From positions 1-64,000 of the forward strand of contig NZ_JAFREN010000011.1 of assembly GCF_017377505.1 (NCBI RefSeq): DNA of 64,000 nucleotides, written 5' to 3'. A program made the position numbers and the translations under genes. This document shows, in pieces, positions 1 through 64,000 of this stretch (positions within the stretch are counted from its first letter, which is position 1; each line of letters starts with the position of its first letter). Source of the stretch: Enterococcus sp. DIV0212c. GTDB lineage: Bacteria > Bacillota > Bacilli > Lactobacillales > Enterococcaceae. The notes beneath the pieces are model-generated. The model worked only from the letters and a program-made list of their open reading frames with translations, was not told the DNA's origin and ran no database searches.

Positions 1-108
1 TGTTTTTTACTCTTTTTTAGTGACAAAAACCAATATAACTATTTTTTCTACACGCTTCTGATATCTTCAATCTAAAATCTTTTTAAAGTATAAACAATAT
101 ACGTCTTC

Positions 109-1803
109 TTATCTAAACATTGTTTGCGCTGCTTTAGCCAACACTTTCGGATCACGATTGTAAGGTGTGACAGGGATAATTTCCTTATCGATATCAAATA
201 ACGTATACACAGCAATTCTTGCCGCACGGACTGAATATTCTTCTGTAAAGACCATATCTTTTGGTATTTCCACAAATTGACTGACCATCGCAAAATTCGT
301 ACTATTTTCAGGAACAACTTGAGGGCGGTCGGTCATTTTACGTGGTTGGAACTGCGCATCGATATATGGCATATAGGCTGGGATCACATTCACAACATCT
401 TTGATGATTTCATCCCAATCCGCTTGCCAACCCATTTGACAAATCCATTCGTATAAAATTTCTTCACCCGTACAATCACGCATTGGTTTTTTCACGTAAT
501 CGCCGACTTTATCTGTGTAAATGCCGTAACCCCAGAAAATCGTTGTATTAGGATCTTGGTTTTTAAAATGAGGTTGGGCTGCAACAACCGTACTCATCAA
601 CCAGCTTGAGTCTTTCAAGGTCATCAAAGCACCAGAGCCTGGAATATTGCCAGAAAATTCTTCGATTCGTTTTAATAATTTATCGCCGCGGCATGTTACT
701 GTAAAACTTTCCCAGTTCGTTTGCGCTTCATTGCCAAAGAATGGTTCTGGATTACCTAATCCCACTTTTTTCTTAGCAATATTGCGCCATAAACGAGCAG
801 AGCGTGATTCTTCTGTAACAGCTGGTGCTGGTGTATTCCAATCACCTTCTGTAGAACTATCTGTCATGGTTCCATTAGTCATGATCACAACATCTTCTTC
901 ATTCAGCTCGATTGTTTCTCCATTACCTAGTTTTAAAGCAGTGACAGTGATTTCAGATCCAGGTTTAAATTCTAAGTCAACCACATCTTCATTTAAAGTA
1001 AAGTCAACACCATGTTTTTCTAAGAATGATTTCAATGGTAAAATCACGCTATCGTATTGATTCAATGCTGTACGGGTTACCCCTTCTAGCGTATCAATAC
1101 GAGAAAACTCTAAAATCATCCGATTCATATAACGACGTAATTCAAATGCGCTACTCCATTTTTGGAATGCGAAGGTCGTTTGCCACATATACCAAAAATT
1201 AGTTTCAAAGAAATGCGGACCAAACCATTCTTCAATTGTCACTCCGTCCAAGCTTTCTTCAGAAGCCGCTAATAATTTTGTCATAGCCAAGCGATCTTCA
1301 TTATCAAAGCCCATAGTGTGAGCATTAAGAATTTCTTGATCTTTTGTAACTAAACGTGCTTGAGCATGCGTTGGATGTAAGTGATCAAAGTTTAAAATTT
1401 CTTCTGTCACACTATGATTCGCCCACTCAAGTGATGGAATGCTATCAAATAATTCCCAGAAATTTTCATATGTTTCTTCATTCAGCATCCGGCCACCACG
1501 AGCTACAAAGCCTTTTTCGTTGGTGCCAATACCGTCATTACTTCCGCCAAGAATTTTCATGCCTTCGATCACATGGATATTTTTCCCGTTAAAATTTGCA
1601 TCACGAATCAAGTAAGCTGCTGCTGACATTGTCGCAATTCCACCACCGATTAGGTAAACTTGTTTGTCTCCATAATAGCGGCTGTTGATTTCTTCTTCTA
1701 CCTCAGCAACTTTTTCTACTTTCTTTTCAGCGGATACTTTTTTGGCAAGGAAAGCCGCACCTAATGCACCTGCTGCTGCTAATCCAATATGTCTTTTTTT
1801 CAT
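109..1803 (-). CDS. Oleate hydratase family protein (MCRA), divergent, with N-terminal hydrophobic segment
   Basis: This 564-aa protein belongs to the FAD-dependent oleate hydratase (myosin-cross-reactive antigen) family, which adds water to the cis-9 double bond of unsaturated fatty acids. The FAD-binding glycine motif GGGIATMSAA lies at residues 53-62. The family RGGR motif at 102-105 is followed by Met, where the classical enzymes have the catalytic Glu (RGGRE). Some characterised family members from other subfamilies are known to lack this Glu, so activity is possible but the subfamily differs from the second copy at 56573-58345. Residues 6-20 form an Ala/Gly-rich hydrophobic stretch after KKR, which looks like a membrane anchor or uncleaved signal and is absent from the second copy. 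The start has a GGAGGG-type ribosome site. The TetR-type gene lies immediately upstream on the same strand. Confidence 0.9.
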   Translation of the reverse strand: MKKRHIGLAAAGALGAAFLAKKVSAEKKVEKVAEVEEEINSRYYGDKQVYLIGGGIATMSAAAYLIRDANFNGKNIHVIEGMKILGGSNDGIGTNEKGFVARGGRMLNEETYENFWELFDSIPSLEWANHSVTEEILNFDHLHPTHAQARLVTKDQEILNAHTMGFDNEDRLAMTKLLAASEESLDGVTIEEWFGPHFFETNFWYMWQTTFAFQKWSSAFELRRYMNRMILEFSRIDTLEGVTRTALNQYDSVILPLKSFLEKHGVDFTLNEDVVDLEFKPGSEITVTALKLGNGETIELNEEDVVIMTNGTMTDSSTEGDWNTPAPAVTEESRSARLWRNIAKKKVGLGNPEPFFGNEAQTNWESFTVTCRGDKLLKRIEEFSGNIPGSGALMTLKDSSWLMSTVVAAQPHFKNQDPNTTIFWGYGIYTDKVGDYVKKPMRDCTGEEILYEWICQMGWQADWDEIIKDVVNVIPAYMPYIDAQFQPRKMTDRPQVVPENSTNFAMVSQFVEIPKDMVFTEEYSVRAARIAVYTLFDIDKEIIPVTPYNRDPKVLAKAAQTMFR

Positions 1804-1902
1804 GAGAATCCCTCCGATTCAATTTATGAACCTAGCGTACAATGATTCTATAAAAATGTCTTGTGATAGCCTTTCCATTCTGTCTTCTTTTTAGACACAA
1901 TG

Positions 1903-1913
1903 GACAATTTGTC
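1903..1913. promoter_or_regulatory. Palindromic candidate operator between the TetR gene and the oleate hydratase gene
   Basis: GACAATTTGTC is a perfect 11-bp palindrome that overlaps the stop codon of the TetR-type gene. It lies about 100 bp upstream of the hydratase start. TetR-family operators are short palindromes of this kind. No convincing -35/-10 pair was found beside it, so the assignment is tentative. Confidence 0.35.
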
Positions 1914-2487
1914 ACAACAGTTCATTTTCTTGAGCATACAAGCGATAAGAGAAAAATTCAGTATCTTTAGCCAAACGGAATAATTGTGTAGCGATTTCTA
2001 AGGGAGATTCCTTATAGCTGTTTAAAATCCAATCAATCAAGACACCGCTACAACCATATGAAAAGAAACGAGCATAAAATATCTTATCTTCTGGAAGCAG
2101 CTGATTTTCTTTATCTACTTGATCGAATAAATTAATAAACAATTTATTTGTGATCGTAGAAAAACATGTTCTTAAAATATCTGAATCTGAGCTGACTGTA
2201 TTATAATAGAAATCGCTTTTTGACTGGATCGCTTTGAGCATTTTTAACGCTTGCTCTTCCCAATTATCGATGCTGACTTCTGGTGAGTCTAAATAAATCA
2301 GCGCATCATGTGTGTAAATCCATCGTAATAGATCGTTTTTATCGGTAAAGTGATAATAGAAAGTTTGGCGGTTTAACCCTACTTCTTTGGTAATATCCTG
2401 CACACTGATTTTACTGAACAATTTATGATCGCATAATTCAATCAATGCAGATGAGATCGCTTTTTTGGTTATTTGTGATTCGCTCAT
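1912..2487 (-). CDS. TetR/AcrR family transcriptional regulator
   Basis: This regulator has 191 aa. An N-terminal TetR helix-turn-helix sits at about residues 8-55, with the recognition-helix signature VGLNRQTFYYHF, followed by a helical ligand/dimer domain. The frame stays open upstream to 2679. The start chosen here is ATG at 2487, because GAGG lies seven to eight bases upstream and the TetR domain begins at once; the upstream extension resembles no domain. It is probably the local regulator of the oleate hydratase gene 108 bp downstream on the same strand. A fatty-acid ligand would fit that target but is inference only. Confidence 0.85.
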   Translation of the reverse strand: MSESQITKKAISSALIELCDHKLFSKISVQDITKEVGLNRQTFYYHFTDKNDLLRWIYTHDALIYLDSPEVSIDNWEEQALKMLKAIQSKSDFYYNTVSSDSDILRTCFSTITNKLFINLFDQVDKENQLLPEDKIFYARFFSYGCSGVLIDWILNSYKESPLEIATQLFRLAKDTEFFSYRLYAQENELL

Positions 2488-2699
2488 ATTTTTTTCCTCA
2501 CTTTTTTTAGATAGGTTCATCATACCAAAAAAATGGGGGGAAATATAAGGTTTTGATAGATTTTTAGGGATTGTTAATGGTTGGTGGGAATTAGGAGTAA
2601 AAATAATTGATTCGCATGCATATTTTCTGACGTATTTACTAACATATACGAAACAAAAACTACATATTTTTCGTCTCATTTGGATAATATAACGTTCAT

Positions 2700-2880
2700 T
2701 TTCATATTATGTTATTTATTGGCAACTGCCACGTAAGGTCGTGATTGCAGTGGCAAAGTTTGTTTCAACGATCGTCGCGCCGCTTTTTTGTGGCTCTTGT
2801 CAATTACTGGTTATCTGCTCGAGATGACGATTAATGCAGTTGCCTGATAACTCACGCGTCAATTGTCATACCAGACGAAA
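2700..2880. repeat. Intergenic region with a long-range inverted repeat
   Basis: No gene is supported between 2488 and 3063. Within it, GGCAACTGC near 2720 is matched by its complement GCAGTTGCC near 2838, bracketing about 120 bp that contains further short complementary pieces. It could be a structured RNA or the remains of a small repeat element. Confidence 0.4.
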
Positions 2881-2884
2881 AGAA

Positions 2885-2957
2885 GAGCCCGGGACAAAAC
2901 TAAAAATCAGTTTTGCTTCGGGCTCTAAATCCGAATAAACGCTTTTGTCTCATCCTC
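2885..2957. repeat. Small intergenic repeat with a strong hairpin
   Basis: The first 41 bases (2885-2925) form a near-perfect hairpin with stem GAGCCCG/CGGGCTC and internal AAAACTAAAAATCAGTTTT. They are followed by a segment ending GTCTCATCCTC, which is roughly complementary to the conserved end of the repeat family seen at 8163, 30256 and 62161. The same hairpin core with different stem bases occurs at 45756-45796. Confidence 0.6.
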
Positions 2958-3063
2958 TTCGTGATTAAACAGAAAAGTTTCTTTCATTTAGCATACTTGT
3001 TGTATCGAAATTTAATTAACAGTGTCACAGTTAGAAAGTTTATCACTTCAGACGTGACTCGTT

Positions 3064-5022
3064 CTATTTTTTTGAGTATGGGATTGTTACAGTACCATTA
3101 AAAATAAAATTATTCGAGACAAATTCAAAGTTATAGCTTGTCTCTCCATTGTCACTCAGGTTCTTCCAATGAAGTAAATTAGTTTCTGGAAAATAGCTTC
3201 CGTTATCACTGATTTTACTTAAATTAAACGATCCATCAGTCATTCCTATAACTGGATTTTTCAATGTTAATTGATTATCTGTTGCTATTGTTTTATTTTC
3301 CAGTTTGATTTGCTGATTCCTTACAGAACCATTTCTAAGATCTGGTTTATTAACAAGCGGCGTGATATCTTTGATTTGATTACCATCCAATTGAAGATAA
3401 TCAAGTTCAGCTAAATTACTTAGTGAACTTATATCACTGATTTGATTATCCTTTAGCGAAAGCTCAGTAAGATTAGGTAACTTATTTAATGAATGTATAT
3501 CGCTAATTTGATTATTAGATAGATACAGTTTCCTAAGACTAGACAGATTACTTAATGGACTTATGTCCTGTATTTGACTATCTTTCAAATCAAGGTAAGT
3601 TAGTTTATTCAATCTACTTAATGAACTTATGTCCCGTATTGAATTACCATATACACCAAGCGTTTCAAGATTAAACAATTCACTTAATGAGCTTAAATCA
3701 CTGATTGAATTATACTCCAAATAAAGATGTTTTAAATTAAATAAGTTACTCAATGGACTTAAATCACTGATTTGTGAGGCACCTAAATAGATAGATTCGA
3801 GATTGGTTAATTTTTTCAATGCGCTTATATCACTTATTAGGTTGCTATCTTCTTCAATAGTAATTACTTCCAAATTTGTTAGATTACTTATAGGACTTAG
3901 ATCGCTTACTTGGGGACAGTTAGTACGCAACGAATCTATATTTTTTAAGTATTGCATCCCCTGTAAAGAATTAACCTCACTGTTATAAATTGTAAATATG
4001 CTATTAATCAATAACAGTCTTTCTTCACTGACTTTTTTTTCAACGTCTTCTCTCAATCTTTCAGCAACTATTTTAGCTAATGCAGGATCAGGAAACCATT
4101 CATTGATGGGTTTTTCTTCTGAAATTACGGTAACTTGATATCTACCAATTTCATTCTCTTTTTCATTCAATACAGAGATTTGTACATTGTCTTTTATATC
4201 TGTGATAAAAACGGTCGACTCAATTTCAAAAGTTCCGTCTGACTTGATATCGACTGTTGTATAACGTTTACGATTAACAAACAAACGGACTTTTTTCGCT
4301 TTAGCTAAGTCCTTACCTGATAATTTGCCTAATACCTTTTGATCTTTTCCTAAAGTGTATGATGGAATTTCCGACTCTAAACCAATCGGGTTCAGAGCAA
4401 CTGGGATTCTTCCTAATTCTTTTCCTGCAACTGATCCAACGATTTCCACATGATCATCAACCGAAGTAATATCTCTTGAATCAACAGGGATCCTATAGGT
4501 TTGATCTACTTTGACTTTAACCGTTTCTATAATTTCTCCATCAATTAATAATGAAACTTCATCCATCTTATTTCCAGCTATTCCGGTAATTGCTTCATCA
4601 AACATAGTATAATCTGCAGCGCTTAAGATGATTTCTGCTTGTTCCAACGCAACTATTTGGCGGCTTAGTTCGTTGCCTTTCCGATCCAAACCAACGACTT
4701 CGACTTTGTCTGCTACTTTTTGTATTGCGTCTTTTGCTTCAATTTCAAATGAGTTATCATTATAGATTATCCCACCTTGAACACGCTGATGATTAACATG
4801 TAATTCAACCTTTTTGATGGCTGATGATAAAATTTCTCCTGTAACATACTCATCTTGGCCTACTCTAAATGAATCAGAGATAATCTGTTCATTTTTAAGC
4901 ACCTTCAACTCAATTTGCTCCGTTGCTTGTTCTTGTGCAATAGTAATTAGTGGAAAACTGCTAACAAACGAACTACACAATACCAGACAACTAGCGATCA
5001 ACATACCTTTTTTACCTTTCAT
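3064..5022 (-). CDS. Secreted internalin-like leucine-rich repeat protein with tandem Ig-like modules
   Basis: This is a predicted secreted protein of 652 aa. A signal peptide occupies about residues 1-27. Three tandem beta modules at about 30-310 each follow the pattern (T/V)G.. ..K.V.L.(V/I)(N/D)... FEIE... V.(V/I)..., like the bacterial Ig-like domains of enterococcal and listerial surface proteins. About ten 21- to 22-residue LRRs follow (about 365-570, consensus NLxxLxLxxNQIxDIxxLxxL). The last ~75 residues form an internalin-type Ig-like cap ending FNGTVTIPYSKK. There is no LPXTG, WxL or transmembrane anchor. The start was set at 5022, not 5028, because AAGGAGG gives seven-base spacing to that ATG. 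It is likely an adhesin or surface-associated protein. The shorter paralogue at 30405 has the same kind of C-terminal cap. Confidence 0.85.
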   Translation of the reverse strand: MKGKKGMLIASCLVLCSSFVSSFPLITIAQEQATEQIELKVLKNEQIISDSFRVGQDEYVTGEILSSAIKKVELHVNHQRVQGGIIYNDNSFEIEAKDAIQKVADKVEVVGLDRKGNELSRQIVALEQAEIILSAADYTMFDEAITGIAGNKMDEVSLLIDGEIIETVKVKVDQTYRIPVDSRDITSVDDHVEIVGSVAGKELGRIPVALNPIGLESEIPSYTLGKDQKVLGKLSGKDLAKAKKVRLFVNRKRYTTVDIKSDGTFEIESTVFITDIKDNVQISVLNEKENEIGRYQVTVISEEKPINEWFPDPALAKIVAERLREDVEKKVSEERLLLINSIFTIYNSEVNSLQGMQYLKNIDSLRTNCPQVSDLSPISNLTNLEVITIEEDSNLISDISALKKLTNLESIYLGASQISDLSPLSNLFNLKHLYLEYNSISDLSSLSELFNLETLGVYGNSIRDISSLSRLNKLTYLDLKDSQIQDISPLSNLSSLRKLYLSNNQISDIHSLNKLPNLTELSLKDNQISDISSLSNLAELDYLQLDGNQIKDITPLVNKPDLRNGSVRNQQIKLENKTIATDNQLTLKNPVIGMTDGSFNLSKISDNGSYFPETNLLHWKNLSDNGETSYNFEFVSNNFIFNGTVTIPYSKK

Positions 5023-5160
5023 TTCCATACCTCCTTAATAATTAAGCTATGATTATATCATTTTGTTACTAATTTAAAATATAAAACTAAACAATTTAAG
5101 CAAAAAAAAATTAATTTCCACTATTTACTTAGTTTCTATATTGACTATAGATTCAACTAA

Positions 5161-5190
5161 AAAAAGGTATAGCCGAAGCTACACCTTTTT
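5161..5190 (-). terminator. Rho-independent terminator of the 5229-6287 gene
   Basis: A 13-bp stem (AAAAAGGTATAGC paired with GCTACACCTTTTT, one mismatch) surrounds a CGAA tetraloop and leads into a T-tract on the minus strand. Confidence 0.8.
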
Positions 5191-5228
5191 TATTCTAAAC
5201 AATAACAGATTTATTTAGTTACATTCTC

Positions 5229-6287
5229 TTATAATTTACTTTCAGTCACAGGATCTTTAACTAAATTAGCACCCCATAAACCTGCTAGAGAAGTAATGAT
5301 CATACCAAGGATCATTGCCACAAATCCCCAAACAGATGCTTTAGCTACTGTGTTTGAGGCATCTTCTGCTGTTTGTCTAGCTTCTTTGATATCTTTATCT
5401 AACTCTTTTTTCGCATCTTCAAGACTTGTTTGTGCATTTTCAATTTGTGTTTGTGCTTCTTTAGAAGCGGTTTGTAATTCATTGTAGATATTATCTGTTG
5501 CTTGTTTTGCTTCATCTTCAGATAGGTCGGTATTTGCTGCAACAGCATTAGCGATTGCTGGTCGGTCAACTGAATCACCAATTTTTTTCGCTTTTTCTTT
5601 TAAAGAGTCGCCTGTATCTTTGAAGATTTTATCTGAGTTATCTGGATTTTTAAGGATTTCTTTTCCAGCATCTGTGATTTCATCCGTTGCTTCTTTCATT
5701 TGATCCTTCAAGTAATCAGGTTGTAACTCTTTCACGTCAGTATCAGATAAGACTTTTTTGACTTGCCCTTGAAGTTCACTTGTATCAACTGATTGAACAC
5801 CTTCTGTCACTTTGTCGAAACCTTTACTGATGGCATCAGACGTACCAGATGCTACAGTTTCTACCGTACTGCCTGTTGCTGAAGCGATATTACCAAACAA
5901 CGAACCAATCGCTGAGAATGCGCCGATCGCTGTATAAGAAAGAATTGCTAATAAGACTAAAACACTGGTTGCCCAAGTTAAAAATCCATGAACTAAACCA
6001 ACTCTGCGTGCTGCCACTCCTGCAATAAATCCACTACAAAATAATGAAAGAACAAATGTCACCACTGTCCAAATAATAAGTCCTGTTCCCACACCATCTA
6101 ACGGATTGTCAGATGTTGGTTTAACCATTCCAAAACCAATTGCTGATCCAATCAAACTTAAAGTAAAGAAAATCGCAAAGAAGGAAACCAATCCTGCAAT
6201 AATCGCCCCCCAAGAGATATTCACCCCTGCTTCATCTTGCGTTGTTAAGTACGATACAAAACCTTTTTTTCTCGTATTCTTTTCCAT
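5229..6287 (-). CDS. Membrane protein with long helical central domain, function unknown
   Basis: This protein has 352 aa. Three or so hydrophobic helices lie in residues 20-140, with a small-residue-rich ISWGAIIAG start. A charged, Ala/Lys/Glu/Gln-rich helical or coiled-coil stretch follows at about 150-315, and a single transmembrane helix lies near the C-terminus (about 320-345). The Gly-rich N-terminal helices resemble membrane proteins found in Firmicutes stress or cell-envelope contexts, but I cannot name the family. The start at 6287 gives AAAGGA at eight-base spacing. The gene stands alone, with its own terminator. Confidence 0.75.
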   Translation of the reverse strand: MEKNTRKKGFVSYLTTQDEAGVNISWGAIIAGLVSFFAIFFTLSLIGSAIGFGMVKPTSDNPLDGVGTGLIIWTVVTFVLSLFCSGFIAGVAARRVGLVHGFLTWATSVLVLLAILSYTAIGAFSAIGSLFGNIASATGSTVETVASGTSDAISKGFDKVTEGVQSVDTSELQGQVKKVLSDTDVKELQPDYLKDQMKEATDEITDAGKEILKNPDNSDKIFKDTGDSLKEKAKKIGDSVDRPAIANAVAANTDLSEDEAKQATDNIYNELQTASKEAQTQIENAQTSLEDAKKELDKDIKEARQTAEDASNTVAKASVWGFVAMILGMIITSLAGLWGANLVKDPVTESKL

Positions 6288-6450
6288 AATTTCCATCCTT
6301 TCGTTAATTTTTTTATTAATTGGTACACTATCAACTATAAAAGCAGAAAATATTTAGTGCAAATGATACGATTTTATTTCTAATTGAATACTCACTTTTT
6401 TGAACAAATCAGATCTAATTAAAAAATACCGCTGCTTATTTATTTGACAA

Positions 6451-6503
6451 AAAAATACTCAATCCACTAATCAGAAAACTAATTTCGTGTCTTGAGTATT
6501 TTT
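6451..6503 (-). terminator. Terminator downstream of ruvB
   Basis: AAAAATACTCAA (6451-6462) pairs perfectly with TTGAGTATTTTT (6492-6503). A T-rich run follows on the minus strand. Confidence 0.75.
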
Positions 6504-6509
6504 ATTTCA

Positions 6510-7520
6510 TTATTCTTGATAGTAAGACTCGTAACCAAAATGTTCATAAGCTAGAGCTGTAGCAATCCGCCCTCTTGGTGTTCGCTTGATAAAGCCTTTT
6601 TGGATCAAGTAAGGTTCGTACATATCCTCAACTGTTTCAGTCTCTTCACTGATATTTACAGCTAAGGTACTTAAACCAACGGGACCGCCGCCATACAATT
6701 CGATCATTGTTTTTAATAACTTTTGATCGACATAATCCAAGCCTTGGTGATCAACTTGTAATAAAGTTAACGCTTGATCTGCAATCCCACGATCGATCGT
6801 ACCATTTGACTGAACTTGCGCAAAATCCCGCACTCGTTTTAATAATCGGTTAGCAATTCTAGGTGTTCCGCGAGAACGACGGGCAATTTCAAACGCACCT
6901 TCTTCTACGATTTCTGTTTGGAAAATATCTGCTGAGCGCAATACGATTTCTTTTAGATCTTGCGTTTCATAATATTCCATATGAGAAATGATCCCGAAAC
7001 GATCTCTTAATGGCGCTGATAACATCCCTGCACGGGTCGTAGCACCAATCAAGGTAAACGGCGGTAAGGGAAAATGAACTGGGTGTGCTGTTGTCCCTTG
7101 TCCTACCATGATATCTACGTAAAAATCTTCCATAGCAGAATACAACATTTCTTCCACCACACGAGGCAAACGATGGATCTCATCAATAAATAAAACATCG
7201 CCTGGTTCAAGTTCATTTAAAATGGCGACTAAATCTCCAGCTCGTTCGATCGCAGGTCCACTGGTCGTGCGGATATTAACATGCATCTCATTGGCAATCA
7301 CCATGGCCATTGTTGTTTTTCCTAATCCTGGCGGGCCATATAAAAGTGTATGGTCTAACGCTTCTTCCCGATTTCGGGCAGCTTCGATGTAGATTGTAAG
7401 CTCTTGTTTGACTTTATCTTGACCGATATATTGTTCGAGAAATTGAGGTCGCAGTGACTTTTCCAGTGATTCTTCGCCTTCACTTGTTTGAGCGGAAAGT
7501 AGTCTTTCATCTTCTGTCAT
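6510..7520 (-). CDS. ruvB: Holliday junction branch migration DNA helicase RuvB
   Basis: RuvB is the hexameric AAA+ motor that drives branch migration at Holliday junctions loaded by RuvA. This copy has 336 aa, the usual length. Walker A GPPGLGKT is at residues 62-69 and Walker B FIDEIH at 111-116. The sensor stretch IGATTRAG and the C-terminal winged helix (RTPRGR) are both present. The start at 7520 gives AAGGAGG eight-base spacing; an upstream in-frame ATG at 7526 is too close to it. It lies 12 bp after ruvA and is cotranscribed with it. Confidence 0.97.
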
Positions 7521-7532
7521 AGCCATTCCTCC

Positions 7533-8144
7533 TTAGCGTTTCATCATAAATTTCAATGCATTGCGTAAATACTCGTCTGTTGGTTGGACGCCTAAATCTT
7601 CCAGTTTCGGTGTGATCCGCTTGATTTCTTTTTCGCTGTAACCTAATGCACTCAACGCTTCTAACGCTTCTGTTAGTGATTGATTTGTTGATGATGCATT
7701 CGGTGCTTTAGCCATAGCTTCAACGGCCGCATCTGACGTTTCTAACTCGCCTAATTTACCTTTTAGATCTAGGATCATTTGCTGCGCTGTTTTCTTACCT
7801 ACACCAGGGAACTTGGTTAAATAAGCCGCATCTTCACTCTCGATCGCATTGATCAAACCGCCGTGATCGTCTGAAGCCATGATCGCAAGGCCACTCTTTG
7901 GACCGATACCTGAAACGCTGATCAGTTTTAAAAATAATTGCTTTTCATCTAAGTCACCAAATCCATATAATACATGTGCATCTTCACGAATGACTTGGTG
8001 AACATAGATTTTGATTTGTTGATCGGTTTTTCCAGAATAACGATAGGGATTGCCTACAGAAATCTGAAACCCGATGCCATTTGTTTCTACTACAATATAA
8101 TAAGGACTGATAAACGTGACTTTACCAATGATATACTCGTACAT
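7533..8144 (-). CDS. ruvA: Holliday junction branch migration protein RuvA
   Basis: RuvA binds the four-way junction as a tetramer and recruits RuvB. This copy has 203 aa. It has an N-terminal OB fold ([12 protein letters not shown]), two helix-hairpin-helix motifs ([12 protein letters not shown] and [13 protein letters not shown] at about 75-130) and a C-terminal RuvB-binding three-helix domain (LGYSEKEI). It is the first gene of the ruvAB pair and is preceded by AAGGTG. Confidence 0.97.
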
Positions 8145-8162
8145 AATTTCACCTTTCTAAAT

Positions 8163-8199
8163 GAGGTTGGTTCAAAAGCGTTTAGCTCCGAGAAATAAG
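8163..8199. repeat. Partial copy of a dispersed intergenic repeat
   Basis: The bases GAGGTTGGTTCAAAAGCG and the following TTTAGCTCCGAGAAATAAG closely match the left end of the full element at 62161-62329. The right end is missing here. Confidence 0.55.
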
Positions 8200-8296
8200 A
8201 AGGAGGTGCTTTTAGACCACCGTTTCCTGCGTTTAACACGCACATACGTTTCTATTTTAGCACAAATTCAAGAAAATCAGTAGCTTGATAAAAAGA

Positions 8297-8333
8297 AAGC
8301 CAATACGAATTAGGATTACATTCGCATTGGCTT
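8297..8333 (-). terminator. Terminator of the oligopeptide-binding protein gene
   Basis: The stem AAGCCAATACGAAT/ATTCGCATTGGCTT has one mismatch and is followed on the minus strand by a T-rich tract. It is placed just beyond the stop at 8340. Confidence 0.75.
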
Positions 8334-8339
8334 ATTTTT

Positions 8340-10010
8340 TTATTCAGAAATGTATGTCCATTTATAGTCATATCGTGCGCCTGCTCCGTGAGCCACTACA
8401 CCTTTAACTTTTGAACTACGCATGTGGGCTTCTGCTTTTTGATAGACTGGGGCAACACCCATATCGTCCATCAATAGTTTTTCAGCATCTACCATATCTG
8501 TCCAGCGTTTTTCTGGATCAGAAGCATCTTTACTACCTGAATCTTTTACTAGTTGGTCATATTTTTCATTCGAATAACGACCTCTGTTGTAAGAGCCACC
8601 AGTTAGGAATAAATCAGTGAAACTGCTTGGGTCAGCATAATCTGCGCCCCAACCGCCCATGATCACTTCGAAATCACCATTTTTACCACGATCTAGACGA
8701 ACGGTAAACGGTACATTTGTCACTGTCACATTCACACCATCAAGGGTTTCTTTCACTGCTCCTTGGATATATTCTAGTACTTTTTTGGTAGAATCAGTAT
8801 CATCACCCACAATATCCAGTTTGAATGAATCGACTCCTAATTCTTGTTTTGCTTTTTTCCAGTATTCTTTCGCTTTTTTAGTATCATGGGTCAATACGTT
8901 TTTATTTTCATCAGCAAAGTCTTTGTTGCCTTCTAGTGAAAATGACATGCCCGCTGGCACGAGACCAGTAGAAGCAACCGAGCCGTCTCCTAAGATTCGG
9001 TCAACTAACGCATCGCGATCGATCGAATAAGAAATTGCTTTACGTAGATTGGCATTGTGATACGGTGATTTTTCATCTCTTTGATTGAATTCAAGATATG
9101 ACGTTCGAGCATCTTTCTCGATTACAAGCTCTGGATCATCAGCCATTTGTTTTGCTAATTCTCCACTCAAGATCACATCGTCTGCTTGTCCATCTTGGAA
9201 AAGATTCAATGATGTCGGTGCTTCTTTGACTACTTTTACTTCGATTTTATCTAGTTGAACGGCATCTTTATCCCAATATTGATCATTTTTTGTGTAAGAC
9301 CATTCGGTATCTGTTCCAGGTCCGTCAAAATCAGTCAATGTAAAGGGTCCGTTATAAACTGATGCATCACTCGTTGTTGCATAATCTTTGCCTTTTTCTT
9401 CAATTATTTTTTTATTTTGCGGGAAAAATGATGGGAAAGCCAACAAGTAATCAAAGTATGGTGTTTCTTGTTCTAAGGTTACTTCTAATTCATGATCACC
9501 AATTGCTTTGATCCCTAATTCATCCAATCCTTTTTTCCCAGCAGAAACATCTGCACCGTTTTTAACTAATTCAAACATGTACGCATACTCTGCTGCTGTT
9601 TTAGGATCTGCTGTCCGTTGCCATCCATAAACATAATCTGAAGCTACTACAGGATCACCATTTGACCATTTAGCTTCTTCTCTAAGTTTAAATGTGTACG
9701 TCAACCCATCATCGCTTTTCTTTGCCAACTCTACTGCACCAGCTGGCTGTGGTTTGCTCTTATCATCTAAACGATATAGCCCTTCATAGACATTGTTCAA
9801 TGCTGAAAAGCTGATCGTATTTGTTGCTACTGATAAATCTGCACTTGGCATTTCTTGTTGTACGACTAGTTTAAAAAGCTGTTCCCCACTCGCTTTTTTA
9901 CTATCCGTACTGCTATCTGTAGAACCAGTCTTGCCACCACCGCAGGCTGCTAATACTAGAGTAGATAGCATCATAACACTGATTAATTTCGTTATGTTCG
10001 TTTTTTTCAT
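8340..10010 (-). CDS. Oligopeptide ABC transporter substrate-binding lipoprotein (OppA family)
   Basis: This is an extracellular peptide-binding lipoprotein that would deliver oligopeptides to an Opp-type ABC permease. It has 556 aa. The lipobox LVLAAC places the lipidated Cys at about residue 23. The mature region is a family 5 solute-binding protein, with signatures in YVYGWQRT, NGPFTLTDF and DLFLTGGSYNRG. No permease or ATPase genes lie nearby, so it must use a transporter encoded elsewhere. A close paralogue lies at 45818-47470. In enterococci, proteins of this family also bind peptide pheromones, but nothing here singles out that role. Confidence 0.93.
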   Translation of the reverse strand: MKKTNITKLISVMMLSTLVLAACGGGKTGSTDSSTDSKKASGEQLFKLVVQQEMPSADLSVATNTISFSALNNVYEGLYRLDDKSKPQPAGAVELAKKSDDGLTYTFKLREEAKWSNGDPVVASDYVYGWQRTADPKTAAEYAYMFELVKNGADVSAGKKGLDELGIKAIGDHELEVTLEQETPYFDYLLAFPSFFPQNKKIIEEKGKDYATTSDASVYNGPFTLTDFDGPGTDTEWSYTKNDQYWDKDAVQLDKIEVKVVKEAPTSLNLFQDGQADDVILSGELAKQMADDPELVIEKDARTSYLEFNQRDEKSPYHNANLRKAISYSIDRDALVDRILGDGSVASTGLVPAGMSFSLEGNKDFADENKNVLTHDTKKAKEYWKKAKQELGVDSFKLDIVGDDTDSTKKVLEYIQGAVKETLDGVNVTVTNVPFTVRLDRGKNGDFEVIMGGWGADYADPSSFTDLFLTGGSYNRGRYSNEKYDQLVKDSGSKDASDPEKRWTDMVDAEKLLMDDMGVAPVYQKAEAHMRSSKVKGVVAHGAGARYDYKWTYISE

Positions 10011-10197
10011 TTTATTCTCCTCAATAAATAATTATTTTCTTTTCTAATTTTAATTTTCTGAATATTTTTATAATACTAGAAATCTTAGCAAATAGCAATC
10101 TTTTTTATGACATAGAAAAACAACATTCGTTATTCATTTTTAACGACTAAAAAAAGCCCACCTTAGTAGACTTTTCATACTTTGGCGGACCTTTTAG

Positions 10198-10635
10198 CTA
10201 TTTAAATAAGGTTTTATATTCTCCATATCCTTCTTTTTCCAGCTCATTCACTGGAATAAAACGTAATGCTGCTGCATTAATACAATAACGTAACCCACCT
10301 TGATCTTGCGGTCCATCTGTAAAAACATGTCCTAAATGAGAATCAGCATCTTTACTGCGTACTTCAACACGACGCATTCCTAAAGAAAAATCTGAATTTT
10401 CTTTGACGCCTTGTTTTTCAATTGGTTTAGTAAAAGCCGGCCAGCCACAGCCTGCATCGTATTTGTCTGTTGAACTAAAGAGCGGTTCACCACTAACGAT
10501 ATCTACATAAATACCTTCTTGGTAAAAATCGTCATATTTTCCAGTAAAAGGTCTTTCAGTCGCATTTTCTTGTGTTACAGCATATTCGATATCAGATAGC
10601 TTTTCTTTCAACTCTTCTTTTGTTGGTTTTTCCAT
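10198..10635 (-). CDS. msrB: Peptide-methionine (R)-S-oxide reductase MsrB
   Basis: MsrB repairs methionine-R-sulfoxide in oxidised proteins. This copy has 145 aa. It has the MsrB signatures CGWPAF (about residues 64-69), SHLGHVF (about 98-104) and [11 protein letters not shown] with the catalytic Cys (about 118). The gene is monocistronic. A weak imperfect hairpin at about 10151-10195 may terminate it. Confidence 0.95.
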
Positions 10636-10690
10636 GACAAATCACACCCTCGCATTTTAGTTAGTCTTATCATAGCATCATTGCGAAAAA

Positions 10691-10722
10691 AACACTCATT
10701 TTCTGTTTAGAAAATGAGTGTT
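10691..10722 (-). terminator. Terminator at the end of the ricA-mutS-mutL-maf-thioesterase run
   Basis: A perfect 14-bp stem, AACACTCATTTTCT/AGAAAATGAGTGTT, has a four-base loop and is followed by seven T on the minus strand. Confidence 0.88.
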
Positions 10723-10733
10723 CACGTCTATTA

Positions 10734-11228
10734 TTAGTTCCAAGGAATATCTAAGTCGATATTTTGGGCTAGATCGATACTTTCTTGTCGTTTGGCTTGT
10801 CTAACTTGTTTTCTCGCTTCATAGCCTTCACAGATAAAGCGTTCTTCTTTTGTCTCAGGCTCGATGTTTTTTGGCAGACTCGCTCCTTTAGGTACGACAA
10901 AGGTCATGAAACAAGTGCCAGCTAGATAACGTTCGCCTGTAAATAAGTCTTCACCGATTACTTTGGCGAATATTTCCATTGAGCGTGTGCCCACTCCTGA
11001 TACATAGGCATCGATACAAACTGAATGATCTGCTTTTAAAGGCGCTAGAAAATCTAAATGATCGACAGAAGCTGTGACGATCGCCGCTCTTGAAACGCGA
11101 ACAGCTGAAATACCCGCCGTTTCATCCAACCATGCCATTAACTGTCCGCCAAATAAGGTCTTATGAAAATTCAGATGAGGATACGTGATCATATGTGTTT
11201 GAATGGCTCTTGTTTGTGAACATTTCAT
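10734..11228 (-). CDS. Acyl-CoA thioesterase (hotdog fold, BACH/YciA type)
   Basis: This 164-aa protein probably hydrolyses acyl-CoA thioesters. It is a single hotdog domain: the central-helix signature GGQLMAWLDETAG at about residues 27-39 contains the catalytic acidic residue, and a later strand reads VSRAAIVTASVDHLDFL. It is the last gene of a tight leftward run, 30 bp after maf, and ends at a strong terminator. Substrate chain length cannot be told from the sequence. Confidence 0.88.
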   Translation of the reverse strand: MKCSQTRAIQTHMITYPHLNFHKTLFGGQLMAWLDETAGISAVRVSRAAIVTASVDHLDFLAPLKADHSVCIDAYVSGVGTRSMEIFAKVIGEDLFTGERYLAGTCFMTFVVPKGASLPKNIEPETKEERFICEGYEARKQVRQAKRQESIDLAQNIDLDIPWN

Positions 11229-11258
11229 TCGTTGTTTCCTTCTTTCATCGTTCAGTTA

Positions 11259-11813
11259 CTACTCAAAAGATGGCAGCATTCGGTACAGTGTCGCAATAGG
11301 CAATCCCATAATCGAATAATAATCACCTTGAATACTTTTTACGAGCAAAGCGCCCTGACCTTGAATGCCGTATGCTCCAGCTTTATCTTCGTACTCTTTT
11401 GTATCTAAGTAGCGATTGATTTCTTCATTTGTTAAATCGTAAAATTCTACTGTCGCCGGAACTGTGGCCGAAGATTCTTGATCATCTTTCATTAAGACTA
11501 CACTAGTATAGACTTTATGTGTTCTGCCGCTCAGTTTTTGCAACATCCGAAAAGCATCATCTCTGGAAGTGGGTTTCCCTAAAATTTCATTATCAATTGT
11601 TACGATCGTATCAGAACCGATCACTAAATCATTTGGATATTGTTTTGCAATATGTGCTGCTTTTTGTGCGGCCATCGTCAAGACATAGTCCATCGGGGTA
11701 AAATACCCTTTGACTTCTTCATTGATATCAGCTGGCACAACTTTAAAATCAGCAATGATTCTACTCAACAACTCACGTCTGCGAGGGGATTGAGAGGCTA
11801 GGATAACTGCCAT
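11259..11813 (-). CDS. maf: Maf family nucleoside triphosphate pyrophosphatase
   Basis: Maf proteins hydrolyse non-canonical or excess nucleoside triphosphates (typically dTTP/UTP) to monophosphates. This copy has 184 aa. The N-terminal motif [10 protein letters not shown] is at residues 7-16. The internal GSDTIV (about 67-72) and the KAGAYGIQG region (about 144-152) hold active-site residues. It follows mutL by 29 bp. Confidence 0.94.
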
Positions 11814-11842
11814 TAGGATAAAACCTTCTTCCCTTAAATTTT

Positions 11843-13927
11843 TTAATGCGGATCTTGGATTCGTTTAAACATTTTTTCCATATCTGCATTTGTAAAATGG
11901 ATCAAAACAGGTCGACCGTGCGGGCAATTAAAGGGATTCTCACAGGTCTCAAGATCTTTCAATAACACGCGAGCCTGTTGTTCGTTTAAATAGTGATTGG
12001 CTTTGATCGAACGTTTACAACTCATCATGATCGCTGTGGCTTCACGGAATTTTTTCACGCTGACAGAACCTGTCGTCAAAAGCATATCGATCATTTCACG
12101 AATGATCGTCTCTTCTTCACCTGCTGGATACCAAGTTGGGTGCGCTCGAACAATGAAACTATTTTGACCAAAGTCTTCTAAATGAATGCCAACTTCGGCT
12201 AAGGTTTCTTTTTGTTCTTTGATTTTTAGCGCATCACTATTTGGATAATCAATCACGATCGGTACTAATAACTCTTGTAGATCATTGGTTACTTCACCGA
12301 TTTTTTCTCTAAAATATTCATATTTGATTCGTTCTTGTGCCGCATGTTGATCGATGATATACAATCCGTCTTTACTTTGAGCAAATAGATAAGTACCATG
12401 CATCTGACCAAAATATTCTAATTCTGGAAAACGTTCTTTGGGACGTTCGTCAGATAACTTATTCAAGACCTTATTTAGGTCATTTTTAGCTCCAGTCGCT
12501 GAAAAATCAAATTCTGGATGATGGCTTAATTCTTCTTCATAGACCTGTTCATCAACTGTCGTCTCTTCTTTAGGCTGAAGAATTTCTTCTGATTCTGCGG
12601 GCGCGACTGTTTGATTATTATCAGGCGCTTGTTGCTCTTTTGTTTCAGTAGGTGAACTAAATGCATAAGCCATCAACGCTTCTTTTTCAAGTTCCTCTTG
12701 GGTCAGTGACTTCGTTTCTTTTGACTCGTTGTTAACAGGAGCTTGCGTTTGAAAGCTTGTTGTTGTTTCTTTTACAAAGAAGTTTCCACTAGTGGGATCA
12801 TATCCTAAACTGCTAGGTTTTCGGATTGGTTGAGCCGTTTCTTGTGGTTCTGTTAATGGTATTTCCATTTGTTCGACTTTTGGTTGAAGTTCAACTTTCT
12901 TTTTAAACTGAAGATTGTCTGCGGCATTAGGAATCAATTGCTCATGGCTCAAGACTTCCCGAATCGCTTCGCTTATCAACACCATTAATTCTTTTTCTTT
13001 ACTCAAACGAACTTCTTGTTTCGTTGGATGAACATTGACATCAACTAATAATGGGTCCATCTCGATTTCTAATACTGCAAGTGGAAAACGACCGACCATC
13101 AGCTTAGAGCCGTAGCCATCAACAACTGCCTTATTCAACGCAAAATTTTTGATGTAACGCCCATTGATGATCGTAGATAAATAATTCCGACTAGCTCTGG
13201 TCACTTCTGGTAATGAAACATAACCTGACAATTTAAAGTCCAAATCTTCGGCTTCTATCTTCAGCATTTTTTTGGCCGTCCCAATACCATAAATACCAGC
13301 AATCGTTTGTTTCAAATCGCCATTTCCAGCAGTGTTCATCATTTTGTTACCGTCATGAACCAAGCGAAAAGCAATATTGGGATGACTTAGCGCCAAACGA
13401 TTGACGATATCACCGACATTGGCTAATTCGGTTTGGATCGTTTTGACATATTTTAGTCGAGCGGGTGTATTAAAAAACAGATTGGAAACAGTGATTTTGG
13501 TTCCTTTTCTTAACGCTGCTGGACGATGTTCTTCAATCGTTCCGCCTTTCATTTGAACCAGACTGCCTTCACCTTCATCAGAAACAGCAGTTTCAACGAC
13601 TATTTCTGAAACAGATGCAATACTGGGCAAGGCTTCTCCACGAAACCCTAAACTGCGTATCCGAAACAAATCATCTCTTGTATGAATTTTACTTGTTGCG
13701 TGACGTTTAAAAGCATTGAGAATATCCTCTTTGGCGATTCCTTCACCATTATCAATCACTTGGATCGTTTTTAAACCAGCTTCTTCAATAAAAATATCGA
13801 TTTGCGTGCTGCCTGCATCGATCGCATTTTCCACAAGTTCTTTAACAACTGATGCAGGACGTTCTACTACTTCACCAGCAGCAATCTGATTGGCAAGTTG
13901 TTCTGATAATTCTTGTATTTTTCCCAT
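11843..13927 (-). CDS. mutL: DNA mismatch repair protein MutL
   Basis: MutL links mismatch recognition by MutS to strand incision. This copy has 694 aa. The N-terminal GHKL ATPase shows [13 protein letters not shown] and DNGEGI, then [18 protein letters not shown] low-complexity, Gln/Glu/Thr-rich linker spans about 340-495. The C-terminal dimerisation and endonuclease domain contains [14 protein letters not shown], the DQHA-x2-E-x4-E motif of nicking MutL proteins, and CPHGRPV near the end. This is the endonuclease-active type expected in bacteria without MutH. It follows mutS by 34 bp. Confidence 0.97.
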
Positions 13928-13961
13928 CTAGATGATCCTTTCCTTGCTCAGCTTTTTTTAT

Positions 13962-16529
13962 TTAAATTCTTTTTTGCAGTTCGTGTAATTTATTTAAGGC
14001 ATCCATTGGCGTCATTTCTAATAAATTAATTTTCTTCAAGGTATCGATCACGCCAAGCTCATCCGTCGACACTTCTTTAAATAGTGATAATTGTTCCGTA
14101 TCTTCTTTAATTTCATCTTTGTATTCAACGGCTTTAAGCGGTTGTTCATCTGACTCTAAGGCCGTAAGAATTGTAGCTGCGCGTTCTAATAATGCACTTG
14201 GTAACCCAGCGATTTTAGCAACATGAATACCGTAACTTTTATCTGCTGGTCCATCCATCATTTTATGCAGGAAGACGACTTCGCCATTTTTCTCTACTGC
14301 ACCGACGTGAATATTTTTCAAACCAGTCAAGTTTTCATCTAAAACGGTCAATTCATGGTAATGGGTTGAGAACAATGTTTTCGCTTTGACTTCTCGATGG
14401 ATATATTCAATGATCGCTTGTGCTAATGCCATTCCATCATAGGTTGCAGTTCCTCGGCCAAGTTCATCGAATAAAATCAAACTATTCGGCGTAGCATGAC
14501 GCAATGCTTGATTGGCTTCCATCATTTCCACCATGAAAGTACTTTGCCCTGCAATCAAATCATCTGATGCACCGATTCTAGTGAAAATTTGGTCAAAAAT
14601 CGGTAGTTCCGCAGATTCAGCTGGAACAAAACAACCGATTTGAGCCATCACGACTGTTAGAGCTAATTGACGCATGTAGGTACTTTTACCGGACATATTC
14701 GGTCCTGTGATCAATAGAATAATATTTTCTTTACTCATATGCACACTGTTTGGAATATATTCTTGATGACCTAAAACTTTTTCCACAACTGGGTGACGGC
14801 CTTCAACAATATGCAATTCTTTGCTGTTGCTTTTCAGCGTTGGACGAACGTATTGATATCTTTCACTGACTGTAGCGAAAGCTTGTAAGACATCGACTGC
14901 GCTGATTGTTTTCGCTAGTTTTTGTAGACGCTCGATGTTTGCTTTAACTTGTTCTCGAACTTCCAAGAATAATTGATATTCTAAATCTACTGATTTTTCT
15001 TCTGCTTCTAAAATTAAGGTTTCCATTTCTTTTAGTTCTGGGGTGATAAAACGTTCCGCATTTGCTAGGGTTTGTTTGCGTTCGTATTTGCCTTCTTCTA
15101 GGTTGGCTAAGTTGGATTTTGTCACTTCAATATAGTAACCAAATACTCGATTAAATCCAACTTTTAAGGTCTTGATGCCTGTTTCTTGGCGTTCTTTGGC
15201 TTCTAGTTCAGCTAACCATTGCTTGCCATGACGCATCGCATCGCGGTATTCATCTAGTTTTTCGTTGTAATTGTCTTTGATGATATTTCCTTCTGTGATT
15301 GCAAGCGGCGCTTCTTCGTTGATGGCCGTATTAATTAGTTCAACAATATCTTCAGCTGGATTTAAATCTAATAATAAGTCGTTCCACTCACCTTGGTTAA
15401 TGCCAACGATCAATTCGCGAACCAACGGCACTTGTTCTAATGAAGTCTTCAGTTGAATCAAGTCACGTCCGTTCACATTTCCAAACGCTACACGACCAGC
15501 TAGACGCTCTAAATCATAGACTTTTGTCAATGTAGATTGTAAGTCGACACGTTCAAAGTACGCATTCAATAACGATTGAACCATTTCTTGACGGGTTTGG
15601 ATTTGTTTTTCTTGGATCAAGGGACGATCTAACCATTGTTTTAGTAAACGGCCGCCCATTGCGGTTTTTGTTTCATCTAGTAACCATAATAAGGTGCCTT
15701 TTTTCAGTCCAGTTCGAATCGATTGTGTCAGTTCTAAGTTGAATTTAGAATAGTGATCCATTTTTAAGAAATGATCGGGTTGATATTCTACTGCTTTTTG
15801 AATATGAGATAAGCCACGCTTTTGTGTCACACTTAAATAGGTTAAAAGCTTGCCTGTAACTTCGACTTCTAGCGGATGTGTGAGTTCACTTGTTAAAAAG
15901 CTAAATTCGGCATTTTCTTCTGCTTGGTTTTGTTCAGAAAAAATAATGTTTAAACGATCTTTTAAGGTTTGTTGCAGTGTTTCTGATAATTCGCTACCTA
16001 ATACGATTTCTTTCGTCTGTAAAGCTGATGCTTCATTGATCACCGCATCTTCATCGTTTAAAACGGCGGTTTTCAGTTCTCCTGTACTTAAATCGACATA
16101 GGCTACACCAAAAGCACCATTGTCTTCAACAATAGCCGTTAAATAGTTATTGTCTTTAGCGTCCAAGCCTTTACTGGTCATAACAGTTCCTGGCGTAATC
16201 AGCTGAACAACTTCTCGCTTAACCATGCCTTTGGTCGTTTTAGGATCTTCTACTTGTTCACAAATCGCGACTTTGTAGCCTTTTTCGATCAATGTATCGA
16301 TATAGCCTTGGGCCGCGTGATGAGGAATTCCGCACATCGGAATCGGGTCATCTGCATTGCGGTTACGGCTAGTTAACGTTAATTCCAGTACCTGTGACGC
16401 ATTGATGGCATCTTCATAAAACATTTCATAAAAGTCACCTAGTCTATAAAATAGAAAAGCATCTTGGTATTGGTCTTTGATTGCTAAGTATTGTTCCATC
16501 ATGGGTGTGTGTTTTGTTTTTTGCGGCAT
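13962..16529 (-). CDS. mutS: DNA mismatch repair protein MutS
   Basis: MutS recognises mismatches and small loops. This copy has 855 aa. The N-terminal mismatch-binding motif FYEMFYEDA (about residues 33-41) carries the Phe-x-Glu pair. Walker [10 protein letters not shown] lies at about 607-615 and the Walker B region [10 protein letters not shown] at about 683-692, followed by FSTHYHEL. The C-terminus holds the helix-turn-helix dimer segment. Its start lies 2 bp beyond the ricA stop, so the two are translationally close. Confidence 0.98.
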
Positions 16530-16531
16530 TG

Positions 16532-16900
16532 TTACCCTTCCTTCTCTAGTTCTTCATTGATTCTATATTGGATCATATCTGTGACGTGCTGCAAGAGGTC
16601 ATTGGCTTCCATCAATTGTTCTCTATATGCTACCACTAAGGGATGTTCATCGAATTCTTTAGTTAGTTCGTCCGCACGCTTGATTGCGGCTTTTTCTGCT
16701 TCCGGTTTATCATAATGAGCAAATTGGACCGCATCTTTTTGAGCTGCTTTGATTTGTTCGACTAAATCGGTGAGTTTCTCGTTATTTTGAACTTTTTCTT
16801 CTAGTTCTTTATAACGCTGAATCAATTCGTCCTCGCCAAGCAGGGTCAATAATTTCGTTAATTCTTCGTTGATTTTTTTATCTGTAATGGATGGCTCCAT
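16532..16900 (-). CDS. ricA: YlbF/YmcA family regulator (RicA-like)
   Basis: This is a small all-helical protein of 122 aa from the YlbF/YmcA family. In Bacillus subtilis, YmcA (RicA) acts with YlbF and YaaT in a complex that assists RNase Y-dependent mRNA maturation. The sequence shows the amphipathic helical pattern, a [20 protein letters not shown] segment and no catalytic motif. Its position directly upstream of mutS matches the ymcA-mutS-mutL neighbourhood of Bacillus. It heads the leftward run that ends with the thioesterase gene. The RicA name rests on synteny and length more than on a diagnostic motif. Confidence 0.8.
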
Positions 16901-17048
16901 GATTTCACACCTTTATTCTGGGTAAGATTTTGTTGTAAAACAGGTCTACTTATTTTAACATAATTCCAGCAGAATCAACAGTTTGTGGAAAAAAACAGGA
17001 GCGAATATTTTTTAGTTTATTGTGCAATATTAGAAACAGTAGTCAAAA

Positions 17049-17083
17049 AAACAGAGTAACCTTTTGTTTTGGTTACTCTGTTT
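17049..17083 (-). terminator. Terminator of WxL locus 1
   Basis: The perfect 13-bp stem AAACAGAGTAACC/GGTTACTCTGTTT is followed by a T-run on the minus strand. It lies 18 bp beyond the stop of the WxL-interacting protein gene. Confidence 0.88.
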
Positions 17084-17101
17084 TAGCATGTTTATATCCA
17101 T

Positions 17102-18157
17102 TTATTTTTTCTTTAATTCCGCCACTTGTTCTTCTAACGCTTTGATTTTTTGTTGTCTTTTTCTATATAAAATAACTAAAAGAATCAATAACAAGAGAAC
17201 TAAGAAGAGGATTATATAAAGCAGATAGTTATTTTTATCATGATGGATATACGCTTGATCGTTTAATTTGTTTGCTTCTTTTGCTTTGATTTCAAATTCT
17301 TCTTCAAAATCCCACGTTTTTCCTTTTGATTCTGCGTGGACAGCTAAAAGATATTTACCTGGTTTAAATTCTGTTTCTTGTAGGCTTACTGGATAGTTAA
17401 AGACAGAATTTGGTGCCATTTGCAGTTCACTTTTTTTAGTTTCGTACAGAACGTTATCGGTATTTTTCTTTCTGATTTTAACATTTACGTTTAATTTGTT
17501 TAGGTACGCGGCTTTAGGATTTGTTAAATGGGCAAAGACTGTATTTCGATTGTTGACTTGTCCTAAGCTTACTTTAGATAATTGTAAATCTGGTGAGACT
17601 TCCTTTTCTCCACGTAAAACAAGAGCAATCACATACCCAAATTGATTTTTAATTGCAACATCCGCTGTAGATTCTGTTGATTTTGCATCTTTATTTTCAC
17701 TTGTAAAAATAATACCACCTGATAGAATGCCCGAAAAATCTTTTTTAGGCATTGCAATCGCATATTCAACTTCTTTCGATTCATGAGGTGCTAACGTAAT
17801 TTTGGGTGTGTTGGTTTTAACGAGTTTGCTTATATCATATGGTAAATCAATCGATTCGTTTTTGTCACTGTTGATATATTCAACTATCCCATTAGTATTG
17901 GTCGTAGCTGTTTTGACTTTGGTATCAATGGTCTGTTCTTGATCGGATTTATTCGTTACTTTAACTGCGATCGTTTGATTTTCTTCTGGGGTAAGTCTTA
18001 GATCAAAATATGTTTTGGTTGTGTCGACTTGTTTGGTTGAAGGAATCGCTTTTACTTCATAATCTGCATCTTGAGCCCAAACATTCAGTGTTCCTACCAG
18101 ACATCCGAATAAAACACCAATCAGCGGTACTAAAACTTTAAGCGTACGTTTTACCAT
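17102..18157 (-). CDS. WxL-interacting protein (DUF916/DUF3324), locus 1
   Basis: This is a membrane-anchored partner of WxL surface proteins. It has 351 aa. A signal peptide occupies about residues 1-28 (ending VWAQ). The N-terminal DUF916 domain (peptidoglycan-binding type) spans about 33-150, with signatures YFDLRLTPEENQTI and EYAIAMPKKDFSGILSGGI. DUF3324 (WxL-binding type) spans about 165-290 (QFGYVIALVLRGE, MAPNSVFNYPVSL). One transmembrane helix lies at about 307-328, followed by a basic coiled tail. It is the last gene of locus 1, 84 bp after the WxL gene, with a hairpin in the gap. Confidence 0.92.
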   Translation of the reverse strand: MVKRTLKVLVPLIGVLFGCLVGTLNVWAQDADYEVKAIPSTKQVDTTKTYFDLRLTPEENQTIAVKVTNKSDQEQTIDTKVKTATTNTNGIVEYINSDKNESIDLPYDISKLVKTNTPKITLAPHESKEVEYAIAMPKKDFSGILSGGIIFTSENKDAKSTESTADVAIKNQFGYVIALVLRGEKEVSPDLQLSKVSLGQVNNRNTVFAHLTNPKAAYLNKLNVNVKIRKKNTDNVLYETKKSELQMAPNSVFNYPVSLQETEFKPGKYLLAVHAESKGKTWDFEEEFEIKAKEANKLNDQAYIHHDKNNYLLYIILFLVLLLLILLVILYRKRQQKIKALEEQVAELKKK

Positions 18158-18191
18158 GTGAATTCCTCCATTTTTTATGTATGTATGTTGA

Positions 18192-18227
18192 TGGAGCGAA
18201 ACAAAATTATTTTTTAGTTCCGCTCCA
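18192..18227. repeat. Intra-operon hairpin between the WxL and WxL-interacting protein genes
   Basis: The stem TGGAGCG/CGCTCCA encloses an A/T-rich interior resembling the hairpins at 2885-2925 and 45756-45796. It sits inside a transcription unit and could set transcript stability or partial termination between the abundant WxL protein and its partner. Confidence 0.6.
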
Positions 18228-18241
18228 CTCCCTTATTTATA

Positions 18242-18826
18242 CTAGATATTTGCTGGTTGGTCCAACAATGTCCATGTCAATGTTGTTTCGTATTGTTTTG
18301 CTACTTTAACTGTTTCACCTGGTACTGATAGAACAGCAGCGTCTTTACCAAAACTTTCAATCGTTACACCGTTACCAAGGCCTGCTTCAGCGTCTAAAAT
18401 CGTTGCGCTTGAACCGTCTGTGTTTAGAACAACTTCTGTTTTTGCAGTTGCTGAACCTGTTGATTTTTCTGAAATAGTTGGTGTTTTCAATGTGATTTGG
18501 GCACTTGTCAATTCCTTTTTATCTGCTTTAAATTGTCCGTTTTGAGCAACTTGGACAGTCCATCCAGCTTCTGTTCCGCGGATATCTTGAACCGTTGTCG
18601 CTGTTTCGGTTTTACTTTTGTATACTTCATCATTAGCAGAAATAGGATTAGAACCGAAATCAAAATCAGCTACATTTAACAATGTCAACGCACCTTCTGT
18701 AGGAGCTGTAAACCCTATATCACTTTTAGACGCTTGATCCGCAACTTCCTCGGCATTTACGACCATACTTGTGCTGAAAATCATTGATACTGATGCTAAT
18801 ACTACTAAAATTTTGCTTGTTTTCAT
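18242..18826 (-). CDS. WxL domain cell-surface protein, locus 1
   Basis: This is a secreted protein of 194 aa that binds the cell wall non-covalently through a WxL domain. A signal peptide occupies about 1-25 (ending VVNA-EE). The remainder is one WxL domain: the proximal motif is GWTVQVAQNGQF (about residues 100-111) and the distal motif is LTWTLLDQP near the C-terminus. The GAGGAG ribosome site lies inside the last codons of the upstream small sortase-substrate gene, whose stop codon directly abuts this ATG, so translation is probably coupled. Confidence 0.92.
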   Translation of the reverse strand: MKTSKILVVLASVSMIFSTSMVVNAEEVADQASKSDIGFTAPTEGALTLLNVADFDFGSNPISANDEVYKSKTETATTVQDIRGTEAGWTVQVAQNGQFKADKKELTSAQITLKTPTISEKSTGSATAKTEVVLNTDGSSATILDAEAGLGNGVTIESFGKDAAVLSVPGETVKVAKQYETTLTWTLLDQPANI

Positions 18827-19102
18827 TTAAATTCTCTCCTCATTATTTAAAATTTTATATGATATCATTCCAGTTATAGATAACAGGATGGATATTCCAC
18901 TTATTAGTAAAACCTTGTTAGGTGAATCCTCACCCGTTTTGGGAAAACTATGCGTTTTCTGTGCTTCTTTTTCCTTTTCTTCATAAAAGCCGACTGTTAC
19001 TTGGCTATTTTCTGCAGCGTGACTTTCATTCATTCCAATCAAATAGATAAAATAACCACAGATTAGTAACCATTGAAGCCATTTTACTTTTTTATTTTTC
19101 AC
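18827..19102 (-). CDS. Small sortase-anchored surface protein (FPKTG motif), locus 1
   Basis: This is a small predicted wall-anchored protein of 91 aa. A signal peptide occupies about 1-28, a short linker follows, and then a sorting signal: FPKTGE at about 53-58, a hydrophobic helix and a terminal NNEERI tail. The start is taken as GTG at 19102, because AAAGGTG sits seven bases upstream and the signal peptide begins there; an earlier in-frame ATG at 19123 lacks such a site. The gene lies between the large and small WxL genes, the usual place for this component in WxL operons. FPKTG deviates from canonical LPXTG. Confidence 0.8.
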   Translation of the reverse strand: MKNKKVKWLQWLLICGYFIYLIGMNESHAAENSQVTVGFYEEKEKEAQKTHSFPKTGEDSPNKVLLISGISILLSITGMISYKILNNEERI

Positions 19103-19115
19103 AGCTAGGCACCTT

Positions 19116-21521
19116 TCAATCATTTGCTACAACATCGTATAATTCCCAGCTGATTTCACCAGAGTACTGCTCAGCTAACGCATCACCTGATTTCACAGCG
19201 ACTTTCAGTCCATCATCAGATGTTGCCCAATCATGAGTTATATTGTAATCGTCATGATTCGTTGTGACTGCTGATGTAATAACCGCTGATGAATTGGTGT
19301 GGATTGGAACGGATTGTCCATCCTTTACATAAAATAGTGCATCTGATAGTACATGCTCGGTTTTGTTTCCTGTCAAAGGCTTACTCAATGTTGCTCTCAA
19401 CTGCCAATTAGACCCTAGCGTGCGTGTATCTTTCACGACAATGTCTCGATCTTTTGCTTCGATCTTATATTCTTCATCCTTACTAGATAATGCATGCGTT
19501 CCAAAACTAATTTTTGTTGGTACATCTGAAAAACTTAAATGTCCTTGGTACTTATAGATCACTGTTTGTGCTTCGTTTGAAAAAGTCCCGGTCGCATTGG
19601 TCGGTACGGCTGTTAGTGTATAGCCTGGAATCTCTTTGGCCTCAGTTTGATACGGCTGGCTGACTTTTCCGTCTAAAATTTCCGTTGGTGCAATTTCTTG
19701 CCCATCCTCGTTTAGATAGTTTACAACAACCGATTTCCCTTGAACAAAATCAGCTTTAAGTTCAGCTTCATTGCTGGCTTTTGACTCCTCATTTACAGTC
19801 GTAACGGCTGTGTTAGGAATTGTGATTTGATTGATTTGGGGATCAGCTAATTCTTCTTGACTAAGTTTTAGACTGCCATTCAGTTCAATCGTGTAGGTCT
19901 TTCCATAAAACGATTCATCGGCTAAACTTTCTGGCTTTGCCTCGACCAATAATTCGTTCTCTGCATTTTTATTGAGAGTAAAATAATCAGCAGCGCTCCC
20001 TCCAGTTTCATCCTTGATCACGACATCTTCTGTAGCAATCGCTAAGGAATCTGCCAATGGATCTGTGATTTTTACTGTTTGGATCGGAAATCGTGAAGAG
20101 TAGGATGGAATTTTTTGGGTGATTGTATATAATCGTCTATTCTCATTTCCAGTGTAAGTAAACTGTTCTCCAACTTTGATCGGCGCTTCTAGTTCTTCTC
20201 CACCAATAATATCTCCTAGCCCAGGGAAGTCGTCATAATCAAACATAGCTGTGCTTTCCTCGGGACTGATCGGCATATTCGTATGAATATCATAACCAGA
20301 ATATACACTTCCCAACACTCGACCTTGTGTATCATCAAGTGTTACAGATGTTCTTGGTGCCAAAACACTTCCTATAAATAATGACGCATTACTTCTAAAT
20401 TGGATCTCTTGATCTTCATCATTAAAATTATGAACTAGATGCGTCGCTATCTTATAGGTTTTATCTTTTAACTCGTCAGAGATTGTATGACTATCAGATT
20501 TTATTAAAGGCACTGCTTTATCCGCATATTTCCCTTCAAAAAAGACGCCGTTGTTTCCTTCGAATTTGTATTCTTCATCTCCTGGTAAGCTAGGATAAGC
20601 TGCCGCATGGAAGAATGTGCTACCGCTAAAATTAAACGTTGGAAAGTGTTTATAGTTAATAAACAAGTATGGCGGCAACATAGTATCCGGATCATAATTT
20701 GTATAATTGATCGAGATGTCCTGAGCATTTTTGAAATGATCGATTTGGCCATCGACATTGACGATTGCAACAGCTTGTTCAGTCGTGCCTTTTTTCAGCG
20801 CAATATTGATCTGAATCGAGGATTGTCCGCCCCAGTCATTTGGGTTTACTACTTTTTTCTCTGTATTTACTTCTGCTGATTGAACAGCTGAATTATGAAC
20901 GACTGACTGATCGGTGTCGGTCAATGATGCATAATAATCACTGACGTTTTGAATGTTTCCAGTCACTTGAGAAAAATTTGAAATACCATTATCAGCAAAT
21001 GAAGGAAATGATTCGAGCGAGCCATTGTATAATCGTTTAGAGAATTTTTCTCGTAAATCAGGATAATACTGCAAGGCATCATTCATTTCTTTATCGGTCG
21101 GTAAATTTCCTAAATAGTAGTGCAAATCTTCATTATTCACATACTTGAAACTTGTCGCATTCGCATACAAACGAATGATGTCACTACCGGTGATCGTTTC
21201 AGAAACAACTGCTGGATCAATCTGGTCCAGATCCCACTGGCGAGTCGTATTTTGATAATTTTGAAAACCACCTTTGGACAAACCCGATGAACCATTAGAC
21301 GTTATATTTTTTGCTAAAAATTGACCAACAAGCTGTTTATCCTGCAATTGATCGGTATTAAGATACAGCGTACCGCCAGCTGTTAAATTCGTTTTTGTAG
21401 AAACTCCAAGTGGATAATCTCTAGGTGGTAAAACCGATTCAGCAAAAACCGTGTCTGACGAATCAATAATATGTAAAAGACAGAAAAACAAAACGAGTAA
21501 ACTAAAAATATTTTTTTTCAT
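19116..21521 (-). CDS. Large WxL-domain surface protein with choice-of-anchor-A-like and MucBP-like regions
   Basis: This large secreted protein (801 aa) has a signal peptide at about 1-27. The middle region (about 160-440) resembles choice-of-anchor A folds: the segment SLFIGSVLAPRTSVTL with GRVLGSVYSG is typical. Isopeptide/SdrD-B-like strands follow at about 450-620. A MucBP-type repeat lies at about 625-685 (VVNYLNEDGQEIAPTEIL, then PGYTLTAVP). The C-terminal WxL domain covers about 690-801, with NWQLRATLSKPL and ISWELYDV. It is the first gene of locus 1, preceded by ATAGGAGA. It is likely an adhesin displayed on the wall. Confidence 0.88.
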   Translation of the reverse strand: MKKNIFSLLVLFFCLLHIIDSSDTVFAESVLPPRDYPLGVSTKTNLTAGGTLYLNTDQLQDKQLVGQFLAKNITSNGSSGLSKGGFQNYQNTTRQWDLDQIDPAVVSETITGSDIIRLYANATSFKYVNNEDLHYYLGNLPTDKEMNDALQYYPDLREKFSKRLYNGSLESFPSFADNGISNFSQVTGNIQNVSDYYASLTDTDQSVVHNSAVQSAEVNTEKKVVNPNDWGGQSSIQINIALKKGTTEQAVAIVNVDGQIDHFKNAQDISINYTNYDPDTMLPPYLFINYKHFPTFNFSGSTFFHAAAYPSLPGDEEYKFEGNNGVFFEGKYADKAVPLIKSDSHTISDELKDKTYKIATHLVHNFNDEDQEIQFRSNASLFIGSVLAPRTSVTLDDTQGRVLGSVYSGYDIHTNMPISPEESTAMFDYDDFPGLGDIIGGEELEAPIKVGEQFTYTGNENRRLYTITQKIPSYSSRFPIQTVKITDPLADSLAIATEDVVIKDETGGSAADYFTLNKNAENELLVEAKPESLADESFYGKTYTIELNGSLKLSQEELADPQINQITIPNTAVTTVNEESKASNEAELKADFVQGKSVVVNYLNEDGQEIAPTEILDGKVSQPYQTEAKEIPGYTLTAVPTNATGTFSNEAQTVIYKYQGHLSFSDVPTKISFGTHALSSKDEEYKIEAKDRDIVVKDTRTLGSNWQLRATLSKPLTGNKTEHVLSDALFYVKDGQSVPIHTNSSAVITSAVTTNHDDYNITHDWATSDDGLKVAVKSGDALAEQYSGEISWELYDVVAND

Positions 21522-21694
21522 CGATTTCTCCTATCTGCTTACGTCCTTAGGTAAAGCTAATACAAGCAACTTTTCTTACTAATGAAATAATACAATTTTT
21601 TTCAGAAAAAATTTACATAATTATGAAACAATCTGTTTCAAAAATAAAAAAACAACAGTTCTTTATCCTGAAAACCCACCTACAGCAAGCAAAA

Positions 21695-21736
21695 CAAGGC
21701 TATAACAAAACAGTTAAATGTTTTGCTACAGCCTTG
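21695..21736 (-). terminator. Terminator of the Mga-like regulator gene
   Basis: An 18-bp stem from CAAGGCTATAACAAAACA to its near-complement ending GCCTTG has two wobble positions and a six-base loop. The minus-strand T-tract is modest. It separates the regulator from the WxL operon; the operon promoter presumably lies in 21522-21690. Confidence 0.7.
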
Positions 21737-21812
21737 ATAATGATAGAAAAAAGATATAAAAACGATATGAAAAATTTATATATTCTTTTTTGTAAATTAT
21801 AATTTCGATAAT

Positions 21813-23321
21813 CTAAAAAACTTTTTCATAAAAAATTCGATTGATGGCATCGATCATTTTTCCCCATTGTTCTGGGTTCAACTGTTCATCAAAGTAGAAA
21901 TGTTCCGTTGGTGGATTGACCGCTTCATAAGAGTCTGAAATAACCAAGTCAGCAGCCAATACATCGTTAGTAAAAACGATTCGATCTTGATTATAGACAT
22001 CTAATATAACCTTTTTAATTCCATCTGCCAAAATTAAATTATTATTAAAAATAACACAAATCGACATACTACCTGCTCTTTTACTTAAATAAATACCAGA
22101 ATAAATCGTCAATGTCAGAATCGACATAACACCTTTCGAGGAATTCTTGTTTATTTTAGAATAAAATTCCTGCTGCTCAATGATTTTTGTAATCTTTTGA
22201 AAAACCACCACATTTGCTTCATCATAGTCGATCATTGAATGAAAAGATAGCCCATTTTTGTAATAACCTGACGTATCAATATTGATATGTTTGATCGAAA
22301 TCAGTAAAATAATCAGATAAAAATAAAAATTTATATAGCCCTCTTCCGTATAATCTAGCTTAAATTCCTTTTGAATTTCTGTCATCAATTTGGTGGTATA
22401 TTCAGCTATTTCTAGTGAAGACTGTTGATAATCTTGAACGATTTTCTTTTTCGTTTCTAGCGAATCTAAATTGTAAACCAGCCCTCTAGTTGCATACAAC
22501 AATAAAGCCCGTTCTTTATGATATAGCTCATCCGTCAGTCGATGTTTTAACACTGACAGAAATTCTGTATCATTCGTATCAAAATAGGCAATATCTGCCA
22601 TAAATTCCGGCGACATTTCAATATTTTTTTTCTGCCAAAGGACTCTTTTTAAGGTAATCAATTGGATAAATCGCAGCTTCGCTCGTTGAGACTCTGACAA
22701 AGAAGTGGCATGATCAAAATAGGCTTCAGTTTCTTTGACTTCCGTCCAATCTTTCGGATAATTGGTGTAGAAAAAGGGCGTGTATTCTGTCGACTTAAAA
22801 ACAGACCAATAGGCATAAAAAGTAAATAAGCGAATACCGAGTTCATTCCCTGTTAAGCCGCTGGAATGCTGATCAAAAGTAATCTTTCCGCCAAAGGGAA
22901 TCAGCATTTTTTTTAATAACCGCAGTTGTTTATAAATGGATGAACTGCTCATATGTAGATCAAGTGCCATTGCTTCAATCGACACATATTGTTTTTTCAA
23001 TAGCGCATCTAAAATGAAAAAAATACCGCTTTGCTCAACGTAAAATAAATGAATATAATCGATCAGATAACCAATACTATAGGTTTCAGCGGTTCTGACT
23101 TGATATGTACCTGTTCGGCTGCTTTGATTTAGATGAACTTTCCCATCAAATGTCTGTTCCACCTCTTGTGACAAATCATTGATGTACCTGCTCAGGGTAC
23201 TCTTGGTGAGCTCATGCTTTTGCATTAAATCATTGAAACTCATGCCATGTTTTGAGAAAACGATTGATTTAAATAATTCAAACTTCAGCCGTTCTTTTTT
23301 TCCCATGAAAGAATTTTGCAT
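21813..23321 (-). CDS. Mga-like helix-turn-helix transcriptional regulator
   Basis: This 502-aa regulator has two N-terminal helix-turn-helix segments, at about 20-55 (KHELTKSTLSRYINDL) and about 95-130 (LHMSSSSIYKQLRLL). Long helical regions resembling the PRD-like domains of Mga follow, then an EIIB-like C-terminal region (about 410-500). This is the architecture of virulence regulators of the Mga/AtxA class, whose activity can be tuned by PTS phosphorylation. The start at 23321 is used because GGAGG lies five bases upstream. It lies immediately upstream of WxL locus 1 on the same strand and is likely its activator. Confidence 0.83.
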   Translation of the reverse strand: MQNSFMGKKERLKFELFKSIVFSKHGMSFNDLMQKHELTKSTLSRYINDLSQEVEQTFDGKVHLNQSSRTGTYQVRTAETYSIGYLIDYIHLFYVEQSGIFFILDALLKKQYVSIEAMALDLHMSSSSIYKQLRLLKKMLIPFGGKITFDQHSSGLTGNELGIRLFTFYAYWSVFKSTEYTPFFYTNYPKDWTEVKETEAYFDHATSLSESQRAKLRFIQLITLKRVLWQKKNIEMSPEFMADIAYFDTNDTEFLSVLKHRLTDELYHKERALLLYATRGLVYNLDSLETKKKIVQDYQQSSLEIAEYTTKLMTEIQKEFKLDYTEEGYINFYFYLIILLISIKHINIDTSGYYKNGLSFHSMIDYDEANVVVFQKITKIIEQQEFYSKINKNSSKGVMSILTLTIYSGIYLSKRAGSMSICVIFNNNLILADGIKKVILDVYNQDRIVFTNDVLAADLVISDSYEAVNPPTEHFYFDEQLNPEQWGKMIDAINRIFYEKVF

Positions 23322-23440
23322 AGATGCCTCCAATCTACTATTTTACCTACTGTCCTAAGCTTCATTCTTATTATAGAACACTTTAGATATCTATCCTTGA
23401 TAAACGCTCATGCAACTTTTCTACACTAAAAATAAAAAAG

Positions 23441-23488
23441 GAGAACAAAAGAAACTCCTATTATATCTTGGAGTGGCTTTTGTTTCTC
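23441..23488 (-). terminator. Terminator downstream of ymdB
   Basis: The imperfect stem GAGAACAAAAGAAACTCC/GGAGTGGCTTTTGTTTCTC is followed on the minus strand by CCTTTTTTATTT. Confidence 0.7.
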
Positions 23489-23511
23489 TTCTATCTAAAT
23501 ACATAACTCGT

Positions 23512-24309
23512 TTATTCTTGGAATGGACGATCTTCACTGATCTGGATCGGTTCGATTTTTTTTGCTTGTCCTGTCTGATCATCAATATCAATCACACAAG
23601 CTGATAATATGCTCCGACCTTCGTCAACGACTTCAAAACGTTTTGGTAATGCTGTCCTGAATTTCTCAATGATTGGTCCACGCTTCATACCTAAGATACC
23701 ATCATAAGGACCTGTCATGCCGACATCACTAAGAAAAGCTGTGCCAGCTGGTAAAATCCGAGCATCATTAGTCTGCACATGCGTGTGTGTGCCCACAACT
23801 GCGCTAACGTGTCCATCTAAAAACCAACCCATTGCTTGCTTCTCACTAGTTGTTTCGCCATGAAAGTCGACAAAAATCAACGGAGTCCGTTTGCGTGCTT
23901 CTGTGATTAATTCTTCTGCTTTGCGAAATGGATCATCAATATCTGCCATAAAAACACGTGCTTGCATGTTGATAACTGCTAACTCAAGTTGGTTAACTTT
24001 GACAAAAACCATCCCTTGCCCTGGTGTGCCTTCTGGAAAGTTAGCTGGGCGGAGCATTTTTTTAGCATCGTCGATAAATTCGAAGATCTCTTTATTATCC
24101 CACGTATGATTGCCTAATGTGACAACATCTACACCGTCTTGTAAGAACTTCTTATATATCTTACCCGTGATCCCGCGACCTGCTGCAGCATTTTCGCCAT
24201 TAAGAATCGTGACTTGAGGACGATATTTTTTCTTTAGTTTTGGTAAATAGGTGGTTATCGTATCGCGACCTAGTGATCCAACTACGTCTCCTATAAATAA
24301 TATACGCAA
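23512..24309 (-). CDS. ymdB: YmdB family metallophosphoesterase
   Basis: YmdB-type enzymes are binuclear metal phosphodiesterases; the Bacillus protein hydrolyses 2',3'-cyclic nucleotides and influences biofilm and sporulation decisions. This copy has 265 aa. Metal and active-site motifs are GDVVGSLGRD (about 7-16), NGENAAAGRGIT (about 38-49), GNHTWDN (about 66-72), FHGETTSEKQA (about 149-159) and GTHTHVQT (about 173-180). In Bacillus the gene adjoins rny; here rny is 23 kb away. Confidence 0.93.
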   Translation of the reverse strand: MRILFIGDVVGSLGRDTITTYLPKLKKKYRPQVTILNGENAAAGRGITGKIYKKFLQDGVDVVTLGNHTWDNKEIFEFIDDAKKMLRPANFPEGTPGQGMVFVKVNQLELAVINMQARVFMADIDDPFRKAEELITEARKRTPLIFVDFHGETTSEKQAMGWFLDGHVSAVVGTHTHVQTNDARILPAGTAFLSDVGMTGPYDGILGMKRGPIIEKFRTALPKRFEVVDEGRSILSACVIDIDDQTGQAKKIEPIQISEDRPFQE

Positions 24310-24476
24310 AAAACTTCCTCTTCTCTTTTGATTTCTGTTTTTATTATAGAGGTTTTTCGTGTGGAAGGGAAGGGTTGGTCATTTATTGCGTTATAATGAC
24401 TTTTGCATATGTATATTCACTTTTTCTTTTCTTAGAATTTTTATGGTATTTCTACTATTATAAGGGTTGATTTTAC

Positions 24477-24526
24477 GCACACTAAAAAAGGTTACATTCG
24501 AAAATATAACCTTTCCTATAGTGTGC
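24477..24526 (-). terminator. Terminator of the beta-glucoside PTS operon
   Basis: An outer stem GCACACTA/TAGTGTGC surrounds an inner stem AGGTTA/TAACCT with a T6 run on the minus strand. Confidence 0.75.
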
Positions 24527-24527
24527 T

Positions 24528-26277
<1,750 letters not shown>

Positions 26278-26278
26278 C

Positions 26279-27520
26279 TTAGGCTTCCTCCGCTTTTAGC
26301 AATTCTTCTTTATAAATTTGATTGTCATATACTTTCAAGAATGGATAGTAGATAAATCCTGTTAAAACTAATGATACCCCTAATAAAACTAGCCCATTTA
26401 AATCACCATTGATCAGCCAAGTTTGGATACCCACTGGCAAATACCATAAAGCAAATGGTTTTGTCGGAATACTGACCCAGCCAAGTTGGAAAGAAAGATA
26501 AGTTATCGCTGGTACTACAATACCTGAAATCCACATCGGCACCATCAACATTGGATTAAAAACGACCGGTGCGCCATATACCAATGGTTCATTGATATTA
26601 CACAATGAAGGAACGATCGATGACTTTCCGATAGCCCGCAAACGTTTTGACTTTGTGAATAACATAAATATAGAAAGCATTAAAGTAGAACCTGCTCCCC
26701 CGATCCAAACCCAACCTTGCAATGTTTCGTTAGTTAAAATCAACGATGGATCCACACCGCGTGCTAGATCAGCCGCATTTTGTCCCACTGCCTGCAAACC
26801 AATTGGCACATACAGCGGCTCTAAAACCCAACTACTGATACCAAATGAATATAGGAACGCTTGAATAAACATAATCAACACAAATCCCCAGAAACTTTGC
26901 GACACATTAACTAACGGAGATAAAATCCAATATATGCCATCATACAGATTAATATTAAAAATAAAAATCGCGACCCAGCCAATCGCTAAAATCAAAAAGG
27001 TGGGCGCAATGCTGTCAAATCCTTCTACTAGAAATGGCGGCATCATGGTATCTTCCTTAAATAAACTAAATTTCGAAAACTTATCCATTACAAATGCTAC
27101 AAACAATCCCCCAACAATTGCTGCAAACATACCGCCAGAACCTAATTTAGCAAATTCGATGATGATATCGCCTTCTTCATTAAATGTCGGAAAAACCAAC
27201 ATCAAGAAAAATGCGATCCCAATCATCCCAGCTTGTTTTTTTAATTTATGTTTCTTCTTTTTCTCCAACAGCAGATACGGAATAAAAAAAGCTACGAAAA
27301 CTGATGCTAAACCAAAACTAAAACTGCTGATTGGCGAAATATCTGGAAAATTTGGAATATATTCTTCAAAAATAGCAAAAATTGTCACTAGTGAACCGAC
27401 TAAAATCATTGGCATTACCGTTGTCATGGCTTCTTGAATAGCACCGATCCAAGGATTTTTCGTTATTTTGTTAGCTTTTGGCGCAAAAACATTTGTCATC
27501 CAATCAATAATCTTTTTCAT
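26279..27520 (-). CDS. PTS cellobiose/beta-glucoside-type EIIC permease
   Basis: This membrane component translocates and phosphorylates the sugar. It has 413 aa and about ten hydrophobic helices. It has EIIC-Lac/Cel signatures: NPWIGAIQEAMTTVMP near the start, CNINEPLVYGAPVVFNP in the substrate loop (about 298-314), and a short cytoplasmic C-terminus. It is the second gene after EIIB in the leftward operon EIIB-EIIC-EIIA-GH1. It is somewhat shorter than typical ~430-450 aa members. Confidence 0.93.
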   Translation of the reverse strand: MKKIIDWMTNVFAPKANKITKNPWIGAIQEAMTTVMPMILVGSLVTIFAIFEEYIPNFPDISPISSFSFGLASVFVAFFIPYLLLEKKKKHKLKKQAGMIGIAFFLMLVFPTFNEEGDIIIEFAKLGSGGMFAAIVGGLFVAFVMDKFSKFSLFKEDTMMPPFLVEGFDSIAPTFLILAIGWVAIFIFNINLYDGIYWILSPLVNVSQSFWGFVLIMFIQAFLYSFGISSWVLEPLYVPIGLQAVGQNAADLARGVDPSLILTNETLQGWVWIGGAGSTLMLSIFMLFTKSKRLRAIGKSSIVPSLCNINEPLVYGAPVVFNPMLMVPMWISGIVVPAITYLSFQLGWVSIPTKPFALWYLPVGIQTWLINGDLNGLVLLGVSLVLTGFIYYPFLKVYDNQIYKEELLKAEEA

Positions 27521-27543
27521 TTTTCTCCCACCTAGTTTTTAAT

Positions 27544-27861
27544 CTAATCTGCCATTAATGACAATGCAAAATTCAATGTTCCTTCCCCATTTAGCGCACC
27601 GTAATACTCATCTGGAATAAAATCATAAGGGATCGAATCAAATTCACTCATCGTTTCTTTTAACTCTGCTTCCATATAACGTAAATGCGGACCGAACAAC
27701 ACTACATCTTTTTCATCGATATAATCTTCGATTTCAGAATCTCCAACCGCTTCAACCGTTACTGACAACCCTTGCGTCTTAGCACTTTTTTTCATGCTTT
27801 GAGCTAAAAAGCCGCTAGATGCTCCGCCACCGCAAACTAATAAAATATTTTTCTTGGTCAT
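27544..27861 (-). CDS. PTS lactose/cellobiose-type EIIB component
   Basis: This phosphotransfer protein of 105 aa carries the active-site Cys at residue 10, in the P-loop LLVCGGGASSGFL. The downstream IDEKDVVLFGPHLRY segment is typical of the family. ATG at 27861 is preferred over 27867, because GGAGG lies eight bases upstream of the former and only two from the latter. It is the first gene of the PTS operon and is divergent from the LicR-type gene. Confidence 0.93.
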   Translation of the reverse strand: MTKKNILLVCGGGASSGFLAQSMKKSAKTQGLSVTVEAVGDSEIEDYIDEKDVVLFGPHLRYMEAELKETMSEFDSIPYDFIPDEYYGALNGEGTLNFALSLMAD

Positions 27862-27967
27862 ATTCATTTCCTCCTTTGATCTTTTACACTCAAATTATCT
27901 CGATTTTCTGTCACGTAAGCAATCCAACCTTTTGCACTAGTAAACACTCACGGTGAAAAAGTGTGAT

Positions 27968-27996
27968 TTGTGGGTTTTGGTCTAAGACTATATAAT
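27968..27996 (+). promoter_or_regulatory. Promoter of the LicR-like regulator gene
   Basis: TTGTGG and a perfect TATAAT are separated by 17 bp. They end 56 bp before the chosen start codon of the activator gene. Confidence 0.65.
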
Positions 27997-28052
27997 GAAG
28001 CCAAGAATAATCGAAGCATATGTTTAAAAAAAAGACTGTGGGGGAAAGTGCG

Positions 28053-29942
28053 ATGAAAAAATTATCTGAAGAACAATTGATAAAATATCTTCGCGTAAAC
28101 GGTCTGACTTCTTCTAGTCAGTTAGCCCATACTTTTTTGGTTTCAACTAGAACGATTAAAAACTACATCAAAAAAATCAATGCGCGCCAGACTCAAAAAC
28201 TGATTCAAGCGACATCAAAAGGGTATGTTATCGACCAAAATGAATCAGTCGACCTATCTTCAAAAGAAGTCAGTCGAGAACAGATATTGACTGAAAAACT
28301 TATTTATTTAGTCACACCCATCAATAAATACGATTTAGCAGAACAGCTTTTTATCAGCCTTTCTACTTTAGAGCGAACGATCAGTAAAGCAAATAAGGAA
28401 TTAAGTAAATGTCACTTGAAAATCATCAGTCAAGAAAATAGTGTCTATTTATCTGGCGCTGAAGAAAAGAAACGCGCGTGGATCAGAGAACAGTTTTATC
28501 ATGAAACAAGTGCTGATTTTCTCCACTTGGCAACGATTCAAGCGGCCTTTTACGGCTATGACTTGGATGAGTTGAAACTGACGATTACCCAAATTCTTAA
28601 AGAAAATAACTTATATATCAACGGCTATACTTTAAATAGCATTATCTTACACATAGTAGTTGCGATGGAACGAATCTATGACAGCAATCAAATCGTAGAG
28701 ATAGATATTCCAGAAATCGATGCGCGTCTAGCAGCAGAACATCGCTCAGCCATTGATATTGCGAACTACATTCAGCGTACTTATGATATTTCCTTAAAAG
28801 AAAGTGAAATTTCTTATATGACGATTCTTTTAAAAAGTAAAACAACCTTATTGAATTACGCAGATATCAAAGAAGATTTGAAAGAATATATCGCAGACGA
28901 AAGTATTAAATTGTCTAATCGAATTTTAAAGAAAATCAATGAAGAATTTTTACTCTCTTTAGATGATGAAGATTTCTTCATCAAATTTTCCCTACATTTA
29001 CAAAACCTACTAAGTCGTAATCGGGAAAAACAAGTTGCCTTAAATCCGATGACCAAAGAGATCAAAGAGAACTATCCATTGGTTTATGATTTAGCTGTTT
29101 TTGTCTCTAATGAATTAGAAGAATATTTAGGATCAGAAATTGCGGAAGATGAAATCACTTACTTAGCTTTTCATTTAGGTGCTTATTTTGAGCATGCTAA
29201 AATAAACCAAAGTAAGTTGTTTGCTACCTTGATTTGTCCTAGTTATTACGATATGCATGTCGATCTTTCTGAGAAAATTTTAGCAGCGTTTGATTATGAA
29301 TTAGACATAAAAAAAATCATTACAGAGGTTGATGCGCCGATTTCTAACCTAAATCAAGAGCTGATTATTTCTACGATCGTACTACCAAGCAATGTAGAAT
29401 ATGTAAAAATCACACCTTTTTTCAATGAAAAAGATAAAGAAAGCCTCACACAAGCAGTCAAAAAAATAAATTTAAGTAAGCAACAGCTAAAAATGAAAAA
29501 AATAATCGAACAGTATTTTTCTAAAGAGTTATTTGAAAAAAATCAACATTTAGAAACGAAATATCAGCTGATTCATCGCATGTCCGCACACTTAACTGAG
29601 TTAAACCGAGTAAAGCCAAATTTTGAAGAAGAAATCCTTAGGCGTGAAAAAATGTCCTCCACAAGCTTTGGTAACGGTCTGGCCATGCCTCATTCGATGG
29701 AAATGAATGCATTAAAAACGTCCCTCTACTTTGTGATCAATGAAGAGCCGCTGCTTTGGGACGAAGAATATGTACAAATCGTCGTGATGATGGCCATGAA
29801 CAAGTCTGAACGAAAAGAATTTCGGAAAATATTTAATTTGATTGTTGAATCTTTGGATAATCAAGAAACGATCGAGGCATTGTTAAAAGCGGCTTCTTAT
29901 GAAGAGTTTGTGAGTTGTTTAGTGGATTCGTTTAGGTTTTGA
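28053..29942 (+). CDS. LicR/BglG-type PTS-regulated transcriptional activator
   Basis: This multidomain activator has 629 aa: N-terminal helix-turn-helix segments (about 1-145), two PRD domains with conserved His (about 180-385, e.g. IVVAM and YLAFHLGAYFEH), an EIIB-like domain with Cys in LICPS (about 400-480), and an EIIA-Fru/Mtl-like domain (about 485-629) with the phosphorylatable His in GNGLAMPHS. Phosphorylation by the PTS couples its activity to sugar supply. It is divergent from the beta-glucoside PTS operon, its probable target. The start is ATG at 28053 with GGGGGAAAG upstream; an ATG at 28020 lacks a ribosome site. Confidence 0.92.
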   Translation: MKKLSEEQLIKYLRVNGLTSSSQLAHTFLVSTRTIKNYIKKINARQTQKLIQATSKGYVIDQNESVDLSSKEVSREQILTEKLIYLVTPINKYDLAEQLFISLSTLERTISKANKELSKCHLKIISQENSVYLSGAEEKKRAWIREQFYHETSADFLHLATIQAAFYGYDLDELKLTITQILKENNLYINGYTLNSIILHIVVAMERIYDSNQIVEIDIPEIDARLAAEHRSAIDIANYIQRTYDISLKESEISYMTILLKSKTTLLNYADIKEDLKEYIADESIKLSNRILKKINEEFLLSLDDEDFFIKFSLHLQNLLSRNREKQVALNPMTKEIKENYPLVYDLAVFVSNELEEYLGSEIAEDEITYLAFHLGAYFEHAKINQSKLFATLICPSYYDMHVDLSEKILAAFDYELDIKKIITEVDAPISNLNQELIISTIVLPSNVEYVKITPFFNEKDKESLTQAVKKINLSKQQLKMKKIIEQYFSKELFEKNQHLETKYQLIHRMSAHLTELNRVKPNFEEEILRREKMSSTSFGNGLAMPHSMEMNALKTSLYFVINEEPLLWDEEYVQIVVMMAMNKSERKEFRKIFNLIVESLDNQETIEALLKAASYEEFVSCLVDSFRF

Positions 29943-30062
29943 GGATTAAGTAGCACTTCGTTTGTCGACTAAAGTATGTAACTAACAAAACTAAGAATGA
30001 AAAAGAGCATTAAAAAATTCCTAAATAATCATTGGTTAAAAGTGTACAAGAATGACACGCTT

Positions 30063-30092
30063 ACCAAATAAAGGAATTTGGTGTTCTTTTTT
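30063..30092 (+). terminator. Terminator of the LicR-like gene
   Basis: ACCAAAT (30063-30069) pairs with ATTTGGT (30075-30081), followed by GTTCTTTTTT on the plus strand. The stem is short but the T-run is good. Confidence 0.55.
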
Positions 30093-30255
30093 GATGCAAC
30101 AATGAACCCAAAAAAATATACGCTGGATGTAGCATTTTCTAGGTCTTAGCTTTCTAGAATGTTTTTTTAGGATCTCTTTTCTTCTCATTATTCTCACTTC
30201 CTTGTGCTTTCTCAATGAACATGGAAATTTTTATAATTGAGGATTTTAAAAAATA

Positions 30256-30374
30256 ACTGAGAAGTGACTGGGACATAACTCTAAGAGTCACATTCCAGCC
30301 ACAAGAAATCCGATTAAACGATTGGAGTAGAAGCATTATCGGAGTTAAATACTCCTATCCCAACCTCACTCAGT
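30256..30374. repeat. Dispersed intergenic repeat with inverted ends (short copy)
   Basis: The ends are inverted: ACTGAG..TGACTGGGACA at the left is complementary to ATCCCAACCTCACTCAGT at the right. The interior shares TGGGACATAA and the AATCCGA-like stretch with the element at 62161-62329, in opposite orientation and with the centre missing. The remaining region 29943-30404 shows no gene apart from the terminator at 30063. Confidence 0.6.
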
Positions 30375-30404
30375 CATTGTTAAGCTATTATTATTACTTT
30401 TCAA

Positions 30405-31238
30405 TCATTTCCAAATAACCGGAATTGTTGCTTCACCAGAATAAGTCCAGTCTTCAACATGCCAAGAAAAGTGTAGTTCTTTTGTATCAGGTGACAGTTG
30501 TGCCCATGACAACACGTCATCTTGATAGGTGAAATTTTGATCTTCACTTTCGATGATTACTTTTGCGCCCTTATCGACAAAGACTTTAGGTAAAACAATT
30601 GGGCTGACCATTGTATAGTTTGTCATGCTTTTTTTTAGTGCAATAGGTTCAGTAAATCCTTCTGATTGCACTCTAATACTCTTTAAATTACTTAAAGAAT
30701 CTAAAACAGATAAATCAAATAACGGACGAACTTTACGATCTTTTTCACCTAGTAACGCTCTATACTCATCTGTCGTTTCAGAATTATTCCGTAAATCAAG
30801 TCTCTCTAATTTAGATAGATTTTTCAAAAAATCAATCGAGTAAAACGAACCTGATATCTCCAAATTTTTCATTTTTGTATTTTTACTTAATAATCTAGGG
30901 TCTATGACAGAAGTCTCACCTTCACCACCAAATGCTTCTAAATTAGTCAAGTGCTGGATTCCCTCCAACGTGCTGTAACCTCCATCTGACTCCATAGCAT
31001 GAACTGTCGCTAAATTCGCTTTAGTAAAGAGTTGAAATTGATCACGTAGACTTGCTTCATCTTCCGTTTCGCTTCCACGTATTTCATAAGCCAAAGATTC
31101 TTTCATGGCTTCCGGCACCACATATACATATGGAAACTCGTCCATGTAACTAGCTTCTGCCTTTACTTGATAACCAACTAACCCAACTATTGACAACGCT
31201 AAACTCCCTACAGCTACTTTTAATACTTTATTTTTCAT
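30405..31238 (-). CDS. Small secreted internalin-like LRR protein
   Basis: This predicted secreted protein of 277 aa has a signal peptide at about 1-28. A helical cap containing DEFPYVYVVPEAMKESL follows, then only three or four LRRs (about 90-190, e.g. LTNLEAFGG, KMKNLEISG, LSKLERLDLRNN). It ends in an Ig-like cap, WTYSGEATIPVIWK. This final motif parallels the end of the larger LRR protein at 3064-5022. No anchor motif is present. It lies downstream of the lipoprotein gene after a 437-bp gap with a terminator, so it is a separate unit. It may bind WxL or WxL-interacting proteins at the surface, but that is inference from proximity. Confidence 0.8.
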   Translation of the reverse strand: MKNKVLKVAVGSLALSIVGLVGYQVKAEASYMDEFPYVYVVPEAMKESLAYEIRGSETEDEASLRDQFQLFTKANLATVHAMESDGGYSTLEGIQHLTNLEAFGGEGETSVIDPRLLSKNTKMKNLEISGSFYSIDFLKNLSKLERLDLRNNSETTDEYRALLGEKDRKVRPLFDLSVLDSLSNLKSIRVQSEGFTEPIALKKSMTNYTMVSPIVLPKVFVDKGAKVIIESEDQNFTYQDDVLSWAQLSPDTKELHFSWHVEDWTYSGEATIPVIWK

Positions 31239-31617
31239 ATTTAATCTCCCCCTTACTTTTATAATATCATCGACTTTTTTTCATGTCTATATGTTTTTTT
31301 ATGAATAGTATCTACTTATCTCTTTTTAGAAAACATACGTAAAAAAACCATTTAATAAGCATTTTAAATCAAAATATTTTTTAAAAGAACAGAAAAAAAT
31401 CGATTCCCTTCTATTTTATTTGTTTTTTTATTTTAAATATTATCACTAAAAATAGGCTGACTGTTTAAGTGTCGATCAATTATGAAATGCTCTAAATAAT
31501 TTCAGCCTATCTCTCATCTGTCAACATTTATTACCTCAATCAAATTCAACTGTTCCTATCCTTTAATCACTAGACACTATATGACATTTGTCATGTAGTC
31601 ATGTTTTATCAGCAAAT
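31239..31617. other. Gene-free AT-rich gap
   Basis: No open frame with a ribosome site and no repeat was seen. The region probably holds the promoter of the LRR gene at its left end. Base composition is more AT-rich than that of the flanking genes. Confidence 0.5.
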
Positions 31618-31666
31618 AAAGCGAGACTATGACATCACTCAAAGAGTCGTATCATAGTCTCGCTTT
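31618..31666 (-). terminator. Terminator of the lipoprotein gene
   Basis: The perfect 15-bp stem AAAGCGAGACTATGA/TCATAGTCTCGCTTT has a 19-base loop that itself contains ACTC/GAGT. It lies 10 bp after the stop codon. Confidence 0.75.
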
Positions 31667-31675
31667 ATTTAATCA

Positions 31676-32383
31676 TTATTCAATCGAAATCAATCCATAT
31701 ATTTCTTTTACACGCTTGTCCTCATCAAATGAAATAGTTAGCAGGCGGCTAACGCCCTGTTGTTTTTTTGCTATTTCACGATCATTATAAATTTCAATTA
31801 ATTGGTTAGAACTCTCGTCTTTTACTTGTGAAATTTTCTTCTCTGCTCGTTTCATCACCTGATCCAACTCTGGCAATCTCAGCGCTTCACCTAATCTTCT
31901 TACTAGTAAATCAAGCGATTCTCCTTGAAGTGTATGGTCTGACACTATATTTTGAATCAGTATCGATTGCTTTGTTAAATAAACGTGTTGTTTTTGTTGG
32001 TTCACTTGAAACTGGGCTTCTGCAAATCCAATATAATTAGGAGAGCTAGCCTCTTTTCCTGTAATAACACCTTGAATCGTCAGATTCTCTGCCTCACTTT
32101 TTATTGCGTATTGTGCTTGGTTCTCTATCTTTAACACTTTTTGTGTTAACGTCAATGACTGCTCAAAAAAGGACGGCATCATTAAATCGAACTTTTCTTC
32201 CATTAACTTTTCTGCTTCTGTTTTAGAGAGTTCTGGATAATCTAACGAACTAAATAACTTGGTGCGTGACTTCGACCATTTTGCTTCATCATTCTTTGGT
32301 TCAGCAGTACTTTTTCCATTGCTATTAGCACATCCTGAAAGGAATAATAAGCAAAAAACGATTATTATTTTGGCTTTCTTCAT
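31676..32383 (-). CDS. Lipoprotein of unknown function, WxL locus 2 region
   Basis: This 235-aa lipoprotein has the lipobox LFLSGC with the lipidated Cys at about residue 18. The mature part is a mixed alpha/beta domain with no recognised motif; the pattern of alternating strands (YAIKSEAENLTIQGVI, QFQVNQQKQHVYLTKQ) suggests a small sheet domain. GGGAG gives an eight-base spacer. It follows the YfhO-type gene by 70 bp and probably belongs to the same unit. I do not recognise the family. Confidence 0.7.
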   Translation of the reverse strand: MKKAKIIIVFCLLFLSGCANSNGKSTAEPKNDEAKWSKSRTKLFSSLDYPELSKTEAEKLMEEKFDLMMPSFFEQSLTLTQKVLKIENQAQYAIKSEAENLTIQGVITGKEASSPNYIGFAEAQFQVNQQKQHVYLTKQSILIQNIVSDHTLQGESLDLLVRRLGEALRLPELDQVMKRAEKKISQVKDESSNQLIEIYNDREIAKKQQGVSRLLTISFDEDKRVKEIYGLISIE

Positions 32384-32453
32384 CCGTTATTCTCCCTTTA
32401 GCTGTGATTCACCACAGTTTCATTTACTATACAGTCCACTATATTTCCAAAGG

Positions 32454-35084
32454 CTATTTTTGTTCTATTGTTTGTTTATAAAATACATCTTTGCTACGAC
32501 GAATGATCACATATTGATACATACTAAAAATAACTAGACAGAGAATAGACACAGAACTTCCCAAGAGCAAACCGGGCGGCCTGTAAATAAATTCTACCTG
32601 ATGCTTTCCAGTTGGAATTGAGATACTTAAAAGACCATCATTGATCGTTCGAATCCCTACCTTTTTCCCATCTATTTTCGCCTGCCAACCTTTATCCGCT
32701 GGAATCGTCGTAAATAGAACTTGCTCTTTTCCCGTTGTAACCGAGGCTGTGGCTTTACGTCCACTCACTTGAAACGCTACGCCCTTTTCTTGGGCCTTTT
32801 GTACAGCTTCTGCAAATTTCACCGTATTTAGCATCATGACTGTCGGATCAAATAGTTCTAACTGATCCGTAGAATAAAAGGTTGCTTCCACCGTAATTTC
32901 TTGCGTTTTGTTATATTCACCTAAGGAATAAAATTGCCCAGTCTTGGCTAATTGCGTCTTTGTTTGCTGTTTGTCTGACACAACATGGACTTCGGTTCGA
33001 CCTTGTCCAGTAAAATCAGCTGGAAATAGGTCTAGGTACACTTGTGAGTTAGGTTTGACAGCCATTTTCCATTTGACTTTCAGTGGCTTATCTTTTTCCG
33101 TTGCTTTTAAAATCAACGTATTTTTATCATATTTAACGCCTTCACTCAAGATCGTATTCTCTGTTCCGATCATTTCTGGAAAGGCCGTTGTATACAGCGC
33201 TTCTTTATCTCCAGAAAGTGCCAACAAGAGACTTGCAGGATCATTTGCCGTCTCTTCATCATAGATTCCTTCATCTGTTAGAACACCCATCGGTAGTGCA
33301 TAACGGTTTTTATACAACTGATAATCACCACTCGTAGCTATCTTTTCGAAGCCCGTTTTAGACAAGTCAGCGTTTGATAAATTGTATTTAACCCCCATCA
33401 ATGCGTCCATTAAAACGGTATTGTTTTGATATCGGATAGACAAATTTGTATCATATGAGCGAAAACCTAATGTATTCATATAAAAAGAAGAATGGCGATT
33501 TCTGATTGATGAAAACATTCCGATGCCGCTATAGCCATAACGAAAGCTTTCATTAGGCGAACTGGCTGTGTTATTTTCGATCCGATAAAAGGACTTATTT
33601 TCGTCTTTGGTTTGTTTGACTAGTGTTTGGATCGCTTTGAAATCCTTAGTATAACCTGAGCGCTGTGTATATCCCCAATCGTCTTTGATCCCTTGCACTA
33701 GTAGTTGTGTATTCACCCCTAATTCTAAGAAAAAAATCCCTATAAAAAGATACAGCAGCATTTTCGTTTGACCTTTATCTTTATGATTGAAAAAGAAAAA
33801 CACTAAATAAACCGCTAGAAAAACCAAGGTTAGGATAAACGAAGTGTACGTTAAATAATCGTAATGATGACTTTTTGCTGTCAGGACTCTAACACCTGTA
33901 AAAAGTACCATCAAACCAATAAAAATATTGACTAACTGCTCAAAATCCTCTTTTTGATACACTGACCAGCCATATCCAGCCAATAGTAAAATCGTAAAAG
34001 AAAATAAAAAACTAAAACGAAAGAGAAACATATTGGGCGCATGAAGTCCATGCCAAAATAAATTTAGTGGCTCTATATAAAAACTGGCGACTAGTACAAG
34101 CAATAAAAGACCGTAACAAATTTTATCGCGCAATCGTATTTTTTTGCTCAAAAAGAAAAACAAGCAAAAAACGAGTGGCAACAAGCCCACATAAATAAAC
34201 GGAATCGAACCATAACGAGTTGTATCATAAACCCCGATCATATTTTTAATCACTAAATCCCAAGGTCCTGTGGCTGCGGTCTTAAAACTTTTTACCGTAG
34301 TCAACGCTTCCCCATTTGTCCGCAAATCGATCAAGGCTGGTAACAGTAAAATCATCGAAACACCCCCTGCTAGTAACGATGTCAACAAATAACTTGGCAA
34401 AGAGCTTCTATACCGTTTTTGATTTGTAAATAGTCGTGCAATAAAGTAAAGAAACGAATAAACACCGATCATAAAACCAATATAAAAATTGGATATAAAC
34501 AACAGAAAATAACTGATAAATAAAAGCCAAGGCTGGCGTTGATCCATAATAAGATGAATCCCTAAAATTACTAAAGGAAAGTAGATCAAACCGTCCAGCC
34601 ACATAATCATTTCTGAGTTTGCGATCGTAAATCCCATCAACGCATAACTAACACTCAACAACAGATTTCCCCATTTAGGTAGGTGAAAGGTTTTGTGAGA
34701 GAAAAACCAAAATGCTAGTCCAGCAAATCCAACTTTTATCAACGTTAAATAATAAATAAAGTCAGGGATATTCTGGTTATCAAAAAAATAAACAAAAGGG
34801 GTAAAGATACCGCCTAAATAATAACTGATCAATGATACATAATTTAATCCTAGAGAGCCAAACCAAGTGTAAAAAAGGCTCTGATCACTTTTCATCATAT
34901 TGTTGAAACTAGCAAAAAAATTCGCGTACTGACCAAATCCATCACTAGCTAAAATACTCGTCTTACTTCCTGGATAAATACCGATAGTAAGATAGACACC
35001 GACTAATATCAGTACCGGCACTATAAAACTTGCTGCGGCATATCTGACTCTTCCTGAAAAAAATAGTGATAGTTGTTTTTTCAT
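32454..35084 (-). CDS. YfhO family multi-spanning membrane protein
   Basis: This membrane protein has 876 aa. About a dozen transmembrane helices occupy residues 15-470 and resemble GT-C type glycosyltransferase topology. A large extracytoplasmic domain follows (about 480-845), and one last helix lies at about 848-866. Family signatures include SDGFGQY in the first loop and GKHQVEFIYRPPG before the last helix. Bacillus YfhO and its relatives are implicated in glycosylating lipoteichoic acid or other wall polymers. It is cotranscribed with the signal-peptidase-like genes (28-bp gap), so it may modify surface components made by this locus; the substrate is unknown. Confidence 0.85.
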   Translation of the reverse strand: MKKQLSLFFSGRVRYAAASFIVPVLILVGVYLTIGIYPGSKTSILASDGFGQYANFFASFNNMMKSDQSLFYTWFGSLGLNYVSLISYYLGGIFTPFVYFFDNQNIPDFIYYLTLIKVGFAGLAFWFFSHKTFHLPKWGNLLLSVSYALMGFTIANSEMIMWLDGLIYFPLVILGIHLIMDQRQPWLLFISYFLLFISNFYIGFMIGVYSFLYFIARLFTNQKRYRSSLPSYLLTSLLAGGVSMILLLPALIDLRTNGEALTTVKSFKTAATGPWDLVIKNMIGVYDTTRYGSIPFIYVGLLPLVFCLFFFLSKKIRLRDKICYGLLLLVLVASFYIEPLNLFWHGLHAPNMFLFRFSFLFSFTILLLAGYGWSVYQKEDFEQLVNIFIGLMVLFTGVRVLTAKSHHYDYLTYTSFILTLVFLAVYLVFFFFNHKDKGQTKMLLYLFIGIFFLELGVNTQLLVQGIKDDWGYTQRSGYTKDFKAIQTLVKQTKDENKSFYRIENNTASSPNESFRYGYSGIGMFSSIRNRHSSFYMNTLGFRSYDTNLSIRYQNNTVLMDALMGVKYNLSNADLSKTGFEKIATSGDYQLYKNRYALPMGVLTDEGIYDEETANDPASLLLALSGDKEALYTTAFPEMIGTENTILSEGVKYDKNTLILKATEKDKPLKVKWKMAVKPNSQVYLDLFPADFTGQGRTEVHVVSDKQQTKTQLAKTGQFYSLGEYNKTQEITVEATFYSTDQLELFDPTVMMLNTVKFAEAVQKAQEKGVAFQVSGRKATASVTTGKEQVLFTTIPADKGWQAKIDGKKVGIRTINDGLLSISIPTGKHQVEFIYRPPGLLLGSSVSILCLVIFSMYQYVIIRRSKDVFYKQTIEQK

Positions 35085-35112
35085 ATGATTCCTTTCTATT
35101 GCTAGATGATTT

Positions 35113-35715
35113 TTAGTGCAGTCTTCCTAAACGATCCAATGGGTAATAACGATACATCGCCACTCCTTCAATTTGTTTTGCTGTAACGAATCCAAAAGAA
35201 CGGCTGTCATTTGAATGATTGCGATTATCTCCTAACACAAAGTAGTTATCTTTAGGAATCTGTTTCATTCCTTTGATTTCTTTTGCAACAGCTTCATTCA
35301 CCATAATCTTGATTGTGCCATCTGGAAGTTGGGTAGACTGGCTATTTTTCAGCTCGAAGAGAAAGCTAGACGTGTCCTGATTTAAAAATAAACTCGTCCC
35401 CTCCAACCAAATAGAATCACCCGGCAAACCGATGACACGTTTTACATACGATTCTTTCTTCTTTTTCAGAGGATCAAGTGTGATGATCGCATATCGTTTT
35501 GGTACTTCTCCTTTGTTCACAAAAATCCGATCGCCATTTTCTAAAGTTGGAAACATCGAGGAGCCTTCCACAACATGCGTCTTTACTTTAAATAGAAATA
35601 ATAAGCACAGACAGACACAAAGAAAAAACACGCTGTTTGATACTAGATTTAATAGTTGTTTTTGTTTACGTTTCTTTTGAGCTCGTTGATTTTTATGTTT
35701 TATTTTTTTGTCCAT
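35113..35715 (-). CDS. Type I signal peptidase, catalytic residues intact
   Basis: This membrane-anchored serine protease removes signal peptides. It has 200 aa. A very basic N-terminus is followed by one transmembrane helix (about 22-43). The catalytic Ser is in GSSMFPT (about residues 51-57), the general-base Lys in VKRVIGLPGD (about 89-98), and box E is GDNRNHSNDSRSFG (about 162-175). It is paired with the catalytically degenerate paralogue 19 bp upstream. A dedicated signal peptidase beside surface-protein operons may process or assemble their products. Confidence 0.92.
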   Translation of the reverse strand: MDKKIKHKNQRAQKKRKQKQLLNLVSNSVFFLCVCLCLLFLFKVKTHVVEGSSMFPTLENGDRIFVNKGEVPKRYAIITLDPLKKKKESYVKRVIGLPGDSIWLEGTSLFLNQDTSSFLFELKNSQSTQLPDGTIKIMVNEAVAKEIKGMKQIPKDNYFVLGDNRNHSNDSRSFGFVTAKQIEGVAMYRYYPLDRLGRLH

Positions 35716-35734
35716 CTGTTTATCCTTTGATTTT

Positions 35735-36442
35735 TTAGTAGCTTGTCAGCTTATGTATGGGCCAAATCCTCATTTCAACAGTTCCAATAATTTCTTTTTT
35801 ATCTACTAATCCATAGTAGCGGGAATCTGATGAATAAGGACGATTATCTCCCAAGACTAAATATTTTCCTTCTGGTATTCGGTCTAATTTGGTATTAGGA
35901 ATTTGCGGCAAACGGAAATCGTCCGTCCATAACTCTTCATTTTGTTCTGCTCGTTTTAGTTGATTTTGTAAAAAACGCTCAATGGTTTCTTGTTGATTGA
36001 TAAAAAGTCGATCATTTTTGTATTGAATACTTTCCCCTGGCAGCCCAATTACACGACGAATCGATTTTTCTTCACTATCGGGTATTTTAAAATAAATCAA
36101 ATTAAATCGTCTAACGGTCCCAAAACGATTCACAAAAACTCGCTCACCATCGTTGACCGTTGGCGCCATGCCATATCCTTCACTTTTCGGTAAAGCAAAG
36201 ATAGTTTTCGATAGGAGAATAGAAAGAAAGAGCACGATAAAAATAGTTAATCCTATTTCTTTCCAAAGCTCTCTCATTGATTTTAGTTGTTTTCTTCGTT
36301 TCCGTAGCTTTTTTTTCTTTTTGAAAGAAGCACCGTTTATTCTTTTTATATTTTGTTGTGACTTGCGGATTTGGGGCTTTGGACGTTTTCTCTTTATGTT
36401 GTTATGGTTGTTTACCTTTTGTTTTTCAGTCATCGTTTTCAT
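35735..36442 (-). CDS. Signal peptidase I-like protein lacking both catalytic residues
   Basis: This 235-aa protein has the signal peptidase I fold signatures, but the Ser of G-x-S-M-x-P-T is Gly (GYGMAPT, codon GGC) and the Lys of K-R-V-I-G-L-P-G is Arg (RRVIGLPG, codon CGT). I checked both codons on the genomic strand. Box E (GDNRPYSSDSRYYG) is kept. The ~65-residue N-terminus is extremely basic and precedes one transmembrane helix. Pilus loci of Streptococcus pyogenes encode a SipA/LepA protein that also lacks the Ser/Lys dyad and acts in pilus assembly, so a non-proteolytic chaperone or assembly role is plausible. It overlaps no neighbour and lies 4 bp after the 221-aa membrane protein gene. 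Confidence 0.85.
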   Translation of the reverse strand: MKTMTEKQKVNNHNNIKRKRPKPQIRKSQQNIKRINGASFKKKKKLRKRRKQLKSMRELWKEIGLTIFIVLFLSILLSKTIFALPKSEGYGMAPTVNDGERVFVNRFGTVRRFNLIYFKIPDSEEKSIRRVIGLPGESIQYKNDRLFINQQETIERFLQNQLKRAEQNEELWTDDFRLPQIPNTKLDRIPEGKYLVLGDNRPYSSDSRYYGLVDKKEIIGTVEMRIWPIHKLTSY

Positions 36443-36446
36443 CTGC

Positions 36447-37112
36447 TTATTTTTTTTGTTTCAATGCATTTTCATTGATTTTAAAATAGGTAATGATTTT
36501 CGCTTGGATTTTTTGCGCTTTTTGCAGATCGTTGATGTACGTTTCACGCGTTTGGGCATTCTCCAGCATTTCAACACTTTGATTATTTAAATTTAGTCCT
36601 AACTCTTTGACTTGATTATAATAACGAGTCAATAAACGTTGCCCTTCGGTTGTTAATCTACCATCGGCTCCACGCATCCCAAAGCTTGATAGTTTTGCTG
36701 CTAATTCACGCAAATTATTCTCAGCCTTCTCTGGATTACCACTCTCACTCATGGTATTGATTTGATTCTTCGTTTCATTGAGCAAATAATACCCTTGGAC
36801 AATTCCTTCTGAATCTCGTTCTCCTAAGTTCGTTGCTTGATAATAACGTGCATAAAATGCCGTCCCGCTCATAATACAAGCAAGAAAAATACATATCACC
36901 AAATTCCAACCTTGTTTCTTGCATTTTACTTTGGATTTTTTCAATGCTCGTTTGATTTTTTTACGCTTTCGTGCGTTTTTTGTCCTGATTCTTGCAAGTT
37001 GCTGGACTTGCTTTCGAGTGCTAAAAAGGAAAATAATGCTCAGTAAAGAAAATAGCGCAAAGAGGATAGCACTTGATAATGTTCCGATAAATACCCAATC
37101 CAGTAATGACAT
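36447..37112 (-). CDS. Two-helix membrane protein with helical extracellular domain, unknown function
   Basis: This 221-aa protein has a transmembrane helix at about 7-30, then a strongly basic cytoplasmic loop (about 31-68, many Lys/Arg), a second helix at about 70-90, and a helical, Asn/Gln/Glu-rich exterior region (about 95-221). I do not recognise the family. It is the first gene of the group 221-aa protein, degenerate signal peptidase, active signal peptidase, YfhO and lipoprotein. The shared very basic cytoplasmic segments of these three small membrane proteins suggest they may form a complex; this is inference. Confidence 0.7.
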   Translation of the reverse strand: MSLLDWVFIGTLSSAILFALFSLLSIIFLFSTRKQVQQLARIRTKNARKRKKIKRALKKSKVKCKKQGWNLVICIFLACIMSGTAFYARYYQATNLGERDSEGIVQGYYLLNETKNQINTMSESGNPEKAENNLRELAAKLSSFGMRGADGRLTTEGQRLLTRYYNQVKELGLNLNNQSVEMLENAQTRETYINDLQKAQKIQAKIITYFKINENALKQKK

Positions 37113-37133
37113 ACTTCTATCCTCCTAAATTTA

Positions 37134-37378
37134 AAAGCGAGACAAATCGGTGAATCCTGTAGAAAATTAGGAAATTGGCATTGAAACGTTCTTTGTTTCA
37201 TTGTCACTTTATCTATTTTCCTAAGGATTGATTTGTGCAGCTAGATAACAATAAAAGCGTAGCGGGCTCGCTTTGCTCCGACTGAAAAATAGGAAATGAT
37301 GACTGTGGCGCTTTTTGCCTCATTCATCATTTATCTTTTTTCCGAGGAGCTAGCCCGTGCAGCTAGATAACTTACGGT
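37134..37378. repeat. Two tandem structured repeat units ending GTGCAGCTAGATAAC
   Basis: Two units of about 110-120 bp each end in GTGCAGCTAGATAAC. Each forms a long imperfect hairpin: in unit 1 the arms are ACAAATC..ATCC and GGATTGATTTGT, and in unit 2 GCGGGCTCGCT..GCTCC and GGAGCTAGCCCG. Each has an inner stem beginning AGGAAAT. They lie between the WxL-interacting protein gene and the membrane-protein gene and may terminate or process the transcript. Confidence 0.7.
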
Positions 37379-37393
37379 AACAACAGTCCAAAA

Positions 37394-38470
37394 TCAGCGT
37401 TTTTTACGCTTTGCTGCTGCTTTTCTTCTCTGATTATTTTTCTTTTTATTTATAAGTCGAACACTAACAAATACGACTAAGATCACCATTAGAACACCTA
37501 AAATGATCATGACGATCAACTGCCAATTGATACGATTTTCTTGAAGCAAGCTAACATCTTCTTGATTAAACTTGTCTGCTTCTTCATTTGTAATGGTGAA
37601 TTTTTCTTCCCACTCCCACTTTTCTCCTGTCTTAGCTGTAACTAAAATATGGGCACGATAATCTCCAGGCACCATTTTTTCGCCATTCATTGATACTGGA
37701 AAATTGATTTTAGAGTTAGGCGCCATCCGCATTTTTGTCTGCTTGGTTTCATAAAGAACTTCATCGGATTTTTCACCCATTATTTGAACATCTACTGCCA
37801 TATTGTCCAAGTAGGCCGATTGTATATTTGAAAAGTCGATGATAATAGTATTACGGTAATTTTTTAGATCCGCATATACCTTATTAAATTCTAAGTCAGG
37901 TTTGATTTTTTTATCTGTCTCTGTTAATAACATTCCTACTAAATAGGCATATTTATTCTTGATCATGCCTTCTTGCTTTTCTGATTCTTGATCTCTTTGA
38001 ATCATATAAATACCGCCGGAAATAACGCCGTCAAATGTGGTTTCGGGCATTTTGATATCAAGCGAATAATCGATTGTTTGCTTTGGTGGGATCACGACTG
38101 ATTCTTTGCCTTTGACAATTTCAGCAAAATCATATTTTAAAGATAGATCTTTCTCCAAACTTGAAGGGCCATTTTCTAAGACACCGTTACTATTTGTTTT
38201 TGTGCTATTCAAGCTGACATCAACCGTAATTTCCTTGTCAGAGTTATTGCTCATTTGAATCACTGTTGTCTGTTTTTGTCCTGGTTTCATTCTCAAATCG
38301 AAATAACTTACTTCTTTATGTTGATTCTCTGGATAGATTACTTTATAGGTAAATCCGCCAGCCGCAGCTTTTTCGCTTTCTTTATCTGCCAATACGCTAT
38401 TAGGCATTACAAAAAGCGCTATTGCTATGTACATGAAACTTATTGACCAAATGATTGCTTTTTTTCTCAT
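37394..38470 (-). CDS. WxL-interacting protein (DUF916/DUF3324), locus 2
   Basis: This 358-aa protein has the same domain order as the locus 1 copy. A signal peptide spans about 1-28. DUF916 (about 40-155) carries YFDLRMKPGQKQTTV and the segment DIKMPETTFDGVISGGIYM. DUF3324 (about 165-295) carries KYAYLVGMLL and MAPNSKINFPVSM. One transmembrane helix spans about 314-340, followed by a very basic tail. It would anchor the WxL proteins of this locus to wall and membrane. It follows the WxL gene by 93 bp. Confidence 0.92.
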   Translation of the reverse strand: MRKKAIIWSISFMYIAIALFVMPNSVLADKESEKAAAGGFTYKVIYPENQHKEVSYFDLRMKPGQKQTTVIQMSNNSDKEITVDVSLNSTKTNSNGVLENGPSSLEKDLSLKYDFAEIVKGKESVVIPPKQTIDYSLDIKMPETTFDGVISGGIYMIQRDQESEKQEGMIKNKYAYLVGMLLTETDKKIKPDLEFNKVYADLKNYRNTIIIDFSNIQSAYLDNMAVDVQIMGEKSDEVLYETKQTKMRMAPNSKINFPVSMNGEKMVPGDYRAHILVTAKTGEKWEWEEKFTITNEEADKFNQEDVSLLQENRINWQLIVMIILGVLMVILVVFVSVRLINKKKNNQRRKAAAKRKKR

Positions 38471-38563
38471 TCTTTTTGCCTTCTTTCAAAGAGAACAGGA
38501 CTCATCACAGAGATAAAGCTGATGAGTCTGTTCCAAACATACTTTTATTTTCTGACTTCTAGA

Positions 38564-39358
38564 TTATTCGCCTTCTTCAGGAATCCCAGAAGCTCGTGTA
38601 TCTGCAATCGTCCACGTAATTGTTGACGTGTATTCACTTGCTGTTGATAATTTATTATTTGCAGCTGGAATCCAAAGTTTTACCGATTTGTCTGCATTGT
38701 CATCAGCCATTTTACCGAAAACTAAATCAAAACGGCCAAACCCTTTATCGTCAGCATCTTGATTCACAAATTCTGATGGTGTTGTTCCATCTGTAGCTAA
38801 AACTTTTGTTGTTGGTGCGGCTGCAGGATTGATTTGGCCTGCATCACCAGTTGTTGTAAGACGGATATTATCATATGTGATTGTAGCAGCTTTCAATTCT
38901 TTACCTGCTGTATTCGTGAATGTTGACGCTTTTGCTGTTAACGTGTATTTGTTTGGCTTATCATCTGCACGTTCGTCTTTAAATGTAACAAAATTTGGCA
39001 TTTCAACTTCATTTGATTCATTGTCTTTTTCAGTTGTTTTAAAGCTTTTTGCGTGATATTCCCAACCACCAGCAGTTGCTGAAGTGATTTCATTTGTTCC
39101 AAAATCAAGTGGTGAAATAGCGATCACTTTCAATGGACCATTATCTGTATTTCCAGTTGGTTCAGTGATTTCAGGTCCATCGGTTTCTGGTGGTGTAATT
39201 GTATCTGTGCCCGTACCTTCTTGAGTGAATTTTACTTTACCTGTTGAAGAGTGAACTTTTTCATCGCCTCCGTCCGCTTTTGTTGCTGCTGGTAAAGCAA
39301 GTCCTATTCCGACTGCTGTTAATAATGCTGCTCCGCATAACTTTTGTGTTAATTTCAT
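38564..39358 (-). CDS. WxL domain cell-surface protein A, locus 2
   Basis: This secreted protein of 264 aa has a signal peptide at about 1-28 (KADGG). A Thr/Pro/Glu-rich linker follows, then one WxL domain. The proximal Trp motif is less clear here (GGWEYHAKSF, about 100-109), and the distal motif is STITWTIADT near the C-terminus. A strong AGGAAAC ribosome site precedes it. It is the smallest-linker member of the locus, and the second of two adjacent single-domain WxL genes. Confidence 0.9.
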   Translation of the reverse strand: MKLTQKLCGAALLTAVGIGLALPAATKADGGDEKVHSSTGKVKFTQEGTGTDTITPPETDGPEITEPTGNTDNGPLKVIAISPLDFGTNEITSATAGGWEYHAKSFKTTEKDNESNEVEMPNFVTFKDERADDKPNKYTLTAKASTFTNTAGKELKAATITYDNIRLTTTGDAGQINPAAAPTTKVLATDGTTPSEFVNQDADDKGFGRFDLVFGKMADDNADKSVKLWIPAANNKLSTASEYTSTITWTIADTRASGIPEEGE

Positions 39359-39387
39359 TTTTGTTTCCTCCCAAAATATTTTTTTAT

Positions 39388-40191
39388 TTATGGCAACTCA
39401 GATAATATCCAAGTTAACATCGTTTGATAGTGGACTGGGTCCTTTTTTGTTTTACCTGGTATGGATAAAGAGACCGCATTGTTTTGATAGATTGGCTGGT
39501 TGTTGAAGCCCGGATCTAAAAACGGTTGGCCATGTTGGTCGATTCTAGGACTTAAAGTATCTTTTCGCCCCTGGCCATTATCGATTGAAGCACCGAAGAT
39601 GATCGACCATGTCCCTTCACCTGTTCCTGGTTTTGCTTGAGCTAAGTCATACGTCTCACCAATATTGTTGATGTGAATCACTTCTTTTGAGACATTCGGC
39701 GCGTATGATGCGCTGTTGATTGAATTCGTCCATGATTGGTCAAGTGAGATCACGGAACCTTTTAATTCCTTGTTTTGTGCAGACTCATTAGTCAATTGCG
39801 TTTCTTGCCGGACTTGTAAGCTCCAGCCGCTGCCTTTTTCCCGATAATCTGAGAGTTGAACAAAATTTCCTCTCGCACCTGTTCCATCTAAAAATAGTTG
39901 GGCATTTGCATAATACACCTGATCTTTTTCTGAAATCACATTGCTCCAAAAATTCAACTGAGGAACAAAATCAAATCTTAATGAACCTTCTGTTGTGGGA
40001 CTTGGACCTGGATTGACTTCTTTATCTGGATGTTCTGGATCTACAACGCCTTTGGGGTACTCTCCATTAAATTTGATTTTCCCGCTTTCTGAAGGGCTAC
40101 GTGGTTCAGCATTCACACTTATCGGCTGCATAAAGGAAAAGAACATGATCATAGCTACTACTTGAAGAAATACGCTGTTCATTTTCAACAT
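39388..40191 (-). CDS. WxL domain cell-surface protein B, locus 2
   Basis: This secreted protein has 267 aa from ATG at 40191. The longer open frame to 40284 overlaps the upstream gene and adds a non-signal-like leader, so it was rejected; AGGAAGAG lies ten bases before 40191. A signal peptide spans about 1-28 (ISVNAE). A short Pro-rich stretch follows, then a WxL domain with GWSLQVRQETQL (proximal) and LTWILSELP (distal, at the C-terminus). It starts 7 bp after the stop of the small sortase-substrate gene. Confidence 0.88.
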   Translation of the reverse strand: MLKMNSVFLQVVAMIMFFSFMQPISVNAEPRSPSESGKIKFNGEYPKGVVDPEHPDKEVNPGPSPTTEGSLRFDFVPQLNFWSNVISEKDQVYYANAQLFLDGTGARGNFVQLSDYREKGSGWSLQVRQETQLTNESAQNKELKGSVISLDQSWTNSINSASYAPNVSKEVIHINNIGETYDLAQAKPGTGEGTWSIIFGASIDNGQGRKDTLSPRIDQHGQPFLDPGFNNQPIYQNNAVSLSIPGKTKKDPVHYQTMLTWILSELP

Positions 40192-40198
40192 AGACTGA

Positions 40199-40552
40199 TC
40201 ACTCTTCCTTTCTATTTTCCGTTTGTTTTTTCTTTTTACGTTTCCATAAAATAAACAACACAACGAAAACAATAAGGACAACACCGCTAAGTGCTACACT
40301 TTTTTTCACCAATTCTCCTGTAGATGGATATCTGCCTTTAGGTTTCGTAGAAATATCTGACTGAGACTGAGAAGTTGTTGCTGTATTCTCTGCTGAACTG
40401 CTGCTTTCTGTACTAGACTCATAAAAACCAATACCTGCACTTGTCTGGACCTGCCCTATTTCTTCCGCACTAACAGTCAAAAAACCGCCTAAACCAAGCT
40501 TGAAGCCAATAACAGAGATCAATAGGAAATAAACTATACTTTTTTTCTTCAC
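40199..40552 (-). CDS. Small sortase-anchored surface protein (YPSTG motif), locus 2
   Basis: This small predicted wall-anchored protein has 117 aa from GTG at 40552. GGAGG lies seven to eight bases upstream of the GTG, and the signal peptide starts there, whereas the ATG at 40570 would place the ribosome site inside the coding region. A Ser/Thr-rich linker precedes the sorting signal YPSTGE (about 76-81), a hydrophobic helix and a basic tail. It is the positional equivalent of the FPKTG protein of locus 1; both deviate at the Leu of LPXTG. Confidence 0.8.
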   Translation of the reverse strand: MKKKSIVYFLLISVIGFKLGLGGFLTVSAEEIGQVQTSAGIGFYESSTESSSSAENTATTSQSQSDISTKPKGRYPSTGELVKKSVALSGVVLIVFVVLFILWKRKKKKQTENRKEE

Positions 40553-40570
40553 TGCGTTTCCCTCCATCAT

Positions 40571-43123
40571 TTAATAAGCTTCTTCCACACGCCAAATCAG
40601 TGTTGTTTCATAATCACCAACCAATTTAACCGCTCCAGATGGTACATCCAAACGAAGTCCTTGTTTATCAGGTCCCCACGTTTTTGTTGAGATGTTGTAT
40701 TGACCTGAAGCTTCATGTTTTGTGCGTAACACTTCTTGAGCATCAACGGATAGTGTTTTTTTATCAGTTGCTGTTTGATAACTCAAAACACCATTTAGCA
40801 CATGATCAGGACTATTTGGAATACTTAATTCATCTTCTAGCTTGACGGAGAGTTTCCAATTATCTAGGGTTTTACGGTTATCCCAAATGATCAAAGGCTG
40901 ATCATAGGAAGGATCGGCATCTTTTGTTCCTTTCCAACTAACCTCATGGCTTCCAAAATTTATTTCTGTCGGTCCTGAATAAATGGATAATGTTCCTTGA
41001 AATGTATAGGTCACTTTCGCGCCATCTGTATTGATCTCAACAGCTGTTTCATTTGCAGGACGTCCTGAGGTTTCTAGTAAATATCGTTGGGTAAGAACGG
41101 CTGCAATTGCATCTTTCACTTCTTTTTCTTTCGTTAAGTCGACTTTTTCACCGATCGTTTTTTCTTTTACAATCGCGTCATACAGTTTTCCACCTGATTC
41201 ATCTACAAATTGAACTGTCAAATTAGCCTTTGCTTTTTTATAATAGAAGTAGACATCTTGCCCTGTTTCCTGAACTGTGCCTGATGCATTTCCTTCCGTT
41301 CGATCATAGAGATAATCAGCGATAGAAATTGGCTTTTCATTATATAGTGTTCCAACTTTTTGATTTAGAATTTTTTGTGTTGCTAAATCCGCTTTATTTT
41401 CATCGACATAATGGATCGTTACTGTTCCTTTTAATAAGGGAATGTTTGCGATTACTGCGTTTGATGAAGACACCACTTCATTTTCTGAAGAAAGATAATC
41501 AAACGTAGACTTCAATTGAACATCATTTTCGTTCCCTGTAACTGTTGCTTCCAAGCTTAGTTCATACGGAATATCTGCACGTGAGAATGATAGATTGGAA
41601 ATGATCACCTGATTATCCACAATTTGAATCGATGCTTCCGGTATTTTTACGCCGTCTAATGCCAAAGAATTTGTCTTATAGGTCAATCCTTCAGCTAAAT
41701 TTACCCTCATTTTTGTTCCATCTGTACTCATAATGCTATTACCATCAAAAATAATCGTATCTTTCAGTTTTAACGTATCCCTTTTTTTAGCAGCGACTGT
41801 CTCTTGTGAGGGACTATTTTGGGTAAGATTTTCTATCTGCGCTGTTTGTTCAATATCTCCTGGTAATTGGGTAATCGCTATGGCATTTTCTTCATAAGAA
41901 CCACCCGTCGATCCAGTAAATCCCCAATACACTTCTGTTCCACCAAATTTTGCATTCAAATCGGTAATCTTGTAAGAATCTGAACCCACTCCAGAAAGTG
42001 TATACGACAATGTTTGCGTTGCAGAATCCCATAATACGTCTAGTGTTCTCCATGTATCATTGGATAAATATTCTGGTGATAATATCCAACTATGATGCTG
42101 ACCGGTGTAACTATTATTTTGCAGGCCAGGAGTGACAAAGGCCACATGTCCTTTTTTACCATTCTGACCAACTTCTCGATCCATACGATTGCTTGATCCA
42201 TTGTTAAAATACGTATCAAACTCAATCGACAAGCCTCTTTGAACATAGGGGTTCCCAGAACGACCACCATAATAGGCACCCAGACCCATACCAGAAGAAC
42301 CAATAACCGATGTAGGTGATGTTGCCATTCTAGGATCATTCTGTAAGGTAAACGTAATACCGTCACCTGCTTTTGCTCCTTGATCCCCTAAGTACAAATA
42401 GGATTTCAAGTGAAAGTCTTTTTTTAAATTTAATTTTCGTTGTGACCAGATCGCTCCAATTTGGCTACCTGTATTTTTCGTAACTCTTAGAACTTTTCCA
42501 TTATTGATTAATTCCGGCCCCGTTCCAATCGGTGCTCGAAAAATATCCAGTAATGGTAAACTATCCACAGGAGGCGTAGTTGCATCCCTTGTCAATGCTC
42601 TAGGTTGTTTCAGTGGCGCTTCATTTTGTGCGTCAGGTTCTGCCGATTGTTCCCCTGTTGGTACATCACCAAAATCAATGTTCTTTTCAACTAAACTTTC
42701 TTGCGTATTTCCTAGCAAGCTAATCTTCGCTTGCTTAGCAGTTAGTTCCTTTTTTACGTTAAAAGATAAAATAAGTGGTTTCGTGCCATTTTCAATGAAT
42801 AACTTTTTACTATTTGAGGTTTCTGTTTCCTCCAGCCTAACTTTTTCATCAAAAGCTGAATCAACTCCGCTATTCACTGTTTTTGAGTCGATTTCTTGGA
42901 TTCCTTCTGTTTGTAGTGTTAAATTTTGCTTTCTCGTGTTCTCGATCGTTAAAACAACCGTGGCTTGATTTAAATCAGCTTTATTAAAGGACTCAATTTT
43001 GACTTGATCATTTGGCTGGTCCGCTGCTTTGATTGGAGAAAATGACTGCATCATGAACAAAAAACTAATTACCGAAAGACACACGCCTATCCAAACAAAG
43101 ACTGCTATTCTTCTTTTTTTCAT
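40571..43123 (-). CDS. Large surface protein with L-type lectin-like and WxL domains
   Basis: This secreted protein has 850 aa. The start is ATG at 43123, with AAAGGGG nine to ten bases upstream; the in-frame start at 43177 overlaps the regulator gene. A signal peptide spans about 1-35. A bacterial legume-lectin-like domain lies at about 190-430 (IGAIWSQRKLNLKKDF, GDGITFTLQND, LSIEFDTYFN, VYWGFTGSTGG). Isopeptide-like and MucBP-like strands cover about 440-690 (VTIHYVDENKADL, LTVQFVDESGG). The C-terminal WxL domain (about 700-850) has NWKLSVKLEDEL and TLIWRVEEAY. It is the first structural gene after the regulator. Confidence 0.88.
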   Translation of the reverse strand: MKKRRIAVFVWIGVCLSVISFLFMMQSFSPIKAADQPNDQVKIESFNKADLNQATVVLTIENTRKQNLTLQTEGIQEIDSKTVNSGVDSAFDEKVRLEETETSNSKKLFIENGTKPLILSFNVKKELTAKQAKISLLGNTQESLVEKNIDFGDVPTGEQSAEPDAQNEAPLKQPRALTRDATTPPVDSLPLLDIFRAPIGTGPELINNGKVLRVTKNTGSQIGAIWSQRKLNLKKDFHLKSYLYLGDQGAKAGDGITFTLQNDPRMATSPTSVIGSSGMGLGAYYGGRSGNPYVQRGLSIEFDTYFNNGSSNRMDREVGQNGKKGHVAFVTPGLQNNSYTGQHHSWILSPEYLSNDTWRTLDVLWDSATQTLSYTLSGVGSDSYKITDLNAKFGGTEVYWGFTGSTGGSYEENAIAITQLPGDIEQTAQIENLTQNSPSQETVAAKKRDTLKLKDTIIFDGNSIMSTDGTKMRVNLAEGLTYKTNSLALDGVKIPEASIQIVDNQVIISNLSFSRADIPYELSLEATVTGNENDVQLKSTFDYLSSENEVVSSSNAVIANIPLLKGTVTIHYVDENKADLATQKILNQKVGTLYNEKPISIADYLYDRTEGNASGTVQETGQDVYFYYKKAKANLTVQFVDESGGKLYDAIVKEKTIGEKVDLTKEKEVKDAIAAVLTQRYLLETSGRPANETAVEINTDGAKVTYTFQGTLSIYSGPTEINFGSHEVSWKGTKDADPSYDQPLIIWDNRKTLDNWKLSVKLEDELSIPNSPDHVLNGVLSYQTATDKKTLSVDAQEVLRTKHEASGQYNISTKTWGPDKQGLRLDVPSGAVKLVGDYETTLIWRVEEAY

Positions 43124-43166
43124 TTTTAGTTGTCCCCTTTCAAAAAATGAAGTTAAGCATTTTATG

Positions 43167-43847
43167 TTACAATTCACATAGTAGATAGCCTCTTGATCTC
43201 ACTGTTTTTATATAAACAGGATTTGAAGCGTCTTCTTCTATTTTTCCTCTAATATGAAACATAACATTGGCAATTCTGTATTTTTCATCTGTGTATTTTT
43301 GATGCCAGACTGCTTGGTAAATCTCTTCATACGTTACTGTGTTGCCCAAGTTATCTACAAGAACTTGTAATGCTCTATATTCTAAATTTGTTAACGGCGC
43401 TGTTGGTTTCCCATCAATTTTCATTACTTGGTTTCTATTATCCAAAGTAATTGCAGTTGATTCTTCTTCTATTACTATCTCCTGTTGCTTTATCATTCTT
43501 TTTTTCAACGCATTTATTGTCGTTAATCGAATGATATCTATAGATTGCTCATCATCAAAAATCCCATCCGCACCTAGTTGGAGAAAAACGACTTTGCTTA
43601 TATTGTTCATATTTTGTGCAATGATCCAAATAAATACATTGGATCGTTCCCTTATTTTTAAAATCATTTCACTAGCAGCACAAATCGTGTCGTCGTTTTC
43701 ACTAAAAATAATGACGCCATCCATCTTTTCTAACTGTGGCTCTGTAATCTTTTGATCAATTTCTTCTACCGAACATTCCTTTTCGATTGAATGTATGTAT
43801 TTTTCTTCCTTAACTTCTGACAATTTTACATAACCTATGTGGTACAT
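43167..43847 (-). CDS. OmpR/PhoB-type winged-helix regulator, atypical receiver
   Basis: This 226-aa regulator has an N-terminal region (about 1-115) with a receiver-like alternation but without a convincing phospho-acceptor Asp pocket. The C-terminal winged helix (about 125-226) carries the OmpR-family pattern LTNLEYRALQVLVDN, VTYEEIYQAVW and VYIKTVRSRGYLL. No histidine kinase gene adjoins it. GAGGAGG gives a strong ribosome site. The large WxL gene starts only 43 bp after its stop, so the regulator and the WxL operon are probably one transcript. Its upstream region ends at the invertible segment described at 43975. Confidence 0.85.
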   Translation of the reverse strand: MYHIGYVKLSEVKEEKYIHSIEKECSVEEIDQKITEPQLEKMDGVIIFSENDDTICAASEMILKIRERSNVFIWIIAQNMNNISKVVFLQLGADGIFDDEQSIDIIRLTTINALKKRMIKQQEIVIEEESTAITLDNRNQVMKIDGKPTAPLTNLEYRALQVLVDNLGNTVTYEEIYQAVWHQKYTDEKYRIANVMFHIRGKIEEDASNPVYIKTVRSRGYLLCEL

Positions 43848-43974
43848 ATTTGTTCCTCCTCTTCCAATTACTCTTGTTTTTTACTCTATATTTATCCTTA
43901 TCCTTTCTTACTATTGGTTTTTTACCCAAAATATATTTTTGTGCTATACAAAACTTACAATCTATTTCCTTTAT

Positions 43975-43993
43975 CTTTATTGTTTGACAATAG
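43975..43993. repeat. Left inverted repeat flanking the recombinase gene (candidate crossover site)
   Basis: TCTTTATTGTTTGACAATA is exactly complementary to 45491-45509. Its core TATTGT-TTG-ACAATA is itself a dyad. Inward of it, the next 19 bases share 13 positions with the equivalent bases of the right copy (AGAA, G and TAAATAG conserved), so the two sites match at 32 of 38 positions in inverted orientation. Confidence 0.88.
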
Positions 43994-44071
43994 AGAACGT
44001 TCTTTAAATAGCTTGATAATACTGACTTTATCTTTCTTTTGACGATTTTCCTGACGGCTCTTACAATAAAA

Positions 44072-44098
44072 AAAATCGTGGGTATCATCCCACGATTT
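44072..44098 (-). terminator. Terminator of the recombinase gene
   Basis: The stem AAATCGTGGG/CCCACGATTT has a six- to seven-base loop and is followed by eight T on the minus strand. It overlaps the last codons of the recombinase and blocks read-through toward the regulator at 43847. Confidence 0.88.
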
Positions 44099-45245
44099 GT
44101 TCTAGTTTTTGAATTTCATTGAATTTTTGTGAAGAAGAAGAAAGCAGGCAATCAACTGCTGAAATAGCTGCTCGTCTATTTTCTAACATAGAATCTGTAT
44201 ATGTATCCAATGTCATTTTCACTGAAGTATGTCCTAGCAACCGACTTAAACTTGTAATATCCGCACCATTCTCCAAGCAACGAGTAGCAAACGTATGGCG
44301 TAATGCATGGAAATGAATGTTCTCTAATCCAGCGATACAAAGTAGCCGTTTAAAACGATAATTGATTAGTCTTGGCTCAATTACTCTTCCCTTATCAGCA
44401 ATAACATATTCACAATTTATTTCTTTTTTCTTTTCTAATAAATATTTTTTTAAATTTTGTGAGAGTGGAATAATTCTTCTGGAGCTTTCTGTTTTTGGTG
44501 ATCCTTCGATAAGCTGAGTTTTCGTTTTATCACCCGTTGATTTACTAATCCTATAGACCGTTCGTTGAACATGGATAGTTTCTTGATCAAAGTCAATATC
44601 ACTCCACTTTAACCCACTGATTTCACCAATTCTCATCCCAGAATACAAAGCCAAAATTATCGGTGAGCACGTTTTTGTTTGAAATGCGACCAACTCCAAT
44701 TTCCGTTGTTCTTTCATTGTTAAAGCTTGTACAGTCTTTATTTTTGTTTTTGGTAAGGTGCTCCCTATACAAGGATTTTGATTAATATAGCCTTTTTTCT
44801 CTGCTTCCCGTAAACATACTTTCAAAATATGGAAAATATTCCTTATGTACCCAGATGATAATTGTAATTTTTCCAAATATTCAATGAATTCTTGAACGTC
44901 AGCCACATTTATTTTAGTTAGTCTTTTTTTATTAAAATACAATAATAGATAATTGTTGATCACACCTGAATAAACAGAAAAAGTGGTTTCTTTAACCATT
45001 TTTTTCAAATATTTTTCTCTCCAAAGCAATACCCAATCTGAAAAATCACCATAATAAATATTTTGAACATTTTCTTTTCCAGCATATTTTGCTTTTAATA
45101 TCACTAGCCGCTCTTTAACTTCAGCATATTTTTTTCCATAAACATAGCCGTATTGAATTTTCCCGTCAGTATTGCGATTTTTAACATAACGCCCTTCCCA
45201 ACGTCCGTCTTTTCGTTTATAAATATTTTCTCCTTTTTTAGACAT
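44085..45245 (-). CDS. Tyrosine recombinase/integrase (Int family)
   Basis: This site-specific recombinase has 386 aa. An N-terminal arm/AP2-like DNA-binding segment (IYKRKDGRWEGRYVK, about 7-21) is followed by a SAM-like core-binding domain (about 70-165) and a catalytic domain. The catalytic Arg is in SGMRIGEISGLKW (about 210-222), the His/Arg pair in HALRHTFATRC (about 315-325), the second His in LLGHTSVKMTLDTY (about 338-351) and Tyr at the end of that stretch. The start is ATG at 45245, because GGAGG lies eight bases upstream; the frame to 45344 is not supported. Inverted repeats flank it at 43975 and 45491, suggesting an invertase role. Confidence 0.93.
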   Translation of the reverse strand: MSKKGENIYKRKDGRWEGRYVKNRNTDGKIQYGYVYGKKYAEVKERLVILKAKYAGKENVQNIYYGDFSDWVLLWREKYLKKMVKETTFSVYSGVINNYLLLYFNKKRLTKINVADVQEFIEYLEKLQLSSGYIRNIFHILKVCLREAEKKGYINQNPCIGSTLPKTKIKTVQALTMKEQRKLELVAFQTKTCSPIILALYSGMRIGEISGLKWSDIDFDQETIHVQRTVYRISKSTGDKTKTQLIEGSPKTESSRRIIPLSQNLKKYLLEKKKEINCEYVIADKGRVIEPRLINYRFKRLLCIAGLENIHFHALRHTFATRCLENGADITSLSRLLGHTSVKMTLDTYTDSMLENRRAAISAVDCLLSSSSQKFNEIQKLEQIVG

Positions 45246-45415
45246 AATGATTTCCTCCATATTTTTTGACGGTGTTTTTGACGGCTTATGCTCATACCCC
45301 TTCATAAAGCCTGTCCTGTCAATGATTTTCCCTATAAATGACAAAAAAAAGTGTTAATAGTTTTCTATTTTTTTCATCTTTTCGAAAAAATTGAAATAAT
45401 AATTTTAACATCCCA

Positions 45416-45444
45416 TTGACTTACTTGCGTTTTAACCTTAGAAT
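45416..45444 (+). promoter_or_regulatory. Outward-facing sigma-A promoter inside the invertible segment
   Basis: TTGACT and TAGAAT are separated by exactly 17 bp; each hexamer matches consensus at five of six bases. It points away from the recombinase, toward the right inverted repeat 47 bp beyond. In this orientation no gene follows on the plus strand. Predicted transcription starts at about 45451. Confidence 0.75.
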
Positions 45445-45490
45445 CATAGTTGTAATAGAATAAATTATTTTCTATTTATATTCCATTCTA

Positions 45491-45509
45491 TATTGTCAAA
45501 CAATAAAGA
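45491..45509. repeat. Right inverted repeat flanking the recombinase gene (candidate crossover site)
   Basis: TATTGTCAAACAATAAAGA is the exact reverse complement of 43975-43993. It lies 246 bp upstream of the recombinase start codon. Confidence 0.88.
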
Positions 45510-45634
45510 AATTTTTCAGAAATATTATAAATTTTTTATCTTTGAAATTGATTTTTTACCTTGTGTATTTATTTTAACCTATATAGATGACAATACTATT
45601 TGTTTCTAAAATTTTTTTTGAATAAGAAACAGCC

Positions 45635-45667
45635 GGCAGAACAAAAAAATATTTTGTTCTGCCTTTT
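45635..45667 (+). terminator. Terminator downstream of the outward promoter
   Basis: The perfect 12-bp stem GGCAGAACAAAA/TTTTGTTCTGCC is followed by TTTT on the plus strand. It would end a transcript from the 45416 promoter after about 215 nt. Confidence 0.6.
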
Positions 45668-45755
45668 ACGTTCTTTCCCTATATATTTCTACTTAGCTTC
45701 GTTCCTAGCACTCCCTATTTTCAGATGCTTATTCAGGAATATAAATAACAAAAAA

Positions 45756-45796
45756 GAGTGTGAAGCAAAACTAAAAATCAGTTTTGCTTCACACTC
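45756..45796 (-). terminator. Terminator of the second oligopeptide-binding gene; covarying hairpin
   Basis: This perfect hairpin of 41 nt has stem GAGTGTGAAGC/GCTTCACACTC and is followed by six T on the minus strand. Its interior is identical to that of the hairpin at 2885-2925, but the stem bases differ with pairing kept. Confidence 0.85.
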
Positions 45797-45817
45797 TAAA
45801 TTCTACTTATTTTTAAA

Positions 45818-47470
45818 TTAATCTTCAATATACGCCCATTTAAAGTCATATTTCGCACCAGTTGAATGGTACACAACATCTTTAACTTTATCAGAACGCA
45901 GGTGTGCTTCAGCTTTTTGATACAACGGAATAACGCCCATATCATCCATGATTATTTTTTCAGCATCTAGCATATCTTTCCAACGAGCTTCTGGATTGTT
46001 TGCGTTAGTTGTTGCAGCACTTTCTACTAATTTATCATATTCAGGATTTGAATAGTGTCCTCTATTATATGAATTGCCTGTTGTAAATAAATCTAAGAAA
46101 CTACTTGGATCAGCATAGTCTGCTCCCCATGCACTAACAGCGATTTGGAAATCACCTTTGTTAGAGCGATCCAAACGAACAGAAAATGGTACTGGACTAA
46201 CGGATACTTTTAATCCATCTAATGTTTCAGATAATGAACCTTGAAGATATTCAGCCATTTTCTTGGCATTGTCAGTATCATCAATCAATAAATCAACGGA
46301 TAATGAAGAAACGCCTAATTCGTCTTTCGCTTTTTTCCATGATTCTTTCGCTTTATCAACATCATAAACAACTTCGTTCCCTGATTCTTTAGCAAAATCT
46401 TCATCTGTTTTCGGATCAGCCGCTAAACCTTCTGGAACTAAACCAGTTGGAACAGCTGAACCATTTGCTAGAATTTGTTCAACTAAAGCTTTACGATCGA
46501 TTGCGTAAGATATTGCTTTACGTAAGTTTGCATTGCGATAAGGTGAATTTTCTTCTCTTTGATTTGGTTCAAGATAGAAAGTTGATGCACCTTTTAAGAC
46601 AATGTAGTTTGGTTCATTTTTCATTTGTTGTGCTAATTCACCAGATAATGGCACTTCATCCGCTTGTCCATCTTGGAATAGATTCAATGAAGTTGGTGCT
46701 TCTTTTACAACATCGATGGCAACTTTATCTAATTTTACCGTATCTTTATCCCAGTATTTGTCATTTTTTGTATAAGACCAACTTGTATCAGTTCCTGGTC
46801 CATCAAAATCAGTTAATGTGAATGGGCCATTATAAACTGCCTTATCACTTGCTGTTGTGTAATCTTTGCCATATTTTTCAGCAATATCTTGTCTTTGCGG
46901 TAAAAATGACGGAAAGGCTAGTAAGTAATCAAAATATGGTGTTGCTTTTTCTAACGTGATTTCTAATTCATAATCACCAATGGCTTTGATGCCAAGTTCT
47001 TCTTTTTTCATTTCGCCTTTAGCAATCTTTTCAGCATTTTTTACAGAGTTAAACATGTATGCATACTCTGATCCAGTTGCTGGATCAACAGTTCTCTGCC
47101 AACCATAAACAAAATCCGCAGCTGTTACTGATTTGTCATCTGTCCATTTAGCGTCTTCTCTTAATTTGATCTTGTACGTTAAACCATCTTCACTGACTGT
47201 AGCCATTTCTGCTGCTCCAGCAGGTTGAGGTTTGCTATCTTTATCTAGACGATAAATTCCTTCATATACATTGTTCAATGCAACAAAACTTACTTCATCA
47301 GTCGCAAGTGAAGGATCTGCACTTGGCATTTCTTGTTTTTCAATGAATCTAAATACTTTTTCATCACTGCCAGTTCCACTATCAGCATTTTTAGAATTTC
47401 CACCGCAAGCAACTAGGGCAATACTTGATACAGTGACCAATCCTAGTAAGGCAATTTTCTTTAATTTCAT
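45818..47470 (-). CDS. Oligopeptide ABC transporter substrate-binding lipoprotein (OppA family), second copy
   Basis: This extracellular peptide-binding lipoprotein has 550 aa and the lipobox IALVAC at about residues 17-22. It is very similar to the protein at 8340-10010 over the whole length; the segments NGPFTLTDFDGPGTDT and ADPSSF.DLF are shared. The strongest differences lie between about 300 and 420. No permease genes adjoin it. It begins after the recombinase segment and ends at its own terminator. Confidence 0.93.
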   Translation of the reverse strand: MKLKKIALLGLVTVSSIALVACGGNSKNADSGTGSDEKVFRFIEKQEMPSADPSLATDEVSFVALNNVYEGIYRLDKDSKPQPAGAAEMATVSEDGLTYKIKLREDAKWTDDKSVTAADFVYGWQRTVDPATGSEYAYMFNSVKNAEKIAKGEMKKEELGIKAIGDYELEITLEKATPYFDYLLAFPSFLPQRQDIAEKYGKDYTTASDKAVYNGPFTLTDFDGPGTDTSWSYTKNDKYWDKDTVKLDKVAIDVVKEAPTSLNLFQDGQADEVPLSGELAQQMKNEPNYIVLKGASTFYLEPNQREENSPYRNANLRKAISYAIDRKALVEQILANGSAVPTGLVPEGLAADPKTDEDFAKESGNEVVYDVDKAKESWKKAKDELGVSSLSVDLLIDDTDNAKKMAEYLQGSLSETLDGLKVSVSPVPFSVRLDRSNKGDFQIAVSAWGADYADPSSFLDLFTTGNSYNRGHYSNPEYDKLVESAATTNANNPEARWKDMLDAEKIIMDDMGVIPLYQKAEAHLRSDKVKDVVYHSTGAKYDFKWAYIED

Positions 47471-47594
47471 CTAAAAAACCCCCATTTTAATAAATTCTAT
47501 AACGAATATAACAAAGTTATGAGTTGGGCGAAATTAAAATACTACAAGCAGTTTAGTAAAAATATTCTGAATTTTTTCTAATTTTAAATAAAAA

Positions 47595-47627
47595 AAAGAA
47601 GCAAGCCTTTAACAGGCTCGCTTCTTT
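47595..47627 (-). terminator. Terminator of rny
   Basis: AAAGAAGC-A-AGCCT pairs with AGGCT-C-GCTTCTTT and is followed by a T-run on the minus strand. Confidence 0.8.
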
Positions 47628-47642
47628 CAAAGTTATTTGTGT

Positions 47643-49208
47643 TTATTTCGCATAATCTACTGCGCGTGTTTCCCGAATAACTGTCACTTTGATGTGACCT
47701 GGGTAATCTAAGTCGTCTTCGATCTTCTTGCGAATATCTCTAACTAAACGAACAGCTTCTAAATCTGTGATTTCATCTGGTTTAACCATTACGCGAACTT
47801 CTCGTCCAGCTTGTACGGCGAAACTAGATTCAACTCCTTCAAATCCATTAGAAATATTTTCTAAGTTTTCTAAGCGTCGAATGTAATTTTCCATTGACTC
47901 GCTACGGGCGCCTGGTCTAGCAGCTGATAAAGCATCTGCTGCAGCAACCAATACTGAAATAACAGAAGTTGCTTCTACATCACCATGATGGGATGCAATG
48001 GCATTGATAACTGTTGAATTTTCTTTGTATTTAGCAGCTAATTCTGCACCGATCTCAACGTGAGAGCCTTCGATTTCATGATCTAACGCTTTACCAATAT
48101 CATGTAATAAACCGGCACGTTTTGCTAATTGAATATCTTCGCCAATTTCTGCGGCTAAGACACCAGTTAATTTAGCTACTTCGATTGAGTGATTCAGTAC
48201 ATTTTGACCATAACTTGTACGGAAACGTAAACGACCTAAAATCTTGATCAAATCTGGATGTAATGTGTGAGCGCCCACTTCAAAGGCAGCTTGTTCACCG
48301 TATTCACGGATACGTTCATCCATTTCTTTACGAGACTTTTCAACCATTTCTTCAATACGAGCTGGGTGAATACGACCATCTTGAATCAATTTTTCAAGGG
48401 TCATTCGAGCAATTTCTCTACGAATTGGATCAAATCCTGAAAGAACTACAGCTTCTGGCGTATCATCAATAATCAAATCAATTCCTGTTAAGGTCTCTAA
48501 TGTACGAATGTTACGTCCTTCACGGCCGATGATTCTTCCTTTCATCTCATCGTTTGGTAAACTAACAACAGAGACAGTTGTTTCAGAAACTGAATCAGCT
48601 GCACATCGTTGAATCGCTAGAGAAAGTAAGTTTTTGGCTTTACGATCTGATTCTTCTTTGGCACGTTGCTCAGATTCTTTGACCATTACTGTCAACTCGT
48701 GACTTAATTCTTCTTCTGTTGATTTCATAATGATATCTTTTGCTTCGTCTTTAGATAGTGAAGCAATACGTTCTATTTCTTGGTGTTGCTTTTCAACTAG
48801 TTCTTCTACATCTTTTTCTCGCTCATCAATTAATTGCTGTCTAGCACCAAGTTTCTCTTCTTTTTCTTCCAGTGAGTTTTCACGTTTTTCAAGAGAATCA
48901 TCCTTACGATCTAACGTTTGTTCTCTTTGTAATAAACGATTTTCTTGAGATTTAAGTTCTACTTTGCTTTCTTTCAACTCACTTTCAATTTCTGACCGAT
49001 ACTTCTGGTTTTCTTCCATAGCTTTTAATAAAGCTTCTTTTTTCAGAGTCTCTGCTTCTTTATTAGCACTTTCAATTATGCCTTCTGCAGAGGACTTTGC
49101 ACCATCTATAGCCTTTTCATGACGTGATTTTGCAACGACTAACCCTAAACCAAGACCGACAATTACACCGATGATAGCGAGGAGAATTTCTAAACCCATT
49201 GTTTCCAC
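47643..49208 (-). CDS. rny: Ribonuclease Y
   Basis: RNase Y is the membrane-tethered endoribonuclease that starts decay and processing of many Firmicutes mRNAs. This copy has 521 aa. An N-terminal transmembrane helix lies at about 5-24, and a long Glu/Lys coiled coil at about 30-190. The KH domain holds [15 protein letters not shown] (about 215-229). The HD domain holds [12 protein letters not shown] (about 358-369) and ASHHGD (about 398-403). The window also carries ricA, whose Bacillus homologue assists RNase Y. Confidence 0.97.
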
Positions 49209-49358
49209 CTCCGTACTATCTTCAAATTTTCAATATTCATGTAGTTTTCTGATAAACTATAATCAATTATCAATATGTCTACTTGCATACATGTAAAAGT
49301 TATATACTAATATTTGTATACAACTTTATTCTAATGTTTGTACACCAGTGTGTCAACT

Positions 49359-49388
49359 TAAAAAAGCCCTTTCCCGACGAAAGAGCTC
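49359..49388 (-). terminator. Second terminator downstream of recA
   Basis: In the minus-strand RNA, AGCTCTTT pairs with AAAGGGCT (one U-G wobble), followed by six U. It lies in tandem with the stronger terminator at 49423. Confidence 0.65.
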
Positions 49389-49422
49389 TGGTGGTGAAAA
49401 GAATTTCCACTACAAAAAAAAA

Positions 49423-49463
49423 CAAACCAATAAAAAGCTTTTGAAAGCCCTTATTGGTTTGTC
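49423..49463 (-). terminator. Terminator of recA
   Basis: ACAAACCAATAA pairs perfectly with TTATTGGTTTGT, with a T9 run on the minus strand. Confidence 0.85.
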
Positions 49464-49475
49464 TCTTAATCTATA

Positions 49476-50528
49476 TTATTCTTCATCAAGAGGAAGTTCT
49501 TCTTGTGCTTGTTCTTCTTCAACAACAGTCGTTGTTCCATCACCGATACCAAATGCATCACGGACACGTTTCGAAACTTCTTCGACCATTTCAGGATGTT
49601 GCATCATGTAAACTTTGACATTTTCACGACCTTGACCGATTCGTTCTTCTTTGTAGCTGTACCATGCGCCACTCTTATCAACAATATCTTTTTCAACTGC
49701 CATATCAAGTAATTCTCCTTCTTGAGAGATTCCTTGGCCGTACATGATATCTACTTCCGCTACTTTAAATGGCGGTGCTACCTTGTTTTTAACAACTTTG
49801 ATTTTTGTGCGGTTACCGATAATGTCTGTTCCTTGCTTCAATTGTTCAGCACGTCTTACTTCTAAACGAACCGTTGCATAGAATTTCAACGCACGTCCAC
49901 CAGGTGTTGTCTCAGGATTACCGAACATAACACCGACTTTTTCACGAATTTGGTTGATAAAGATCGCAATTGTCTTTGTCTTGTTGATCGAACCTGAAAG
50001 CTTACGTAAGGCTTGTGACATCAAACGTGCTTGTAAACCAACGTGACTTGCTCCCATTTCCCCATCAATCTCTGCACGAGGTACAAGGGCCGCTACAGAG
50101 TCAATAACAACGATATCAATGGCACCACTGGAAACTAATGCATCAGCGATTTCTAATCCTTGCTCACCAGTATCTGGTTGTGAAAGCAGTAATTCATCGA
50201 TATTTACGCCTAATGCTTGTGCATATTGAGGATCTAAAGCATGCTCTGCATCGATAAATGCCGCTGTTCCGCCTTGTTGTTGTACAGATGCGATTGCATG
50301 CAATGCAACAGTTGTCTTACCAGAACTTTCTGGTCCATAGACTTCAACGATACGTCCACGAGGATAACCACCAACGCCTAATGCCACATCCAATGCTAGT
50401 GAACCACTAGGAATAGTCGAGATTTGTTGGTCGATCTTTTCCCCTAATTTCATTACTGAACCTTTACCAAAGTTCTTTTCGATTTTTTTTAATGCGGCAT
50501 CTAAGGCCACTTTACGATCATCTGCCAA
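49476..50528 (-). CDS. recA: Recombinase RecA
   Basis: RecA forms filaments on single-stranded DNA for strand exchange and SOS induction. This copy has 350 aa. Walker A GPESSGKT is at residues 65-72. The Walker B region [10 protein letters not shown] and loop 2 with [20 protein letters not shown] are both present. The acidic C-terminal tail ([14 protein letters not shown]) is typical. It is preceded by AAGGAGG and a promoter with a LexA-type box. Confidence 0.98.
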
Positions 50529-50579
50529 TCGATAATCCTCCTTATATATAAACGATTTAAATTCCTTTTCAATAAATAT

Positions 50580-50608
50580 ATCATAACTGGTTTATTTAAA
50601 AAAAGCAA
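50580..50608 (-). promoter_or_regulatory. recA promoter
   Basis: On the minus strand, TTGCTT and TATGAT are separated by 17 bp and end about 50 bp before the recA start codon. Confidence 0.7.
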
Positions 50609-50616
50609 GAGAAAAA

Positions 50617-50630
50617 CGAACAAACATTCG
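50617..50630. promoter_or_regulatory. LexA/DinR-type SOS box upstream of recA
   Basis: CGAACAAACATTCG fits the Firmicutes CGAAC-N4-GTTCG pattern with one mismatch. It lies 9 bp upstream of the recA -35 hexamer, where LexA repression is expected. Confidence 0.7.
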
Positions 50631-50635
50631 CCTTT

Positions 50636-51883
50636 TTATTTTTTCTTAGTAACTGCTCTACGAATCAAATCTAATCCTTTCATCACAGCACTTTGACGAA
50701 TATAGCGTCGATCACGATTAAAATGTTGCAGCGTTGCAAAAGTGGGTTGTCCTTTTTCAGCAATACCAATCCAAACGGTTCCTGCTGGCTGCCCTTCTAA
50801 TTCATCAGGGCCGGCAACACCTGTAAAAGATACTGCAAAGTCTGCGTCCGCTAATTTTCTTGCTTGTTCGGCCATTGCAATCGCACAGGCTTCACTAACA
50901 ACGCCTTCTTTTTCAAGTAATTTACGGTCGATACCTAAAAACTGTTCTTTTGTTTCAGCAGAATACGTAACAAAACCACCTTTGAATACTTCTGAAACAC
51001 CAGCGATATCTCCTAATGTGCTTTGAAAAAGTCCAGCGGTCAAACTTTCTGCTGCAGAGATCGTTTTTCCATGTGCTTTCAAGGCCTCGACTGTTACTTT
51101 TACTAAGCTATTCTCATCCCCATACCCATAAAAATATTCACCAACTTTTGTCATGACTTGCGCTTCCAGACTGTCCAGTAACTCCTGGCCTTTTGCAGCA
51201 TCTGAAATTTTAGCGGTTAAACGCAATGTTACTTCATTTGGTTTAGCATATGGTGCAATCGTCGGATTCGTTTGGGTATCGATCAATTCTTTTAGTTCTG
51301 TCACTAATTGCGATTCGCCAATACCATAAAATCTTAACACTCTAGAAATCAGCTGCTCTGCTTGTGGAAACAGTTCTCCTAATAAAGGACGTGCATTTTG
51401 TAGAAACATTGGTTTTAATTCATTTGGTGGTCCGGGCAACAATAGATAGGTTGTCTCATCGGCGGTAATCAAGGTGCCTACAGCGAGACCCGTTGGATTT
51501 TGAACAGCAATCCCGCCTTCGATCATCAAAGTCTGCTTCAAATTATTCTCGGTCATTTTATTTTTTGAAAAAGTAAAAAATTCATGAAGACGAGTAAGCG
51601 CCTGCTCATCTTGGACTAAAGAACGATGAATATGAGCAGCTACAGTATCTTTGGTTAAATCATCATCTGTCGGTCCTAATCCACCGCATAAGACGATTAG
51701 ATCACTACGCTTTTCGGCTTCAGCTAATAATTGTTCCAAACGTCCCGGATTGTCTCCCACAACGGTATGATAATAAACCTCGATCCCTAAATCTGCTAAT
51801 TCTTCTGATAGAAATGTCGCATTTGTATTGACGACTTGTCCTAATAACAACTCTGTACCAACTGCAATGATCTCTGCTTTCAT
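50636..51883 (-). CDS. cinA: CinA family competence/damage-inducible protein
   Basis: This 415-aa protein has an N-terminal molybdopterin-binding-like domain (about 1-170; [30 protein letters not shown]) and a C-terminal CinA domain (about 255-410; [37 protein letters not shown]). The C-terminal domain of related proteins has nicotinamide-nucleotide amidase activity, and the full-length form is found next to recA in streptococci and enterococci. It lies 108 bp upstream of recA, which has its own SOS promoter. Confidence 0.95.
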
Positions 51884-52000
51884 TTTTCTCCTCTTCTCTA
51901 ATAAGATACGTAAACGATTCTTATTTCATTTTATCACAGGAAATTTTTTTCTTGCTGCCAAACGGCTTTGTCTGAGTTATTTTTTAAATAGATAAAATAA

Positions 52001-52029
52001 TTATCATTTACATAATAATATGATACAAT
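52001..52029 (+). promoter_or_regulatory. Promoter of the 52065 gene
   Basis: TTATCA and TACAAT are separated by 17 bp. They end 36 bp before the ATG, with AAGGAGG in between. Confidence 0.65.
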
Positions 52030-52064
52030 TTGATTATCTAGTCACAAGGAGGAAAAGAAGAAAC

Positions 52065-53240
52065 ATGGCAGAATTTATTTTAGTAATAAGTTTTTTAGGA
52101 TTACTAGTTGGAGGGTTTCTTTCACTGAAAACAGCTTTCAAAAAACAACCGAAAAAGCAGGCATTACTTTTAACCGGAGCTAGTTTTATTGTGATGATCG
52201 GAGCTGGTTTAGCCTTACCAACTACTCCAGTTGTTTCGATTGCTGAAAAATCAATAAAAACAAACGATCAGGGAACTGCAATAATCGAAGGAAAAACGAA
52301 TGATCAAAGTAACATCACCTTAGATGGGGAAAAAATTGAAACAAAAAACGGCGAATTTTCTTACAAAGTTACATTAAAAGATGATCAACCTCAAAAACTA
52401 ACTTTTGTTGCTTCCATTGGTGACAAAGACAAAGCTGAAACGATCGAAGTCAAACCATCAAAAGCATTCGTTGCTTTTTTAAATGAAGAAAAACAAGATC
52501 AAGAAACACTGAAAAAAGCGGAAACTGCCCTAGTTTTAGCTGAAAATAAACCTACGCAAAAAAATTATGACGAAGCCGCAACTCGTATCACTTCATTAAC
52601 AAAGGAAAAAGACGACTTCACCAAACGTTTAGCGATCGTAAAAGAGAATGTTCCGATTTACGAAGCTGTTGAACTGGCGGAAACAAAACAAACGAAAGAA
52701 CAAGTCGATTCAGCAACCGCTTTAGTAGCAAAAGCAACGCTAAATAAGGACTCTTTACTAAAACGTTTAACGACTGTCCAACAAAAAATCACTGAAAAAG
52801 AAAAAGCAGAAAAACAAATCGCATCCGCTCGTGAAGCGGTTGAAAAAGCGGAACAAGAACCTACAGATGATCATTATAATCAAGCAATTGCTAAAATCAA
52901 GGAACTTCCAAACGGCAACACAGAATTAACTAATCGCGCAAATAGTGTAAAACAAACCCTCACTACTCAAAAAGAAGAAGCTAAAAAAGTAGCCGCAGCT
53001 CAAAAGAAAGCAGAACAAGAGGCACAAAAAGCGGCCGCTGAACAACAAGCACAAGCGGCAGCCGCAGCTCAAACACCCGAAACTCCTGCACCAGATACAC
53101 AAGGTACTGGGCAAATGGTCCTAGTTACAGCAACTGGGTCAAAATATCATAATCATAAGTGCGGCAATGGAACGTATACTCCAGCAACACTAGAAGAGGC
53201 ACAAACACGAGGTCTAACACCTTGTTCAAAATGCTTTTAG
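52065..53240 (+). CDS. Membrane-anchored coiled-coil protein with Cys/His-rich C-terminal tail
   Basis: This 391-aa protein has two hydrophobic helices (about 3-20 and 31-52), then a short Ig-like strand region (about 62-130; IIEGKTNDQSNITLDG). Three helical, Lys/Glu/Ala-rich repeats with E/Q-x-PT spacing follow (about 145-290), then an Ala/Gln stretch. A ~37-residue tail contains YHNHKCGNGTYTPATLEEA and TPCSKCF. The tail pattern H-x2-C...C-x2-C resembles zinc-binding tails attached to secreted Lactobacillales proteins. The start at 52065 has AAGGAGG upstream. Function unknown; the tail is predicted to face outward. Confidence 0.75.
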   Translation: MAEFILVISFLGLLVGGFLSLKTAFKKQPKKQALLLTGASFIVMIGAGLALPTTPVVSIAEKSIKTNDQGTAIIEGKTNDQSNITLDGEKIETKNGEFSYKVTLKDDQPQKLTFVASIGDKDKAETIEVKPSKAFVAFLNEEKQDQETLKKAETALVLAENKPTQKNYDEAATRITSLTKEKDDFTKRLAIVKENVPIYEAVELAETKQTKEQVDSATALVAKATLNKDSLLKRLTTVQQKITEKEKAEKQIASAREAVEKAEQEPTDDHYNQAIAKIKELPNGNTELTNRANSVKQTLTTQKEEAKKVAAAQKKAEQEAQKAAAEQQAQAAAAAQTPETPAPDTQGTGQMVLVTATGSKYHNHKCGNGTYTPATLEEAQTRGLTPCSKCF

Positions 53241-53254
53241 AACTGATTAGAGAT

Positions 53255-53297
53255 AAAAAAATAGGCCTTCCTATAAGTGGAAGTGCCTATTTTTTTT
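53255..53297. terminator. Bidirectional terminator between convergent genes
   Basis: AAAAAATAGGC pairs with GCCTATTTTTT around a TCC/GGA inner stem. It serves both the 52065 (+) and 53302 (-) genes. Confidence 0.85.
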
Positions 53298-53301
53298 ACA
53301 A

Positions 53302-54090
53302 TCAATGCATATATATATACGCTGAAATCAAATACAAAATCCAAATATGCAGTGGATAGAAGAAATAAAAGAAGTTCTTCATCCCTTTTCCTTTTTCGCC
53401 ATTAAATAATAAAATCGGAATCACTGCAAAAATCATCATCCATTGTGTCGATCCTTGGAAAAAGAACAGAACTGCGACTAAAGCAATCAGCATACATTGA
53501 AGCCAACGTTGATTTTTAGCTAAATACATCAATGGAATCAACAATACCATGATACTATTTTCAGCAAACAATAATGCTGGGATAAAATTCGCTCCCCAGA
53601 CTGCCACCATGATCGTACTTGGATTTGACATAAGTGAAAGCAAAATCGCAGAAGAGATGATCGGAAATAGGATGATCGCAATTCCTATTAAAATTTTGCT
53701 GAATTTTTTACTTGAGTGCCCTTCTGAAATTTTATCGATCCCATACATCATCAATGTTCCGACTAATAGATCACGAAAAATATTATTCATCAACTGAACT
53801 TCTTCATACCCTACGATTTTCTGTAAAAAGAAACTTCCTAGCGTCATAAGCACCATACCTAGATACAAACGCATCATATACTTCTCTTTACTTCTTGTAT
53901 GACTAAAACCAACCACACTAACAAAGAAGAAAAGTGTTGCAACGGGTCTTCCAAACCAATCTAACCAATCAGGCGCCCCCATTGGAACAAACATTTGATG
54001 AATATGATCAATGAACATCAAAACGATTCCGATTATTTTTAAATCGAATGTCGTTAATCCTCTAAACTTACTTGTTGTTAAACTCTCCAT
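53302..54090 (-). CDS. TraX family membrane protein
   Basis: This 262-aa protein has about eight to nine transmembrane helices. It matches the TraX family (F-pilin acetylase relatives), seen in LKIIGIVLMFIDHIHQMF at the N-terminus and FFYPLHIWILYLI at the C-terminus. Despite the family name, chromosomal Firmicutes members are not evidence of conjugation. The acyl acceptor is unknown. It is monocistronic. Confidence 0.85.
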   Translation of the reverse strand: MESLTTSKFRGLTTFDLKIIGIVLMFIDHIHQMFVPMGAPDWLDWFGRPVATLFFFVSVVGFSHTRSKEKYMMRLYLGMVLMTLGSFFLQKIVGYEEVQLMNNIFRDLLVGTLMMYGIDKISEGHSSKKFSKILIGIAIILFPIISSAILLSLMSNPSTIMVAVWGANFIPALLFAENSIMVLLIPLMYLAKNQRWLQCMLIALVAVLFFFQGSTQWMMIFAVIPILLFNGEKGKGMKNFFYFFYPLHIWILYLISAYIYMH

Positions 54091-54211
54091 TATGACACGC
54101 TCCTCATTAATTAACCTAACGTATTATAAAATAAAAGAACCTTTTTTACCTTAGAATCATCTTTCAATCATCTATCAATTTTGTCATGCTGAATAGTTAT
54201 CCCCATAAAAA

Positions 54212-54255
54212 AATGAGTTAAAACAAGACTTTTAACAGCCTTACTTTAACCCATT
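54212..54255 (-). terminator. Terminator of the SDR gene
   Basis: AATGAGTTAAA pairs with TTTAACCCATT (one wobble) and leads into a T-run on the minus strand. Confidence 0.7.
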
Positions 54256-54268
54256 CGTTCTTTTCTAT

Positions 54269-54892
54269 TTATTGATGCACACTAAAACGTTGGTTCGGAT
54301 GAACATTTTTTTCAATTTCATCCACCATTGCAATCGCATAATCTGCATACGAGATATAGCTTTTGCCTTCTTTATCTGTTTCTAACTCTTCGCCAGCTGC
54401 AACATATTTCCCTGTCGCTGGACCTTCTGCATCAAATTCTGCCGCTGGGCTGATATATGTCCAGTTTATATCTTTAGCACCTTCTAATAACGCTAAGCCT
54501 TTACCCATCGCAGTAGCTAACGGTTGAAATGCTTCAGGAAAGTCTGGTGTTTCACTCAAGCGTACAGTGTGTTCTGGATTTACAAATAAACTTCCAGCTC
54601 CACCGACAACGAACAAACGTGTTTTTTGATTTGTCAAAATATCGATCAAATGTTGTGTTGAACCAGTAAACTCACTAACATCGCCCCAAAAACCTAGTGC
54701 ACTGACCAAAACATCAAAATCTTTCACATCATCTGTCGTTAAGCTGTATACGTCTCTTTCAATCACAGGTGTACCGTCTGTGATTTTCGCTGCATCACGA
54801 ACGATTGCTGTAACATCTAAACCTCTTTTTTTTGCTTCTTTCAAAATTGCTGAACCCGCTTTACCATTTGCTCCTAAAATTGCTACTTTCAT
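54269..54892 (-). CDS. NAD(P)-binding SDR/NmrA-like oxidoreductase
   Basis: This protein has 207 aa from ATG at 54892; the in-frame extension to 54958 crosses the operator and was rejected, and AAAGGAAG precedes the chosen start. A Rossmann glycine motif GANGKAGSA lies at residues 7-15. An atypical short-chain or NmrA-like fold follows (VGGAGSLFV, NWTYISPAAEF). It probably binds NAD(P)H and reduces or senses a small molecule. It is paired with the Rrf2 gene, with which it shares an upstream operator. Confidence 0.88.
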   Translation of the reverse strand: MKVAILGANGKAGSAILKEAKKRGLDVTAIVRDAAKITDGTPVIERDVYSLTTDDVKDFDVLVSALGFWGDVSEFTGSTQHLIDILTNQKTRLFVVGGAGSLFVNPEHTVRLSETPDFPEAFQPLATAMGKGLALLEGAKDINWTYISPAAEFDAEGPATGKYVAAGEELETDKEGKSYISYADYAIAMVDEIEKNVHPNQRFSVHQ

Positions 54893-54914
54893 ATTTATCT
54901 TCCTTTCTATTAAT

Positions 54915-54941
54915 GAAACTTTTTTTGTTACATTTAAATCT
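54915..54941. promoter_or_regulatory. Shared operator copy upstream of the SDR gene
   Basis: GAAAC-N7-GTTAC followed by ATTTAAATCT. The same arrangement occurs at 55404-55430 upstream of the Rrf2 gene; the 15 bases GTTACATTTAAATCT are identical. Confidence 0.7.
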
Positions 54942-54960
54942 AAAAAGAGAAGAGACACGT

Positions 54961-55383
54961 TTAGGTCTCTTGTTGCTTGATTTGATGAATCACATCAGAT
55001 AAAGCAAGCTCTTTTAATTCTGCTTCCATACTTTGCTGAACTTTTATATATTGTTCTTCTAAAGCGTTTTGGATATTTGCTCCTACCAGACAATTTGGAT
55101 TAGGATTTTGATGGATATTGAATACTTCGTGATCTAATTCAACTGCTTCGTATACATCAAACAGAGAAATCTCTTCTGGTTTTTTCAACAAATATGTCTG
55201 GGTCGCTCCTCTACTTGTGTGAATGAGCCCAGCTTTTTTTAGCTTACTCATCAATCGTCTAACGACAACGGGATTGGTATTTACGCTTGATGCGATCAAT
55301 TCAGAATTCACACGATCGGGCGGCCCGATCTCAATTAAACTGAGGATATGGATCGCAACACTTAATTTCGTCGACATGGCCAT
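54961..55383 (-). CDS. Rrf2 family transcriptional regulator
   Basis: This 140-aa regulator has an N-terminal winged helix-turn-helix (about 5-60; LIASSVNTNPVVVRRLMSKLKKAGL) and a dimer helix, with a single Cys in PNCLVG. The three Cys needed for an iron-sulfur cluster in IscR/NsrR are absent, so it probably senses by another means (YwnA-like). The start at 55383 has GGAGTG at six-base spacing. The palindrome in its upstream region suggests autoregulation. Confidence 0.85.
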   Translation of the reverse strand: MAMSTKLSVAIHILSLIEIGPPDRVNSELIASSVNTNPVVVRRLMSKLKKAGLIHTSRGATQTYLLKKPEEISLFDVYEAVELDHEVFNIHQNPNPNCLVGANIQNALEEQYIKVQQSMEAELKELALSDVIHQIKQQET

Positions 55384-55403
55384 GTCTATCACTCCAACTC
55401 TTA

Positions 55404-55430
55404 GTAACATTCTGAGTTACATTTAAATCT
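55404..55430. promoter_or_regulatory. Rrf2 operator upstream of its own gene
   Basis: GTAAC-N7-GTTAC is a perfect dyad, followed by ATTTAAATCT. It is repeated upstream of the SDR gene at 54915. Confidence 0.72.
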
Positions 55431-55572
55431 TACTGCGTTTACTTAAAAATGTCAATAGATAAACTTATGTTAAAAGATTTATTTTTACTTTCATGATAAA
55501 ATCAAAAATAAGCAGTACCTCAATACAACAAATAGACACTAAACCTACATTCAGTTTCTAAAGGAGCCTAAC

Positions 55573-56379
55573 ATGGAAATCAAACTATCTGTCCTTATCT
55601 CAGAAGCAAAAACAACGATTGAATTTAACGATCATCAAGGAATCATCAACATACTTGATCGCAGTAAAGATATCACATTGGATCAGCCCGTAGTCTATAT
55701 TTTAATTAAAGACAACACTATTATTTCGATAGGAAAAGCCACAGCAGGTACTTTCCAAAATGAATTAGATTTTAATAAAGTAATCACAATTGCTCCATCC
55801 TGGGATATCGAACTGAACTATCTAGTCCAACAGTTCATTACAGAAGCCGTTGAAAACAATATCACCCTTGCTCATATACCTGAGTTAGAAACAAAAATTC
55901 CAACAAGTCAGAAAAAAACAGTCACAACCTACAAAGATGAAGTCCTTTTAGTTCTTGAAAAATTCGGCTATCGCCTAAAACAGCAAGAAGAAGCTAAAAA
56001 AACCAAAGCCAAACCTGCCAAAGCACGACATAAATGGACCAAAGAAGTCAGCCAAATCGAATTCTTCATCGATACAAGAGACAGCAAAGCCACTGCCCTT
56101 TGGCATAAACGAAATGAAATGCTTTTAAAAGCTGGGGCAACAATGATGGCCGAACCACCCCTTAATAAAGATGGCTCTCTGGGCTTTTCTGCAAAAATGG
56201 GGCAAAGAATCAGAGAAGATCATAAGGATAAGGTTAAAAACAATGTGACGACAGAAGATATCATTTTAAAAAGTGTGAATGAGGTCGGTTTGTTCTTATA
56301 CTTTGGCGGAACAAATAGTTGGTTAGAACTGATTGATGCCACTGGTAAAACCCTTAATGAATGGACTGTCGTTCAGTAA
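55573..56379 (+). CDS. Conserved hypothetical protein, GIY-YIG-like N-terminus possible
   Basis: This 268-aa cytoplasmic protein has no signal peptide. Residues 40-58 (VVYILIKDNTIISIGKAT) and 70-95 resemble the start of a GIY-YIG-like fold, but the diagnostic Gly-Ile-Tyr/Tyr-Ile-Gly residues are not met. A basic linker (KKTKAKPAKAR, about 139-150) separates a second domain (about 155-268) with a FGGTNSWLELIDATG segment. The ribosome site is AAGGAG. The gene stands alone with a good terminator at 56407. I do not recognise the family and give no function. Confidence 0.65.
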   Translation: MEIKLSVLISEAKTTIEFNDHQGIINILDRSKDITLDQPVVYILIKDNTIISIGKATAGTFQNELDFNKVITIAPSWDIELNYLVQQFITEAVENNITLAHIPELETKIPTSQKKTVTTYKDEVLLVLEKFGYRLKQQEEAKKTKAKPAKARHKWTKEVSQIEFFIDTRDSKATALWHKRNEMLLKAGATMMAEPPLNKDGSLGFSAKMGQRIREDHKDKVKNNVTTEDIILKSVNEVGLFLYFGGTNSWLELIDATGKTLNEWTVVQ

Positions 56380-56406
56380 TGTGCCTTCTTCTAGGTTGAA
56401 ATTAGT

Positions 56407-56446
56407 AAGCTCTTTTGGCGCTTAATACGCTTGAGGGCTTTTTTTT
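56407..56446 (+). terminator. Terminator of the 55573 gene
   Basis: AAGCTCT pairs with AGGGCTT (one wobble) and is followed by six or more T. Confidence 0.75.
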
Positions 56447-56572
56447 CGCTTCTAAAACTATTTTTCAGACAAATTCACCTAACTGTCTAATTTTGTACAG
56501 CTATCTTTTGTTAGCAAAAATGTTCCTTGTTACAATGACGGTGTAACAGATCAAAAATCAGGAGGGATATTT

Positions 56573-58345
56573 ATGAAGTACGTAAGTGGAAACTATGAAG
56601 CATTTGCAAGAAGCAGAAAACCAGAAGGCGTTGATGAGAAAAATGCCTATATCGTTGGCGCAGGTTTGGCCGGTTTAGCAGCAGCAGTCTTTTTGATCCG
56701 TGACGGACACATGAAAGGTGAACATATCCATATTTTTGAAGAATTATCCTTATCAGGCGGCTCTTTGGATGGAAAATTCATTCCCCATGATGGTTTTGTT
56801 ACGCGCGGTGGTCGTGAAATGGAGAATCATTTTGAATGTTTATGGGACCTTTTTCGTTCCGTTCCTTCATTAGAAGTAGAAGATGCTTCTGTATTAGATG
56901 AATTTTACTGGCTAGATCATGACGATCCTAACTCTTCAAATTGTCGTATCATTTATAATCGCGGCGAGCGTGCAGCTGATGACGGTGAATTTACGTTATC
57001 TAAAAAAGCCCAAAAAGAATTAGTCGATTTATTTATGACATCAGAAGATAAACTAATCGGCAAACGAATCGAAGATGTCTTTACTGAGGAATTCTTTGAA
57101 TCCAATTTTTGGTTATACTGGTGTACAATGTTTGCTTTTGAAAAATGGCACTCTGCTATCGAAATGAGACGCTACGTGATGCGTTTTATCCATCATATCA
57201 AAGGTTTACCAGATTTCACCGCATTAAAATTTACACGCTACAATCAATTTGAATCTTTAGTCAAACCCTTGTTGAGCTTTTTAAAAGACAATGGCGTAGA
57301 CTTCCAATATGAAACAAAAATCAATGATATCAAAGTCGATATCACAGAAAATAGCAAAGTTGCAAAAAGCATCTTACTAACAAGAGCTGGAAAAACCGAA
57401 GAAATTCATTTAACTGAAAATGATTTAGTTTTTGTCACAAATGGATCGATCACTGAAAGTTCGACAGAAGGAGATCACCATACTCCTGCACCGATCACAC
57501 ATGATTTAGGCGGTAGCTGGAATCTTTGGAAGAACTTAGCAAAACAATCTCCAGAATTTGGTAATCCTGATGTCTTTTGTGAGAATTTACCAGAAGAAAG
57601 TTGGTTCGTTTCCGCTACTGTAACCTGGGAAAATTTCGATATCGAACCTTATATTTCTAGATTGACTCATCGTAAAATGAGAACTGGAAAAATTGTAACC
57701 GGCGGAATCATTACCATCAAGGATTCTAATTGGTTGATGAGTTTTGCGATGCACCGCCAACCTCATTTCAAAGAACAAAATGAACAACAATCGATCACTT
57801 GGGTTTATGGTTTGTTATCCAATACTCCAGGTAATTACATTAAAAAACCAATCGAACAATGTTCAGGTTCAGAGATTGCTCAAGAATTGATGTATCACTT
57901 AGGCGTTCCTGAAGAAGACATCGCTAAATTTGCTCAAAATTCTTGTGTAGCGATTCCAGTTTATATGCCGTTTATCACTTCTTATTTCATGTTACGCGAA
58001 CCTGGTGATCGTCCGTTAGTAATTCCTAACGGTTCGAAGAACTTAGCGTTTATTGGGAACTTTGCTGAAACGGAGCGAGATACAGTGTTCACTACTGAAT
58101 ACTCTGTTAGAACTGCAATGGAAGCTGTATATCAATTACTGGATGTTGAACGTGGGGTTCCTGAAGTCTTTGCTTCTGCTTACGATTTGCGGACATTGGC
58201 GAATTCTGTTTATTATTTGTCAGATAAGAAAAAACTGACCGAGATGGAATTGCCTTTCGTTGAACGTAAGATTGTTGAGAAGTTTGTGGATAAAACGAAA
58301 GACACGTATATTGGCGATATTTTGAAAGATGCTGATTTGATTTAA
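56573..58345 (+). CDS. ohyA: Oleate hydratase
   Basis: This FAD-dependent hydratase converts oleate to 10-hydroxystearate. It has 590 aa, the usual length. The FAD motif GAGLAGLAA is at residues 29-37. The catalytic Glu is in [11 protein letters not shown] (Glu at residue 82, the same number as in the staphylococcal enzyme), and FRSVPSLE follows. It has the conserved HRQPHF and [10 protein letters not shown] regions. It has no N-terminal hydrophobic extension, unlike the copy at 109-1803. GGAGGG precedes the start. It is monocistronic. Confidence 0.95.
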
Positions 58346-58360
58346 ATTAAACACAAACTA

Positions 58361-58406
58361 GGCTACATGCCTCTTTTACAAATAAAGGGGCATGTAGCCA
58401 GTTTTT
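58361..58406 (+). terminator. Terminator of ohyA
   Basis: The perfect 11-bp stem GGCTACATGCC/GGCATGTAGCC is followed by TTTTT. It may also terminate the convergent operon ending at 58431. Confidence 0.85.
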
Positions 58407-58430
58407 ATAATCAAAAATTGCCTTTGATTT

Positions 58431-58997
58431 CTAAAAATCATATTCCGCTTCTTTTTGCTGAATCATTGTTTGGTATGTATCCAACAATAAGAAAAAGTCA
58501 TCCACAAATCGATCTAAGCGAAATTCAATATCAGGATTTTTGATTTCTTGCCGAATAATATCTTGATCCGTAATAAACACATAATTCGGCACTAAATTAG
58601 CTTTCATATAACTCAAAACCGGACGAATTTGTTGTTCAGGAATCAAAAAATGTTTTTCTGATCCAGCTGTGACGATCATACCTGCCACCTTATTTCGAAA
58701 AGCATTTACTGGCAACATATCAAACAAATTTTTCAACGTTCCAGGCATCGATGCTTGAAAAATCGGCGTACCAATAATCAAGCCATCTGCGTCCATGATT
58801 TTTTTCAATGCTACACCAACTTCGCCTTCATGTTGAAGATATTCACGACCATCAGCAAATGGAAATTGCATCTCAGAAAAATCAATCACATCTACTTCTG
58901 CATCTTCTCGTACTTCTTTTATTTTATTGATTGTATAATTAACAGCTACTCTTGACTTACTACCAAAAGCTGAGCCGATGATTGCTACAATTTTCAT
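58431..58997 (-). CDS. NADPH-dependent FMN reductase family protein
   Basis: This flavodoxin-fold reductase has 188 aa. It has the FMN phosphate-binding segment IGSAFGSKSR (about 7-16) and the GTPIFQASMPGTLKNLFDML motif (about 77-96) typical of NAD(P)H:FMN reductases. It is the third gene of the MarR, luciferase-like, FMN reductase run and starts 11 bp after the oxygenase stop. It probably supplies reduced FMN to that partner. Confidence 0.92.
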   Translation of the reverse strand: MKIVAIIGSAFGSKSRVAVNYTINKIKEVREDAEVDVIDFSEMQFPFADGREYLQHEGEVGVALKKIMDADGLIIGTPIFQASMPGTLKNLFDMLPVNAFRNKVAGMIVTAGSEKHFLIPEQQIRPVLSYMKANLVPNYVFITDQDIIRQEIKNPDIEFRLDRFVDDFFLLLDTYQTMIQQKEAEYDF

Positions 58998-59008
58998 AAA
59001 GGTTCACC

Positions 59009-60088
59009 CTATTCTTTGGTATATTTTTTAACTTCCGGCATCACTTTTGTCGCAATCAATTCAATATTTTTCTTCACAAGATCAAGCGGCACGCCACCAA
59101 AATCGATTTGCGCCATGAAACGTTGATGTCCATATAATTCGTATTGGTAAAGCATCTTCTCGATAATTTCATTAACACCACCAACCATCAATGTATCTCT
59201 ACTATCAGCTGATTGAGCAAAATGTTGTTTCGGATACGTTCCACCACGAATCGCACTCCAGCCAGCATTTAAGAATGGATACATTTCTTTACGTGCTTGA
59301 CTACCCGTTTCTGCAACATAAAACAAACTCGTCGTGGCAAGTGGGAATTCTTTCTCATCATAGCCTGCTTCTGTTAAAGATAAACGATACGCATCTACAG
59401 CACGTTTAAAAATAGGGGCCGGTCCCGCTAATGTTGTCAGCATCATTGGAATTCCATCTAATCCAGCTTTGATGGCACTATCTGCCGGACCTCCCACAGC
59501 TCGCCATACAGGTAGATGCCCCCGAACGGGCTGAGGCAAGATTTCTGCATTTTGTAGCGGTGCACGAAAGGCACCTTCCCAATTCATTCGTTCATTTGGT
59601 GCGGCTTCATTCAATAGTTTTAACAAGTGCATTTTTTCTTCGAACAATTCTTCATAATCTTTTAAATCAAACCCCAGCAGTTCATAAACACCGACACGAG
59701 AACCTCGACCTGCAACGACTTCAGCACGACCATTTGAAATCAAATCCAAGGTGGCATACTCTTCATACACACGTACTGGATCATTCGTACTCAGAACGGA
59801 GACTGAACTAGTGAGTTTTATGTTTTTTGTTTGGGTTGCAATTGCAGACAAAATCATTTGATTGGCTTGCCCTACAAAATATCGCTGATGACTTTCACCC
59901 ACACCAAAAACATCAATTCCCGCTTCATCCGCAAATTTTGCTGCTTCGATAATGTCATTGATTCGTTGTTGCTCGCTGATTATGTTTCCTGTCATCGGAT
60001 TTTTAACGTGATCTCCTAAAGAATATAACCCTATTTCCATCCCTTTTGATGAATCAATGCCGAATTTTTCATTCATTTTTTTGTTCAT
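59009..60088 (-). CDS. Luciferase-like monooxygenase (LLM class)
   Basis: This bacterial-luciferase-fold flavin oxidoreductase has 359 aa. It has GLYSLGDH near the start, VFGVGESHQRYFVGQ (about 62-76), SVSVLSTNDPVRVYEEYATLDLISNGRAE (about 97-125) and a barrel end with MAQIDFGGVPLD. The substrate is unknown. The start at 60088 uses AGGAAG nine bases upstream; the frame to 60109 has no ribosome site. It pairs with the FMN reductase gene and is preceded by the MarR gene by 36 bp. Confidence 0.9.
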   Translation of the reverse strand: MNKKMNEKFGIDSSKGMEIGLYSLGDHVKNPMTGNIISEQQRINDIIEAAKFADEAGIDVFGVGESHQRYFVGQANQMILSAIATQTKNIKLTSSVSVLSTNDPVRVYEEYATLDLISNGRAEVVAGRGSRVGVYELLGFDLKDYEELFEEKMHLLKLLNEAAPNERMNWEGAFRAPLQNAEILPQPVRGHLPVWRAVGGPADSAIKAGLDGIPMMLTTLAGPAPIFKRAVDAYRLSLTEAGYDEKEFPLATTSLFYVAETGSQARKEMYPFLNAGWSAIRGGTYPKQHFAQSADSRDTLMVGGVNEIIEKMLYQYELYGHQRFMAQIDFGGVPLDLVKKNIELIATKVMPEVKKYTKE

Positions 60089-60124
60089 TTTCCTGCACTT
60101 CCTTTTCATTCTCTAAATATAGGA

Positions 60125-60547
60125 TTAGTTCATCAATTTTTTACTAATTTTAGCTAGTTGAAGGACTTCCTGTTTCGTTAAATTGTCAAAAGCAGATGCC
60201 TGCTGTTTACTTTGTTTAAGGAAGCAAGTATCTAACTGATCTTGACCAATATCCGTCAACGAGATGTATTTTTCCTTCCATTCTTGTTGACGAGTAATCC
60301 AGCCATCTGCTTCAAATTGCTTGATCATCTGCGAAACACCTCCTTTGGAAAGAAGTAATTTCTCCCCAAGTTCCTTTTGTGTGATCGGCTGATTTTCCTG
60401 AATCCGATGAAGCATATCAAATTTTGAAACGTTTAAGTCATATTGTTTTAGAAATTCATTGGACTGAATATTACTCTTTTGAACAAACTGCAAAATAGAC
60501 ATCCAACAACTTAATTTTACTTTTTCTGAGAGTGATAACTTTTCCAT
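60125..60547 (-). CDS. MarR family transcriptional regulator
   Basis: This 140-aa winged-helix dimer has recognition-helix region QKELGEKLLLSKGGVSQMIKQ (about 55-75) and wing WITRQQEWKEKYISLT. It is the first gene of the operon with the luciferase-like and FMN reductase genes and likely represses it. A 16-bp palindrome lies 20 bp upstream of its start. Confidence 0.9.
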   Translation of the reverse strand: MEKLSLSEKVKLSCWMSILQFVQKSNIQSNEFLKQYDLNVSKFDMLHRIQENQPITQKELGEKLLLSKGGVSQMIKQFEADGWITRQQEWKEKYISLTDIGQDQLDTCFLKQSKQQASAFDNLTKQEVLQLAKISKKLMN

Positions 60548-60566
60548 TGATTGATCCTCCTTTTTA

Positions 60567-60582
60567 AGTTTAGAACTAAACT
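60567..60582. promoter_or_regulatory. MarR-type operator at the start of the flavin oxidoreductase operon
   Basis: AGTTTAGAACTAAACT is a near-perfect palindrome (AGTTTAG/CTAAACT). It lies just downstream of the predicted transcription start, so bound regulator would block RNA polymerase. Confidence 0.72.
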
Positions 60583-60591
60583 GATAAAGCT

Positions 60592-60620
60592 AGTATAATA
60601 TACTTACTAAAAATAAGCAA
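60592..60620 (-). promoter_or_regulatory. Promoter of the MarR operon
   Basis: On the minus strand, TTGCTT and TATACT are separated by 17 bp. The predicted start is at about 60585. Confidence 0.6.
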
Positions 60621-60735
60621 ACTATAAATCCTACATCTGCTAGTCAAATCTTCTCTTTGATTCTTTCTACTATTATTAGTATAATGATTATGTTTTTCAG
60701 ATTGTAACCGAAAGCAATAGAGTGGAGATTATATA

Positions 60736-61719
60736 ATGATGAATAATTTTTGGGCAGAATTACCAAAGCCTTTTTTTATTTTAGCACCGATGGAAGATGT
60801 GACGGATGTCGTCTTTCGCCATGTTGTCAAAGAAGCAGGAGCACCTGATGTTTTCTTTACTGAATTTACGAATTCAGATAGTTATTGCCATCCAGATGGG
60901 AAAGAAAGTGTACGAGGACGTTTAGTTTTCACAGAAGATGAACAGCCAGTGGTCGCTCATATTTGGGGCGATAAACCTGAGTTTTTCAGAGAAATGAGTC
61001 TTGGATTAGCGGAAATGGGCTTTAAAGGCGTAGATATCAATATGGGGTGTCCCGTTCCCAATGTAGCAGGTCGAGGAAAAGGGAGCGGTCTTATTTTACG
61101 ACCGGAAGTGGCGGCTGAATTGATTGAAGCGGCTAAAGCTGGCGGTTTGCCTGTTAGTGTTAAAACACGGATTGGGTATGCAGAAATCGCGGAAATGGAA
61201 GCCTGGATTACATATTTATTGAAGCAAGATATTGCTAATCTTTCTGTTCACTTACGAACACGAAATGAAATGAGTAAAGTTGATGCTCATTGGGATCTGA
61301 TTCCTCAAATTATGGAAATCCGTGATCGTATTGCACCGCAAACACTGATTACGATCAATGGCGATATTCCTGATAGACAAAAAGGGATGGAACTTGCGGA
61401 GCAATATGGTGTGGATGGAATCATGATCGGTCGCGGGATTTTTAAGAATCCTTATGCGTTTGAGAAGGAACCAAAAGAGCATTCACCTCAAGAGTTGCTT
61501 GGATTATTGGAGATGCAGCTTGATTTACAAGATCATTATGCTGAAATGGTGCCACGCTCGATTGTTGGCTTGCATCGTTTCTTTAAGATTTATGTTAAGG
61601 GATTTCCTGGCGCTAGTGATTTGCGTGTTAGGCTGATGGGAACGAAATCGACGGATGAAGTTCGGGAGATTTTGGGGGAGTTTTATAAAGGTCCAGCAGA
61701 TGATTTAGTTGTTGAGTAG
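60736..61719 (+). CDS. dus: tRNA-dihydrouridine synthase
   Basis: This FMN-dependent enzyme reduces specific uridines in tRNA D loops. It has 327 aa. The TIM-barrel signatures are [16 protein letters not shown] (about 18-33), the catalytic Cys in [20 protein letters not shown] (about 97-116), SVKTRIGY (about 141-148), and [14 protein letters not shown] (about 234-247). The catalytic loop is of the DusC-like rather than the common DusB form, so the exact position modified is uncertain. Two adjacent ATGs are possible; the first has GTGGAG at eight-base spacing. Confidence 0.92.
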
Positions 61720-61752
61720 TTAGGAATTTACTTTTTAGGACTTAAAGCTTTC

Positions 61753-61784
61753 AAGCACTTCTGAAAATTGGGAGTGCTTTTTCA
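61753..61784 (+). terminator. Terminator of dus
   Basis: AAGCACT pairs with AGTGCTT and is followed by TTTTT. Confidence 0.7.
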
Positions 61785-61838
61785 TCGTCTGCTTATATTG
61801 ATTTGTTTAAAATTTAGAAAGCAACTTAAATATAAAAA

Positions 61839-61863
61839 GACACTCTCCCGAAAGGAAAGTGTC
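61839..61863 (-). terminator. Minus-strand terminator, probably of the histidine kinase operon
   Basis: GACACT pairs with AGTGTC around an inner TCC/GGA and leads into TTTTTATA on the minus strand. It lies about 480 bp after the kinase stop codon, with no certain gene between. Confidence 0.6.
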
Positions 61864-62160
61864 CAAAATATTGATATAAGAAATATTAACGTTTTGAGAA
61901 GCACTAATAATATAACTCATACATCTCTAGTCTGGTAAATCCACTTATATCAAGATTTTGTATTTCTAAAAAATGATTACAATAGATACGACTTGAACCA
62001 AGATAGTTGACAGTTGAATACAGAAACTTCTTCAAAATTTTTCTTTGGATTGTTTTAATTTTGAGTTTAATTGAGTAACTATGTATTCCGCTACTACTTT
62101 AAAAATATTGCTTTTTTCATCACACAATTTAAATTCTAGCCTCTTTTAATTTTCAATTAT
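61864..62160. other. Gene-poor gap with an unsupported open frame
   Basis: A minus-strand frame is open from 62098 to a stop at 61904 (65 codons). It has no ATG and no ribosome site, so it may be the remnant of a gene or chance. Nothing else was seen. Confidence 0.35.
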
Positions 62161-62329
62161 GAGGTTGGTACAGAAGTGTTTAACTCCGATAAATAAGCCT
62201 TCAAATCCTAGTACTTTAACACTTAGAATTTGATGTGACCGAAGCAAAGCGTAGTAGTTGCTTCTGCTCCCATTATTTATTCGGATTCTTTGAGGCCGGA
62301 ATGTAACTTGTAGAATTATGTCCCAGCCT
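62161..62329. repeat. Dispersed intergenic repeat with terminal inverted ends (full copy)
   Basis: GAGGTTGGTACA at the left end and TGTCCCAGCCTC at the right end are near-complementary. Internal stretches recur at 8163 (left part), 30256 (right part, inverted) and 2885. No open frame is present, so it is a miniature non-coding repeat. Confidence 0.65.
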
Positions 62330-62343
62330 CGTTAAAAAATCTT

Positions 62344-63729
62344 TTAAGTCATTTGTGGGGTAATTGTCATATAAATAGTTTGTCCATCAATCTGACATGA
62401 AATTTGATAATCATAAACCATTAATATTTTTTTAACAATATACAAACCTAAGCCATGCCCCTCTTCCGAAGACTCTTCGTGATTTGAATAAAATGGATCA
62501 AAAATAGTTGTTGTATCTAATAATCCTAGTGACTGGCTCATTTCATTTATAACTACTAAAGAGTTACCTTCTGTTATAATTTTAACTTCTGAACTCTCAG
62601 GACTGTATTTAACACTATTTCCTACTAGATTGGATAAGACTTTCAATAAATATTTTTTCGGAATCCCATACTCTAAGTCTGAATCAACCATGACAGTCCT
62701 AGTTAATTTCTTATCCTCAAATAAAATATCATAATATGACATAACCTCTAACAGAGAATTTTCTAGATTAGTTTTACCTTTAAATTGAATATTATCCAGC
62801 TTAGATGTTTCTAAAATTTCATTGACTAACTTAGTCATACTTTGAAGTTCGCGATAACACTTATGAAGGTAAAGTTCCTTATCTTCATATTCAGGGTAAG
62901 AAGATAACATCCCTTCAATCATCGTTCCTATAGCCATCATTGGTGTCTTTAACTCATGGGTCACACCTTTGATAAATAACTCTCGATCATTTTCCAAACG
63001 TTTACTGTAAGTTAGTTCCTTTTCTAACTGTTCTAAAGCAGTAAACAGTTCGTGATAAATACTATTTAAATAAGCAATAAGTTGCTCCATTTCATCTTTC
63101 GACTGTGGACTATCACCATCTTGCAATGATCTATGTGTTAAGCGACTAATATTTTCAGCAATGTTATTTATTTTTTGAATTTTCCTAGAAAAGAATTTAG
63201 CGTAAATCATTGAGATAGCTGCTGCTACAATTCCCCCAACAATTAAAAAGACAGGTAAGGCTTTAATTAGTACATCACGATAATCATTTGCTGTAACAGT
63301 AATAATATAACCAATACTCAAGCTATACTGTTTACCGTCATGCGTGACGGTTTGCTCATGTACTAAAATACTAACTTCATTTTTTTTATGATTACTGTTT
63401 ATTGAAGGCTGCATAAAGGGATCTTTCTCAGTATGTGTTTTTGACAAATTTAAAGAAATTGAGGCTGGATAAACAATTTGTTCTGCTTCTTTCACACGCA
63501 AAGTATAACCTTTTTGGAAGAAACCATCTAGTAAATCCTTATCAATACCCTTCTCTTTAATAATTTGAGCTACTTCTTCTGTAGTATTTTTAAAATTATT
63601 GACTTGGTTTTTATTTAAATAAAAACTCGTAGCATAATAAAAAACTAAAAAACCACAAAGTAATGTTAAAAAAACAATACTCAAACTGAACAACCATATT
63701 TTAAATTGAAATGTTAATTTATCCTTCAT
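62344..63729 (-). CDS. Sensor histidine kinase
   Basis: This membrane sensor has 461 aa. A transmembrane helix lies at about 10-32, an extracellular domain at about 33-165, a second helix at about 168-190 and a HAMP region at about 190-245. Phosphorylatable His is in GVTHELKTPMM (about 268). The ATPase domain has SNLVGNSVKYSP and GHGLGLYIVKK. The start at 63729 overlaps the response-regulator stop by 11 bp, indicating coupling; the frame is open to 63774 but lacks a ribosome site. The stimulus is unknown. Confidence 0.92.
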   Translation of the reverse strand: MKDKLTFQFKIWLFSLSIVFLTLLCGFLVFYYATSFYLNKNQVNNFKNTTEEVAQIIKEKGIDKDLLDGFFQKGYTLRVKEAEQIVYPASISLNLSKTHTEKDPFMQPSINSNHKKNEVSILVHEQTVTHDGKQYSLSIGYIITVTANDYRDVLIKALPVFLIVGGIVAAAISMIYAKFFSRKIQKINNIAENISRLTHRSLQDGDSPQSKDEMEQLIAYLNSIYHELFTALEQLEKELTYSKRLENDRELFIKGVTHELKTPMMAIGTMIEGMLSSYPEYEDKELYLHKCYRELQSMTKLVNEILETSKLDNIQFKGKTNLENSLLEVMSYYDILFEDKKLTRTVMVDSDLEYGIPKKYLLKVLSNLVGNSVKYSPESSEVKIITEGNSLVVINEMSQSLGLLDTTTIFDPFYSNHEESSEEGHGLGLYIVKKILMVYDYQISCQIDGQTIYMTITPQMT

Positions 63730-64000
63730 ATTTTTCCACTTTGTAACCAATTCCTTTAATTGTTTTAATAACATTATTGCCTAATTTTTGTCGAATATTT
63801 TTAATATGAACGTCGATTGTCCGACTGTCTCCAAGAAAATCATAGCCCCATACAGCTGTTAATAATTCTTCTCGAGAATAAACTTTTCCCCTATTTAAAA
63901 ACATCGCTTGAACTATTTCAAACTCTTTAGGTGTAACGTCTACTTTTACCTTATCTTTATAGATTTCATATTGATTGATATATAAATTGAGATTACCAAT
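63719..64000 (-). CDS. OmpR-family response regulator, C-terminal part (cut by the window end)
   Basis: Ninety-three residues of the DNA-binding domain are visible. They contain VTPKEFEIVQAMFLNRGKV, the recognition region YSREELLTAVWG and the wing VDVHIKNIRQKLG followed by IKTIKGIGYKVE. The receiver domain lies beyond the window end. It is the first gene of the two-component pair with the kinase at 62344. Confidence 0.92.
   Translation of the reverse strand: MGNLNLYINQYEIYKDKVKVDVTPKEFEIVQAMFLNRGKVYSREELLTAVWGYDFLGDSRTIDVHIKNIRQKLGNNVIKTIKGIGYKVEKYEG

Follow-up and report, generated by a model that had tools for sequence, protein, structure and literature searches.

A recombinase-bearing segment upstream of a WxL surface operon is one of many probable self-contained promoter switches of Enterococcus genomes

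Introduction

In the Salmonella Hin switch (the H segment), an outward-facing promoter lies within a segment that is bounded by inverted sites. At fimS, a tyrosine recombinase inverts a promoter that stands before a surface operon; the enzymes concerned, FimB and FimE, are about 200 aa long, have no N-terminal arm domain and are encoded outside the segment. In Bacteroides, where surface genes likewise phase-vary by inversion, Mpi is a single recombinase for several switches. Strand exchange by a tyrosine recombinase demands a matching overlap in both sites. The WxL proteins considered here make up surface complexes of enterococci.

In published accounts, the Hin gene lies inside its own invertible segment (PMC5903667) and Hin is a serine recombinase that uses an enhancer with Fis sites (PMC3798978). 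RecV of Clostridioides difficile is described there as driving phase variation of surface genes by inversion, one RecV recombinase serving several switches (PMC5903667). Such accounts also give integrases of ICEs and phages as the documented members of the IntTn916 subgroup (PMC8138268), and link a tyrosine recombinase family to invertons of Clostridia (inverton group 139 with invertase group 35; PMC11892184). Two printed examples of group 139 have about 200–230 bp between the repeats, so that in these the invertase cannot lie inside, and a median of 0 invertons is reported in the same text for Bacillus-like Firmicutes (PMC11892184).

Our study concerns a segment of Enterococcus sp. DIV0212c, found in a stretch of 64 000 nt (NZ_JAFREN010000011.1, positions 1–64 000; hereafter the window), that shares features with each of these systems. 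Like the H segment, it holds a recombinase gene and an outward promoter together, but its enzyme is a tyrosine recombinase with arm-type repeats, present in several separate copies per genome. As at fimS, a tyrosine recombinase and a promoter precede a surface operon, although the window enzyme is 386 aa long and is encoded inside the segment. Whereas RecV and Mpi each serve several switches, every Enterococcus switch of this kind has an enzyme to itself and, in most cases, a private overlap. The enzyme is well conserved at its N-terminus and arm-type repeats lie close to each core, both of which recall the IntTn916 subgroup (Tn916, Tn1549), but the sites in the window are inverted and no cargo is evident. 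Groups 139 and 35 resemble the segment in that a tyrosine recombinase is tied to invertons. The initial annotation of this DNA had likened the locus to fim-type switches, which needs correcting, as the enzyme appears nearest to the Tn1549 integrase, has arm-type repeats and is encoded inside the segment as in Hin.

Among the titles and opening lines of abstracts that searches of the open-access literature brought up, none describes a switch for WxL loci, in agreement with the initial annotation. The same open-access material contained no integrase with arm sites that inverts a promoter. The Enterococcus switch family itself did not turn up in this search.

Results

The segment is bounded by an exact 19-bp inverted repeat (43974–43992 and 45491–45509) that extends to 38 nt at 84 % identity. 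The repeats and their 32-of-38 extension had been noted initially and stand, although the start then given, 43975, was off by one. An arm search scored the repeats at 21, compared to 12 for the best of three shuffles, and in a whole-genome DNA search each arm retrieved the other (E 8.8e-4). An alternative junction elsewhere in the host genome (3.54 Mb, 41 contigs) was sought and rejected, as the 19-mer with up to two mismatches occurs only at both known arms. The arms are contained in two 27-bp recombination sites, one at 43972–43998 on the plus strand and the other, inverted, at 45485–45511 on the minus strand; these are equal at 24 of 27 positions, including an identical central overlap of GTTTGAC, and their centres at 43985 and 45498 enclose a segment of 1513 bp.

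Inside the segment lies the gene for a tyrosine recombinase of 386 aa (44085–45245, minus strand; Pfam PF00589), which starts at an ATG behind GGAGG. Residues R205, K251, H313, R316, H339 and Y349, which by family knowledge we take to be the catalytic R-K-H-R-H and tyrosine, are invariant across 25 aligned recombinase sequences. The family survey and the sister-switch inversions described below support the earlier reading of a self-encoded tyrosine recombinase. The best profile match was to the Int protein of solved structures 6en0/6emy/6emz (E 8e-32). This is presumably the Tn1549 Int (PMC8138268). By comparison, the NCBIfam tyrosine-type invertase models PRK09870 and PRK09871 (FimB/FimE) gave 21.5 and 27.4 bits against cut-offs of 221 and 222, and membership of PF00589 sets the enzyme apart from the serine recombinases of Hin-type inversion. 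By these matches, the enzyme appears to resemble the Tn1549 integrase most, and not FimB or Hin. Residues 1–45 were the best conserved of the stretches compared, and within the N-terminal motif GENI.KRKD.RWE.R the elements GENI, KRKD and RWE were invariant or nearly so in the 25 aligned recombinases.

The regulator (43167–43847, minus strand) is the first gene of the operon and has an OmpR-type winged-helix DNA-binding domain (Pfam PF00486), with no Pfam match to a receiver domain. Its adjacency to the left repeat holds as first described, at a distance of 126 bp and not 128 bp. On the same strand follow a large surface protein with L-type lectin, MucBP and WxL domains (40571–43177, likely start ATG 43123), a small LPXTG protein of the EF2685/EF0750 family (40199–40570; NCBIfam NF053819, above cut-off), two WxL-domain proteins (39388–40284 and 38564–39358) and a WxL-interacting protein with two domains (WxLIP; 37394–38470). 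Some 43 nt separate the regulator stop from the likely first WxL start at 43123, and the terminator scan found no terminator between the regulator and the first WxL gene; given this short gap and the lack of a terminator, the regulator and the WxL operon are likely to share one transcript. The window also contains a second WxL operon (17102–23333), with no recombinase among the frames listed beside it and with a regulator (21813–23333) that is AcpB/EbpR/MafR-like, below cut-off.

At the right end of the segment, an outward promoter, TTGACT-N17-TAGAAT (45416–45444, plus strand), points away from the regulator as sequenced. Promoter-like sites in the window alone are at chance level (12 found, 13.2 expected), and so the claim of the initial annotation for this promoter is carried by its conservation in the orthologues and the family. 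The recombinase terminator that had been placed at the left end was found as an intrinsic terminator (44098–44073, minus strand) between the recombinase and the regulator. Beyond the right site, a two-way terminator (45635–45663) precedes a convergent SBP_bac_5 gene and appears to be placed to stop the outward promoter ahead of that gene.

The family was surveyed in 22 genomes of the genus, one per species, with frames of at least 250 bits kept from the places listed; weaker members (<250 bits) are missing from the survey. All 22 genomes had recombinase matches, with at least 12–27 per genome among the matches listed, remote ones included. Repeats flanked 124 of the 153 recombinases of at least 250 bits among these matches, at a score threshold of 17 that was our own choice; scores of 3060 shuffles averaged 10.6, with 14 as the 99th percentile and 18 as the highest value. 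The two entries of one genome, G021, are a single locus, so that the 124 entries represent 123 loci. A regulator homologue was found beside 111 of the 124 repeat-flanked recombinases among the matches listed (109 downstream in the same direction, two divergent on the other side), leaving 13 with none, and a WxL-type gene lay within 6 kb downstream in 86 of the 124 entries and on the other side in two. Segment lengths in the family ranged from 1429 to 1963 (median 1559). The host genome has eight repeat-flanked recombinases among its nine listed members, all eight in the OFF-like orientation, and Enterococcus genomes hold up to 10 switches each among the matches listed, mostly before regulator and WxL genes. 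Of the 29 recombinases without repeats at the threshold of 17, only four had a downstream regulator homologue. Distances between recombinases and between regulators were correlated (n=111, r=0.67, Mantel p=0.001), as would be expected of a recombinase–regulator module that is jointly inherited. The initial annotation had named loss of the repeats from beside the recombinase in relatives as evidence against a switch; the survey and the arms of the orthologues confirm instead that the two are conserved together. In our reading, the segment is one member of a large Enterococcus family of probable self-contained promoter switches.

A group of family members (L191, L198, L204, L215, L290, L291, L294, L301, L303–L305 and others) has neither repeats nor a downstream regulator homologue, and several of them are near WxLIP genes. 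These members may use distant sites or may have lost switching.

Alignment of 123 site pairs on the dyad centre, from which L266 was left out as its stretch was too short, gave an arm-to-arm mismatch of 0–1 % at offsets −3 to +3, of no more than 15 % out to offset 12 and of 45–79 % from 14 outward; the repeat search favours alike arms and so inflates arm identity generally, though not at the centre specifically. This profile defines the site as a 27-bp dyad with a 7-bp overlap, and in many loci the dyad runs from TTTCTT to AAGAAA. Every odd dyad with a score of 13 of 20 or more (118 of 118) had one and the same overlap on its two arms, a count that omits five site pairs (four even dyads and one of low score), and 67 different overlaps occurred among them. 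Overlaps that are identical within loci, yet varied between them, would be hard to explain without continuing selection for recombination. Avoidance of shared overlaps within a genome was considered and set aside, as 2 of 314 within-genome pairs share an overlap compared to 95 of 6589 between genomes, which is too few for a claim, one of the two being the single G021 locus counted twice.

Just upstream of the recombinase ribosome-binding site lies a pair of arm-type repeats, CCGTCA, 12 bp apart (45267–45284, minus strand), and a second pair of the same orientation and spacing, CCGTCA and TCGTCA, lies inward of the left site (44040–44057, minus strand). Across the family, CCGTCA in the direction of the recombinase was found in the upstream interval of 114 of 123 loci and in the downstream interval of 110 of 123, with about 1.2 expected in each, compared to one upstream and three downstream of 123 in the reverse direction. 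Neighbouring copies, with one base relaxed, were 12 bp apart in 135 of 154 pairs and 11 bp apart in 15 of 154. The motif extends outside Enterococcus: among 49 loci there, mostly from Clostridia, 43 carry it upstream and 33 downstream, with about two expected in each. The near-invariant N-terminal motifs of the enzyme would fit a constant arm site that is read by a constant domain, alongside variable cores.

Promoter scores of at least 9.5 were reached on the outward strand, in the 150 nt next to the upstream site, by 94 % of 123 segments, compared to 28 % of shuffles (p=2e-36, a value that, like the promoter p-values that follow, treats related loci as independent). No enrichment was seen on the inward strand for a promoter of the recombinase (p=0.82), or between the arm and the regulator (n=95, p=0.75). 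Matches to a strict pattern, T[TA]GAC-N18-TANNNT, were present outward in 82 of 123 segments and on the regulator side in 0 of 123, where scores, including those of the last 75 nt of the segment, were below those of shuffles. A regulator promoter located outside the segment, beyond the left repeat, had been named at the outset as evidence that would count against a switch; it was sought in this way by sequence across relatives and was not found. The next predicted frame of at least 100 aa beyond the upstream site ran along the promoter in 44 of 123 loci and against it in 79 of 123, so that a second, opposite promoter target is not general. Shuffles preserved dinucleotides in the tests of 9.5-score promoters, of the arm-to-regulator interval and of terminators, and single bases only in the repeat searches, the arm-motif expectations, the strict-promoter and regulator-side comparison and the integrase controls. 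The core, the outward promoter, the arm-type pairs and the terminator are all conserved between the window and its three orthologues.

Two sister switches occur in both orientations. In G021, one contig of 3.84 Mb carries the same sequence at its two ends (99.9 % identity between the first 40 kb and nearly the last 40 kb); these ends are collinear except for the segment at 18637–20196, which is reversed from repeat to repeat. The arms of the two copies differ at three places, of which the outer one is swapped between copies and the two inner ones are kept with the segment; this is the pattern that a crossover between them predicts, and the hybrid arms thus place the crossover in the core. We take the redundant contig ends to be an untrimmed circular assembly; they may also be a true duplication or an assembly error. 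In G006, one switch lies the other way round from its G013 and G020 orthologues, between flanks that are collinear.

At the window locus, the opposite orientation that the initial annotation had proposed to look for in related genomes was not found, as three of three orthologues share the window orientation, and a search for its hybrid junction among viral contigs gave 0 matches. As no flipped copy of the window locus is among these, its switching is only inferred. The present orientation had been read as OFF, and both the family survey and the two sister-switch inversions suggest that this is so. Of the 124 repeat-flanked entries, in which orthologous loci are not independent, 109 are OFF-like and two ON-like, a bias which indicates that flipping is either rare, strongly biased or selected against in culture.

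One orthologue of the window switch (L180, G006:C1:2530159-2531694) has a recombinase that is broken by several stops; despite this, its 19-bp arms are still exact, and its orientation is OFF-like. This copy may be locked or served in trans. On megaplasmids of E. raffinosus, four strains carry a switch in a single orientation and a fifth lacks a switch at that place. One such locus (L262, plasmid NZ_CP081847.1, 124773–137858) has an OmpR-type regulator and an accessory Sec operon (SecA2/SecY2/Asp1) downstream, and in strain HG-5 the orthologous gene (L258) is broken up into two frames.

Discussion

Taking this evidence together, we estimate a probability of roughly 0.85 that the segment is an invertible promoter cassette controlling the regulator and the WxL operon. 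The recombinase would bind both 27-bp inverted core sites, with its N-terminal region probably binding the CCGTCA arm-type pairs, and strands would be exchanged within the 7-bp overlap. As sequenced, the promoter would face away from the regulator and run into a terminator, and the recombinase transcript would stop at its own terminator, which would leave the regulator and WxL operon without an evident promoter (OFF). Inversion would put the promoter in front of the regulator and give a leader of about 185 nt (ON), a length predicted by the initial annotation that agrees with the 191 nt counted on the sequence from the −10 box to the regulator ATG in the inverted arrangement.

It is less probable by far, and in our view unlikely, that the family works as proposed while the window copy is locked or nearly so, with its recombinase silent or its sites dead and the operon permanently OFF or driven from elsewhere. 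Such a state would be consistent with three orthologues that lack an inverted copy and with the broken recombinase of the G006 orthologue in the same orientation. However, the recombinase frame of the window is open and retains the catalytic residues, the match between its arms takes in the overlap, and the promoter and arm pairs are conserved.

A minimal or decayed mobile element, that is, an ICE or prophage integrase with its ends, whose position at a surface operon reflects an insertion preference, would also account for an enzyme related to mobile-element integrases, and we regard this as very improbable. Relatives of the recombinase were found at 41 viral-contig loci and in 72 phage records. 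Identity was 23–38 % for the viral-contig loci and below 60 % for all the phage records (27–36 % in the 15 listed), and at these values an identification as a phage integrase was rejected. Among the viral-contig relatives of at least 170 bits with enough flank, three of seven (L331, L336 and L342) were repeat-flanked and four of seven were not, and 24 control integrases that scored under 165 bits and had sufficient flank (19 viral, five from the host genome) all stayed below 17, the highest reaching 14. Directly repeated attachment sites, as expected of an integrative element, were not found around the segment. The matched 38-nt sites are inverted and not direct, so that inversion, and not excision, would be the outcome. 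Six direct-repeat families lie within 43600–45900; two of them have members to both sides of the segment, but these reach only 17 nt (88 %) and 14 nt (93 %), and neither lies at the recombination sites. Apart from the recombinase, no open frame wholly inside the segment exceeds 65 aa. The promoter would aim at the regulator after inversion, with none on the regulator side, the recombinase and regulator distances are correlated, and two loci have been seen inverted. On the strength of the inverted sites, the poor direct repeats, the lack of a long inner frame and the conserved promoter and terminator, we reject the mobile-element reading.

That the present orientation is instead the expressed one, through recombinase read-through or a weak promoter, with inversion as the off state, is very unlikely, since the minus-strand candidate concerned (44045–44016, matching 9 of 12 positions), which would now read toward the regulator, overlaps an arm-type repeat, a terminator lies between the recombinase and the regulator with family terminator scores enriched there, and the regulator side scores below shuffles for promoters, even though most repeat-flanked entries (109 of 124) lie in this orientation.

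Returning to the invertible cassette, we consider it probable, at somewhat lower confidence, that it represents a Firmicutes family of Tn916/Tn1549-type integrases which have been turned into self-contained promoter switches with shared arms and their own overlaps, several of them independent in each genome. With a separate core overlap for each copy, one genome could house several independent switches, and this design of private overlaps and shared arms offers a natural test of how one enzyme family separates parallel switches. If this is true, a single cell line could present many kinds of surface, with up to 256 states should all eight switches of the host genome flip independently. Cultures may then be mostly OFF, and work on WxL operons would have to include a check of orientation.

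Relatives of the recombinase outside Enterococcus, mostly in Clostridia, were repeat-flanked at a score of at least 17 in 41 of 48 assessed loci. The Clostridia relatives are arranged in the same way between repeats, and some of them stand ahead of surface or secretion genes of other kinds; the targets given here are single selected loci and not a count. L106 and L123 lie directly before FtsK/SpoIIIE (EssC-like) genes in the style of type VII secretion, a layout that hints at switchable type VII secretion. L112 and L149 precede repeat-rich surface proteins, the repeats of L112 scoring only 15, while L108 precedes cohesin/dockerin and S-layer proteins and L129 a sugar epimerase. A further Clostridia locus, L136, has inverted-repeat arms of 112 nt that contain the arm-type motif and lies near a TraG/VirD4-type conjugation gene, and is perhaps an intermediate between a mobile element and a switch.
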